From Watersipora subatra (Eukaryota > Bryozoa > Gymnolaemata > Cheilostomatida > Watersiporidae), in assembly GCF_963576615.1 (NCBI RefSeq), contig NC_088712.1, positions 28,301,870 through 28,365,869 of the forward strand: a stretch of 64,000 nt of DNA, given 5' to 3'. How positions within the stretch are numbered: position 1 is the first letter of the stretch; the number at the start of each line of letters is the position of its first letter. The position numbers were made by a program, and so were the translations under genes. The notes under the pieces are model-generated. The model was not told where the DNA came from and did no database searches. It was given only the letters and a program-made list of their open reading frames with translations. This document shows positions 1 through 64,000 of the stretch, one piece after another.

Positions 1-492
1 TTTCAAGCATTAAAAATGTTTTGTTATCGATGGGTGGTGTTGATCTTTGTGACCAAGCCATTTCTTACCACAAAGTAACAGCCAAGTCAAAATTATGGCC
101 GATTCGTGTAATAAATCATCTTCTAGACTTAAGAGTTAATAACTGCTGGCTCACTCAGAGAAACTAACTTTTCAAACAAACTCATGCAGCTATTTGACTA
201 TCGTTTCGTAATGGGAGAACAACTACTAGCATCGGCAACAAAAGTAACTGATAGTGATGACACGAGAAATGAAGAGCTACAAATTAGCGGAAAGTTAGTT
301 CCACTTCCAATGGCGTACGATCGAGAAAAGGGAGCAAAACATTTACCAGAAGCCTTGACGCTGAATAACAGTGTTCGTTGTAGACGAGAAGGTTGCTCAA
401 ACAAAACTAGCATTCGCTGCACAAAATGCAATGTTTTTTGTGTATCAATGCAGGCAGAAATCGTTTTTTGTTCTCATAAAAGTACCTGCTAG
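1..492 (+). pseudogene. piggyBac-type transposase, C-terminal remnant
   Basis: From base 30 a frame reads MGGVDLCDQAISYHK, then WPIRVINHLLDL. This is the hallmark C-terminal part of piggyBac (DDE_Tnp_1_7) transposases. The frame stops near 170, and the similarity resumes in another frame at 184-492. That part ends in a cysteine-rich tail (CRREGC, CTKC) matching the C-terminal zinc-binding domain of the family. A further one-base slip is likely near 455, where the usual NCFxxFH-like tail is lost. At least one frameshift, probably two, makes it a pseudogene. The N-terminal part lies outside the window. No TTAA-flanked terminal repeat could be assigned downstream. Confidence 0.8.
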
Positions 493-1080
493 TTTTGCTT
501 ACAATATTAAATTGATGCTTTATGCTTTTATGTTTAGTTTTTATGTTGCATCTATAACAATTGTTTTAGACGACTTTTATAGTCATCGAGTTCCAGTGTC
601 CTATAAGGGAGGAGTGCTGTCGATAAAATACATTTAGAAAAAAACTTTAGTTTTATGAGTTATTTTGTCATATAAACAATTGCAAGTTTAAAAATCCACT
701 CAGTCTTTTGGGTCTCAAATGGATATAGATAGACTCGCACTGCTTTATGCTGATAATTGTTTAATGTGTTTATAAACATGAAAAAAATGAGGAAAATAAG
801 GAATGATCTCCAATTTACAGAATCGGAATGCTCCATTGCTCAGAACTCATTTCCATCTTAAGGCAATGCCAAGTCTATAACGTTACCATTTTGTGAAATG
901 TCTGGCTTGTTGCTGTTCTGAGATGAATTGAAGCTAGTAGCATCTTCGTCATCTCTACTAGATGCGAATAACGACTTTCTTAAATCATTCATTGCTCTGT
1001 TGTATTTTTTTTTACAACATCTGTGATAATGTAAATCATCTATGAATGAACAATATCCGCTATCTTGTCTCGGATACTAC
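493..1080. other. no gene recognised
   Basis: AT-rich sequence after the piggyBac remnant, with no convincing exon, RNA gene or repeat. It may include the 3' end of the piggyBac element, but no terminal repeat was identified. Confidence 0.5.
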
Positions 1081-2815
1081 GAAAAAAAAGACAAAAACAT
1101 CAGAAACACAATAAAGAAGAGATTGAATACCAGTATATTGACTGGTCGATGATTCTTTGGAGACGACCATTTGGAGGAATGAGATATATTACATGAGTAG
1201 AGGCGGAAGTTCAATGAAATCCTGGAAGGATGATCTAGCCAATATGGTGAAAATAAAATCTGCTACATAACCAGTCTTCTATGACATAGTCTACTATGCT
1301 GAGAAAATCCATATTACAACTTACCCATGCACCTTCAAGCCTGTGGACATTCAGTCTTATGACCAATACTAAACCCAAAACTCTGAATGATTTCTATCAT
1401 TAAAAACAATGGACAACAAATTACTAGCACCTCAAACTGAAAGTAATTATAGCTAGAATGTTTTTCTTTAAACTCATGCACAAATACCATTTTGACAAAA
1501 ACACTCAAATATCATATGAAATATGTCATGACATCATGACAAGTCTGAACAAGCCCCACAACAATGAGATACAAAAAACAAATTTGAAGATCACAATAGA
1601 GATGAAGTCGTTACCAATGACAGATTATACAGAAAGATCAATCAATATACTGTGACGTGCAGTCATCCTAATGCGTATTTAATTTACAGATTTCTTGATA
1701 ATATAAACCTATGGAAAAACTAAATCAGACAAATACAGAATGAATCTTCTAGCCAAATAAAATCAGAGAAGAAAAAAATTGGACAGCAATTTGGAAACCC
1801 AACATTGTTTTGACAATGGGATTATACACATTCAGGGTATCATGGCAATACAATATCCCATTGCTGACTCGGTGGCGCCAAGGTCTAAGGCAGTAAACCA
1901 GTAAAAAGGCTCTGACCTACTTTAAACAATACACCAACCACAAAACAACCACAAATCAGACGTAAAAAAGGATAGAGACGCTTAGAAAAAATGTCAGACA
2001 TTAGAAGCCCACTAGCAGGCAGAACCACTAATCATAATTAGTCCACAAAAACAGAGTAGCTGAACATTTACTAGGACTTCAACATCCTCTAACTATATAT
2101 ATATAATAACCTAGATGATTAAATAAATTCACCCCAATTCGACAATATCAGTCCGTGCAAAAATGTTCTTTTGAACGGAGAGACTAAATAGAACAGGAAG
2201 ACAAATCAATGAGTTGGAAACAAGCAGGGAAAATAGAGGCAATCATCTAGTTGATGTTCTTACACGTGTAGAATGACTAGACATCAAATCACAACACGAA
2301 AAAATGTGAAAAGTTGAAAGAAAAAACTGGTTCGAAAATCAAAAAAATTGCTAGAAAGTTTGATCTTAACAGACCTCGATCTGCTATAACAACTCATAGT
2401 AGCTTTGCAGATCATAATGGAAATCTGAGGGATAGTGGAATAAGAAAATCCTCGCCAAAACAGCTAGCAGAAGAATTGTCTTTGAAAGACATAAAGTCAT
2501 AGATACCATTCAAACCTCCAAAGCAAATTTAATCAGACGACGTTATAAGAGTAATAGGAAACAAAACAATATTATTGATAGAATATTAAAAAGTAGATGG
2601 TAAATGTTCGTACAACTGTCAAAAACCAAACATGCTCAGTAAGTTATAAATAGCTGGAACCCCCACTAACTTTGGTAGTTCAAGTCTCTAAAAATGACCA
2701 ACCACACCGTAAACTTGGGGTACTCAAAGGAGTAACTTTTAATGTCTAATAAAAAGAAAAACAGACCCTAGAATCTGACTATAACAATTATGGAACAACA
2801 AAAATTCTAAACAAA
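1081..2815 (+). repeat. degenerate A-rich mobile-element-like DNA
   Basis: The + strand is strongly A-rich and T-poor with short lysine- and asparagine-rich reading frames (for example 1458-1655 and 2314-2502). The composition resembles 6240-7210 and the Penelope-like remnants near 13 and 20.5 kb. That suggests an old retroelement, but no motif could be named. The stretch ends where the Gypsy integrase fragment begins. Confidence 0.35.
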
Positions 2816-2829
2816 GGACAAAGGACGTG

Positions 2830-4283
2830 TCCCGGAGGATTTGAGGCTAGAGGTAGCGAAAATGGAGAAGAAATGTGATTATTCTATTAGTGATGGGTGT
2901 TTACGCAACTTCTCTGACTCTTTAGGCCGGCTGGTGGTGCCTAGGCACCTAATTATTAGAGTTTTAGAGGAGTGTGATGATACGATATATGGAGGACACT
3001 TTAAGGTCGAGAAAACACCTGGTAAGGTGTTGGAGAAGTTCAACTGGCCTACAGTCAGGAAGGACGTAAATAACTGGGTAAAATCTTGCCAAGGGTGCCT
3101 GACGAGGTCCCATATGACACATCCCAATAAAGAGCTGATGCAGCCTATTTTGGCTGCAGCTCCATGGAATGCAGTTGTAATGGACGTCTTAGGCCCACTG
3201 CCAGTGTCCAATAGGGGTTTCAAATACATCTTAGTGATGATGGACCAGTTCACTATGTACCCCAAGTGTGCCCCTCTGAGGTCTATTTCTGTCAAAGTAG
3301 TGGCCAGGAGCTTTGTACAGCTCATAGTTTGTAGACATGGTGTACCTAATCAGCTACAAACAGACAGAGGTACGCAGTTTACTTCTCAACTGCTAAATCA
3401 AGTCTCATTGTTGGGAATGAAACAATCATTTAGCAGTGCTTACCACCCTGAGAGTCAGGGATTGGTCGAGAAGTTCAATGGAACTTTGTTACAACTCCTG
3501 AAGGCGTATGTGGACAGGGACCAGAAGGACTGGTGTTCCTACTTAGACCTGGTTCTACTAGCCTACAGGACAAGCAAACATACTTCAACCGGGTTCTCCC
3601 CGTTTGAGATGGAACATGGTCGGACCTGCCGCCTGCTTGTTCATTCGCTCTGCCCTCAAACTGATGAGCCAAGTTTTGATTCGTCAGATGATTTTGTCCT
3701 GACCTTAAGGCAGTCGCTCAGAAAATCATGGAAGGTAGCCCATGAGACTAACAAAGCTGCCAGTTTGGCACAGAAGAGGCAGTATGATAAGCGGGTGAAT
3801 TTTGATAATATACACCCAGAAGATAAGGTTTGCGTGAAGCGTCCTAATCCCAGGATTGGACTCTCACTTAAACTCCAGCCTGTTTACAAGGGACCCTATG
3901 AGGTTCTTGTTAAGCAAGGGGTGGATGTGCTTTTGCGGCAGGGTAGATCCCAAAAGCCAGACTGGGTTCACCTTAATGACTGCAAGCTTGCTCATGAACG
4001 GACACATTATTGGCCTGATGCTGTGAGCTCTGAGGTAGTTCCCCCTTTTGGTGGTCTAGCCATGCAAACTACGCATGCAGCGGAGCCAGTACCAAATGCA
4101 ATGTCTGGTGCTGATGGTGGAGATAACTCCACAGCATCTGATGTGGTAGCAGACTCAAGTCAGTCACCCGAGGCTGAGGGGGATAACATCAATTGGGATG
4201 ATGGGTTAGAGGCGAAAGAGTTGCCACGGTATGAGCTGCGACCACGCGGCCCTAGGCCCATGTACGACATGAGCAAATCGTAA
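2830..4283 (+). mobile_element. Ty3/Gypsy pol fragment: integrase (fossil)
   Basis: A 480-residue reading frame (2841-4283) is the integrase end of a Ty3/Gypsy polyprotein. In order it shows an H2C2 zinc-binding region (about residues 50-90), the retroviral-type integrase catalytic core (about 105-260, with SAYHPESQGLVEKFNGTL as the family signature), and a C-terminal domain ending in a low-complexity acidic tail. Protease, reverse transcriptase and RNase H are not upstream, so the element is 5'-truncated. The remaining part looks open and fairly young. Family assignment rests on domain order. The clade was not determined. Confidence 0.92.
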
Positions 4284-4542
4284 AAAATAATAAAACGTAA
4301 CTGGCAGTATATTGTATTATAATCTCGTATTATATACACACATATATACAACTAAGATTATGCTAAAAGGAACGCTAGTTTTACTGGAATTTTAAACCAT
4401 GGGTATAGGTACGAGGTGGGCTATGGTTCCCTCGACATCTATCTGGTTGGTGTTATTCCGATGTAGTTGAGACCGCCAAATGAACATAATTGACTAGCTA
4501 CACGCGTGTGGTTGGCTCGATTACATTCATGTATGCCTCAAA

Positions 4543-4866
4543 TTGCAGATGACTGAGAAGAGTACCAGTGAGGGAGTAGTGGTGAAGGACGAGGTGGTGG
4601 AAATGTCCATAGCCATGGACACCGTGGAAAATTCTGTGGACCAATTCAAAACTCCGGGGCCAAACAGTAAATCCCAGCCAAAGCCAGCAGTCAAAGCTCC
4701 AAAGACCACCAGCAAAAGGGCAACCAAGGAAAAGGGCGAAAAGAGGAAGTCCAAGAAGACTACGGACTGTTGTAGCACTGCCAAAGATTTAAGGAAACTC
4801 AGACAATTGCTGAGAGACAGAAGAGCGGCCGTCCAATCAACCGGACCGATCGAGCTACATTACTAA
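4543..4866 (+). CDS. small lysine-rich ORF of unknown origin
   Basis: A 107-residue frame lies 260 bases downstream of the Gypsy integrase. It is rich in Lys, Thr, Ser and Pro, with KTTSKRATKEKGEKRKSKK near the middle and a charged DLRKLRQLLRDRR segment near the end, which suggests a basic nucleic-acid-binding tail. The ATG at 4549 follows a pyrimidine-rich stretch ending in a possible splice acceptor (TTGCAG). It sits between the integrase and a candidate LTR, so it could be an accessory frame of that element or a host exon. I do not recognise the protein. Confidence 0.35.
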   Translation: MQMTEKSTSEGVVVKDEVVEMSIAMDTVENSVDQFKTPGPNSKSQPKPAVKAPKTTSKRATKEKGEKRKSKKTTDCCSTAKDLRKLRQLLRDRRAAVQSTGPIELHY

Positions 4867-5392
4867 TGTATTAGATAAGCTTTTAAATGACATTCTGGCT
4901 GAAAAGAAGAGTAACCATTTTGTAACCATTATGTATATATCAGCTATATGAAATACACCACTTCTCCCTATACCTCTCCTCCTTCTCGGCCAAGCAAATG
5001 ATCGGGCACGATGCTTTTTGAAAGAAGGAAGGTATAAGGTGCCATATAGCTGTATTGTGTATTGCCAAACACGTTTGCAATATCCAACACTGATGCACAA
5101 TGTATTTTGTGTATTGCTAGGTACACTATCAATAGCCATTATACAACTTGTCACTATCAGGTTTACTGGTAATGCACGAGGCAAAGACTCAATAGATACT
5201 AAAAGGATCTATTGCTTTGTACAACATAAAAAAAATTGCAACATCAACTGAATATAATGGAGCGGTATCCATGTATTTAGCACAAGAGGGTCACACCAGC
5301 ATGTGACCACAAGCTAGACCTGGTCAACTCTGGAAATAAACAGATTCCTCACGGTTCAAGCAAATGTCTCAATATTTTGGGCGGCTTGACGT
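4867..5392. other. non-coding, between small ORF and candidate LTR
   Basis: No gene recognised. If 5393-5689 is the LTR of the Gypsy element, this would be its 3' untranslated part. No clear polypurine tract precedes 5393. Confidence 0.35.
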
Positions 5393-5689
5393 TGTAACCC
5401 GGATTTTCGAGTTATAACCTTCAACCGCCTAAGCTGGATTTGAGGAGCTGTTTTGTGCAAAGTCAGTCACGAGTGGTACCGACGTCAGCGTTAATCCAAG
5501 TTAATGCTACGGAAGATACCACACGACGCCGCAAAAGCTTAAGCAAGATCTGTGTAGAATTGTATAAAAACCAAGAGCTTGTGCGCATCTCTTCAGTTGG
5601 TTTCCAGTCACTGCTAATGACAAAGCACCACTGAGTGAGAGAAGGCACCAGAGTTCCAGGCTACACGTAAGTTGTATTGTGTTGTTACA
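5393..5689 (+). repeat. candidate Gypsy LTR
   Basis: A 297-bp segment begins TGTAAC and ends GTTACA, as LTRs do. It contains TATAAAAACC near 5562 and lies downstream of the Gypsy integrase on the same strand. No partner LTR and no target duplication could be seen in the window, so the call rests on termini, TATA box and position only. Confidence 0.45.
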
Positions 5690-6239
5690 AAGTAAGGGGG
5701 TGGACATTGGGAGAATGCTGAAGGGAAAACGGAACTCCATACGAAAGAACACACGCTGTTAGAAAATTTTAATCTAATACACTGGTAGACTCCAGGGGAC
5801 ACTGCATACCTTTGATTAGATCAATTATATATATTGTATAGAGTAAAACTTCATGGATAATTGTGGTTGCCTCATCTGGACAAAGCCTTTTGGCTGATGC
5901 TGACTACTATTTTCTAATATTATATTACACTAGGTTTTGGGGTTTTTGAAAATATAACTGGAGTATATGAAATGTTAAACCAAAACTTGTTGTTCCCACA
6001 TCTAATAATAATTACTGTTTAGTGCTCTATGAATAATTAGTTCTGTTGGTCATATAAGGAGTCTTCTCACTCGTACAAACAATTCTGAATGTTCGAGATT
6101 TGTACACATCTACAATGCTACACAACCCACAGCAGAGCCGGATGCTCGTTTCATTGTCTAGATACAGTGCGTTACACATAGACCTTATAATAAGATGATA
6201 TGCGGGTGTCTTGAAGGCTAATTAAGGAGAGTGCAAGTT
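5690..6239. other. no gene recognised
   Basis: AT-rich DNA. No exon, RNA gene or repeat could be supported. Confidence 0.5.
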
Positions 6240-7210
6240 TAAGATGAATAGAAAAATATCCAAATAGATTGTAAGAGACAAACAAACAATGAGATAGACA
6301 TATACAGTAAACCATTGATATAACTGAGGCAAATTTGAATAATTAACCATGACGCACTTAGCATATTTTTCCTATTACAATGTAAAACCATTAGTGACTG
6401 GCTATGTAAAAGAACGCTTAAAAAAATTGCTAAAAAATCGCCGGATTTACTTCTAAGAAAAACCGCACAAATGCAGACTAGTAATGAAAAATAAACATTG
6501 CATCAGAGACAAAGGTATTTGGAATTATCTGCGAAAGCTTACATACAAACAACAGAAAAAAACTGGGTAAATCTACTCTCTCAAGTAAAGAAAATAGGAC
6601 ATACTGCTACTATATATACTCCATCGCCTGCGAAAACAAACCACAAGTACAATTCTCAACACAACGATTATCTCAAAAGTACTATACAATGCATACATAT
6701 GAGGAAATGTCTTTTAGTTCATGGATGAAGAAGAATAGAAAAACATAATACAGAAGAAGACAAAATGCTGCATTATCAAACTATTAGGTAGGAATTTTGA
6801 TGAGCAGCCACTTCATGCCCATCATATTAAAAAATCTATAATACAAATCTCAAAAAAATAAACTTATGATACCTAGATTGACCCCATGAGACAAGGTCAC
6901 AACAGCAAAGGCCTGCTAAGGCAACTGAGAGCAGATCATATCAATAAAATACGAATTCTTTTGAATCTGTTAAGAAAAATCGCTGGCCAGCTGCGCGGTC
7001 TGATGACTGGCCGAACAAAACTGCAAGCATTCCTGTACAAGATAGACATGACTTACCAACAGGCTCATGTCTTAAAGACATGGGAAAGTCTTCCATTACA
7101 TTTATAGATGTATAAACTATCATTATCTCAGAGCCAGCCGTGAACTCAAACCAGCAAACCAGAACTCCAAAAGTAGCAGTAACTCTTCAGAATCCTTACA
7201 GAAGTCTAGT
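6240..7210 (+). repeat. degenerate A-rich mobile-element-like DNA
   Basis: A-rich, T-poor + strand with short basic reading frames (6498-6728, 6886-7107). The compositional bias is the same as at 1081-2815. It is probably a decayed retroelement, but no diagnostic motif was found. Confidence 0.3.
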
Positions 7211-8358
7211 CATAAGACCCGACTAATAATTTCATTACAGCTTTAGTGCAATAACAATCACCATACATTTGATTTGTCATTTCTATGTTGGTTAACATTA
7301 ATTAGAAAAATGGGGCTCGCTTGACCGATGACAACAGTTCCTTTTTGTTTCCATTTTGTTTACAAATATAATTCAGAACCCATCTAGCACAAAAACAACA
7401 TAATACATGGTGGCAATGGCGCGCAAAGGGAGATAGAGAAGATGAAGGTGATAAAAAGCTTAGTTTTTAATGTTTCAGCTCTTAGGTTAAACCATCTGAG
7501 AAAATCTGACTTTGCATACCCTGGGGGATAAACTAGATGGCATAGTAGTTAGGGTAGATTTAAAAAGGCTAATCAGAAACTTATCAGTTTCAACAATTAT
7601 AACACAATCTGAACTACTATTTTTAAGCTGTTATTTGTGCTTAGAAGGCACGTGCAAGCTCTGAAGGTTGAAGAAAACTTTTATAGTTTGGTGAAAAGTA
7701 TTCATAAAAGCTACACGATAAAATTCCTGCTTTCCAAAAAAATTTGCTTGGTCGCTGATATCGACTAGCACAACAGTGAAAAAAAATTCGTCGCATTCCA
7801 GGGAAAATGATTGTTTAGTTGACACAAAGTTGTGATGTTCGCAGAATGTTCTATCCGGGACACCACATTATTTTAGTAGATGAAATAGCCAATTTTGCCC
7901 AGCATTCATTATTGATGGTGTTTACTGACATTCTCATACAATGTTGATAGGCTTCAGCTAGGGCAGAAGAGAAACTAAATGTTCTCACCAGGCAAGATAT
8001 ACATTACATATGGTTGGCTGCACTATCTGTCCAGCATTGATACCATTTGGAAACCATAGCTCAAGAGCGGAGATTATATCACCTTGTGTCGAGATTCACT
8101 CACTTTTCAGACTTATGTGACAAAACCACAAACTGAATGTTTAATGTAACTTATATGAAGGTCATTTAACAACAAAAATGAACTGGTTACCAAATTCAAG
8201 CATGCCCGTAAATAGTTGAAAAGCAATAATATGGCCTAGCTGTTTAAAAAATTGGTTTATCTCACAGCTTTTTGTTATAATCACACTGTATTTTATGGCA
8301 ATTTACAAACATGCCTTGTAGCTGCATATTTTACCTAAAGAGTGCATATCTTAATATA
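7211..8358. other. no gene recognised
   Basis: AT-rich intergenic DNA up to the TA target site of the pogo element. Nothing supportable was seen. Confidence 0.5.
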
Positions 8359-8360
8359 TA

Positions 8361-8385
8361 GGGGAAGGCGGGGTAATTTGTGCCA
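8361..8385 (+). repeat. left terminal inverted repeat of pogo element
   Basis: Pairs with 11632-11656 at about 22 of 25 positions and is preceded by the TA target duplication. Confidence 0.88.
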
Positions 8386-8858
8386 CAAGGTAATTTGTGC
8401 CAGGGCACTTTTTGGATAAACTATTGTATGTCTGATATTGTCTTTTCTTTCACATAATAAGCATTGGACGGTATCCATATTGTTTCCTGTTTCTTCTCTT
8501 CAAAGCAGATGGGGAGTAATTTATTCTAACTCAGCTATTTTTTTAGTAAAAAGTATTTTTGATGAATATTTGAGAATAATAAAGATATGTCAAACCATCT
8601 ATTCTTTTTTAAGATGTATGTTGGGTATAATGACATTGTGTAAATTGATTGTATGTAATACTTTTTTATAATTTTAATTTTTGTTCAAAATGGAGGCTTG
8701 GGGTAATTTCAGCCACTGACATTAGGGTAATTTGTGCTGGCACAACTTACTCCGTGTTCTTACTGCAACATATAACTTTATATAAAATGTTCTTTACATA
8801 GAGATTTTTATTGGTTAACCTCTTTTTTTAGCTCACTCCAACTACTGTAGTAAAAGAA

Positions 8859-11224
8859 ATGCCACGAAATTACAAAAGAAAAACAATGCGTGCTGACAAT
8901 ATCACTGAAGTGCAAATAGTAAAAGCTGTTAAATTGGTTCAAGAAGAGAAGTCCAGTATCAGGAAGGCTGCCAAGCGCATGGTCTCAACAGAATTACATT
9001 GGCTAGGTATATCACTAACAATAAGCAAAGAGGCTACAAGAGGACTGCTGTTGCTCACAGGGTTTTTACCGATGAAAAAGAGAGATCTATAGCTGACCAT
9101 ATTAGAAATTTAGATGGTTGCTTTCACAGGCTCAGCAAAAACAAATCTCCAAAACTGGCTCTTGAAATCTGTTGCAAATCAGATAATGGTTCCATCCAAT
9201 TGGACCAAGAACATGATGGCTGGTGAGCAAGTACTTTTATGAGTCTAAAACTATCTGGATTTTTTATATTTCAATCTGCGTGAATTTAATCTTTTTTTAC
9301 ATTTTCAAGTATTGAATGGTTTTCAATCTTTTATGGAGCAAAACCATCTGTCCATGAGAAAGCCAGAAGTGACATCACTAGCTCGGCAAATGGGATTCAA
9401 TAAGCCAGATGCAGAGGTTTTTAGGCAAGCTTTCAGATATTATGTCTAGGTTGGCATTAATTGTATTATTTTTCATGCACAAAGTCATTCGCTTGCATAA
9501 CTAGGTGGATATATTTATATACACTACTGCGATCAAAATTCTAAAGCATACTTTTTAGCTTCAAAAGTATTATTTGATTCTATATAATTTATTGTATATT
9601 CATACCGATTTTTACAGTTTTAGGATTAAGTTTGGTGCTCAAGATATATACAACATAGATGAGACAGGAATCAGCACAGTTCAGAACCCTGGAAAAGTAG
9701 TCAGTGCCACTAGCAAAAAACAAGTAGGCTTGTTAGCTCCCAAGAACGTGAACTAACTACCATGTGTTGTGCAATTAGTGCTAGTGGGAATTATTTGCCT
9801 CCTTTTTATGTTTTTAAACATGTGCATATGAAGGACTACTTCCTGAATGGATGTGTCCCTAGCTCTAAAGGAGTTGCTTGTAAACCGGATACACGAACTG
9901 TGATATCTTCTCAGATGAGTTCCTACCATTTTTTATTCGTTACACTCACTGCCCAAAGGAACATCCTGTTCTCCTGATATTATACAATCATGCATCGCAT
10001 GTCTCTCTAGCAACAGTAACTCCCTGCAAAGAAAATAGCATTCACCTGCCGACTGCTGTAATATAATCGGCTTGCCATAACTCCAGCTTGACAGGAAGTG
10101 AAAAAAAGCACGAGACGGTGGAGGAGATCTTATGTTTGCTCTCTTACGGCTTGAAGCTTGGTAAGTTTGTTTTGTCTCCTGCTAAGTAACTACTTGTTAG
10201 AGGACCCACTGAACTGAAGGCTCTTTAGTACACAACTACCACCACACACATCCCACAAATTGCAACCGTTAGACTGATGTGTTTATGGGCCTCTGAAAAT
10301 TTACATCAATCAGTTCATTGGTGATTGGATGCGATCAAATCCAGGCAGGTATGTTTCAATCTATGAGCTTGGCAAGCTGTGTTCTCAAGCATGACTCCAG
10401 ATAATATCTAGATTTAGATGCACAGGTATACATCCTCTCAACTCACTTATATTTAGAGATCACGAGTTGCTCCTGCAAGTGTGACTGATCAGCCGACGCC
10501 ACTTGCTTATGGAGAAACCAAGATTTTGTCTGCAATATGTGTATATCAAACTCAATCAACTGAACAGACTCCGTACCAGCCAACAGTTTCCCAACTACCC
10601 ACTTCAATGCCCAAGCTGGCAACTCTGATACTACTGAAAATACTTGCAACCATCTGCCATGCTGCAAGCTTTAACTAGTCGAATTACCCTGTCGCAGATT
10701 CTGTCGGTGCCAAAATCCACTTCTAGGGCAAAAGCTTATAAACGGAAAATGCAATTAGCTACCATAACAGATACCCCAGAAAAAAATGAGTTGAAAAAGA
10801 ATGTTCTGAGAAAGCTTTTAAAAAAAGGAAACGTGAAGCACCAGCAAAAAAGCGCAAAATTAAAACAGCTCCAATAACTGCGTCATCATCAGAAGAGGAC
10901 ATGGGAGTTGTAGGAGTTGAACTGCTACAGGCAGATTCAGACAGTCCAGATGATGAGTTTGGTGAAGCTGACATTCTAGACCAGCCTATATTAATTAAGG
11001 AGGGGGACTTTGTGCGGGTGAAGTATGTGACTGATAAACAGCACAAGTTCGATGTAGGAAAAGTGATGGCTCTTGTAAAACCCAATTTCGAAGCTAAATT
11101 CATGCGTAAAGTAAAGGGGACGGCTGCATCATTCACTTTCCCTGATGATGATGATTTAGATTTGATTACATTTAATGATGAAGTGCTATTGTTTGGAAAA
11201 GCCATTTCGATTACGGGGATATGA
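8859..11224 (+). pseudogene. pogo-family transposase, inactive
   Basis: Pieces of a pogo/Jerky-like (DDE_1) transposase appear in order. There is an N-terminal helix-turn-helix (AVKLVQEEKSSIRKAAKRM) from 8859, then a CENP-B-like second DNA-binding part near 9310-9440. The catalytic region starts with IYNIDETGIS (9646-9675) and CCAISASGNYLPPFYVF (from 9765). A C-terminal part near 10280-10450 includes VYGPLKIYINQFIGDWMRSN. A charged tail with a chromo/Tudor-like GDFVRVKYV segment spans 10901-11224. The second catalytic motif, normally xDNHxSH, reads LYNHASH, with Tyr (codon 9983-9985) in place of Asp. Frameshifts and stops interrupt it repeatedly, for example after 9092 and 9977. Some gaps could be introns. 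The third acidic residue was not found. Confidence 0.82.
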
Positions 11225-11631
11225 AGGGCTGCAAGTAAAGTTGTTTAGTATTGACTTGGGTGATTTCATCATTGAATAACAGATATTTTAGTGTTTCATC
11301 TACTGACCTGTGTAGTGTCACCATTTAATTATAATATATTGCAGCGTTTAAATACTTAAGCGAGTTATATTCGCTAATACAAGTTTTATAAAATGTTACT
11401 ATAATAAAGTCACCCAAATTATGCAATTTTGTAATTTTTCTATGCTGGTACAAATTACCCCGCATAAAATACACTAACAAAGTTTTTTTAAAGTGGTACC
11501 CTTGGTCACCTTGTAAGTTGTATTCAAAGTGATTGATATATCTTGTTAGAGAACATATTAAACAACATAAATACAAGTAATTGTGTAAAAGTAGTGAACA
11601 GACAATAGGAAATACGTCAAAAACCGAAAGA

Positions 11632-11656
11632 TGACACAAATTGCCCCGCCTGCCCC
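11632..11656 (-). repeat. right terminal inverted repeat of pogo element
   Basis: Reverse complement of the left end with about 3 differences, followed by TA at 11657-11658. Confidence 0.88.
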
Positions 11657-11658
11657 TA

Positions 11659-11974
11659 GACGTACGAAACTATCTAGTAGTAGAACAGTTTAAATCAAAG
11701 AAAAAGGTCTTTAATCCATTTTCATAAACAGCTGTAATAATTTTATTGAACATGTTCACCTAAAGATACAGCTGCATTGTGTTATATTAATGCCCCAGCT
11801 TTTATTGAGCACTCTTTAGTATCTGAGGAATGGACAGTACAAACTCTAGTTACTCCACAAAGTGTATGCCCATAAAATCAAACAGCGTATTCATAAAGGG
11901 ACTTATTATACAAGTCGAATATTTATGGAGAAGAATGGGATGGAATGCAAGACTCAGAAGCATAGGGATTCAAG
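11659..11974. other. no gene recognised
   Basis: Short spacer between the pogo element and the hAT derivative. No feature seen. Confidence 0.5.
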
Positions 11975-11982
11975 ATCACAGC

Positions 11983-12921
11983 TAGAGCTGGCACGGGTAG
12001 CTCGTCTGGTCTTGACCCACCGGGTCAGAGGTGCCCGGGTCGGGCCACCCGACCCTTTGGTCTTCCTATATAAAAACACGGGTAGGTTTATGGCTCAACG
12101 AGAGCGATTGTATATCGCTTTTTAAGTGCGATTGAAATAGAGTCGCGCTTAGTCCTAGCGCAGAAGGACCAGGCGAAATAAAACAAGGTGAGTCAAGACT
12201 ATATTTTTACGACTGCGACAAGTTTTTTAACTATAGGTTTCACAACGTTTTTCGGCAAGAAATAATCAACATGTCGGTGGTCTGGGAGATCATGAAGAAG
12301 CCAGTCACAAACGGGAAAGATCAAGTTATTTGTACAATATGCGAAGGCAAGTTAAGCTACAAAGAAGGGTCCACCTCAATACTATTGAGGCATTTACAAC
12401 GAAGGCATCTTGAGGAACTTAGAAGCGCGTCTACGAACCTTCAATCCAGCAAATTGATTATATTTTTAGTTTCACTAACACCAGAAGTTTTAGGGAAGTG
12501 ATGGATTTTTGCTTTCCACTATGCTGGGTTATCTATTTCTATATTAGTAAAGTATTTCTTAACTAATCTCTTTTTGTTGATTATAATAGCAGAGTTGAAA
12601 ATAAAATCTGTAATAAAAACACTCTAGCCAAAGTCATGGCATTAATCTATCACCCATTGAATAGCATTGATCCATCAATGTCTCGCCATAAATTGTAGAT
12701 TGCATCTATAAACCAAGCCACAAAATATAATGATTGGTGTTATAATGGGTTCTTTTATCTTGGGTTATTGATGTCACAACATTAGGCTGTAGTAGAACTA
12801 TCTCTTAACCTTTAACTAATAAAAATTTGCACGTGCTGGCCCAGCCCGACTCGATTTTGGCCCTCATTGCTGACCATGAGTCTGGCCCGACCCTGCATTT
12901 ATTGGGCTCGTTCCAGCTCTA
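11983..12921 (+). mobile_element. hAT transposon deletion derivative
   Basis: The ends are TAGAGCTGGCACG at 11983 and, inverted, TAGAGCTGGAACG at 12921. The element is flanked by ATCACAGC (11975-11982) and ATCACAAC (12922-12929), an 8-bp target duplication with one mismatch, as expected for hAT. Subterminal GC-rich stretches contain repeated CCGGGTC or GCCCGAC motifs. At 939 bp it lacks the catalytic region and keeps only a BED-finger exon (12271-12501). It is therefore non-autonomous. A splice donor (AAG/GTGAGT) at 12186-12193 suggests a retained 5' exon. Confidence 0.8.
12271..12501 (+). CDS. BED-type zinc finger fragment of hAT transposase
   Basis: The 76-residue frame begins MSVVWEIMKKPVTNGKDQV and carries a C-x2-C finger (ICTICEGKL) followed by LLRHLQRRH. 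This is the BED finger that opens ZBED-like hAT transposases and binds the transposon ends. The frame then runs into unrelated sequence, consistent with the internal deletion of the host element. It could act as a repressor if expressed, but expression cannot be judged. Confidence 0.7.
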   Translation: MSVVWEIMKKPVTNGKDQVICTICEGKLSYKEGSTSILLRHLQRRHLEELRSASTNLQSSKLIIFLVSLTPEVLGK

Positions 12922-12954
12922 ATCACAACCACCCTATCGTACAGCAAAAATTAG

Positions 12955-13365
12955 CCAAGTTCAAAAAAAGATTACGTACCATGATTACCAACATTATATT
13001 CACAAACCGCAATTTCCTAAAATAATTAGATGACGATCTACAGAGTAACGCAAACAGCACAAAACTAGTTATAGAAGCAGACAAAGCAATTAACTACTAT
13101 AAAACAGAGACTGACCACTACAAGTAGCTCCTACACAAAAATGTAACCAAGGTGTAACATGTTGATTGATAAAACAAACTTTTAAGATTAGGCAGAGGTG
13201 GTTTTGCATAACCTTCGACGAAGTCATAGGAAAATAAATTGAATTTGGAAAACCTACGATTAATGGAGTTTGGAACACCTACAATACAATCATCAGCAAA
13301 TCAGCTGGCTTTCTCATATAGCCATGAAAGCTTTCAGCTATATAGCATAATTAGTAGAAGAGATC
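12955..13365 (+). mobile_element. Penelope-like retroelement fragment
   Basis: A frame near 13050-13150 reads VIEADKAINYYKTETDHYK followed by LLHKNVTKV. This resembles the start of the reverse transcriptase of Penelope-like elements (pattern ADKT-x-N-x-Y...Y-x-x-LL-x-x-x-IT). The part from about 13161 is a diverged copy of 20039-20210, where further Penelope-like motifs follow. Stops are frequent. Confidence 0.5.
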
Positions 13366-13383
13366 AAAGTTTCTAGCTTAGTA

Positions 13384-13752
13384 CAGTAAAACCTTGACAT
13401 ACTAAGTCGATCATTTTCAATATTCTTGGTAAGTCGAAATTCAAATTTCATCATCTGTTCAGCAGTTTTTAAAGATGAAATTTAAAGACACGATCACCTA
13501 ATATGATGCGCCAATTTTACTTCATTGCAGCCACACATTCATTCCTTATAGCTTTTGGTCTCTGTACATCCATGTTCACTGTCTTGTGGTAGAGACCACC
13601 CAACATATTATGTCCTACTAATAATCATCCTAAAATATGATCATAAACATTAGAAGACTGAGACTACAAACTGTTCGAATTTTCTCAATATACAGGTGTA
13701 ATTGTAAAAAGGTTGATATCAGTGAGTAAAATCACAACTAAGGTTTTACTTG
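13384..13752. mobile_element. possible TA-type miniature transposon
   Basis: Starts CAGTAAAACCTTGACAT after a TA. Near 13740-13752 an inverted AAGGTTTTACTTG gives an imperfect partner. The right end is not followed by TA, so the boundary is uncertain. The start resembles other TA-flanked miniature elements in the window. Confidence 0.3.
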
Positions 13753-14064
13753 TTCTAAGTATATTTTTTATAGCATCACCTTTTTTATTCTATTTCCCAA
13801 TTTGATAGCAAATTCTTTAAAATCTACAAAAATAAATCATTATACAGTCAAATCCCAACTTAAGATCAGCTCTACATACAATTATTTGCACTCGCAACAA
13901 AAAATGTGAGCAAACATTTGTCAAAAGTTACGCAGTAGCTATAATATCCAAAATACAACATTCAACTTTTACTAAAACATGAGTCTGTTAAATCAAATGG
14001 GGTCCAAACTAAAAATAAATCATCCAAACAATAAAAATCAGGTTGGTTTATAATGTTTAGAATA
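13753..14064. other. no gene recognised
   Basis: AT-rich spacer before the hAT element. No feature seen. Confidence 0.5.
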
Positions 14065-14072
14065 TGTTAGAG

Positions 14073-16916
14073 CAGGGGTGGGCAACGTGTGGCCCGCGGG
14101 CCACGTGTGGCCCGTGACCTCATTATATGTGGCCCACTTGACTTTTCAGGATATCTGGAAATTTTTGCATATTATTTCACATTGTGCTCAACATACCAGT
14201 GGCCCATTATGATTTATAACTTCTTTGGTTGCGCATGTCCATCACTATATTGTTGATCAATATTATGTATATTGACGTGCTTCAACCCATCGAAACCCCT
14301 ATGCAGATACGAAACGTAAATGGAGGAGGTCTGGTGTCTGTAAAGAGGACTGTACGATGAACGTACTTTATTAGACATGTTAATACTCTTCATGAAATAT
14401 TTATATCTATATTTTATATTATATATTTATCTTTTCTCCCCAACTCATATGATCGATCCTTGGGTCATAATTGAATATAATTTACCCCGCTTTACAAGAA
14501 CAGTGTGCATCAGTGACCTTCAGCGGCTTCTCATTCTTTCGCTGTGACCGGTATGTTGTCGCCTTTACAGTACTTTCTTCATCATTTTTTTCAACAAACA
14601 CATTCACTGACGCAAAGAAGCTTTCATTTGCATACTTTCCTCCTTGAATTCGTTGCCTAAGAGCTGGAATATACGGTAAAAAGCTTTCACCAAAATCACT
14701 CGGTAAACAATGTAAACTTCGTGCAGCCGCCGCCATTTTAGTTTATGCTTGTCGGAGGTCGACTAGTTGCTTGGTCACGTGACGAGTGGGTGGAGCTACT
14801 CTGGGAATCGGCGTCATGTCAATTATAATCATTCTGGTTCATAATACTTACTATGACACACGTACAGCCAGAGGTCAAAAAAAGGAAAGTAGATTTACAG
14901 AACAGACAGTTCAATCCAGACTGGGAATGGAAATATTTTGTGGCTGATGTAAGCGATAATGTCATTTGCTTGATATGTAAAGACAAGATAAGTGGGAAGA
15001 AGGAATATAATGTCCGAAGACACTACAACAGCCGCCACAATGACTATGATCGAATGCAAATGCCAGAGGAGAGAAAAACTAAAGCAAAAACTCTTAAAAG
15101 CTCTCTTTTTCAACAGCAGCAATTCTTTACCAAGCCTAATTTGGAAGCAAAGGCAGCTACCCTGGCTAGCATTTCAGTATGCAACATCATGGCAAAACGT
15201 GGAAAGCCATATCTTGATGGTGAAATGGTTAAGGAAGCTATTCTTGCTGCTGTTGAAAATATATGTCCAGACAAAGTTAGCCAGTTTCAATCAATCAGCC
15301 TTTCAAGAAGAACTGTAACACGACGCATCGAATAGATCTCAGACGACTTACATGCACAACTAATGGAAGAGCTTACAAAAGCAAGCTATTTTTCACTAGC
15401 GCTTGACGAATCGACTGACTTAGCTGACACAGCACAACTTGCTGTATTTTTTCGGGCTTACACTGAAGATGGTTCTATAATAGAACTTGCAAAGCTCTGC
15501 TCCATGCATGGCACTACTACCGGAAAGGATATATTTGAAGAAGTTAAAAAATGTATTACAGAACTGCAATTACCATGGAAGAAGTTAGTAAGTGCAACTA
15601 CTGATGGTGCACCCTCCATGACTGGGCATAGGCATGGGTTCTGTGGTTTACTCAAGGAAAAGTTGCAAAAAGAAGGATTGCCCATGCCAATGACTTTTCA
15701 CCGCATTATACGCCAGCAGAATTTATGTGCCAAAACACTGCAGATGGCTGATGTTATGGCTACTATAAAAAAGCAGTGAATTTCATTAGATCTAAGGGGC
15801 TCAAACATCGCCAGTTTCAGAGCTTCCTGGCATCAATTAACAGTGAACATGAAGACATACCCTACTTCACTGAGGTCAGATGGTTAAGCTGTGGTGAAAT
15901 GCTGAGAAAAGCTTATGCATTACAAACAGAGATGAAGATATTTCTATTGGAAAAGAATTACCCAATAGACCACTTTGGCGATCACGATTTCATAAATGAT
16001 TTCGCATTTTTGGTTGACATGACTGATAAGCTTAATACACTCAACATGAAGCTTCAAGGGCAAGATATGTTAATTTCTGATCAGTACCATTGTGTTGCAA
16101 CCTTCCAAACCGATCTTGAACTGATCATGCAGCAGATGGAAAAAGGAGAGACCCCTCACTTTCCAACATTGTCCAAAAGAGTTGGTATTGATCACAGTAG
16201 GTACCTAGAAAAGTTGGAAAATTTGAATATAGAATTCCTTGACAGGTTTGGTGATTTCAAAAAGTATGTGGATAAAATTGTATTGTTTAGCCACCCTCGA
16301 CTTGCCGAACCTATTGATATGCCAATTCCTTTGCAGAGAGAACTTATTTCATTGAAAACAGATCCGATAACAATGGAATGTTTCAGAATAGAATCTGACT
16401 TATCCATTTTACAGAGCTACACACGTCTGCCAAAGGCCACCTACCCTAACCTCAAAGAACATGGAATGAAATTTCTGTCAATGTTTGGTAGCACCTACCT
16501 CTGTGAGTCCTTATTTAGCCGAATGACATACGTCAAAAATAAATACCAGACCAGGCTGACAGACAGTCATCTATGTGATATCTTACGCACATCCGTAACA
16601 AACCTCAGGCCAAGATTGAAAGAAATAGCTGCCAAAAGCCAATGCCAAATTTCCCACTGAACATTAACTCATTAAGCATATTATTACTCATTCTTGTATG
16701 TTTTTCTTTCACATATTGTATTAAAATATTAAATAATAAAATATAGTATTAAATACAAATATTCTGTCATAGTATTCTGGTATTTATGGTAATTACAGCG
16801 CATGTGTGCTTTGGCAACAATAATAATTGGCCCTATCATATCATTGCAAGATGTGGCCCACCATATATTTCTTAGGTTGAATGTGGCCCACAGCCGAAAA
16901 AGGTTGCCCACCCCTG
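14073..16916 (+). mobile_element. hAT transposon, near-complete, young
   Basis: A 2844-bp element is flanked by a perfect 8-bp duplication TGTTAGAG (14065-14072 and 16917-16924). The terminal inverted repeats are CAGGGGTGGGCAAC at both ends, a Charlie-like hAT terminus. Subterminal TGTGGCCC motifs repeat near both ends, and a perfect 16-bp palindrome GTGGCCCGCGGGCCAC lies about 20 bp inside the left end. The interior is almost entirely one transposase gene (14853-16660). Perfect target duplication and few coding defects point to recent insertion. Confidence 0.94.
14853..16660 (+). pseudogene. hAT transposase (GTF2IRD2/ZBED5-like), one stop and one frameshift
   Basis: About 600 residues in total. 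The N-terminal BED finger has CLICKDKISGKKEYNVRRHY and SRHNDY. The hAT catalytic region contains YFSLALDESTDLADTAQL and KKLVSATTDGAPSMTG, with the expected acidic residues. The C-terminal dimerisation region has FGSTYLCESLFSRMTYVKNK. The frame is broken by an in-frame TAG at 15333-15335, after which the same frame continues. A one-base shift in the A-run before 15777 moves reading to the frame of 15776-16660. These are the only two defects seen. The closest family by motif is the hAT group that gave rise to GTF2IRD2, ZBED5 and FAM200-like domesticated genes. Confidence 0.92.
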
Positions 16917-16924
16917 TGTTAGAG

Positions 16925-17738
16925 TATATTGTACCCTTTATTTGTATTACTCATTATCACTAAACCTATGCATTGCTGATTCTAGACTCAATTCACATGG
17001 ATTTTGGACAATGTAACAATAAATATCTCTTTATTGGTTATTACTCAACATTTTACTGGTAAATATTCAGCCATAATTTTTATACAGTGTTAGATGAGAT
17101 TCACCAGTTATGGCTTTCAGAAGCGTTTTATTTTACTAAATATCAAATTGTTAGAGCTAGAATATACTGTAAAGGATTTTGGTCGGCCTTTACTCAAGCA
17201 CGATCTAGCTTGTGATAAATGTTGTATAAATGTAAGAAAACGAGTGCGGTTTTTCATTCGTTTTATTCCGAAGGAAATTCCATTAGTCGTGGAGCTTGCG
17301 ACTACGGCTCTGCTCTACCATCGACAGCGCTCCCCATATATACATTCATTTTACCCGTTCCTGCTAATGAAACCGAGTAGAAAATCGTATAAAAGTAAAA
17401 ATAATAGAATCGTCGGCGTGGTTATAATAAACAAAATTATTAGCGATATTAGTATATTTACATTTGGAAAACAATAGATTAATTAATCAACATATTACAT
17501 ATACAAAAATAAACAGATTGATTCTTCATCAGTACATGTAATAGTTTGGTTTATTTTAACAATTCATACAGATTAATATATTAACTGAATATTCAATTTA
17601 GCTGCCCATCTGCTCTGTAGTTCTTCATTTAATAGTAGAACAAATTCATTTTTATGTACTGAGATACTTTATCATAGCCTGTGAACCTATACTATTATAC
17701 CTTTAATTTATCACATGTATATATTACAGTCTATTTTC
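16925..17738. other. intergenic; unrecognised 127-residue frame
   Basis: Contains an open frame at 17094-17477 with no recognisable domain. Its first 50 bases (TATGGCTTTCAGAAGCG) are a further copy of the motif ending each LRR duplication unit at 17.9-18.1 kb. The frame is therefore probably fortuitous repeat sequence rather than a gene. Confidence 0.4.
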
Positions 17739-17748
17739 TCTGATTCAA

Positions 17749-17869
17749 CTGAAGGTGCTAGTGCTGAGTGACAACAACTTCAAGGAAGACCTCCTGACGC
17801 TGTTGGTGCTCTTAAATCTCTCACTGCGCTACACTTGGACAGCTGCCAACTTCAGGACCTCCCTGAATC
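17749..17869 (+). pseudogene. leucine-rich-repeat exon, frameshifted
   Basis: Reads LKVLVLSDNNFKE, then in another frame PPDAVGALKSLTALHLDSC and QLQDLPES. These are two LRR units of the SHOC2/RSU1-like plant-type or intracellular class. The exon is followed by a good donor (GAATC/GTGAGT at 17870). A one-base slip lies between NNFKE and PPDAV, around 17788-17796. No other exon of such a gene was found nearby, so it is probably a stranded fragment of a host LRR gene. Confidence 0.6.
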
Positions 17870-18112
17870 GTGAGTATAACTCAGTCTCTCTGTAGGAAGT
17901 TTCTGAGCAAAAGAAGTATATTCACCGCCTATGGCTTTCAGAAGCGTTTTCTTTTATTAAATATCTACAGCTACACTTGGACAGCTGCCAACTTCAGGAC
18001 CTCCCTGAATCGTGAGTATAACTCAGTCTCTCTGTAGGAAGGTTCCGAGCAAAAGAAGTATATTTAACCGCCTATGGCTTTTAGAAGCGTTTTCTTTTAT
18101 TAAATATCAAAC
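17829..18112 (+). repeat. 142-bp tandem duplication of LRR exon end and donor
   Basis: Bases 17829-17970 are repeated at 17971-18112 with few differences. Each unit holds the last LRR codons (CTACACTTGGACAGCTGCC), the GTGAGT donor and about 100 bp of downstream sequence ending TTTTATTAAATATC. The donor is therefore present twice. Confidence 0.85.
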
Positions 18113-18667
18113 TATTTACTGCTTCGAACTATTCAATTTTTATCTTGCAGTGTTATTTATTCAACGTGATTTATAAATACATACTTGTTTATTAATCATG
18201 TTGAATGATAATTCACCATCAGGGTAATAGATTATAACACCAATGACTCTATTACAAACATGTTTTGTGAGTTATCTGTAGAAATTAGCTGCAGTACGTA
18301 AATACTTCTAACCTTTCATATCTCTCACTTACATTCAAAAGTCATTGACATGTCATTTGTCAATTTTTCAAAGTTAATTGCATGTCAATTGCATCTGCTA
18401 TAGCGATAATTATTGAATGGAAAAAATTGCATAACAGCTTAATAATGTCTGCCGGTAAACTTGGCTTGTCACTATGTTAGCCGATGTAACGGCTACCGAA
18501 ACGGTTGCCATGGCTTTAGAAAATCACTTTATTCCAAGCCATAGAGGTAAACCTCAACTTTTCATAATTCATAAGCGTCGTTATTACCTCCATTGGCAAA
18601 ATATTTTTGTCAACGACTTTTCTAAAGGTTTGGTGAAATTTGATTTATACTGCTATACGATGAATAG
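18113..18667. other. no gene recognised
   Basis: AT-rich. A short frame at 18474-18677 runs into the foldback element and has no recognisable domain. Confidence 0.45.
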
Positions 18668-18793
18668 CACGGGCTAGCCGGGTCACGCGCGCAAGGATTT
18701 TCGCCACGCACATACAAAACAAAAACAGCATGTTGTTTTTGTTTTGTATTTGCGTGGCAAAAATCCTTGAGTGCGTGACCCGGCTAGCCCGTG
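18668..18793. mobile_element. 126-bp foldback miniature element, hAT-like
   Basis: An almost perfect hairpin. The outer 20 bp (CACGGGCTAGCCGGGTCACG) pair exactly with the far end, and the arms of about 60 bp continue with few mismatches around a loop of a few bases. Flanks ATGAATAG (18660-18667) and ACGAATAG (18794-18801) look like an 8-bp target duplication with one mismatch, suggesting a hAT-mobilised miniature element. Confidence 0.75.
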
Positions 18794-18803
18794 ACGAATA
18801 GTT

Positions 18804-18839
18804 TTCCGATGTTGATTCCGTGTTGAATCAACATCGGAA
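18804..18839. repeat. perfect 15-bp hairpin
   Basis: TTCCGATGTTGATTC at 18804-18818 pairs exactly with 18825-18839 across a 6-base loop, immediately beside the foldback element. Confidence 0.8.
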
Positions 18840-19392
18840 TGTTGAATTTTGAAAACGTCTTAAAAATTGTTGTAATTAAACGTATACGTTGTCTTAGCTA
18901 AAAAAAACTATTCATCGTTTGACCTAAACACAGAATACGTGTGTACATTCAATAAGTATCCATTCAAAAAGCGTGAGTGATATACAATGTACCGTGAAAC
19001 CTCGTAAAACCTTTAATTGAACTGCCTCGAAGTGTTGCTCTTAACGAATCCCAGGTAAAGTAAGGTAATTTTTGCATAAACTTCAAAAAAAATCCGCAAA
19101 ATTGATCGTGGGTAAAACGCTCAAAAGAAAAAGATGTCTTTTCTTTTGAACATTTCAACAACGATCAAGTTTTGCCAATGTCAATCTAAAAAACGTCCTG
19201 GCAATAACATCACCTCAAACAACAAACCAATCTCAAGTGATAAAAAAATCTCTATACTTTTTGATAAAAACGTTTTAAACTTTACATTAGAAGCATTTAA
19301 TTTGAAACAAGCCATTTGTGCTTTTGATTTATATTATAGTTTGTATATGTACATGTATCTACTAATAAATAAGTAAATACATGGACTTGTGA
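18840..19392. other. non-coding; imperfect inverted repeat near 19.1 kb
   Basis: Near 19000 the sequence CGTAAAACCTTTAATTGAAC resembles the terminus of the miniature element at 47658, so a decayed end may lie here. Around 19098-19170, TGATCGT and TCAAAAGAAAA are matched in inverse, giving an imperfect hairpin. No gene was seen. Confidence 0.4.
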
Positions 19393-19475
19393 CAGTGCTC
19401 TGATAACTTGAACGCTTTGATAATTCGAACACTTTTGCTCAGTCCCTTGAAGTTTGAGTTATCCGAGTTTCTCTG
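19393..19475. mobile_element. 83-bp miniature inverted-repeat element
   Basis: The ends CAGTGCTCTGATAACTTGAA and, inverted, CAGAGAAACTCGGATAACTC are imperfect terminal repeats. TA follows at 19476. This is a typical short palindromic element with the GATAACT core. Confidence 0.5.
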
Positions 19476-19513
19476 TATATAGATAAAGATAATACAGTTT
19501 AGCGTTGTATATC

Positions 19514-19996
19514 ATCTGAAGCCGATATAACTATCTAATGGGACATAGTCACAGCAAGCGCTTTATAATATCGCCTTAAGCTCAAAACGGCGCCAGCTCA
19601 AACATTTGATGAAGGAGAGGAAAGCTCTCACTGTTGTGTGAAGACACCAAAGCTAACAGAACCTCGAGCCTTACCTTGTGGTCATGTCAGCGGCACCCCG
19701 TATTTGGAGGCAAACTAATTAGATTAATGTTACTGTTAGTAAGGTTTCATTTCCTCTTCAAAGTCTTTACGTTGCCAGAGTGCTAATGTTTTATGAAGTC
19801 AGTAAAAGTTCAGGGGTCAGCGCGACCTTAACAAGTCAAGCGCTGAAGCTCCAGCACCATTTGAAGCTGATATAACTACCTACTGGGTCAGATTCACAGA
19901 AAGCTACTCTTCTATCACAATATCCTATGCTCCTAAAATGCTGCCAGCTCAAACATTTGACAAAGGAAAGGTCTCACTATTGTGCGATGAGGTTTT
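19514..19996 (+). repeat. direct repeat pair of about 130 bp
   Basis: 19514-19645 and 19861-19996 share GAAGC-GATATAACTA, TCACAG-AAG and CAGCTCAAACATTTGA, followed by an AAGGA-AGG...CTCACT-TTGTG stretch. They are diverged copies about 347 bp apart, of unknown class, with no coding potential. Confidence 0.6.
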
Positions 19997-20034
19997 GTAA
20001 AGTCAAGGTCAAAGTGACCTTAACGGGTGAATGC

Positions 20035-21130
20035 AACAAGTTGATTGGTTGACAAAATTTTAAGATTAGGCAGAAATTGTATTGCATAAACTCCAACTAA
20101 CTCATAAGAAAACGGAGTGAATTTGGAACACACAAGGTAAATGCAATTATCAACAAATTAGTTGGCTTTCTCATATAACCAAGAAAGCTTTCAGCTATAT
20201 AACCTAATAATATACAAAGACTATAAAAGGATGGCATAGAACCAAATCGATAAAATGCAAAACCAGGGCGATCATTAGCAAGTTAGGACTGGAGGAGTGT
20301 GTGACTACCACTACTAAAGAATGGAGGAGTATATGACTACTACTGCTAAACATGACGCTTTTATAACACTGAAAGATTATAAAGATAACTTCAAAAACAA
20401 TCAAACAAACTGACTAATCAACCTAAGACAGAGCTCAGAAATCAACAACGAAATTTTAATCAGGATCAATACAAGTACACTATAGAATTAACATTTGAAT
20501 TTTTGGCAAAATAACATTAATTGACTGGTAATTGACTGGTTTAAAAATATACCAAATAAACATGAACGCTCACTTGGATTATAATGTGACGATGGTCTAA
20601 GGACCCTGAGAGACACTGCGAGCAACATAGAAAAATTGACAAAAGAAAAATGCGACATCCTCCAAAACTGCGGTTCACGCATCACCGTTGAAGCTATTAT
20701 AAAGTAGTCAATTTTCTAGACATAGCATTGAACCAGAGAAATGACGCATAGGCACCACACACAAGCCAAACAAGCTATAACATGTGGACAGCAGGTCTAA
20801 CCGCCCACCAAAGATCCTTCACAATATACTACATGCAATTAACCAATGGCTCTGCAATATATCATTCAATACAGAAGTATTTTACCAAGCGATCCAGAAC
20901 CATCAGAAAGCTCAGAAAGGAGACAACTTTAAATTACATTACAAAAGGTACACAAAAGCCGACAAAAAGAAATGCAAATTTATTTGGCTCAATCATCCTG
21001 TAATAAGAGCTGTGCCTCTAACATTGGCAAAAAAATTTTCAACATTCTAGGATCAGACTTCACAGAAGAGAACAAATTGTATAAAATCTTTAATAGAAAC
21101 ACCATTAAACTGAGTTACAGTTGCACATAA
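20035..21130 (+). mobile_element. Penelope-like retroelement remnant (reverse transcriptase)
   Basis: Motifs appear in order. IDWFKNIPNKHE lies near 20527-20565. DDGLRTLRDTASNIEKLTKE with RITVEAIIK spans 20585-20708. LTAHQRSFTIYY or its alternative frame NRPPKILHNILHAIN starts near 20795. KKCKFIWLNHPV...AKKF is near 20965-21040, then NKLYKIFNRNTIKLSYSC to about 21122. This order (RT palm with DDG, an xPPxI motif, then HKIFNRN-VKVSYSC) is that of reverse transcriptases of Penelope-like elements. The frame changes and stops make it dead. The 20039-20210 part is shared with 13161-13352. Confidence 0.65.
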
Positions 21131-21163
21131 AACATAAAAGCGAACGTCAACAGCCAGGTGTTC

Positions 21164-21201
21164 TATATCACCTGGTGTCATAACAAACACCAGGTGATAT
21201 A
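21164..21201. repeat. perfect 15-bp hairpin
   Basis: TATATCACCTGGTGT (21164-21178) is exactly complementary to 21187-21201 over an 8-base loop. It lies between two retroelement remnants. Confidence 0.8.
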
Positions 21202-21499
21202 AAACAAAACCAACACGAATAATCAACAATTTAACTGCAAGCAACTCAGATAACCCTGGTTGAGCCCACCTGGAGAACTTTTGCTGAACTGTGACCATGA
21301 AGTTAACTTCAAGAGATTCAAAAGCAAATGGAGCTCTCAATTGTGCTGTCCAGGTATGACCGCGAATCTGAGGATTACAAAAGTAATTTTTTACTATACG
21401 CTGCAGGAGCAGAAGCAGCACAGGTGGCTAAATCTTCCGCTTAGTAAGTCACAGATAAAAGTGGCAAATCTATACTGCAAATTTTGGAGCAGCAATGCG

Positions 21500-22345
21500 T
21501 AGGTGATAAGAACATTATTCACGAGCGGTGCATGTTCAATACTCTTTCAACTAGCAGAAGAGAATGCTGATACATTCTACACAGCTATGCGAGAGCTAGC
21601 TAACAAATGTGGCATACAGACTATTGAGCTGAAGAAAACAGTGCAGCGTCAGTGGACGAGATTCTACATGACGGAATACATGTTTTAAGCATTCGAGACA
21701 ATACGGTACATAAAAAGCTAATATCAGAAGGTAATGCTTTAACCCTGAAAAGTTTGTGAGGCTGTGCAAAGGTAGTGAAGTTGCTACTGCTGCAATGAAG
21801 TCTATGAGTCACCCAGCTACTGCTAAAGTGAATACTGTTCAGTCAAAGCCTAAACAATGGCAACAATGCAAACAGCCCAACAAGCTAACCCACACTGGTA
21901 AGCCACCACCAAAAAGTAGATGAGAAAAAGGCCTGATCACTTGTAGCGTGGCGGAGGCTATCAGCGAAGATGATAAGCAGCAGTTGTTTGGAGGTCTTGT
22001 ACAACTGAAGGACGACTGAAGGAAGTATCTACACTATCTGGTCAGTTTCTCTGCAGCTTAGAGAAAGAGTGGAAGCTAGACTGAAAGAAATGGTTGGTCA
22101 AAATGTCATCTCATCCATAGAACAGAGTGGTATAGTAAAATGGTGGTAGTAGGGCCTACAGAAGTCCTCAGGTAACGTCAGAGTATGTGTCGATTTCACT
22201 AGCTTGAACAAAGCTGTCCACAGAGAGGTCCTTCCTCTGGCTTTAAGCGACGGCAGTCTGGCCCTACTAGGCAGGAGTAGCATCTTTACCAGTCATATGT
22301 CAACCAGAGTATGTCATGTTTGTTCTCTGTTTGTTTTAGCTTTGT
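21500..22345 (+). mobile_element. Ty3/Gypsy gag-pol remnant (fossil)
   Basis: Traces of a gag region (TFYTAMRELANKCGI near 21575) are followed by a reverse-transcriptase start (EARLKEMVGQNVISSIEQSG and VRVCVDFTSLNKAVHREVL near 22070-22230) typical of Ty3/Gypsy elements. It is clearly broken with several defects and lacks most of pol. It is older than the integrase fragment at 2.8 kb. No LTRs were recognised. Confidence 0.75.
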
Positions 22346-22566
22346 ATCCGGATCCAGAGAGCTTAAATGGCTTCACTTAATTTTATAGATACATCAAAAT
22401 GAGTCTTTGTAAAAATTCATTATTTTCATGTCTTCCATTCATTATTTTCATAATTGGTTTTGTGGTATTGCTGCCACTTGATTGTTATTATTATATTATT
22501 ACGATTATTAATTATCATCATTCAGTACTGCGTTACTACTAGTACTAATCACAACACACTCACCAA
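22346..22566. other. AT-rich spacer
   Basis: Low-complexity TTATTA-rich sequence between the Gypsy remnant and the LINE end. No gene. Confidence 0.5.
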
Positions 22567-23337
22567 TTGTTACTGCTGCTGACTACGGCTACTGTTCACT
22601 GTAAGTTGCTTTCATGTCACCAAGACATAGAGAAATTTCAGACAAACATTGATGCTCTCCACAAATGGTCAACTGAAAATATGATGCCCTTTAATACCAC
22701 AAAATGTGAAGTGGTTGTTTTTAATAACAGACTACAACAGCTACCATCTTATACTATTGGAGGAAACCTACTCAACTGCGTGCAAGAAATTAAATATCTT
22801 GGGGTTACTATACAGTCTGACTTGAAATTTTCAAATCATATAGCCTCTAAAATAGCCTCAGCAAGTCGAAAACTTGGCTCTATTAAATACACCTTACATC
22901 AAGCACCTCAACGTGCCAAGCTTCTTGCCTACCTAAGTCTGTGCCGTCCCATATTAGAGTACGCAGATGTCCTCTGGGACCCTGCAGACAAGGCATCTTG
23001 TCACAGACTGGAACTTGTTCAAAACAAGGCTATAAGATTTATCAAAGGAATAAAAGGTTGCCATGGTGTAACAGAGGGAAGGAATGATTTGGGACTACAG
23101 TCCCTTGAACATAGAAGAAAAACCCACAGAATTTCTCTCCTGATGAGAATTCTTTCAAACGAGGAAAGACACAAAATACTATCATCAGCATATGACGAAA
23201 TAACAAACAATAGAACTGTAACTACAATGCACACAAGATCTGCGGAGAGAGGATAACCTGCCTCAATATATGCCTCTAAACAGTTGTACTACAACAGCTT
23301 TTTACCCAGAAGTATCCGAGACCTAAAAATAGGGTAG
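22567..23337 (+). mobile_element. LINE reverse transcriptase, C-terminal end (CR1/Jockey-like)
   Basis: A 229-residue frame is the thumb and C-terminal part of a non-LTR reverse transcriptase. It reads FQTNIDALHKWSTENMMPFN, then KCEVVVF, IKYLGVTIQSDLKFSNHI, RPILEYADVLWDP and LELVQNKAIRFI. An in-frame TAA at 23254-23256 interrupts it. The same frame continues to the natural end, FLPRSIRDLKIG, at 23337. The 5' side is truncated near the FADD box of the RT. This is a typical 5'-truncated insertion and is fairly young. Confidence 0.88.
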
Positions 23338-24894
23338 TAATCTCATGATGCCCAAATCCTAAAATAAATGATTTCAAATAAATGTTGTAATTAAAACAGC
23401 TAAATGCTGGAATATTGATAGTGCATAAAGTATTCATAACCAAATCTATCAACAATGAGGCACTCAAAACCCTTATACCACTAGGTAGTTTTTTAGAGTG
23501 TTCTAAATTATCTGAGGTAAGATCTGAGGTAAGATGTCGTCTTACACTGAGTGTTACGAAACAACTATTTTAACCAATATGCGTTCATATAGCCAACCCA
23601 AAACAATTGTCAGAGCTCAGAAATATCTGACTCATCACGATATCTAGCCAACACACACACCTCTAGCTGTAACTCTCAGAGAACAGCAACACTCTACGTT
23701 TATATAACCGCAGCGACTACGTTGTGAACCACAATAAAATGCACAACACACTGTAATATAAATACGATCAATCCGCGTTATCTTTTACAAGTAGAGAGAA
23801 TACCATTTTTGTTTTAGGGATTGAGAGTTAACGATTAAAACGGCGTTCTTGATTTAGCGACTAAAAGACAACTAACAAATCATGGATAACTTGAACGATG
23901 TACAACATATAAGTGAGATCTGCTGCACCAACGATTTTGTGTGCCATTTTCGCTATCCAGTGATGAGGTTTATCGCAGATCCGTTAGTCGTTTACAAGCG
24001 TCACAATAGAGTTAACTCCTAATTGAATCGATGCAATGCACGCAGTAATTATATACGCAGCGTCAAAATTACGTGGATTATTATATTTAGATGTTAAAGT
24101 TATTTAGATATTATTGGATTATTAGAAAATTCACTATATGAATTATACACCATAAATATACGGTAGTTTCCATTGAACAAATTTCCATAAACAATCGCGA
24201 ACAAATGAGACTCTTATATACGAGGATAGGATACTTTTAGGATAGGATACTTTTACAGTTTCCATTTAATTTGGTAATATGCCTGCAAATAGAGGCCTTT
24301 TTGTTATTTTGTTATCAGCAAAATAAAAAAATTACTAACATATGGGTTACAGAGATTTCGCCTACGATATGATTTGGCTACAAGAGCTTTTGTCTATAAG
24401 AAAGTTCAGCAACGAGAGGTTTCGTCTACGAATGGCTGGAGGTTACGTCTATAATTTCTGGATATTACGTCTACAGCTACCGTATATACACACACTAGGA
24501 AAGCAAGGTTGCCGACAACTTTGGCATAGTACGACATATTAAAAGACCGTTGTCATGCGGTTACAGGAAATAAAGACGCTATCTTTGCTACGAAACTTGC
24601 GTATTTGTAAGTTCTTTATGAATTCGTACATAATTGTTTGATCGATCGTACCCTCCGATTTTTTATTTATAATTAATGTAGCGTAGGTATTTTGATGCAA
24701 AATGTTCAAAAACAGTTTGATCATATTCTGAAAGCTGATTATTAAACTACATGTACATATGTACGCAGACATGAATCAGTGATCAGTTGGTTTTGTGGAT
24801 TATGGCATTTTTAGCAGACAGGGAGCAGACAGTTGTTGAGAGTCACTAGTTTGGTGCATAACATGTATAAATTGTTATCTAGTGTCTCTCAGGA
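23338..24894. other. no gene recognised
   Basis: AT-rich. A short direct duplication (GGATAGGATACTTTTA) lies near 24222-24255. A degenerate run of about 22-bp units with TTACGTCTA or TTTCGTCTACGA cores spans 24357-24485. No gene was supported. Confidence 0.5.
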
Positions 24895-25656
24895 ATAGGT
24901 TCCTAGACCTCTTTTTTGTTTTTATTATACATTAATGATTTGCCTAAAAACTGATTTTTAAATGTAGATTGTTTACAGATTATGCTGTGCTCTACGATGC
25001 TAGATCGTGGCATTGTGTTTACGCAGGGATTTAAACGCGTTAAAAGAGTGAGCCAAAGACTGGCAACTGTCTTTCAATATTTAAACAAATGTTCAGTGTA
25101 TACTGCAGAAGAAGAGAACTTATCAATCTCTTATCAAATACAAGGAAGTTATGTCAAAAGTTGTCACAACCATCAATTTTTTGGTATTGAGTTTTTGTAT
25201 CATCTCTCTTTGATTAAATGTGTTGACAATATTGCAAGCAAAGTGCTTAGAGCTCTGGCAATACTGCAAAGACTACTAAAGCTAAGGTTCTTGCCTACAA
25301 GACCCTAGTGAGATCTGGGCTAGAATATGTGTGTTAGACACGGGATCCTGTATGTACTTTTAAAAAGTTTTGAAGAGGTTCAAAATAAGGTTCTCGAGTT
25401 TATCTTTAACATCAAAGGGATTGTTAGCTTCTCAAAACCTAGATTAAATACAGGTATTGATTTACTACAGGAAAGGAGAAAATTAATTAAGTGCGCTCAT
25501 CTCTTGATAGTGCATCAATCTGGTTTGATTCTGTTTGGTATTGCTGAAGCTGGCCATTCTCATAATATACGACGTCAATGTCTCCATTTACTTGCAATAT
25601 TAGCTCAGTATCTTACAACGCAATGTTTTGCTAAAAACTATAAGAGAATTGCTTGA
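24895..25656 (+). mobile_element. older LINE reverse transcriptase fragment
   Basis: Starts with FLYINDLPKN-like sequence at about 24915-24945. It continues with SISYQIQGSYV, DNIASKVLRALAILQRLL, then VQNKVLEFIFNIKGI and LLQERRKLIKCAHLL in another frame. The motif order matches a CR1/Jockey-like RT C-terminus, but it is far more decayed than the copy at 22.6 kb. Stops follow PTRP at 25308, and frames shift at about 24960. Confidence 0.7.
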
Positions 25657-26640
25657 AACTGTTTCATAACTGCTCCTACGGAGAAACTCAAGTGTAGCGT
25701 ATGTTATGAAAAAAGAAAAAAAGGAACAAAATTGGGGTTTCTGATAATATAGTAGTTTTCACACCTCTTATTCCGTCTGGTAGTCTGTGAGGAAAAACCA
25801 ACAATTAGATTTAGAATTATCATGGTTGTAATACACGCTATGGGTGATCGTTCTCAAAATACGAAAGTATTGGTAAAAATATAATTGTAGGCTACGTAAT
25901 AGGTTTGCAATCGACCATTTCATCATACGATAAAAATTATAAATGTTTTTATGTGAGGAATAGTGTATGTAACAGAGGCAAAATGTAAGTGCTGTAATGT
26001 ATTTTTAAAGGGATTTTTACTGAGGTTGAGAGGTATACTCTTTGAAAACTAGAAGCAATCGAATTAACGGAGTTTCGTGGATTTTAAAAGTTTATCAGTT
26101 CCAAGTCTTATAGAAACAGACCACTTTTTGTTGTGGTCTGTTGTGGTCCACCAAAGCCTACAGAGGAGTTGACAATCTTATGTGTTTCATCCTAAGTGTA
26201 TTTGTGTTCTATTTTGTTAACTGTGCATATCTCAAGATCAGTAGTGACAAAGCGCTGCAGTCATCGAAAACCCTTTTAGTTGGGAAGTAGGAAAGAGTGA
26301 ATTCGCAAAAGTGGAGTGAAATAAATGTAGATTGTTGTTAACATTTAAAGGGTGCGCATTGAATCTTTCATCTGTTTAAAGTTCAAAAAGGTTCTATGCA
26401 TAAAGTTTCTATCTTATACCGCTTGTGTTTTTTTGATGCTACCAATGCTTGGTTACAGATTTATGTTCTCTTAAACATATTTTCACTACAACTAAGTGAA
26501 TAACTCATATTCAGTATGTGGTAAATTCAGATTAGGTCGAAAAGATAATGGTCAAAATCATTGTTGCCGACAGACCATTTGTCAAATTCAGAAACAATTC
26601 GTCGAACTTTATAGACTTTTGTATTGAAAATACATGTATA
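25657..26640. other. no gene recognised
   Basis: Intergenic AT-rich DNA between the LINE fragment and the miniature element at 26641. Confidence 0.5.
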
Positions 26641-27422
26641 AAGGTCCAAACACACTAGGCGAATTTATCGCGAGCGCCATGAGGAGGGCGAATATATCGC
26701 TGGCAGGTGCATAAACACACTTGAGCGATTCACTAGCAAACGATATAAAGGGCACGCTCACAAACTGCCAATAAAATTCCGTATCATTAGTTTCTTCGTT
26801 GTTAATAAATTTAGGTTAGTCAATATGGCGCCGTCTAGGTGACAATGTAAACAAATTACGCATTTGTTATTAAACCTATCTCACTTTCATGGATTGTACA
26901 CTGCCTACACTACAAAAAGACATAAGAAAAAACAATTATAGAATTTTTAACTAATGTTTTTTACGATTTTTATACATATTTTATTTTGTAGTGGTTTTTT
27001 ATACTTAATATATTAAATTTTTCCCGTTCTCAAGGTGGTCAACCTGCGCAACGATTGACTCCAAATGTTGGCTTTCAACTCGGATTTTTTGTAATTTTTG
27101 TTTGTTATGGTGTACAGGACTGGGATTGCTATTATTAAATTTATGAACAATTCAGTGTTCGTTCTGAAAATGTTTCAATCGTAACAAAATAGCCAATTGT
27201 CGCTGCTGTACGTTGGTGAACATCGATAAGAAATAATTACCCGCCATAAAATTGCATTCTGGTAAAAACTAACCGATAGGAATGCATCTCGCTAGCGATA
27301 AAGTTGTGTAGAGAAAGTCTAGCGTTATCGCTCTGCATGAGCACGCTGAGGGAATTCTAGCGCAGATTAGCGCTACGCAGCCCGATATCGCTCTAAAAAT
27401 CGCCTAGTGTGTTTATACCTTT
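26641..27422. mobile_element. 782-bp miniature transposon with terminal inverted repeats
   Basis: Left end AAGGTCCAAACACACTAGGC and, inverted, right end AAGGTATAAACACACTAGGC. Inside both ends are CG-rich ATCGC and GCGAT motifs. No transposase and no clear target duplication were found, so the superfamily is open. Confidence 0.7.
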
Positions 27423-28223
27423 ATGTTATCATTCTGTTACAATTCCTAAAAAGTACACATCTAACCATAACATCAAACTATGCCATTTCAAAAGATTTCA
27501 GTGTGTAGGATGTAAAACAAATAAACATATTATATATATATATATATATATTGTATATCCTTAAAGCTGTTTAGCTTTCAACAAATTAAATTTTGCATCA
27601 TAACTTGTATCTTGAATCAAGAGAACACACAATGTGCTGTAATGTATATTATTACACCAATATGTCATAGAATTTCATAAAAAAACATGTTGCATGCATA
27701 TCAAAATGGTGTGTGAAGTATTTTTATGGTACAGCAATTACAACATAGTGTATGTTTAACTGTTAGAGCTAGTACAAAATTATAAAGTTAAATCAACACC
27801 ATGTTAAATATAAATTTACTTAATAGGTGAAAACTTACTGTTAATATTATAATTAATCATATTTTTTCCCAATATTATTTTCGACTAAAGTTTTGAGTTG
27901 GCTCGAGTTTTGACAGTACAGATAACTGAAGCAAGTGAGAATGTTGCTTGACTATAATGATTGGGTCGGTAGCTTAAAAGTGTAGTCCACACTAGCTGAT
28001 CTTCTTTGCTGAATGGCCAGCAGGAATATTTTCCATAATCTAGTAATGGACCCTACTGAGTCAACACGCTCAGGTCAAGCGGAAATGCCATTATGACATC
28101 TGTAGTTGCAAAAAAGTCTGACAGAATAGAGACGTGTAATGCTACAACTTGCAATTCATTTTAAACGTAGAGATTGTTAATTGCTTCACAAGTTCTGAAT
28201 TATAGTTTCACAGTTGATAGCTG
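27423..28223. other. caspase upstream region
   Basis: AT-rich, with a TA microsatellite at 27531-27551. No TATA box could be assigned with confidence. An in-frame TAG at 28218-28220 closes the caspase frame upstream, so the protein starts within this exon unless a splice joins after 28220. Confidence 0.45.
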
Positions 28224-29327
28224 ATGATGACGGAGGATCTAGAGTATCCGATCGATGGGAAGGGTGTGTTTGTGGTCATGAAACTGTGTCAGCATTTCTT
28301 CAAAAAGCCATGGGATAAGCTTTCTACCCTCGATTATGATACTGACAAGGACAGTATCCTTGAGACGTTCAACCTAACGCTATACTCCCCCAACCTTCTA
28401 TATGCTGAGAATTTAACTAATGAAAATAGTAGCAACAACAACTTTGATCGCTTCATGGACACATTTAGCCAACAGTTAGAAGAGAAGGATGAAGCTAACA
28501 AGGAACCCTCCTTTGTGATGTTTGTATTGATGAGCCACGGTCTGGTGAATGGAGGCGTATTGCTATCTACACCAGAATCCGAGAAGAATAGGGTGGATCC
28601 GTGCGATTGTGAGCCCCACACGGGTACTGGCGAATGTTATGTGCGCTACATTAGCACGCATATTATGAAAAAGGTGTGCGATGTCTATGGACATTTGTCT
28701 ATTCCTAAAATCTTTGTCATACAGACTTGCCGCGGTGATGAACGAGGCGTTATTCTGGCAAATGGTGTGGACACAAGGATTTCTCGACTAAATGGAGTAG
28801 CTCCTTCGGAGCTTGAACTTTTTATATTGAACACTTCTGACTGTTTCTTATTTCGACCATGTTTAGAGGGTCATGGTTCCTGGGCCGGCGTGGAGGGTTC
28901 GAAGTTTGGCTCATTTTTTATAAAACATTTTTGCCAAGCATTAAAGCAGTTGAGGGAATCGGCTAATCACTCTGCAGAAAATCGCAAAAAGCTTTCTGGA
29001 GTTAGAGGAAGTAAAGATTGTCCTCATCCGTTTGAGCGTTTATTAAGCCTTGCAAATGAAGAAAACATGGAAGGTGGCTGGCTAGTGAATATTTGTCAGC
29101 GGACGACAGAGCTGGTGACTAACTGGCTCATCCATGAGATACCTGAGAGCGCTAAAACTGAGCCAACAGATGATAAACAGCAACCGCACTTCAGCAGTTC
29201 TCTCGCTTACAAAGTGTCCTTTCTGAAAATTCTGAAGACTCAATGGGAAGAGAAGGACCAATATTTGGCGGAGTGGTATGACAAGATGCAAGGAACAGGA
29301 AGATCAACCTCAGCTCAATCATTCTAA
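28224..29327 (+). CDS. caspase-family cysteine protease, single exon
   Basis: The 367-residue frame is intact. Caspases cleave proteins, normally after Asp, in cell death or signalling. The catalytic His is in FVLMSHGLVNGG (about residue 104) and the catalytic Cys in FVIQTCRGDE (about residue 170), where most caspases have QACRG. The small-subunit region follows, with FGSFFIKHFCQAL at about residue 230. No CARD or DED prodomain is present. The p20 domain begins almost at the start. The segment usually reading RxGTDxD is LDYDTDKD, so the Arg of the S1 pocket appears replaced. The SWR region reads LFRP and is followed by about 11 extra residues before GSFF. ATG 28224 is followed by a second ATG at 28227. 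Intronless structure could mean a retrocopy. It might be a divergent effector caspase or a weakly active homologue. Confidence 0.9.
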   Translation: MMTEDLEYPIDGKGVFVVMKLCQHFFKKPWDKLSTLDYDTDKDSILETFNLTLYSPNLLYAENLTNENSSNNNFDRFMDTFSQQLEEKDEANKEPSFVMFVLMSHGLVNGGVLLSTPESEKNRVDPCDCEPHTGTGECYVRYISTHIMKKVCDVYGHLSIPKIFVIQTCRGDERGVILANGVDTRISRLNGVAPSELELFILNTSDCFLFRPCLEGHGSWAGVEGSKFGSFFIKHFCQALKQLRESANHSAENRKKLSGVRGSKDCPHPFERLLSLANEENMEGGWLVNICQRTTELVTNWLIHEIPESAKTEPTDDKQQPHFSSSLAYKVSFLKILKTQWEEKDQYLAEWYDKMQGTGRSTSAQSF

Positions 29328-29564
29328 TTCGTATTTCCTTTAGGTTTTAAGCTTTTTATCCCACTTATTTACAATGTGCAACCCACTTACATGTATTTAC
29401 AATCACATTTCGGTTATGAATGACTTTCATTTATTTCAGCAGTCGATTTCCTTATATACTAGATATGTTGTGTCAACTAACATATATACATGTAGCTGTA
29501 TGCCCAATTTATTGTCAGCTAACATGTAAAGCTGTACCAGCTGAATGCCTGGCATTGCATGAGT

Positions 29565-29570
29565 AATAAA
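29565..29570 (+). terminator. polyadenylation signal of caspase gene
   Basis: AATAAA lies 238 bases after the caspase stop codon. It is the first canonical signal on this strand and is followed by a TTTTGTG stretch. Confidence 0.6.
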
Positions 29571-29927
29571 AAATGTTTTGTGCAAAAAACCTACTTTCAA
29601 TCAACATAATTATACAACATTTACCGTTCTAACTTTCAAATGAAGATGTTTGTTTATATACGTGAACTGTGTTATTTATGTTTACTGAGTTTATTTCTGT
29701 GTAATTCATACTGTACCAGCTGCAGCGCTTACTACAGATTTATACTGATTGCAATAGCCTTTTTGGCTATATGAGTTTACACAACTTTTTCACATGGGCA
29801 TGCGTTTTTCTTCTGGTATGACTTCAGTAATATTTTTCCTGGTATGGTTTTACTATAATAACACTACCTGCAGTGTTTAACATGAGGCCATGAAGAATGG
29901 CATGTGTTCCAAGTATGTGCTCAATTT

Positions 29928-30095
29928 ACTCCATGGTATAACCAGTTAGACAGTGTAGTGTATTGAATGAATGGATGTCCACAGGACTGGAGGCTGGAAG
30001 TTTGAATCCACTTTGCAGCAGATTTCTCATTCTTAAAACCTTATCGCTATATCTGGATAGACAAACATTTAGATTTATAGATACTCAATGGTTTG
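29928..30095 (+). repeat. tRNA-derived SINE, copy 1
   Basis: The head has an A-box-like GGTATAACCAGTTAGA and a B-box-like AGTTTGAATCC. The body then reads TTATCGCTATATCTGGATAG, ending in TTTAGATTTATAGAT. The same order is found at 44981-45116 and, on the other strand, at 55957-56112. Confidence 0.65.
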
Positions 30096-30343
30096 TCAAC
30101 TCACCTATATGGGTCGCGATCTCAAAAACCATGGTTAAGTCCCAAATCACGAAGTTGAGTTATCCGACTTTGAAGCTGCACTAACTGAATTTATAATATT
30201 GGTAACGATTTTTGCAACACGTGCATCCGGACCAATCAAAGAGTGATCTTTCTGAATCTGAAGTCAGTTAAGCCAACAGAAGTCTCCATCCCTCGGAAAA
30301 CCCGCTTAAAACCGTTGCTACGCTAGATGGGAAGTACCGAAAA
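30096..30343. other. non-coding
   Basis: Contains GACCAATCAA near 30230, a possible CCAAT box, upstream of the short frame at 30344. No firm feature. Confidence 0.35.
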
Positions 30344-30508
30344 ATGGCGTCCGTTGAAAGTAATCGTTTTTATTTTGCCGATTTTAATGATGACCCTGAC
30401 ATTTTAGACACTTTTAATGAGTACTTAGTATTCCAACTGATGCCAGGAGCAGTGAAAGTCAAGGGAATGACAATAATATTTTTTCTTAACGATTTTTATA
30501 AGATTTAA
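30344..30508 (+). CDS. candidate short ORF or first exon, unknown
   Basis: 54 residues starting MASVESNRFYFADFNDDPD, acidic and aromatic. The start context AAAAATGGCG is strong and a CCAAT box lies about 110 bases upstream. No family recognised. It could be the first exon of an unseen gene, an orphaned transposon exon, or chance. Confidence 0.2.
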   Translation: MASVESNRFYFADFNDDPDILDTFNEYLVFQLMPGAVKVKGMTIIFFLNDFYKI

Positions 30509-31099
30509 TTAAAAGGATAATTATTCGATTTTACAAGATCAGAGTATATAATGTTCGATGGTGTGTAATATTTTACTGTTACTATGTTTCTAAAGATTTT
30601 GTTGGTGATACTACTGCTGTGCCCTAAATCGCGATACTGTCAAGCCGTTTTTAATAATCTGCAAAATTAAGAACAAGTAACACATTTTCTAATACATATA
30701 CCACTAGTTCTATGACAGCCAACTAAAATCTGTTTACATTTTTAAATTCAGCATAATTTTTTGTATATAAATACAGAGATCTAGATGAATATCACAACTT
30801 CTTAATATTGGTTGCTATGACGTTTTGAAATGTAAACACAATTGTGCATTGGTTTTCATTACTCAAACTCACCAGTTTTCTCAGAACTTTGTTTTTGCAC
30901 TAATGGTGAACATGCATTCAGTTTATTGACCATAAAATCGGCTGTAATTGAAGTAGAATCAAATTTTTTTTGCAAAACAACTGCTTCTGAATAATCTCCT
31001 TCTGCTAATGTAGATAACTCGAAACTTCATACACCAGACAACCATGGTTTCTGAGAAAAATGACCCATATAATAGCTGTACACTCATGTATTATCGCCT
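30509..31099. other. no gene recognised
   Basis: AT-rich intergenic DNA between the short frame and the 36-bp tandem repeat. Confidence 0.5.
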
Positions 31100-31460
31100 A
31101 ACATTTATAGCTGTATACTCGTTGCATTGTTAACTAGCATATATGGCTGTATATTTAATGTATTGTCAACTAACAGAGCTGTATATTCAATGTATTGTCA
31201 ACTAACATATATGGCTGTATATTCAATGTATTGTCAATTAACATATATGGCTGTATATTTAATGTATTGTCAACTAACATATATGGCTGTATATTCAATG
31301 TATTGTCAACTAACATAATTATATGGCTGTATATTCAATGTATTGTCAACTAACATATATGGCTGTATATTCAATGTATCGTCAACTAACTCTATACAAC
31401 TCTAACAACTATAATCGTTGCATTGTCAACTAACATATATAGCTGTATACTCATATAATA
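31100..31460 (+). repeat. 36-bp minisatellite
   Basis: About nine units with core TATTGTCAACTAACATATAT then GGCTGTATATTCAATG. Related single units lie at 29471-29540 in the caspase 3' flank, so the repeat was probably seeded from local sequence. The open frame across it is a by-product of a unit length divisible by three. Confidence 0.85.
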
Positions 31461-32140
31461 TATATCAACTAACATATAATATATATGTATTGTCGCGCCA
31501 CTCACATAGAAATAGCCTGGGCTGTATCACCAAATTACCTGGCACAATGGCCCGTATAGGGAGTCTTACTGAAAGTGAGCAGCGGGACAGCGCCTGGTGT
31601 ATATTTTAACTGATGTATATTCAAGCTTGTATACAAACAATCGACATGCATATTATCACAGGTAGCACCAACATATTATATAAAAAGTCAACCCGAGTTT
31701 ATGTAGCATGAACAATAGACGAGTGGTTGCTATACCACGATTAGCAACAATTCCCTATACACGAGTGGTTGCTAATCGTGTATAAGGAGTAACACGATAA
31801 GCACAATGTTACTAATCAAGCTAATCGTATTAGCACGATTAGCACGAAAAGAACACGAATAATACTATAACATCTACAACTGGTCACACAGTGATCTTAT
31901 AAAGAGCAGCCATAACTTGCAGATATAATTGCAGAAGAGGCATAACTGCATCACTTCTAAAAACTTGTTAAAGCTTTCGCTTAAAGCAAAAGCTAAAATT
32001 TTAAAATGATGGTCATCGAGAGAAGCACTTTGTGGATAAATTTTCATCCAGAGACTGAAAACTGTTGATGGTAGAACTCTGTCACCTTCAGTGAATTGAA
32101 ATATTTTAGTAGTTTCGATTGTAACATCGGAGTGAAATGA
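31461..32140. other. SETD3 3' flank
   Basis: Downstream (- strand sense) of the SETD3 stop codon. A small cluster of CGATTAGCAC and GTGGTTGCTAATCGTG motifs, partly inverted, lies at 31720-31850. No certain polyadenylation signal was assigned. Confidence 0.4.
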
Positions 32141-32284
32141 CTAGAGTGGTTCCTCGCTGGCCGATAGTTGATCATCACATAATTTTATCATATGATAAAA
32201 TATGCTCTTTTCTTCATTCACAAGCTGTTTGATCATAGTGACATGTTGAGCATTCAATTGCTGACTATTGCAATCATTCAATGT
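32141..32284 (-). CDS. SETD3: SETD3 exon 12 (stop codon)
   Basis: Acceptor TTTATTTTAG. Encodes QQLNAQHVTMIKQLVNEEKS and ends at TAG (32141-32143). It matches LSVRAKMAIKLRLGEKEIL. The family's long acidic C-terminal tail is absent. Confidence 0.85.
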   Translation of the reverse strand, partial: TLNDCNSQQLNAQHVTMIKQLVNEEKSIFYHMIKLCDDQLSASEEPL

Positions 32285-35200
32285 CTAAAATAAATAACAG
32301 CAGGATTTCTAACGATATATGTTGGGCTATTCACAGTAGAAGTCAATTCATATAGCAGCAACCAATTAGATATTACAGCAGTTGACACTGTGACAAGAGT
32401 TGTCACTAGGTGTGGCAATAGTTGACACTAGGTGTGACAGTGGTGTGGCTGATTGTCAGCTGCTATCACACCTTAGTGTCATACTTGGTGTCAACTGCTA
32501 GCTGAGCTAGCAGTTGTCAAGTGTACCAAGCGTGACAGGAGTTTAGTTTCAAGCTATAACAGCAGTAGGCACTAGGTGTGCCAGCACTAGACACTACGTG
32601 TGACAGCAGTGGACACTAGGTGTGACAGCACTAGACACTAGGTGTGACAGCACTAGACACTATGTGTGGCAGCAGTAGACACTAGGTGTGCCAGCACTAG
32701 ACACTTCGTGTGACACCAGTAAACACTAGGTGTGACAGAAGTAGACACTACATGTAGGTGTAACAGCAGTAGACACTTGGTGTGATAGCAGTAGACACTA
32801 GGTGTGATAGCAGTAGACACTAGGCATGACAGCAGTAAACACTAGGCATGACAGCAGTAGACACTAGGCGTGACAGCAGTAGGCACTAGGCGTGACAGAA
32901 GTAGACACTAGGTGTGACAGCAGTAGACACTAGGTGTGAGAGCAGTTGACACTAGGTGTAATAGCAGTTGACACTAGGTGTGATAGCAGTAGACACTAGG
33001 TGTGCCAGCACTAGACACTAGGTGTGCCAGCACTAGACACTAGGTGTGCCAGCACTAGACACTAGGTGTGCCAGCACTAGACACTAGGTGTGCCAGCACT
33101 AGACACTAGGTGTGCCAGCACTAAACACTCCGTGTGAGACCAGTAGACACTAGGTGTGACAGCAGCTGTAGACACTAGGTGTAACAGCAGTAGACACTAG
33201 GCGTGATAGCAGTAGACACTAGGCGTGATAGCAGTAGACACTAGGGGTGATAGTAGTAGACACTAGGTGTGACAGAAGTAGACACTAGGTGTGACAGCAG
33301 TAGATACCAGGTGTGACAGCAGTAGACACTAGGTGTGACAGCAGTAGACACTAGGTGTGACAGCAGTAGACACTAGGTGTGACAGCAGTAGACACTAGAT
33401 GTGTCAGCAGTAGACACTTGGTTTGACAGTAGTACCCATCAAGGATGACAGCAATGTAGAACCTAACTATGATAACAGTTGACACTAGGTGTGACAGGAG
33501 TGGACACTAGGTGTGACAGCAGTTGATTAGTTGTGACAGCAGTTGACACTACGTGTGACAGTAGTAGACACTAGGTTTGACAGCAGTAGACACTAGGTGT
33601 GACAGCAGTAGACACTAGGTGTGACAGCAGTAGACACCAGGTGTGACAGCAGTAAACACTAGGTGTGATACCAGTAGACACTAGGCATGACATCGATGTA
33701 GTACCTAACTATGATAACAGTTGACACTAAGTGTGACAGCCGGAGACACTAAATGTGACAGCTGGAGACAGTAAGTGTGACAGTCGGAGACACTATGTGT
33801 GACAGCAGAAGACACCAGGTGTGACAGCAGTAGACACTAAGTGTGACATCAGTAGACACTAGGTGTGACAGCAGTAGACACTAGGTGTGACAGCAGTGGA
33901 CACTAGGTGTGACAGCAGTAGACAATAGGTGTGACAGCAGTAGACACCAGGTGTGACAGCAGTAGACGCTAGGCGTGACATCAATGTAGTACCTAACTAT
34001 GATAACAGTTGATACTAAGTGTGACAGCAGGAGACACTAAGTGTGACAACCGGAGACACTAAGTGTGACAGCCGGAGACACTAAGTGTGACAGCCGAAGA
34101 CACTAAGTGTGACAGTCGGAGGCACTAGGTGTGACAGCAGAAGACACCAGGTGTGACAGCAGTAGACACTAGGTGTGACAGCAGTAGACACTAGGCATGA
34201 CAGCAGTAGGCACCAGGTGCGACAGCAGTAGCCCTTGGAAGGTAAGATGATTTCATGCAATGAAACGCTTGTGACCGGTGAATACTTCATAGCAGAGACA
34301 CAAGTTGCCATAGTGACTCACCGAGCAGTAACTCCTAAGTAGTAGCTCACATCTAACTTTTAGATAAGACCATGACTTTTGTTCGTTATCCTTACGGATA
34401 GCTTTTGAAGGGTCTTTGCTGGCCATCATTTCTTCTAAAGCAGCTGCATCAGAAAGGTAAGTGGGTATTAGCACGGCCCCCTATCTCCAAACCAGCCACA
34501 GGCAGCTACTTTATATTAAACAAGGCCACTAAAAAGACTAGGGAAATATGCTAACTATTCTGTGAAGATTCCTACATACCAGTTTTAACTTTCAACCATT
34601 AGAAAATGAAATGTTCAGATTTTAGTCTACATAATCACTTGAAAATGTAATTTTACAGCTGTTTGATTTACATATTTAAAATGAGGATTAATTTAATATA
34701 TAATTTATGGCTATTGACTAAATTAAGTACAGTAATTAATTGACCAATAAGTAACAATGTTGGAAATGAGAATTTTAGTTTTTTCAACAAAGACGTTCAG
34801 TTATCTCGTACAGCACTGTAGATAGCAGCTCAGTAAATGGTTCATGAAGTACAAGCAAGTAACTATTATTAGAAATTGTCCTCGTTACTACTACAACTAG
34901 CCCAAGAAAACAAATCACTATATTGAACCTAAGGCTATTGTGTGATGTTCAGATCTTGTCGGGATTCAAATGCGTAAAAAATTGTTTCTTGAGGTATTAC
35001 ATTTGCCATGTTTGTTACAGGACTATATCGTGAATCCTGGTTAAAACCCTCGCTATATTCGCTGTGTTTCCATGCTGCAAATGGGTTCGGAGTTGCTTGC
35101 TGCTGATGATTTTGCACCCTATCGTTTCACTGATATTGTATATCTTTTAAAGATGTGCGATATATCCCTCGAAATAAAACTTAAAGTAGAATCACTTTTG

Positions 35201-38200
35201 GGTCACGGTCACTTTTCAATGTGTAGTCCACTAGTTGTACTAAAAAGTAAATATTGTGTCATACGAGCAACTCATCCTTGTCATGTTAATGTGAAGGCAA
35301 AAGTCAAGTAGAAAACGGGTCGCCAAAAATGCTTGCTTTTAAAATTCCGTCTGGTTTCTGAGATTTAATCTCTTAAACACTTCAAGCAATGCCCTGCTCA
35401 AATGGTAATCTTAGAAGTTTAGTTTTCCATGCAAATGCACCACAATCTATCAGATTAGAAACTCAATAATGCGCCTTCGGATGCATTAAGAACAACTGCC
35501 CTTGATGAAAGCATTCATGGATTGTTATTGTGAAAGCAGTGGAGTGATTTTACCTTGCTGAAAATCTACATGTCTGCAGTGCAATCCCATGCATCGCCGA
35601 GCTTACTGCTGGTCGTAAATAAAAGCCCCCTGCATATTCATACCCCCTATGTACACCACTATGTACACCCCTATATATACCCCTATATATACCCCCTATA
35701 TACACCCCTATGTATATACCCCTCTGTATATGCCCCCTATGTGTATACCCCTTATGTATATACCCCCTATGTATATACCTCCTATGTATATACCCCTATG
35801 TATATACCCCCTATGTATATACCCCCATGTATATACCCTCTATATATATATATATCCCTATGTATATACCCCCTATGTATATACATGTACCCTCTATATA
35901 TACCCCTATGTATATACCCACTATGCATATATACCCCTATGTATATATCCCCTATATATATACCCCCTATGTATATATCCCCTATGTATATACCCCCTAT
36001 GTATATACCCCTATTTATATACCCCCTATATATATACCTCCTATGTATATACCTCCTATGTATATACCCTCTATATATACCCCCTATACATATATTCTCT
36101 ATATATACACCCTTATATATACACCCTATGTATACCCTCTATATATACTCCCTATATATACTCTCTATATATACCCCCTATATATACTCTCTATTTATAC
36201 CCCCTATGTATAGCCCCTATGTATAGACCCTTTATGTATACTCCCTATATATATATACCCTATGCATACCCCAAACACCAATGGACCCCTACGCGTATCC
36301 CATGCATATGCGTACTAATCTATTTGTTGGGACGCATATGCGTGGTACCTCCTATCTATCGGTTTGCACAAACGATGAAGTAACTTTGGCAAAACTTCAC
36401 TATATAATAAGAGTCATGTTCAGTCTGTCCGAAAACACGGTTAGAAGTACGGAAAAAGATTGCATCATAAAGGGATCGATCCTGCAACAAGTGAGTAAGC
36501 CGTCCTGCCCGCTACCAACTTCGCTATTCTTTCATCTTCAATCGTTTTAGAACTATTGTGCATTACAGTATTGTGAATTATGATAACTTATTGACAAGCC
36601 TGACGATCTCTCATGGCACACACCGGACTGAAAGGCTACTAGTAGTAATAAAATATGACTAAACAATACGGAGATGTTCACACTTGTATGAGCGTTACAT
36701 GAACTGACAGTGAAAACAATTCTTAATCGTGTTACTTGGTTAAAGATAGCAATAGTCCACTGTCCACTTTCAAATTCAGCACAATTATCAACTAAGCCTA
36801 AATAAGCAACCGTCCCTACTTTATATGTCCGTGATGAACAAGAGTCTAACCTTCACTCGCGTGGAAGACTCGAAGAAATGTTAGAAGATTGTCTGGCAGA
36901 ACTTCATCTCCTGATTTCAAGTGGAACACCTGAATGTCCTCAGACCCAAACCTGTGTGTAGACCAAACACAGTAGTTAACCAGGGTTAATGACTCCCTGA
37001 TAATAACAAACTCTGTACTGTAAAACCTCATTGAGGCAGCTCAGTGGAGGTCAAGTTCACACAGAGTTTAATAGCAAATGCTGAGAGATGCATGCAGAAT
37101 GTTGATTACACAAGCGGACTGTCTATGAAATTATATGTGAAAAAACAAAATTCTGTTTTTTAAAACATAATTTTGAATTCTACAAATATAATTTTGAATC
37201 CTACACACAACCCAAAGTTTGCTGCATCCATTCTGTTCTGATGAAACTTTTTGGTGCCAATGTATTCTAACAATAGCTGCCGATAGTATAAGCACCTGCG
37301 TTACTCATTTAATAACATAAGATATGGCTCATCATCCAATAGTACAGATGAGACCATGCAGCCTCCTATTGGCTCAGATTAGACTACCAGCTTCTCATTG
37401 GACAAAATTAGACCAATCAGTGTCCTATTGGCGCAGACTAGAGCAATTTGAAGAACTCTTTGAAATCTTATGATTATTGCTTTGCTGACACCCAGATTGG
37501 GTCACCAATGTGACTTGTCATACAGGAGATAACCTTTCATAAAGCAGATAACTTTTCATACAAAAGATAACTTCTCATACAAAAGATAACTTCTCATACA
37601 AATGATAACTTCTCATGCGGGAATAACTTCTCATACGGAGATAACTTCTCATACAGGAGATAATTTCTCATACAGGAGATAACTCCTCATACAGGAGATA
37701 ACTTCTCATATAGGAGATAATTTCTCATACAGGAGATAACTTCTTATACAGGAGATAACATCTCATACAGGAAATAACTTCTCATACAGGAGAGAACTCA
37801 TACAGGAGATAACTTCTCATACAGGAGATAACTTCTCATAGAAGAGATAACTTCTCATACAGGGGATAACTTTTCATACAAAAGATAACTTCTCATACAG
37901 GAGATAACTAACTCCATATCTATTTCACTAAGTTGCATTTGGTAAATCTCAGAAGAAGCATTCACAAGTGTTGCACGTTCAATTTTTTTTTTAAACTGGC
38001 TGATCGAGTCAAAGAATACTGCTAGATCAGAACTTAGTAGAGACATGGGGAGTCTCTGTAAACTTTAGTAGAGACATGGGGAGTCTCTGTAAACTTTAGT
38101 AGAGACATGGGGAGTCTCTGTAAACTTTAGTAGAGACATGGGGAGTCTCTGTAAACTTTAGTAGAGACATGGGGAGTCTCTGTAAACTTTAGTAGAGACA

Positions 38201-41200
38201 TGGGGAGTTTCTGTAAACTTTAGTAGAGACATGGGGAGTCTCTGTAAACTTTAGTAGAGACATGGGGAGTCTCTGTAAACTTTAGTAGAGACATGGGGAG
38301 TCTCTGTAAACTTTAGTAGAGACATGGGGAGTCTCTGTAAACTTTAGTAGAGACATGGGGAGTCTCTGTAAACTTTAGTAGAGACATGGGGAGTCTCTGT
38401 AAACTTTAGTAGAGACATGGGGAGTCTCTGTAAACTTTAGTAGAGACATGGGGAGTCTCTGTAAACTTTAGTAGAGACATGGGGAGTTTCTGTAAACTTT
38501 AGTAGAGACATGGGGAGTCTCTGTAAACTTTAGTAGAGACATGGGGAGTCTCTGTAAACTTTAGTAGAGACATGGGGAGTCTCTGTAAACTTTAGTAGAG
38601 ACATGGGGAGTCTCTGTAAACTTTAGTAGAGACATGGGGAGTCTCTGTAAACTTTAGTAGAGACATGGGGAGTCTCTGTAAACTTTAGTAGAGACATGGG
38701 GAGTCTCTGTAAACTTTAGTAGAGACATGGGGGAGTCTCTGTAAACTTTAGTAGAGACATGGGGAGTCTCTGTAAACTTTAGTAGAGACACGGGGAGTCT
38801 CTGTAAACTTTAGTAGAGACATGGGGAGTCTCTGTAAACTTTAGTAGAGACACGGGGAGTCTCTGTAAACTTTAGTAGAGACATGGGGAGTCTCTGTAAA
38901 CTTTAGTAGAGACACGGGGAGTCTCTGTAAACTTTAGTAGAGACATGGGGAGTCTCTGTAAACTTTAGTAGAGACATGGGGAGTCTCTGTAAACTTTAGT
39001 AGAGACATGGGGAGTCTCTGTAAACTTTAGTAGAGACATGGGGAGTCTCTGTAAACTTTAGTAGAGACATGGGGAGTCTCTGTAAACTTTAGTAGAGACA
39101 TGAGGAGTCTCTGTAAACTTTAGTAGAGACATGGGGAGTCTCTGTAAACTTTAGTAGAGACATGGGGAGTCTCTGTAAACTTTAGTAGAGACATGGGGAG
39201 TCTCTGTAAACTTTAGTAGAGACATGGGGAGTCTCTGTAAACTTCAGTAGAGACATGGGGAGTCTCTGTAAACTTTAGTAGAGACATGGGGAGTCTCTGT
39301 AAACTTTAGTAGAGACATGGGGAGTCTCTGTAAACTTTTGATACATTTATTTCTTGACCAAAAAGCAAGTGCCTGATGACTTGAGGAAGAAATGTTGCTC
39401 TTCATTTTAGGCCCTAAATATACGCACTTTACTGTATCAATGGGTTAACACATCCCAAATAAAGAGTGCCAACCAGAATAATTAAATCTAGAACTTTTTC
39501 CAAAAAACCAAAGAAAAAACCAGAAAAACCTGGTTAGAAAAACCAAAAATTGTTTAATAAATTTAAATTTGATGACAAAGTACAAAATTGTAGGGCTACA
39601 TTAAAAACAGAGAAATATTCGATAAACATCATCGGAAAAGAAACATAGCCCTAGATCACTTCATAAACAAATAGTATGGATTTCCAAAGGTGCCATAATA
39701 ATAATAGTAATAACAAGTAGGATAGACTGAGATCAGACCAGAGGAAAAAACCGCAAGAGATAAGAGCAACCTAACTACTTTTTTTTAATCACGTCTTGAT
39801 TCTTCAGCACATCTCACTGCAGTCATACCTCTTCATACGAGTGCTCCAACATGCGAGAAACTCGATGTACGAGCTGACTTTCTAGCGAATTTCTTCCTTG
39901 AGATACAAGCTAGTTCTCGATGCCCGCTACACTATTTGACCAAGTATGCGAGCGGACGCTTGGGAAAACAGCATTGCCCGGTCTTTCTTCTCGAATCAGT
40001 TTGAAAGAAGTTTTTAAAAGGTCAGCTAAAAGTTATAGTGAACGAGAGGTAAAAGCGCATAACCGAAAACGGATATATAAAAATAAGACGATAAAATTAA
40101 AGTAAGTTTAGTAAAAGATTAAAACTTATCTTCAAGTGTGTGTTAGTGAGCTAAATTTATTCAAGTTGTATTCAAAGTTTATGTTAAAGGGTCTATTCTC
40201 ATTAGGGTCACAAATGTTTAGTGTACCGAATGCGTTGCTCTGAAGTCTCTCTCAGCCGTTAGCCGCGACACCTGTCTAGAAAGTAAAAACTTCATACAGT
40301 ATTGTACATTGTGATGTCACATTTTATTGCAGATCATAGCAACTAAATACGTATTATAAGTACTGAATCACAGGAATTGAAAACGTCTTTTTACTGTAAT
40401 ATCCCGTTTAGGTGGTGTTTTCACCACCTAAACTATTGTAGTAATTAAATATTTTATATAGGAAATATTGCCTTGAAGCATGAGTAAATTGACTTACAAG
40501 CCGAGTCCCAGAACGCATTAAGCTAGTATGTCGAGGTATGACTGTACTAAATTATAATACAACTGAATTCTCCCTACTAGTCTTAGATATGAGAAGGTAA
40601 CTCTAATAAATTTAACATTACCAAACCACCCTAACTTAGTCAGTAATATGGTGGACGCAACAGTTTAGGGTAAAATCTATTTTTTTGTTTTAGATTTTTA
40701 GCATGGCTTATCAGAACCAAAGTAAGTGTAAGTTGAACTGGGTATTTCTTCCATCTATTACAAGTTATTTGGAAATTGTTTCAACAAATATCATTGGCCA
40801 GCCAGTCCTGAGCAGGGATATCATTGGCCAGCCAGTCCTGAGCAGAGATATCATTGGCCAGCCAGTCCTGCGCAGGGATATCATTGGCCAGCCAGTCCTG
40901 CGCAGGGTATAATGAGATGAAGTTTGGAGTGATCAAGTTACTAAAGTTACTACGCTTTTATAGGAGAATTTTGTGACGAAGTTTGCTTAATCAACTTTAG
41001 CAGCATTTTGATATTTACAAGAGCAAATATCATTTTTTGTAAAATATATCGAATATTAAAAAGAGAAGACAACTCTTTGAACTTTCAAAAATATAACAAA
41101 GGGAAAACGTTGAGAGGTTGACTTGCAACAAAATTCACATTACAGTTATTTGATATGAACAGATTCACCATATCTTACTCTGTTGTGTTGTAGGTGCAAA

Positions 41201-44200
41201 ATATGTGGAAAGGGGATTACAAGCTCTTAAAAGCTCAAAAACGAACAGAAAATCGCAGCCACACGAGACCGCCGTAGTTTGGTTTCCCTTTCCAAAACGG
41301 CTCAAATGTGATGTAGTTGTGAGAGATGGTTTCTGTTTAAACTTTCTTGCAACCTTATTCGTCGAAATATTTTCACAAACATACTTCACGCATTCAATAA
41401 AACCATGTCTATTGTTCATATGCGTCTGTTTTATCATCATTGTAATGCTGTCACTTTTAGCACTGATATCTTATAACTTACCGTAAAAGATCGTTTAATT
41501 TTTTAACCATAGTTCGAATGAGTACATATCATTGTCTGATAATAATGACGAGCCTGTCGGTCACCTGTGATAATCGAAAAGTGCTGCAAAAATTATTTGC
41601 GAAGTATTGGGTCACATGATTAGAGAACAACTTGACGATTGAATAATGCCGAAGCAAAACTGTAAAGTGGCGAGCATCTTTATTTGATACGGGGTCTTCA
41701 GTAAAACCCGAAGTGTTTGTCATAAACTAGTACTACGATAAGTTTTATATTGAGCTTTGTATTGGCCTTTCAATTCACGTGAGAACATCATGTGACAAGA
41801 CGATAACCAAATTTCGTGGTTACGTCATCGAAATAAAGAGATTCCAATCTACGGCCGCTTTTCGTTTTTGAGCTTTTAATAGCTTGTAATCCCATCTCCA
41901 CATATTTGGCACTTGCAACACAACAGAGTAAGACATGGTGAATCTTTTGATACCAAATAACTGTAATATGAATTTTGTTGCAAGTCAACCTTTAACATTA
42001 CCAAAGCGCCCTAACCCAGTCAGTAACATGGTAGACGCAACTGTTTGGGGTAAAATCCATTTCTTTATGTTTTAGATTTTTAGCATGGATTAGATATCAG
42101 AACAAACGTAAGTGTAAGTTGAACTGGGTATTTCTTCCATCTATTCCAAGTCATTTGGAAATTGTTTCGAAAAAGATCATTGGCCAGCCAGTCCTGCGCA
42201 GGGATATCATTGGCCAGCCAGTCCTGCGCAGGGATATCATTGGCCAGCCAGTCCTGCGCAGCGTATAATGAGATGAAGTTTGGGCTGATCAGGCTACTAA
42301 AGTAACTACGCTTTTATAAGAGAATTTTGTGACGAAGTTTGCTTAATCAACTTTAGCGGCAATTTGATATTTACAAAAGCAAAAGTTATTTTCTTGTAAA
42401 ATTTATCCAATATTAAAAAGAGAAGACAACTCTTTTTCAAGCCCATTGAACTTTCAAAAAGATAATTTAGTGAACAGGTTTAACAAACAGGTCTCGAATC
42501 GCTAAATACAAAGCTCTGACTCACCCCAACTCTGTCAGCAAATACAAAGCTCTGACTCATTCCAGCTCTGTCAGCGAATACAAAGCTCTGACACACCCCA
42601 ACACTGTCAGCAAATACAAAGCTCTGACTCATTCCAGCTCTGTCAGCGAATACAAAGCTCTGACTCACCCCAACACTGTCAGCAAATACAAAGCTCTGAC
42701 ACACCCCAACTCTGTCAGCAAATACAAATCTCTGACTCACCCCAGCTCTGTCAGCGAATACAAAGCTCTGACTCACCCCAACTCTGTCAGCAAATACAAA
42801 GCTCTGACTCACCCCAACTCTGTTAGCAAATACAAAGCTCTGACACACCCCAACTCTGTCAGCGAATACAAAGCTCTGACTCACCCCAACTCTGTCAGCA
42901 AATACAAAGCTTTGACACACCCCAACTCTGTCAGCGAATACAAAGCTCTGACTCACCCCAACTCTGTCAGCAAACACAAAGCTCTGACTCACCCCAACTC
43001 TGTCAGCAAATACAAAGCTCTGACACACCCCAACTCTGTCAGCAAATACAAAGCTCTGACTCACCCCAACTCTGTCAGCAAATACAAAGCTCTGACTCAC
43101 CCCAACTCTGTTAGCAAATACAAAGCTCTGACACACCCCAACTCTGTCAGCGAATACAAAGCTCTGACTCACCCCAACTCTGTCAGCAAATACAAAGCTT
43201 TGACACACCCCAACTCTGTCAGCGAATACAAAGCTCTGACTCACCCCAACTCTGTCAGCAAACACAAAGCTCTGACTCACCCCAACTCTGTCAGCAAATA
43301 CAAAGCTCTGACACACCCCAACTCTGTCAGCAAATACAAAGCTCTGACTCACCCCAACTCTGTCAGCAAATACAAAGCTCTGACTCACCCCAACTCTGTC
43401 AGCAAATACAAAGCTCTGACTCACCCCAACTCTGTCAGCGAATACAAAGCTCTGACTCACCCCAACTCTGTCAGCGAATACAAAGCTCTGACTCACCCCA
43501 ACTCTGTCAGCAAATACAAAGCTCTGACTCACCCCAGCTCTGTCAGCGTCTTCTTCCTTAAGGCCACTAGACTGTCAGATTTGGCAAGTCCTAATAAATA
43601 CGTAGTTACAGGCAGCCATAAGAATACAGATACATGTTTATCATGTCTTTTTCAGTCTAACAATAAATAAATATGCAGGCGGATAGATTCATAATCACTT
43701 GCTCAAATAATAGACTGCCATTTGATGTAAATGCCCCTCCTGTCCGTTGATACAAAGTCAGGAACATAGACTGAGTTGTTGTGTGTATCACTTCATTTAC
43801 ATGTACTTACCTTTTAAACACTATACACCATAAACACAATATATAAAAACAACAGAGTAGTTAACTTCTCAGAGAGAGCACAACTCTTTTTACTTATCTA
43901 TTAAACACGGCAGAAGCTTATTAACTTATCGCCTAGTTCCTGAAGATCGCAAGAGGGCATCCATGAGCTTATTCTGTAGATTACTATATACGCTTATTTA
44001 TACATCGATCTTATGTGAATGTCAAAAGGTATTTTAAGACAACAGTTGCATTTATTGTTGGTATTACTTATGTATAAGATGACTCCGCTATTCCAGAATA
44101 TTCTGGAATAATGACATCAAATTATGTCGTTCAAAAATAAAAAACATAACTTTCAAAATTTTAAGGTTTCTAGTAAATGCAATAAATAAAGTTCTTCAGC

Positions 44201-47200
44201 GTGTTTTAAACGAGGTTTGGGATGAGAAGCTTATTCTTTTTACAACGACTGCAAGTGCTGCCTGTTCTCAATCACACATTTGCTACTCCGTGGCTCATCA
44301 ACAAAAAAGAGCAATCGGGTGTGTGACAAGCAGTATACATACAGCAAAGTTTATTTAAGTGTACAAACATTAGCCTTCATTCGAAATTTGCACGATATAT
44401 AAATTGTCAAGTTCCAAACTCACCGGTGGCAGTACAGCACAACAATAATGGCTGCAATGCTATGATTCAAAGCGCCGCCATAAGCTTGTTTACCGGTAAT
44501 ATGTACCATAATCTCACTGATATCTGATACCAGTAATTCTATGAAGTAACTTTAACATTTATACAAGGAAGCACGATTATTATGAGTGTTTGTTAAGGCT
44601 TCATAACATGTATGTGTATATTGCCTCTATAATAACAAAGTTGGCTTTTCATATTCACATTACATCAACATTACTCGTGTATAAGTTGACCAGAAAAATA
44701 TTGCCTTAAAATCATCTACCAGAAACTTAACTTATGCATGGGCATGTAGAGTAGCTAGCGGAATGCCCGATGTTACACGGGTATTAAAAAAAGCTTACAG
44801 ACGGTGGCAGGTAATGTAGTTGCTATTGGCTAATTTAAGCAAGCTAGTGTCCATATTGCTAAACTTGCTAATAAAAACCGTGAGAGCAAGCTTTAGTGAT
44901 GTTGCGCGTAACGCAGAGTCGCTATGCGTATTTTAAGCCAGATAATGACTCATATCGACCCCTTGCATCCATTGCATCCTGTGTAGCTTAATAGGGTAGC
45001 TGTTCACCTTGTGAACCGGAGGTTCCGAGATCAAATCTTCTGCGATAAGAATTTTTCATTGCTAGATTCTAGTTGCTATAGCTGGACAGACACCCTTGAG
45101 ATTTATTTCTATAAATGAATCTGAGTTTAATATAGACTGGTAAACTCATTTGAGAGAACACAACTCCAACATAAAAACAACATAGCCCTTGTTAATATTT
45201 GACATACCGAGTTTCAGTTGAACGACATTGTTGGGATTTTCGGGATAAACAAAACCACTGTGTACGAAGAAGTCGCTGTTAGGTCTGAAACCGTAGCATA
45301 TGTAGACTTGGTTCCCTGGTTCATATGCCCCGTCGGCATAGCAATGGCATTTATTCTCAGCTTCATCGTAGTCAGTTAACATCTACATTCAAGCATGCTA
45401 TGTTGATATGGGTTATTATAAACATATATATCACAACAAGGTTACAGGATTCACAGTCCTGCATAAACTATGACCAGAATATTTGTATTTATCCTTCCAA
45501 ACATGACAAAACATCGTTTTCATGGTATTCCGAGACACCAACATACAACATCCACCATCGTAGGTTTCAGTTCATGAACTTTCTGTTACTACAACCTTCA
45601 ATTTACTATCCTGACTTCTCCGTAATACTATTAGATTACAGCTTTTAAAGCATGTCTGTGGTCAACTCACTCAATAATTCCTGTTTTCAGCATTTTAACT
45701 CTTTTCTTTCTTTTGGCATGTAACGAACAGCTTCATTTGGTTGATAATTAGCAAAGACAAAAACAGGTTATTCATACAACCAACTGAGGTTTCACACCTG
45801 AAGTATTTATCACTCTGAGTACAATTACAGTAACAGGTGTACATTTGTCAAAACATCAAATGTTGGAGCAAACACATATTATTATTATTAGAGCATACTT
45901 TACTTTGTATAATTTGTTCAATATTTTGAATGTTGATATGCAATATATAATCTTAATATACAATACAATATACAGTACATATAATATAAATATTATTTAA
46001 TATCTTAATGATAATATATACTAGAAATTCCCCTGTCATACAGCCCACGACCAAAGTGATATTGGAAAAAAGAAAGGGTACTGATGGTTGAGAAATGCAA
46101 TATTAGCAGTCAAATGGCACTGCAGAGCAATAGGATAACTGCAATGGTAGCTGTAATGTACTGGGTGTGGGTGTTATTATATACAACAAACAGCAATAAT
46201 GAAAGGACAAGATTATATGTTTATATCTCTCCCCCTGCAATAGGAGAAATGCAATATTGGCAAATATTAGAAGTAAAATGCACTGATATTATTAGAATAA
46301 CCAATATTATTAATATAGTAATAATAGAAAACCAATGCACAACTTTGTTTACAATTCCAAACGTCATAGCTAACAATATCACGAAGTTGTGATATTTATA
46401 TAGATTTTTAGAAAATCTATTTAAAAAAGTGTTTGGTCATGACAAACAGCAATAATGAAAGGAAAAGATTATATGTTTATATCTCTCCCCTGCAATAGGG
46501 GAAATGCAATATTAGAAGTAAAATGCACTGATATTATTAGAATAACCAATATTATTAATATAGTAATACAGTAATAATAGAAAGCCAACGCACAATTTTG
46601 TTTACATTTCAAAACGTCATAGCTAACAATATCAAGAAGTTGTGATATTTATATAGATTTTTAGAAAATCTATTTAACAAAACTATTTAGAAAAAATAAT
46701 AACAGTAACATATTGCCCATCATCAATGTTGTTAGTGTGACTATAACACTTCAATAGTCAACCAAACTTGTAATTAAATATTGTAATAATCTCATAAGAA
46801 TTGTTAGAAAAAAATATTATCGTCATTTCCTTTACTTTCACTGCGTTGTAGATCAGTTAGAATAACAAAGTACTCAAAAGTGTCTAAAATGTCAGTTACT
46901 TTGAAATCGGCAAAAAAGAAACGATTATATTTCAGTACTTCTACGTTAATTACAAAAGCCTTCAGCAATTTTACAATGCGATAGACTGGCGAAATGTGCA
47001 AGTTATTTTTTATGCATGTTATTTTTTCGTGAAATGCGCACGACTTAATGGTTCTATTCTCTGTTGCTCGGGGTTTCAAATGCCGGTCTTAATTTTGATA
47101 AAATCAAGGCTTGGCAAGTGTTAATAACGATTTTCGGCCAAATTAATGTCTATTTGTGTATATTTAAGATATTGTCGACAATTTACATAGACTTGGTAAC

Positions 47201-50200
47201 ATATTTAAATAAGTTTATATGTGTTTTGTATCGTTATTATACTTAAACGACTCCATTGAAAAATGGTTAAATTTGTTGATGAGATTTCGGTACAAGGGTT
47301 TGCGAGGTTGTTGATGAATAATTTTCGTGAGTTGTGTGCACATGCATTTATCATAAAACTCTCAAACATTCGCTCCACTCGTGTTTGATCGTGGGATAAC
47401 CAACATTTAATGATAAATACTTCAGGAAATTAAATGAAACAATAATGCAGCTGCATCATATAAAACTAAGTGAAAAACTAAATTATATGTAGGACACCAA
47501 ATTAATATAGTAATAATTAATAAAGGACATTTTTATTCCCTTAATGTTCAAGTAAACAAAATGTAGCCTGAGCGATAAAGGAAACATAATGTGTAGATGC
47601 CCCAACAGGAAGATGGAGATAGTCTAACTTAGGCCATATTATGTAAACTTGATATTACCGTAAAACCTCTAATTGAACGCCACCTCCAATTGACCGCTAC
47701 CCTGAGAGAAGGGTTGAAAAATAGACCGCCACTCTCCATTTGACCGCCACTGACGTTACTTGATTTTTACGAGCAAAAATATCAACTGATCAGTAGAAAA
47801 GTGTCCACAAAATTGTTTAAACTTATGATGGTAGATGGAACTTTGAAAGCAACATCATCGAAATAACTACTAACTGTCTCAGGCTAATAGTAGTTCTTTG
47901 TTAAACGTGGTCCTAATACTTCAAAGGACAAGCATATAAAAACCGGTTTGCAAGTTTTAGACCAAAGGTAACGTTTACCGAGCATATTTTTATTGTGCTA
48001 AATACAAAAAAATTGTGCCAAAAATTGTTTGGACACTAATATCGACTAGTTTAGCAATGCAGAAGAAAGAGTTGAGACTGGAAGATATTGTGGATGGTAT
48101 TGGATAACGAAGATGTTCGTTCTATAGAAAGCAACAATCAGAACGCAGCTACCTGAGCAAATGACGGAAGTATTTTTGTTTTAAAAACGGTAATTTTTGT
48201 TTCTGCATGTAATATAAGTATGATTCGTTTATGTCACTTGTTCATGAATATAAATTTGTATCATTTGATGGATTATTATTGTATAGATTTATAAATAGAC
48301 TTATAAATATGCAGGTTTATAGCATGTTATTTAATATCATCATTGCGACTATCTTAACACGACTTAAAATAGATCATCTTCATAACTCCACTTCTATTGC
48401 ACATAAAAAGCTAGTTGTGGCTGTAAACTGTAGCAAACATATCAGTGAGTGCAATAAGCCTTTATTCAACAATGTTAAATACAAATATAAAATAAAAATG
48501 TCTTCAAATTTAGAATGTAATAAAAATTTAAAATGCCAACAAATTGCAAAGAAGGACACAGGCTATAATACCATCGCAGGTCAATTGCAAGCAATAGATA
48601 TCAACTGTTAGAGATATTTCTCGGTTTCTCAATGTACATTCATCAAGAGATCTTTGACAAGTTAGAGGTAAGTTAGCAAATTTATTGCATTCAAAAGGTT
48701 TAATATCGCTCCATTGAAAAAAGAGAGCAAAATATAGGCGACATTCGCTTTGCCCGTAATAGGGCTAAATTTATCTTCCGAAAATACTGACGAGCTATTT
48801 GAAAGATAAACCGCCAGCCTCTATTTGAACATCGCCTCTAATGGACCACCAGCCTTTATTTGAACGCCGCCTTCAATTGACCGCCAGCCTCCATTTGAAC
48901 ACCGCCTCCAATTGACCGCCACCGTAGAGGAAAGATTGAAAAATAGAGTGCCATGGCATTCAATTAGAGGTTTTACAGTAGCTATATTTAGTAGACACTC
49001 TTACAATGTAAACGATCCGTTCTGGGAACGTTTACATTATAGGGAGTTTGTGTTATAAGAACAGTAAAATACATGTAAATTGCCTAATCCGTTCAAAGAT
49101 CTTTCAAAACTCACCTTTTGGCTAGTGAAAAAGGCACAAAAATAGACTCAATTTTTTAATTTATTGGCTCTACCGTGGCCTGTAGTATTATTGGTTTGTA
49201 TCAACAACTTTTCTCCTTTTTCTTATCACTTTCACTTAGTTAATGGTCCATGACTAGGGTAGCTTTACAATAAGTTAGGGGGAACGCACACCTACAACGT
49301 CCATTTACACCATTTTGTTCACTTTTTCTAGACAGCAGGCTTTACTCTGCAAAGAGAAAACAAAAACATTTTATGTCTAAAATAAAGCAAAACAACAAAA
49401 TATTTTTACTATAAAAATAGCGGTACCGCCTGCTCATTGCCTATCGTATCCAGAGGTCAAGGTTAAGATAAAAAAGAACTTTTAACAATACTCCAACTTG
49501 TGACATTCAGATTGACAGACTGACACTTGCATCAATCAATCGTCTTTTGAGTATTTCTGAAGAATTGTGCGGCTACCGATCCTCTGTGCTTTATCGACAC
49601 AACTGACGATCTCTCATGGGGAACTAGATTGCCAGGATACAACAAAAATATACAGAGTTTTCTCTCAAGTGGGACCAGAGAGAAAGCGACATTTTTACGA
49701 CTAACTACAAAATTCCCATTATTCAAATCAAATTTGAGAACTCGCACTGATTTGACATTTTACATTATATAGAATCTATACGTAACACAAAATTTTTACA
49801 TAAATTCTTTACGTTATTTGGAATTTACATTATAGGAAGTATATGCTATAGGAGTGTCTATTGTATACATTAAAATAAAATAAATCAACTATTTTTCGTA
49901 CATTTTAACTATTAAAATACTATTAGATTACAATTGCTATATTATTGGCAATTGCTATATTATTGACAATTGCTAAAAGCTATTGATAACTGCTAATAGT
50001 TACTGACAAACCAAACTCTATAAAAAGGCTACAGGAAGTATCTATACCCTGCATAAGTGCGAGTACCCACCTCACCCTGTCGATGGTTGCACATATCCCA
50101 CAGAGGAATGAGCGTGAGATGCCCCATACTGTCATCCTCTACTGCCTGCACACTGCTACCAGATATTCTGATATAGTTCTGCCTCGTCATCACAGTGCTG

Positions 50201-53200
50201 ACAGCCCACCTTCAAGATAGATGAACCCTATGCGCTTGCAACTAGTTTGAGTGAACTCAGAGAGAGACAAATCTTAACATTTCTAGCAAGATACTCACAA
50301 TTGCTAGTCAAGGTTGTACTATAGGTAAGTGGTATTATGGGTCGCACTTAATCTATTGCCCAAGCATGCCACATCCTTTAGTCATTGACCTCAACAAAGT
50401 CTCTTCCTATTTCTACCCACATGTTCTAGGGCTAAGAATGTAGAACCATAACTATATTAGAGATTTGATCCCATGTCATAGTAATAGCAATGCTCAGTGT
50501 TCCAAACTATGGCAACTCTCCAATCAGCTCTGCTATATTTGGGCACTGCTTGTGATGCTAATAGAACAAGAAGGGAATTTGTGGCCAAAACCCCGAACAA
50601 TTTTACTAAATCCAAATTGAGTATAAATTTGATAGGCTCTTTTGTAAAGCAGGCCAACTACAGCAACATACGATATAGTAAACTACAAAACATGAAATTA
50701 ATAATTATCTTTTCTTTTATTTCAACTACTAGTACAGAGAGAGCGGACAACTCATTAAAAATGTCATATATTACTTCAATTTCCCAAGCTTATGTGAACA
50801 TTGGTCCAAATCAGCATTGTAATAAACAAAGAACGTAGAGGTTGGGTTAGGAATTTACTTATCGCTACAAAACTGGCCTATCTTGGAGGTCTACAGCTAC
50901 ACAACTACTATATAAGGGCCAACTGGAAATGCCGTAAAGGCACCTGTAGAGATCGTAGGTAAAGTTCTTAGCCATCACAGGATACTGCCCCCTCCTCTTG
51001 TTTATGAAAAGAGACCAGAAGTAGGCATACTGCCTCGCTACGTTTCTCTGCATGTGAATGCTCTGCTCGTAGGTTGGGGAGCCTTTCAATAGAGCGATCT
51101 CGTTTGGGGGGAAATAGAGAGGCGTATCATATGTCTCTGGAAGAACATCTGTTACAGAAACATATTAGCTACAAACAGTCAAACTTCTCCAGGTGCACAT
51201 GAAGTTAATTCAATCTACGATGTGCTTTGTGTATTAAATCAGTTTATGTTGGAGCATATATTTCTAAAAACATACAGTGTAATTCAAGTAATTTGTTATG
51301 CAGATTACAAGACTGCAGTAACTCTGTAGTATATACTGGAGGTGATTAAAAACATTAGAACAAATCGATTATATCAAGGTCTATGCTTTCTACACTTTTG
51401 CTTACAAATGATAACTCTATGCTCTCTACATCTTTGCCTACAAATGATAATTCTATGCTGTCTAGACCTTTTCATGGAAAACTGAGCAGCATTTGTATTT
51501 GCTAACATTTTATTGTCCAAGCAACCACAGCAGACGCTCCGGTAACGTATATTTCCTGTAACGTAAATTACAGATAACATAAAAAAATTATGTGAAGTTT
51601 TTGCTTCCTACTATGTAAAAAATTCTATATAATGTAAAGTGTCAAGTCGGGCGAGTTTTTAAATCAATTTGAATGTTAGTTTATTTCGCCGCACTTGTGG
51701 AAGAAAAAACACTGTGTGTTTAGCATTATATCTATGATATATAACTTTCGCGACATTATAGTTCGTCGTAAGAGATTGTTAAATGTGCCGACTAAAAGGC
51801 GAATAGAATAGCTGCGCAATTGTTCATAAATAAAAAGGCAATCGATTAGTGCAGGTCGGTCTACCAAGCTGAACATCACAGGTTGGAGTGTCGCCGAAAA
51901 ATATCTTTATCTTCACCTTGACAACTGGATAGTGATAGATGACGAACAGGTAGAACTGCTTTGTATAGTAAAAACTTTTGTTGTCTTGCCTTACTGTAGA
52001 CATACAAAATATTTTTTCTTAGATCTACTTTGCAGAATAAACTTTCCTGTTTAGAAAAATAAGCAAATCGTTGTAAATGACCGCCAAAAATCTGGAGGCC
52101 CTATCAACTTGTTGTAAACTTACCACAATCATGGTCTATTAAACCAGTGAGATTGATCATAAAAAGGAGAAAAGGTGTCGATGCAAACCAATAATTCTGC
52201 AGTTGCGGTACAGCTCGCAAATTAAAAGAGTTGAGTTAAGTTTTTCCTTTTTGCATGGCCAAAGAGGTGAGTTTGGAAAGATCTTAGAACGAATTAGGCA
52301 ATTTACATGTATTTTACTGTTCTTATAACGTAAATTACCTACAAAGTGAATGTTTCTGGAATGGAATATTTACGTTATAGGAGCGTCTACTGTACTAGAG
52401 GTCTGGTTGAGCAAAATGTACTATGACTTCCAGTTTGCCACTTTTATTATTTCTCGAGTTCAGTAGCAGTGTCGCTAGCACTTTATTCAGCTCATATGTA
52501 AGCCAACCGGTTAAAAAGGTTATGAAAATGACACAGCACGCACCAACCATCTAGAATATCAAAAAGAATGAACAGCCAGTGATTCGCCCAGTGTCGAAAA
52601 AAAAACTTGCCCTCATCAGAAAAAAAGCTATTGTGTCAGAAAGAGAGCTTGGTCCATTTCAAGGAAAAAGCTTGCAACAAGTCAGAAAGAAAGCTCTCTT
52701 TTTCAGAAAAAAAGCTCGCCAAATGTCAGATAGAAAGCTCTCCCATGTCAAAAATAAAGCTTGCCCCATGTCGATTAAAGAGCTCGCCTTATATCAAAAA
52801 GAAATCTTGCCCCATGTCAAAAAGAAAGTTTGACCTATGTCAGAATGAGAGCTTGCCCCATTTCAAGGAAAACGCTTGCATGAAGCCCAAAAAATAGCTC
52901 TCCCCATGTCAGAAAGAAAGCTGGTCCCATGTCAGAAAAAAAGATCGCTCTGTCGGAGCAAAAAGTGATGCAGCTTGCCATCCTATTTTACGTGATAAGG
53001 CAGCTTTGTGATGACAGCATACTATCTTTCTTATAACATCACCTCTGAGATATTCAATCACCAGTAGCCAAAAAGGTAAACAGAACAATGCTACGCTATC
53101 AGGTTGGAACACAAGCTATGGCATTTAGATCCGCAATGGTTGACCATTTCAGTAAAAACATCTGTCATTTGTCTGTAACTCATACAATGTGACAGTGGGC

Positions 53201-56200
53201 TGCTGTACCATGCAGGATTTTATGAATTAGTGAGATAGCCAATGAGTATATCTAGTTACCATGGCAACAATAATTTCCTGTTTAGCTTAAAATATAAACT
53301 GACCTAGATATGGCTTCCAATATGAACCCGAGCCTTTGAAGCGCTCGGAAAGGAGGTGCAGAGACAGGGCTATGTTGGGCATTTGAGAGGCAATGGGATC
53401 CGTCCTCAAGAGCTCACCTGAATAAAATTTCCTGATAGCTTTTAACGACGAACTTACACAACATCTTAGTAGATTTTATCAGAAAGTATCCATGTTTTTC
53501 TATTATTTCTATTCTAAGCGCACTTCAACTGCAACCAAGTTTCATCGATTTTGACCATGAAACATATTGGTAGTCAGATCACTTTAAACATAAAAAACAA
53601 TCACAAATAATAATAGAAAAACATAAGTTCATCTTGTAAAATCAAAAAGACAAACAAACCATTCCAAGAATTCAGGCCACACTGTAACATGCCGATTACA
53701 ATGGAAAAATCGAGTGACATGCTGGCAAACATTGACAGGCATAGACAGGTCTGATATGATGCACAGACATTGCCAAGCAAGGCCAGGTTCTTTGGACTGA
53801 CCTATGCTAGATAACTCTGTATCAGCTGTTAGCATCATAGACCTGGGAATTGACATAAACTCCTCATGGGGCTATAAAACAAAGTTATATAATTATGACA
53901 TGGTAGATAATATCTTATATTATTATATCATTACGACATAGTAGATAATATTTTATCAATTTTATTCAAGGCAACACAGTAATCACTTATTGCAAGTAGC
54001 AGAACTCTGTCTAAAAACTACGAAAATTCGAATATTGGTTCGAAAATACTCTGTCCGAAAATTCGAATATTTAAATATTTGAAACGAATCCATCCCCTTT
54101 GTAGTGATTTGAGCCAGTTTTAATTCGATTTTAAGTTAAACAGACGCAAAAAAGGTTTGTGAGTTAATTTGAAAAGGATACAGCAATTTAATGGAAATAA
54201 TTTTTTTGGGTTTTGATATGTTCTGCTTATTGTTGTTCATCAAAACACGTAAAATATATCCAACACATTTACGGATATAACACAAGGATTGTTAAGGAAA
54301 GAAACACATGTAGTGTACACCATTGTACATCTACTTATTACTAGTTCATGTATACATTATAATATATATAACATCATTATTGTTCTATCTGTTCCATCTA
54401 TACTGCTCTTATGGTAACATTAGAGCCTAATAACTCTGTACCCAATAATTTGTTAAATATAAATATTTGTTAAGATAAATCATTGAATGAATCGGAATTC
54501 GATTTGTCCACATCAGACAAAGATTTGACTTGTTGGATATTAGTTGACATGAACAGGTGATTTGATTTTTTCATCAAATAAAAAAATTGATATGAACACA
54601 GCTCTAGCAAATAGTAATGGCGGCAAATTTAATGACATTGAAACGCTAGCACGTAATAGCTGTAAAGCAGAAATGCATTAACATCCTTTGTCATTAAAAC
54701 TGTTGTTAATCAAAAAGCTTGCAATAAAAATTGAATCTTTTTAATATATGTTCCTTTTTAATAAATCTATTATTTACCGTTGTTTTAGTTTGCATTTATG
54801 ATATCAGAGTTGTTCAGTCTTTATGCAAATTGAATTACTTTCTTCCAGTACATTTCCGATGTCACCAATCAGAAATTAGTGAATACCAAGCTAGATATCC
54901 TTCACTAGTCAAAATTTCAATGTACATTTTTTATGTTGCTTTTTTATGACACAACTTGAAGCAAACAAATCTTAATTTCATATCAATGGCATAGTTGTAA
55001 AAAGATGTAAGTTCATGGCGAGAATATTGAGTAGCGCTTATATAGCAGTTGTGGATTCTGGGTACTGAAGCTAAAATTGAGTCTATTGAACTTCTGCTGT
55101 GCCTCATATGTTCAGTCACAGATTCAGAGATATACAATATCAACTAGTATATATATTATATATATTATCATATTATATTAGAACATATAATATATACATT
55201 ATATGTTCATTAGACTTGTTTTCTTATGGCTTAGTGCTAGCCTTTAGTATTCAGCCTAGCATCTCATACATATAAAAAGGCCACTTGGACTCCTCAAGAT
55301 GGAAAAAATCCCCATCTAAAGCAGATTCACTCCCTCAAAGCCGAACTAGGGACCAGACCTCTCCTCTTAGGACTTTTTAAAGGTTATTCTTTTAGAGATA
55401 TCACTCATAACTGGAGGCTGAGCAAATAACCTCTACTTCTGTACTCAATAATTTGCCAAATATTTCCCAATCATTATTGAGTTATTTGGGTTTGATTGAC
55501 ACGTATCAGATATTGACACGTATCAATTGATTGGTTATCAATTGACATGAACAAGTGATTTGATTTTAAATCAAGTTAAAAGGTATAATTTGGGCATAGC
55601 TCACCAACTGAGCCATGCGGATGTGTAACTAGATTCTCTTCCTAAAGCAGAAATAATGGCCAAACACTCCTCTTCAGACATCTCAAAGGTCTGTTCATAA
55701 CTAGAAACTCAACAAATAACCTGAGCGCAAGCTAACAAAGTCCAACCTCAATTCTTTGAGTCGCTTGAACACCGACTCCGAGTCCTTCAAAGAGAGCCAA
55801 GTCTACTTTATCACATTTGGCTCCATTCTCAGTGCTCCACCTCATGAATGCTCTCAGTCTAGACTCTCTGCTCCGAGTGCCTGAATAGGAATACCGTTCT
55901 CTTTGACTCACATTCTTATCAACATTTACAGCAATTAGGCCCTATATACATAAGTCTCAGGGTTTGTTATTTGTCCAGTTATAGCGATAAAGTTTTAGAA
56001 ATGAAAAATCCGCTACGCACTGGATACCTTCGGGTCCTACTGGATACCTACGCTCCAACTCAGTACCTTCGGGTTCAAACACGGGCGAATTAACCCAATA
56101 AGCCACATGGCTTATTTGCCATACAATGAAATAATTGTCCGCATCAGACTTATGACGCAATCTTATCTCCTGACGCTAGATTAAATTATAATAACGGCAC

Positions 56201-59200
56201 TTATTTACGAGCTTACATAGGAGTTCAAGTCATCCCAAGTCATTGGGTAAAAAACATAGTCAATTGAAAAAAGATATTTTGCAAAAAGATCTTTATTACC
56301 AGTGCAACACCGGGCATTCAATAGTACATAATAAACATCAGACAGCCTTGACCTGCCTATTCCACAAGCTTACCTTGTTATACAGTTCTAGTTATAAATC
56401 TCATATCGCGGTATATTTAACCTCTTTGACAGACTCGTAAGAATGTCGAGATAGAGAGAGTAACGCTGGACGCTGTTAAAAGACAAGTAAAGCAATGTGT
56501 GATGAGCACCTGTCACACCTGTCGGGTCGGCGGGAGTTTGAAGGGAGCGGACCTGTTCTGTCAGCTCCCATATCGAGCAACAGCTGCTTTCTAGATCCTT
56601 AGCTGATGGAATCTGTGTAGACACTACAAATGCAAATATGATACTGCAGAGTTGTCTTCTGTTGGCAACACAAAACGTATTGAAGCAGGTGTAAACCCCT
56701 TATGTTCCACTTAAATAACAAGCATAACTTATACAAGTACGCAAGGAAAAGCTGGTACTTTAACTTAGTGGTATTTTAGGTATTGGTAAACCTTGGCTAA
56801 TAAAACCCTTAGCTAAACCTCATAGCTTGGAGAAAGATAGAACAAATATACAATTAAATTTATACTTTTGTGGCTCAGCTAAAAAAAACTTAGTCTACAA
56901 TAGGCCTACAGAGTGAACTATAAAACAGGAACACACAAGTTTAAACCAAAGTTGCCATCTACTTGCAATACAAATAGTGTTGCGCATCCTCTGATCAGGT
57001 GTTAGTCAATGACCTCTAATCAGTCTCATTTTTTGACAGGCATTTGTTCTGGTAGTCATAGGATGTGACCAGTGAATCTCAAGCTTCTTTCTCAAATTAC
57101 AGTGGGCCTGCCATACGACATCAATTCGTTCGTGTTGGCATTATAAGGCAAAAATGGAGTATAAAGGGGTATAGAAACGCATAGTAAATATCTCATGCAA
57201 CCAACCCCTGGTAAAAAAACATCAAAATTTTATATACTAATATATAAAATAATTTTTTTAATATATTGTATATATTAAAAAATTAACAACAAAATAGTAT
57301 ATTAACTTTAGTAACTATAATTACCTACAGTAACTTTACTGCATTTTTTATATTATAATAAACTTTAATTTTGTCACCGTCTTAATCTTTATTACGGTTT
57401 CATATTTACTAAACTTGAACGAATAATGCTAAACTGAGAGAGCGAGCAGCAGTATCTTTTTTAGGAAATGTGGGAGGTATTTCGGTGAATAGCACATCGG
57501 CATCTTCATTATTCCGACGTATGTAGCACACCGACCATCAATTTTGAATTTCGAGAGAGATGTTTTTGTTGATGTCGAATGGCGGAAAAAAACGCCGCTT
57601 GGAGGCAAAAAAATACATGTTTCACATCGTAAGGCAAAAAGAATTAAAACAGGGAGATTGTAATCCAGGAGTGCACTTCATAGTCTTTCCTTGATCAGCT
57701 TGTATACATTTTTGTTACCATAAATCCTCGTGTATAAGCCGCCAAAATGTATAGGGGACACCTCGAGCTTTGAAGGTTGTTTTTTTAGTTACAAGGTTGA
57801 GTTTTTTTGAGTTTTGGTATACAACGTGTTTATGGCTGATTCACACTATATCGCCGTATCTCGGCGTTGATGCCACAATATTTCGGTGATCGTTGATGAT
57901 AGCCATGCTCACACTATTACAAACTCATCCATGTTTGCATCAGTAAATACTCGTTTTTTATTTTCTTAAAAAACCTCTTTGTTTTCGGGTGCTCGAATAA
58001 AATACTATGCCCGCAGCAACTATCATGAACGGAAATAAATCACGCTATCCATGACCTCGAATTACTATCACCGAAATGGTTCACATTGTACAGGCTGCCG
58101 TCAATGCTCAGCGGAATATTGGGAAAGTTTGACAGCTGCACATTCTCGACGCATTTGCGTTGCTTCATCGAGACTGTCGGCCCCGTTTCACATAATCGAC
58201 GATGAATACCAAAAGAAAATGCCAACATACGGCGATATGGTGTAAAGTGTAAAACTAGCCTCAAACCTAACCTGCCGTCTACATCCATTAAACATATTTA
58301 ATTTAGTCACATAAGTTATTCCCCAAGTCTACCTCACTGTCTGCCAATGCACCTATGCATTGGCTGACAAGATAAAAACTAACCAATGAGTGTTCTCACC
58401 TTTAAGGAAAAAGTGTTACACCTTCCACAAACCACAAGAAACAAGTAGCCTACCAAATCAATGAGCACATTTTGTAACCCGCCTTTTAATTGAAAGTTGT
58501 GAGTGTAGCTTCAAAAACTAGCATCCAAAATGCTGCAGCAGCTTCTGGCATCATCGAAAAGCAGCTCAACGAACGGAATCAAGTGCTGGTGATGTCGGAT
58601 GACATTGACCATGGCTTATGACCTCATTACATGAGTACAAGTATTGGATATTTCCTAGCATATTATTGTTGAATAAATTATTTTTAGCATTTACACAATT
58701 AATTCAAATTGTATAAATAGTTATTACTATAAAAATCCTACATAGACATATTAATATTTGCTATAATTATTTTATATAGTTACAATTACCTTTGCAGTAT
58801 ATGTCATGTCAGGTTTCTCACATGACAATACTTCAAGTCCCTAACCCTGAATGTAGTGATAAATTTACAAGTATAGCTTTAAGACTGCTTGTATTAGCCA
58901 TACCCTAAACTTTTAAACACAACACTTTGGTTCTCAGAGCGGCTTATACAGGAAGATTTATGGTAGTCCTACTCATTTTGCTGGACAGTATCCGTTAATG
59001 GCTTTTTAGCAGTTTCCTGTAAAAGCTATCAATGGTTTTTATATTAGTTTTGGTGATGGTCCAGGTTTCACTATTTTATAAGAACATACTTGATAAATAT
59101 TAATAGGAACAGGTAAGCTACCACCTTGATATAGAGTGAACGGTTAAACTAATAACTTGATTTAAATTCAACAGTTAACTACTTACTCTAAAGAAGCACT

Positions 59201-59445
59201 TTATAGATGAAATAATGCTACAATAAACTTTAATTTATATCGTTTTACATTTTATTCTCATTTTTTACAATTCGCCAAACAAGGAGCTTGGTTATCAAGC
59301 AATTGGGCTATACCATGCTCTTTGTTGGCAACGCTAGCTCGCACTTACGTTGAAAAATTTTGTCATTTAGATCAGTCAGCTGGTCATATTTAGCTTCAGC
59401 TGAAGCTTTTCTTCTACTGGCAGCATCATTTCGTTTTCTTCCCAT
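32141..59445 (-). CDS. SETD3: SETD3, actin-histidine N-methyltransferase (12 coding exons)
   Basis: SETD3 enzymes methylate one histidine of actin using S-adenosylmethionine. Exons in order are 59349-59445, 56519-56623, 55747-55880, 53802-53871, 53304-53417, 50944-51148, 50071-50209, 45208-45382, 43533-43590, 36851-36951, 34322-34443 and 32141-32284. They total 1464 bases (487 residues), and phases agree at every junction. The SET domain has LGVGVQAT (near residue 100), PLWDMCNH (near 280) and VYICYG (about 310), the last two forming the cofactor and catalytic site. NVARQYAYF and WAVSTVMTRQN are SETD3-typical. The C-terminal half (about 360-487) is the Rubisco-methyltransferase-type substrate-binding domain. 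Human SETD3 is longer (594 residues) because of a C-terminal tail that is absent here. All introns are GT-AG. The exon set was inferred by hand, and alternative exons may exist. Confidence 0.93.
32375..34232. repeat. 22-bp minisatellite filling SETD3 intron 11
   Basis: Dozens of units with core GACACTAGGTGTGACAGCAG fill almost all of intron 11 (32285-34321). The unit carries AGGTGTGA, the reverse of TCACACCT, the T-box half-site. A longer unit containing TACCTAACTATGATAACAG recurs at about 33455, 33697 and 33988, showing higher-order amplification. Unit variants are common, so the array is not very recent. Confidence 0.95.
34322..34443 (-). CDS. SETD3: SETD3 exon 11
   Basis: Acceptor TCTGATGCAG and donor TCG/GTGAGT. 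Encodes ALEEMMASKDPSKAIRKDNE and SYLKVRCELLLRSY, matching the WTFLEDRASLLLKTY helix of the family. Confidence 0.9.
34444..35639. other. SETD3 intron 10, unique part
   Basis: No exon of SETD3 is needed here, because exons 10 and 11 join in phase. Open frames on both strands at 34935-35311 have no recognisable domain. Confidence 0.45.
35640..36262 (+). repeat. pyrimidine/TA microsatellite-like array in SETD3 intron 10
   Basis: Irregular 12-17 bp units built on CCCCTATGTATATA. It is open in all three + frames because it has few stops. These frames are not genes. Confidence 0.92.
36851..36951 (-). CDS. SETD3: SETD3 exon 10
   Basis: Acceptor CTACACACAG and donor GAAG/GTTAGA. Encodes FGSEDIQVFHL and LLTFLRVFHASE, matching LLAFLRVFCMTEE in the substrate-binding domain. 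Confidence 0.9.
37330..37445. repeat. CCAAT-bearing degenerate tandem repeat
   Basis: About four units of 28-36 bp with TATTGGCTCAGATTAGAC-like core. Five CCAAT boxes (both orientations) occur within about 110 bp of SETD3 intron 9. Confidence 0.6.
37527..37911. repeat. 19-bp minisatellite in SETD3 intron 9
   Basis: About twenty units of TAACTTCTCATACAGGAGA with small changes and some length variants. Confidence 0.92.
38036..39338. repeat. 31-bp minisatellite, 42 copies, in SETD3 intron 9
   Basis: The span of 1303 bases equals 42 units of 31 plus one extra G (near 38731). Each unit holds AGAGACATGGGGAGTCTCT, whose ends AGAGAC and GTCTCT are complementary, so each can form a small hairpin. 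Only a handful of substitutions are seen. CACGGGG variants appear at alternate units around 38790-38920. This points to very recent expansion. Confidence 0.97.
39820..40544. mobile_element. 725-bp TA-type miniature transposon in SETD3 intron 9
   Basis: Left end CAGTCATACCTCTTCATAC and, inverted, right end CAGTCATACCTCGACATAC. TA follows at 40545, and the left flank is TG. No transposase. A 61-residue frame inside has no recognisable domain. Mariner-like by end structure. Confidence 0.7.
40611..41105 (+). repeat. direct duplication, copy A
   Basis: Matches 41991-42466 at high identity. It starts TTTAACATTACCAAA and contains four 30-bp units with ATCATTGGCCAGCCAGTCCT (40789-40910). It ends in AAAAAGAGAAGACAACTC plus a short tail. 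Confidence 0.88.
41112..41300 (+). repeat. inverted repeat, left arm
   Basis: GAGGTTGACTTGCAACAAAA...CTCTTAAAAGCTCAAAAACG is repeated in inverse at 41790-41988. The arms of about 190 bp are roughly 80-85 percent alike by eye over a spacer of about 490 bp. Confidence 0.8.
41790..41988 (-). repeat. inverted repeat, right arm
   Basis: Reverse complement of 41112-41300. It ends exactly where copy B of the direct duplication begins (41991), so the two structures share a junction. Confidence 0.8.
41991..42466 (+). repeat. direct duplication, copy B
   Basis: Second copy of 40611-41105 with three instead of four 30-bp ATCATTGGCC units (42177-42260). Confidence 0.88.
42505..43548 (-). repeat. 36-bp minisatellite made of the SETD3 exon 9 splice donor
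   Basis: 29 units of 36 bp. In SETD3 sense each reads CTGACAGAGYTGGGGTGAGT followed by CAGAGCTTTGTATTTG. The first 15-16 bases are the end of exon 9 and the rest is intron start. Nineteen units keep GTGAGT, eight have GTGTGT, and two have lost the GT. A 288-bp (8-unit) higher-order repeat is seen: a TTAGC variant recurs at 42823 and 43111. Long frames on both strands (252 and 350 codons) arise only because 36 is divisible by three. Confidence 0.95.
43533..43590 (-). CDS. SETD3: SETD3 exon 9, boundary amplified into a minisatellite
   Basis: A 58-bp exon encoding LAKSDSLVALRKKTLTEL, matching VSKSDRLYAMKAEVLARA. Acceptor TTATTAG and donor CTGGG/GTGAGT. Its last 15 bases and the following donor are the first unit of the 36-bp array at 42505-43548. 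Confidence 0.88.
44090..44109. promoter_or_regulatory. perfect four-unit heat-shock element
   Basis: ATTCCAGAATATTCTGGAAT is a 20-bp perfect palindrome and an exact nTTCnnGAAnnTTCnnGAAn array, the HSF1 trimer site. It lies in intron 8 of SETD3. Chance occurrence in a 64-kb AT-rich window is unlikely but possible. Confidence 0.55.
44981..45116 (+). repeat. tRNA-derived SINE, copy 2
   Basis: A-box-like TGTAGCTTAATAGGGTAGC, B-box-like GGAGGTTCCGAGATC, then TTGCTATAGCTGGACAGAC and GAGATTTATTTCTATAAA, the same body as copy 1. Confidence 0.65.
45208..45382 (-). CDS. SETD3: SETD3 exon 8
   Basis: Acceptor GAATGTAG and donor CTCG/GTATGT. Encodes DYDEAENKCHC, GNQVYICYGFRPNSDFFVHS and VVQLKL. It contains the catalytic Tyr segment. 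Confidence 0.93.
46186..46688 (+). repeat. tandem duplication of about 250 bp
   Basis: ACAGCAATAATGAAAGGA starts both copies (46188 and 46446). Both share CAATAGTAGGAG-like and TTATATAGATTTTTAGAAAA stretches. It lies in SETD3 intron 7, and no gene is involved. Confidence 0.85.
47658..48978. mobile_element. 1321-bp TA-type transposon in SETD3 intron 7
   Basis: TA flanks both ends (47656-47657 and 48979-48980). Termini CCGTAAAACCTCTAATTGAA and, inverted, CTGTAAAACCTCTAATTGAA match at about 23 of 25 positions. Motifs of the type ATTGACCGCCA recur inside each end in the same orientation. An open frame of 126 codons at 48231-48611 has no recognisable domain, so the element is probably non-autonomous. 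Confidence 0.82.
48989..49863 (+). mobile_element. miniature transposon family M, copy 1
   Basis: About 875 bp. Left end TAGTAGACACTC and, inverted, right end CAATAGACACTCC, followed by TA. The left 140 bp (AGAACAGTAAAATACATGTA and onwards) match the reverse complement of 52270-52392. The interior has no transposase. It lies in SETD3 intron 7. Confidence 0.78.
50071..50209 (-). CDS. SETD3: SETD3 exon 7
   Basis: Encodes WAVSTVMTRQNYI and LTLIPLWDMCNH. The phase to exon 8 fits only the donor GAG/GTGGGT at 50070. A better-looking GTGAGG five bases earlier would put exon 8 out of frame. Confidence 0.9.
50944..51148 (-). CDS. SETD3: SETD3 exon 6
   Basis: Acceptor TGTAACAG and donor ACAG/GTGCCT. 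Encodes LPETYDTPLYFPPNE, NVARQYAYFWSLF and NFTYDLYR, all strong SETD3 matches. Confidence 0.93.
51528..52392 (-). mobile_element. miniature transposon family M, copy 2 (inverted)
   Basis: 865 bp in the opposite orientation to copy 1. The ends are CAGCAGACGCTCC and, inverted, CAGTAGACGCTCC. TA follows the right end, and the left flank is CA. It lies in SETD3 intron 5, so exons 6 and 7 are flanked by inverted copies. Confidence 0.8.
52592..52945 (+). repeat. degenerate minisatellite of about 27 bp in SETD3 intron 5
   Basis: Some 13 units with TCAGAAAGAAAGCT and GCCCCATGTC cores. The lysine-rich frames seen here are repeat artefacts. Confidence 0.8.
53304..53417 (-). CDS. SETD3: SETD3 exon 5
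   Basis: Acceptor TTATTCAG and donor CTAG/GTCAGT. Encodes IASQMPNIALSLHLLSERF and YWKPYL, matching GNIALAFHLLCER and FWQPYI. Confidence 0.9.
53802..53871 (-). CDS. SETD3: SETD3 exon 4
   Basis: Acceptor TTTTATAG and donor ATAG/GTCAGT. Encodes PHEEFMSIPRSMMLTADT, matching the EELFLWVPRKLLMT region of the family. Confidence 0.88.
53872..55746. other. SETD3 intron 3
   Basis: Contains two related stretches, GACATGAACAGGTGATTTGA at 54546 and a near copy at 55551. A - strand tRNA A-box (TGGCTCAGTTGG, 55603-55614) without a B-box follows, possibly a SINE head. TA-rich palindromic DNA lies at 55147-55205. Confidence 0.45.
55747..55880 (-). CDS. SETD3: SETD3 exon 3 (SET domain start)
   Basis: Acceptor CTATTCAG and donor GAG/GTTGGA. 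Encodes FMRWSTENGAKCDKVDLA and LFEGLGVGVQATQRIE, the GxG cofactor-binding start of the SET domain. Confidence 0.88.
55957..56112 (-). repeat. tRNA-derived SINE, copy 3
   Basis: On the - strand it reads GTGGCTTATTGGGTTAATTC (A-box), GTTTGAACCCGAA (B-box), then TTTATCGCTATAACTGGAC and ACCCTGAGACTTAT. A GAAGGTATCCAGT-like segment is duplicated between head and body. It lies in SETD3 intron 2. Confidence 0.72.
56519..56623 (-). CDS. SETD3: SETD3 exon 2
   Basis: Acceptor ATTTGTAG and donor ACAG/GTGTGA. Encodes SIWELTEQVRSLQT, corresponding to the weakly conserved helix before the SET domain. Similarity alone is thin. The phase match to exons 1 and 3 supports it. Confidence 0.7.
57834..58260. mobile_element. 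427-bp miniature transposon in SETD3 intron 1
   Basis: Left end GGCTGATTCACACTATATCG and, inverted, right end GGCTAGTTTTACACTTTACA then CCATATCGCCGTATG. The shared ATATCGCCGTAT block is offset by a few bases. No target duplication was defined. Frames on both strands inside are not recognised proteins. Confidence 0.6.
59349..59445 (-). CDS. SETD3: SETD3 exon 1 (start codon)
   Basis: Reads MGRKRNDAASRRK, matching the MGKKSR start of vertebrate SETD3, and ends at CAAC/GTAAGT with one base carried over. A TTGTTGCAG acceptor lies 15 bases before the ATG, suggesting an upstream non-coding exon or a trans-splice site. Confidence 0.85.
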
Positions 59446-60689
59446 GTTGAGAGACAAACTCTGCAACAATAAACGGGAGCGAAAGAAGAAAGGATATTAA
59501 ACCAAAACGAAAAGAAACTGACTAGCGCAAAATATTAGCCACAAGTTAAACAAATGGTTTGGTTATGGAGAATCCTTTTATTTGACGATAGTATCGCAAA
59601 ATTTTTATTCGACACCCCTTCCTGTCTTAGGAACGGTGTAGCATAACACCTGAGTAGAAGAGTGAAAGTGGATGCATTGGTTGACTTCCGGTAAAGCACT
59701 GGCGGCGGATATTCAGTTATACCATTAGAGCTAATACGAATTGCTGTAATTTTGGCCTGTGAAATATCTAACTCCTTAGAAGCAAATGCTCTATCTGGAG
59801 TTAACCAAGGAAAAGCCCAAAATGTGCCTTATTCACTCATATACCTTTCCTTAGAAAATTATTCACCAGAATGTACACATGGGTGCACAATTCCCCTCAT
59901 ACTATGATATACATTTTTGTATACATGGTTACATGGTATAATGTACATGGTACATGATATCATTTCACTATGTATGCAACTAATGTGTATATGTAAATGT
60001 GTACATAAAATAAAGTTTTATATTCCAAATGTGTAGCCAGAAAGAGTTTAATCTCAAAATAACCTGCATGTATAGTAGTAAATGGAAGTTTAATCAAATA
60101 AAATAATATATTTTGTTATTGACTTGAAGTAGAATGCTTTTTTGATGATTATTAAGCATAATTGCAGTCAGAGATAAGATTGCAAAATATAGTTGATTTC
60201 ATAGGCTATCTCTCTGTAACATTTAGTATAAATGTTCAAATATAATCGCTATAACAAGTTTAGCATTTAGAAATTCTGGCCAATTTTATATAAAATTTCA
60301 AGTAGAAAAGTATTGATTAAATGCAATATGAAAGAATTAAGAATATTTAAAAAAGAGTTAAAAGTAGAACATAAACTTGAAGAGTAATATAAACATCTGA
60401 AAACCAAATGAGTGTCATGCAGACATATCACAATATGAATATTGCTTATAACCAGATTTATTGTGACATTTTATAGAAACACTAGTGCAACATATAGATG
60501 TAGTATGTAAAGGCATGTACACTATATGGATAGACATTTTGAATTTTCTCTGTTTCAATTAATTTACAGTCTTTTCACAACATCTCGCATGGCTATTGAG
60601 GTCCTCTGCTTTGGGGAATCGGTGATAAGTATGGTTACCATTACTACTTCTATTTGAGCAACCTGAAGCAGAGCAGCTACTAGGCAATA
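59446..60689. promoter_or_regulatory. SETD3 upstream region
   Basis: Upstream of the SETD3 start on the - strand. GTTTATTGTTGCAG just before the ATG is a good splice acceptor, so the transcription start may be further up. Local GC rises around 59690-59712 (CGGTAAAGCACTGGCGGCGG). No TATA box was assigned. Confidence 0.35.
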
Positions 60690-61320
60690 TTAGAAATAAA
60701 ATAATCAACAATATTGTGACACCATTTTATTTACCAATCAATATGATTTATAATATTATATCAAATAATTAAATTATCAATATTGCTACCAGTAGTATTT
60801 CAATTGGAAATTTTAAAATTAATATTTTGCGTGTTGCATGCTTTTATAAACTATAAAGATGTATTATTTTTATATGAATTATTGTTATTATAAAGTATTT
60901 AATTTTAATATCATAGTCTTACATATATTTAAGTTTGATATTTATTCATTTAATAATATAATACACATTTTATAATCAAATATAATTTAATATTAATATA
61001 GTAAATGAAAATGTAATTGAATACATATTGTTAAAATTATTATACTGTGACTAACGCTAACTAATAAAATAAGACATGATAAAATATTATAATAGTTATA
61101 TATATTTATCACTCATGTATTGTATGTAGTTCGCAGTAGTATTGTTAATTGTAGGTAATATTATATAAAAATATAGGTAAACTATGATAACGATATAAAG
61201 TATGAGTAATTTAAATTTTTTAATAAATCAATAAATATATTTATATAATTATATACATAAATATATATAAATAATATTTATATTTATTCTATAATATTAT
61301 TTTAAAAATATATCACATGA
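60690..61320. other. very AT-rich block
   Basis: Over 80 percent A+T by eye, with many TATAAT and ATTATA words. No gene. It could be a matrix-attachment-like or simply low-complexity segment. Confidence 0.6.
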
Positions 61321-64000
61321 TACTCAGTCAGTCACTGGTAACTTTTCCTCCATCTATTGAACTATTCCGTCTAACTCTGGAATGACAAAATAGAAATTTG
61401 AACTTAGAATATAATGAGAATGGTACATGAGATAAGCAAAAATGTTAATTTGAGTTAATCAGAATTCAGAAATCACTAGAATAATGTTGGTTACGCCAAC
61501 ATGCAAACATGTAACAATCATGCGGTTAATCTAGCAGTCAACGATAACCAATGTTAATGACAAAGTACATTTGGATTTTCAATTCAGACATTAGGCATAA
61601 GATTTACCTGCTATATTGACTATTGTACTTTCAATAGACTCCACAGGTATTGAATTTTTGCTCAATATACCTCAAATTATGACTAGCCTGTGAGTAGCAT
61701 AGTTTATTGAAAAAAACAATTTCAGTGCCATGGTGAACTCAACGAAATACGCTGTTTATCGCCGCCATTTTGGAACTCAACGCAAATTGCCTCAGACCGA
61801 GTTGCATGCACTCTCACTCTCCCACTCAGATAAAACACACAGGTCTTCCACTCAGTGTGCTAGCGATGGTCAGAGCTGTGAATGAGAAAGTTCAGGGAAG
61901 TGGAAGTTTAGGGGATGTTTATATGAGGTTGCTAATTTTCAAACAACCAGGCTGAGCACACTATTTTTGTATAATTGAAAGACTATAACATTAACGAGCA
62001 AAAGTAACTTATATTTACAATAGCTCTAAAACTGGTTATTGCATTATATACTATTTTAAAGATGACAAAATTTCCTACAAGTTGATACCAATAATTTCAC
62101 AATTTCAAATACCAAAACTCCTTCAAATCTCAAGTCAAAATACCAGTCTTACTCAAATTTGTCTGAATGTGTGAAACGTCAAATGTATCTGCAATCAGAG
62201 TCTGGTTTGTGTTTCTATAGAAATTACAGTACATGTTTATGTTTTCAGGTCTGTGCAAAAACCTTAGGCGCTGCCGTTAAGCAGTCAACAGATATGACTA
62301 TATGGTGGCTGGCAGCAACATTCATTTGAATACTGTATGTGGATACCTTTTGAGACACTGTCCGCCTCACAATGCGCAAGGTGCTTTTCAGCCCAAGCAA
62401 GAGCACAGCTGCTGTTGCAATTAAAGCGTTATCTCAAAGTTTCTGAGTATATATTGCAGCGGAATTTAATTACAAAAAATAGAAAGAATAGAAACATACA
62501 ACTTATAGTCGGAATTGTAAATACAAGCAACCTGCTTCTCTAACATAGCTCAATTTTTCACCCGCCAACACATATTTAAAAAGGGTCTTTGGCATAAAGT
62601 GAACAGTTTAACAATCAGAATTAAAAGTGAAATATTAAAAACAATACTACTTAACAATTAGAAAAAGTTTCAGCCATTAAGAATATTGCATAAGTATTCT
62701 AATAATTAATGGCCACTAGCTTGTTTGTTATATTTTGTTTTTGTCATTAGGGACAGAAAGGGACAGAAAGGCAGAAATTGCAATGAAATTAAATTACTAA
62801 TTAAATGGTAGTTTTAAATCGCTTTATTAGTTAAATTAATTAGTTTCGAAATTGTAAACTTGCATTAATAATTGAACTAACAAATTATTTTCTATTCAAA
62901 TTCAAATTGTTCTAAATTACCAAATTAGCTGGTAATTTAATAATTACCAAATTTGCGACTTGCCAAATTCTTAACTCACGAGTGACACTCGTAATGAATA
63001 TCTCACTTGACTACCAGATGTTTGCATCTGAATAAGACAAAAAATAAGCAATTATTGAGCTTGGCCAATTTCAATTAAGTGATTTGGAAACATAGTTTTC
63101 AAGTCTAAATAAATATAAGTTAATCCATATATATGTAGCTCTCACATTAGATACAAACAAATGAGGTTTGGCCTTGGTTATAGAGAAATCAGATGGTTTG
63201 TAGTCAAAAGTAGTGATGAACATACATGTATAAAGCTGGTCTAACTCAGGCTATAAGAACTTAAAAAATTTTTTCAAGTTCTTTCTTCAATTTTTGCTTC
63301 AATTCCAAAAAGGTCTGTGTATATCTTTATTTCACCACTGCTACCACTCTCACTAATATTGTTATATTTCTTCATTTAATATTCGGTAATATTATTCAAA
63401 AAAAAATTGTTGATTGCTTTATACTCGATACCAACACAGTTTAGAATTGTAGTCTGTTGCTAATTTAGGCAGCAAGGTAAAGCTGCCACTCGAACCACAC
63501 TTCTTCATCAACTAACAACATCAAATTGGATGTTAGAGATGGGTGATGAAATACTGTTGTCTCACATGTATGATTCCTTTACACAGAGGTGTAATGCTCT
63601 ATAATGAAATGTAAAGACCTTCAAAGTGCTTTTATATATTGGAGTTGCATGCTCATGTTACACTATTAGAGTAATGGCATCCTAAATATAAACTAGGTAA
63701 TGTATGTGTAAGCAACTAGTTGTGTCCAGATGCCTTCGTTATTCTAGCAGTTGAAAAACAATGCTAGAATAGATGTGTATGTGAGTTTAGCCTTAGCATC
63801 TACTTAGTTTTTCTTCTCTTTATGTACCCCAAGCTATGTGCATATCCTGATACCAGCTGTTCAAAAAAGAAATTATATTCACGACGACTTCTCAAACAGC
63901 GTGCGTTGCTATGCTCATGTGTGTAAAATGCCGTGCTTAATTTCGTACAATCATATGTACCTGTTTACCGCGACTGCTATTCAATATCATGTTTTACAGG
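61321..64000. other. no gene recognised
   Basis: AT-rich. GCCGCCATTTTGG at 61761-61773 is a good YY1-type motif, often found near transcription starts, but no exon was supported beside it. Short frames at 61770-61955 and 62337-62543 have no recognisable domain. The last bases TGTTTTACAG/G could be a splice acceptor leading out of the window. Confidence 0.4.

Follow-up and report, generated by a model that had tools for sequence, protein, structure and literature searches.

A minisatellite that repeats the splice donor of exon 9 in the SETD3 gene of the bryozoan Watersipora subatra

Introduction

If an intron begins with a long row of near-identical splice donors, which of them is cut, and what becomes of a transcript that is cut at another one? 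This question is raised by a locus of Watersipora subatra located within the window analyzed here, i.e., the whole stretch of 64,000 nucleotides under study (GC content 36.6%). A preliminary description of this DNA had assigned the locus to SETD3 and had proposed either that the length of a donor-bearing array tunes the output of the gene or that a strong cellular preference for the first donor is required. According to the analysis reported below, the array is a true donor-capturing minisatellite and a second case of the kind described for human F7, and the gene probably tolerates it since the first donor prevails.

The SETD3 gene model

The assignment to SETD3 is upheld by solved protein chains, by a conserved domain and by a public protein prediction. 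All 10 of the 10 PDB sequences matched by a composite of exon translations are SETD3/actin-histidine N-methyltransferase (best E = 6e-37). Among the best 120 of 414 proteins (E <= 0.001), the top match was P0001, a predicted protein named "actin-histidine N-methyltransferase-like isoform X2 [Watersipora subatra]" by NCBI, with 98% identity over 97% of the query; some 14 N-terminal residues of this composite, and six before AALEE, are of intron origin, and its remainder is identical to P0001. The Rubisco-LSMT substrate-binding domain (PF09273) was found at residues 297-392 of the 393-residue query with 47 bits (cut-off 21.6). The SET domain (PF00856) reached 20.4 bits with the same query, just below its curated cut-off of 22.4, and the precomputed domains of P0001 comprise PF09273 alone. 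The features on which the argument rests are the following:

45208..45382, minus strand, SETD3 coding exon 8; join matches P0001
43533..43590, minus strand, SETD3 coding exon 9, 58 nt, coding for (G)LAKSDSLVALRKKTLTEL(G); join matches P0001, gapless alignment to solved human SETD3
43527..43532, minus strand, authentic 5' splice site GTGAGT, in array unit 1; P0001 equals the product of the 43533-to-36951 join
42504..43547, minus strand, 36-bp minisatellite of 29 head-to-tail units; Tandem Repeats Finder and a separate unit parse
42792..43367, minus strand, two head-to-tail 8-unit (288-bp) blocks, units 6-13 equal to units 14-21, types CDEBFBDG twice
36952..43532, minus strand, intron 9, about 6.6 kb, with the 29-unit array and several other minisatellites
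36851..36951, minus strand, SETD3 coding exon 10; join matches P0001
34322..34443, minus strand, SETD3 coding exon 11; join matches P0001
32141..32284, minus strand, SETD3 coding exon 12 with the stop; join matches P0001

Among the matches listed, a tblastn map of P0001 gives 12 coding exons, with exon 9 in ninth place. It is preceded by the acceptor TTAG and followed by the donor GTGAGT, which starts at 43532. The border between exons 8 and 9 falls behind the first base of a codon; that between exons 9 and 10 falls behind the second base, and exon 10 supplies the third. That exon 9 belongs to the gene, as had been assumed, is borne out by its presence in the predicted public protein and by its gapless alignment to the solved SETD3 chains. 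When exons 8-12 are joined via the first donor, the translation equals residues 289-487 of P0001 plus the stop, residue for residue. Since P0001 is the donor-1 splice of these exons, the annotated product, itself a prediction, uses the first donor, and the position previously given for the true donor, 43532, agrees with it. The Ensembl annotation of the W. subatra assembly is described as built mainly on transcript alignments (PMC12902671), but the name of P0001 is NCBI's.

Architecture of the array

Tandem Repeats Finder placed the array at 42504-43547, with a period of 36, 29.0 copies, 93% matches and 0% indels. Each unit combines 15 exonic bases from the end of SETD3 coding exon 9 with 21 intronic bases from the start of intron 9, the consensus being GCTGACAGAGTTGGG on the exonic side of the border followed by GTGAGTCAGAGCTTTGTATTT on the intronic side. 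In the unit parse, GGG/GTGAGT (GGGGTGAGT) is intact in 19 of the 29 units; eight others contain GTGTGT, and in two the GT has been lost (ATGAGT). Most units are near-copies and not exact copies of the exon 9/intron 9 border, with GAGTTG in 25 of the 29 units as opposed to GAGCTG in unit 1. The earlier claims that a SETD3 donor is repeated 29-fold and that the unit is a copy of this boundary are thus confirmed. Within the window, GGGGTGAGT has 19 minus-strand matches, all of them within the array, and no plus-strand match. As this 9-mer is absent elsewhere in the 64 kb on both strands, a chance origin of the donor copies is ruled out.

Choice among the donors and the products of decoy use

The first donor (G43532) lies in unit 1 (43547..43512). 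Among the 29 unit positions, 43532 is the only one from which the frame stays open into exon 10. Cuts at the donor position of units 2-29 read LTELG* in the SETD3 frame in 28 of 28 cases, 18 of them with intact GTGAGT, and the premature stop is the TGA within unit 1's own donor. It had been claimed that any donor after the first adds a stop and that decoy use would truncate the enzyme in its substrate-binding domain. Both points hold in silico, the predicted decoy product ending after residue 366 of 487; of the 66 columns that do not vary among 10 aligned SETD3 proteins, 12 lie beyond this residue. The array's later donors also show, in silico, the AS-NMD feature of an alternative donor that brings a premature stop. 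A strong preference for the first donor, the other option proposed earlier, is consistent with the predicted protein P0001.

Why donor 1 should be preferred is less evident from its sequence. The 9-mer of the true donor is the same in all 19 intact units, 18 of which are among the 28 later ones; donor strength therefore cannot explain the choice of donor 1. The computed U1 pairing of donor 1 and of its 18 identical copies is -10.1 kcal/mol, the most favourable value among the seven SETD3 donors for which it was calculated, those of exons 5-11, and that of the GTGTGT form is -5.6 kcal/mol. RNA folding was considered as a cause of first-donor use. In local pre-mRNA folding, donor 1 was more accessible than the other 28 donors on average under either of the two settings used, but its rank shifted with the settings (5/29 and 2/29) and later units exceeded it, so this explanation was dropped. 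Because the intact donors do not differ in their 9-mer, position is likely to be the cue: donor 1 would be transcribed first and would close a short exon. When donors were duplicated in older in vitro studies, however, splicing often preferred the copy closest to the acceptor, which would predict the use of late units.

Growth and variation of the array

If units are classed by sequence, the array reads ABBCCCDEBFBDGCDEBFBDGBHDIJKJC. The block CDEBFBDG occurs twice in succession, and when the order of the units was shuffled 5000 times, no shuffle produced a repeated block of such length. The array has thus grown partly by whole-block duplication. Since a whole block of eight units has been duplicated, length variants, i.e., alleles of the array, are likely to exist. 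An alternate haplotype assembly of W. subatra is available (GCA_963576605.1), and reads and second-haplotype contigs are reported to have been deposited (PMC12902671), RNA-seq from colony tzWatSuba4 being listed with BioProject PRJEB62167. The C at base 11 of unit 1 is shared with units 23, 26, and 28 alone, all near the far end; for this reason both ends of the array look older than its middle. In unit 1, a 7-bp direct repeat, CAGAGCT, flanks the donor on either side and may have aided the first duplication. Ten of the 36 unit positions are variable, three of nine inside the donor 9-mer and seven of 27 outside it. Unit variation gives no sign of selection for or against the decoys, in what is a weak test with many variants shared by descent.

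The minisatellite background of the locus

Minisatellites cover 47% of the stretch 32141-43590, 11% of 43591-55923, and 25% of 32141-59445. Because they make up 47% of this end of the gene, an array lying on a splice junction is not surprising, and a special targeting of the junction is unneeded as an explanation. In 32141-43590, a stretch which was picked post hoc and ends at exon 9, random placement would put about 2.8 of the six junctions under arrays, and one of the six was observed there. Over 32141-59445, one of 22 SETD3 junctions is overlapped by an array, the outermost junctions being only roughly placed. If anything, then, splice junctions are spared by arrays.

The other intronic minisatellites of SETD3, in introns 9-11, are likewise tandem arrays but are built from other units, and only the 29-unit array overlaps a splice junction. 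Most of intron 11 is filled by a 22-bp array of about 75 copies (32559-34231), which starts about 90 bases past the donor of exon 11 (34321, also GTGAGT); on the strand of the gene, this array contains 0 matches to GTGAGT. In intron 9, a very homogeneous 31-bp array (38034-39338; 42 copies, 98% matches) is perhaps young. One 30-bp unit (ATATCATTGGCCAGCCAGTCCTG...) occurs in the same intron at both 40788-40907 and 42176-42261 with flanks that are similar in translation, as if a larger array-containing piece had been copied.

Other features of the window

A 12-bp tandem of ATCTGAGGTAAG on the plus strand (23510-23535, 2.2 copies) has two donor-like GAG/GTAAG sites. This tandem, with its GAGGTAAG, was considered as a second donor duplication and set aside, as no adjoining coding exon was recognized by eye. 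Four open frames on the plus strand were likewise classified by eye: a retroelement integrase-like frame at 2811-4283, a BED-finger/hAT-type transposase-like frame at 14829-16660, a frame at 22549-23256 that resembles the end of a non-LTR reverse transcriptase, and a long, caspase-like frame at 28221-29327 (...IFVIQTCRGDERG...).

Comparison with human F7 and other tandem donors

Intron 7 of human F7 carries 5-8 repeats. According to the passages of PMC6627357 that concern this intron, its true donor lies in the first of several closely similar repeats at the end of the exon, and the most upstream donor alone is normally used. Mutation of this first donor is described there as causing exon skipping and the use of downstream cryptic donors, the repeat in which they lie being left unspecified, and as leaving no functional protein encoded (PMC6627357). 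The copy number of the 37-bp F7 repeat is reported to be polymorphic in people (PMC4183524). The likeness of the two genes is one of layout: in SETD3, too, the authentic donor lies within the first repeat unit (43532, unit 1), and later units carry near-identical donors, with an identical 9-mer in 18 of the 28. Copy-number polymorphism and the exclusive use of the upstream donor are reported from F7, whereas in SETD3 one predicted protein uses donor 1. In F7, no functional protein is reported to be encoded once the first donor is mutated; for SETD3, a stop after residue 366 of 487 is predicted at all 28 later positions. Besides the different gene and phylum and the larger number of units (29, and fewer in F7), the SETD3 array differs in its unit length of 36 bp, a multiple of three, so that the use of a later donor would add an in-frame stop, TGA, instead of shifting the frame.

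Donors also compete at a single exon end in tandem alternative 5' splice sites, e.g., in 4-nt pairs, but these are close pairs and not a minisatellite as in SETD3 (PMC2423196, in its account of such sites). The preliminary description had been aware of no earlier example of this kind in SETD3. As far as the gene is concerned this stands, as no case of SETD3 with a minisatellite was found in the full text of the openly licensed literature; the kind itself, however, has been described, in F7 intron 7 (PMC6627357). Beyond F7, no donor-bearing minisatellite was found in openly licensed full text, a paper on chicken MUC2 having been set aside.

Possible origin and consequences of the array

We consider the following scenario, taken as a whole, to be very probable. 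A 36-bp stretch across the SETD3 exon 9/intron 9 border would have been tandemly duplicated and would then have expanded to 29 units via slippage or unequal exchange. As the unit includes the splice donor, this expansion would have produced a row of near-identical donors at the start of the intron. The spliceosome would take 43532, most likely because this donor is the first to be transcribed and the first to complete the exon, by a combination of 5'-to-3' oriented choice and exon definition, perhaps assisted by the repeated G-runs downstream. Any leakage to a later donor would run into the in-frame TGA and be removed by nonsense-mediated decay. The array may then be nearly neutral baggage, because decoy products gain the TGA and should be decayed.

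Alternatively, a fixed fraction of transcripts might use decoys and be decayed, a fraction that would rise with the number of intact units, so that allele length would set the SETD3 level. Such a dependence would agree with the stop at all 28 later unit positions, with the exact match of 18 later units to the true donor and with the length alleles that the whole-block change makes likely, and the 37-bp repeat polymorphism of F7 intron 7 (at least seven repeats) is reported as a risk factor for stroke in young adults (PMC4183524). However, conservation at the donor positions does not exceed that in the remainder of the unit, unlike what might be expected for a selected device, and in F7 the most upstream donor alone is reported to be normally used (PMC6627357). 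The suggestion that array length tunes SETD3 output is therefore unsupported, and we regard it as unlikely.

Another possibility is that the repeated donors act as a platform for U1, jointly strengthening the definition of the short exon 9 or shielding the repeat-rich 6.6-kb intron from early polyadenylation, with donor 1 alone being cut. Nineteen strong U1-pairing sites lie within 1 kb at the start of the intron, and exon 9 measures just 58 nt. Yet the donor is the weaker GTGTGT (-5.6 kcal/mol) in eight units and its GT is missing altogether in two, and unit variation gives no sign of selection; such a role appears quite unlikely. It is very unlikely that the array works as a heritable rheostat, in which each extra unit would raise the chance of unproductive splicing and rapid minisatellite turnover would make SETD3 levels, and with them actin-histidine methylation, differ among colonies. 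HiFi reads are longer than 10 kb and hence span 1 kb. Although repeats are prone to misassembly and P0001 is a prediction, it is extremely improbable that the array was collapsed or expanded in assembly or that exon 9 is absent from the transcript, given that the assembly is reported to derive from PacBio HiFi reads with a primary QV of 63.2 (PMC12902671) and that exon 9 is represented in a public protein and can be aligned with solved SETD3 chains.

The locus represents a natural experiment on how the spliceosome chooses among many identical donors, at intervals of 36 nt, in an animal only distantly related to mammals. Should all junction reads start from the first unit, a first-come, oriented choice of donors would be supported outside the vertebrates in the presence of 18 identical competitors. 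Should the junctions instead be distributed over the ladder, the output of the gene could be altered directly through repeat length.
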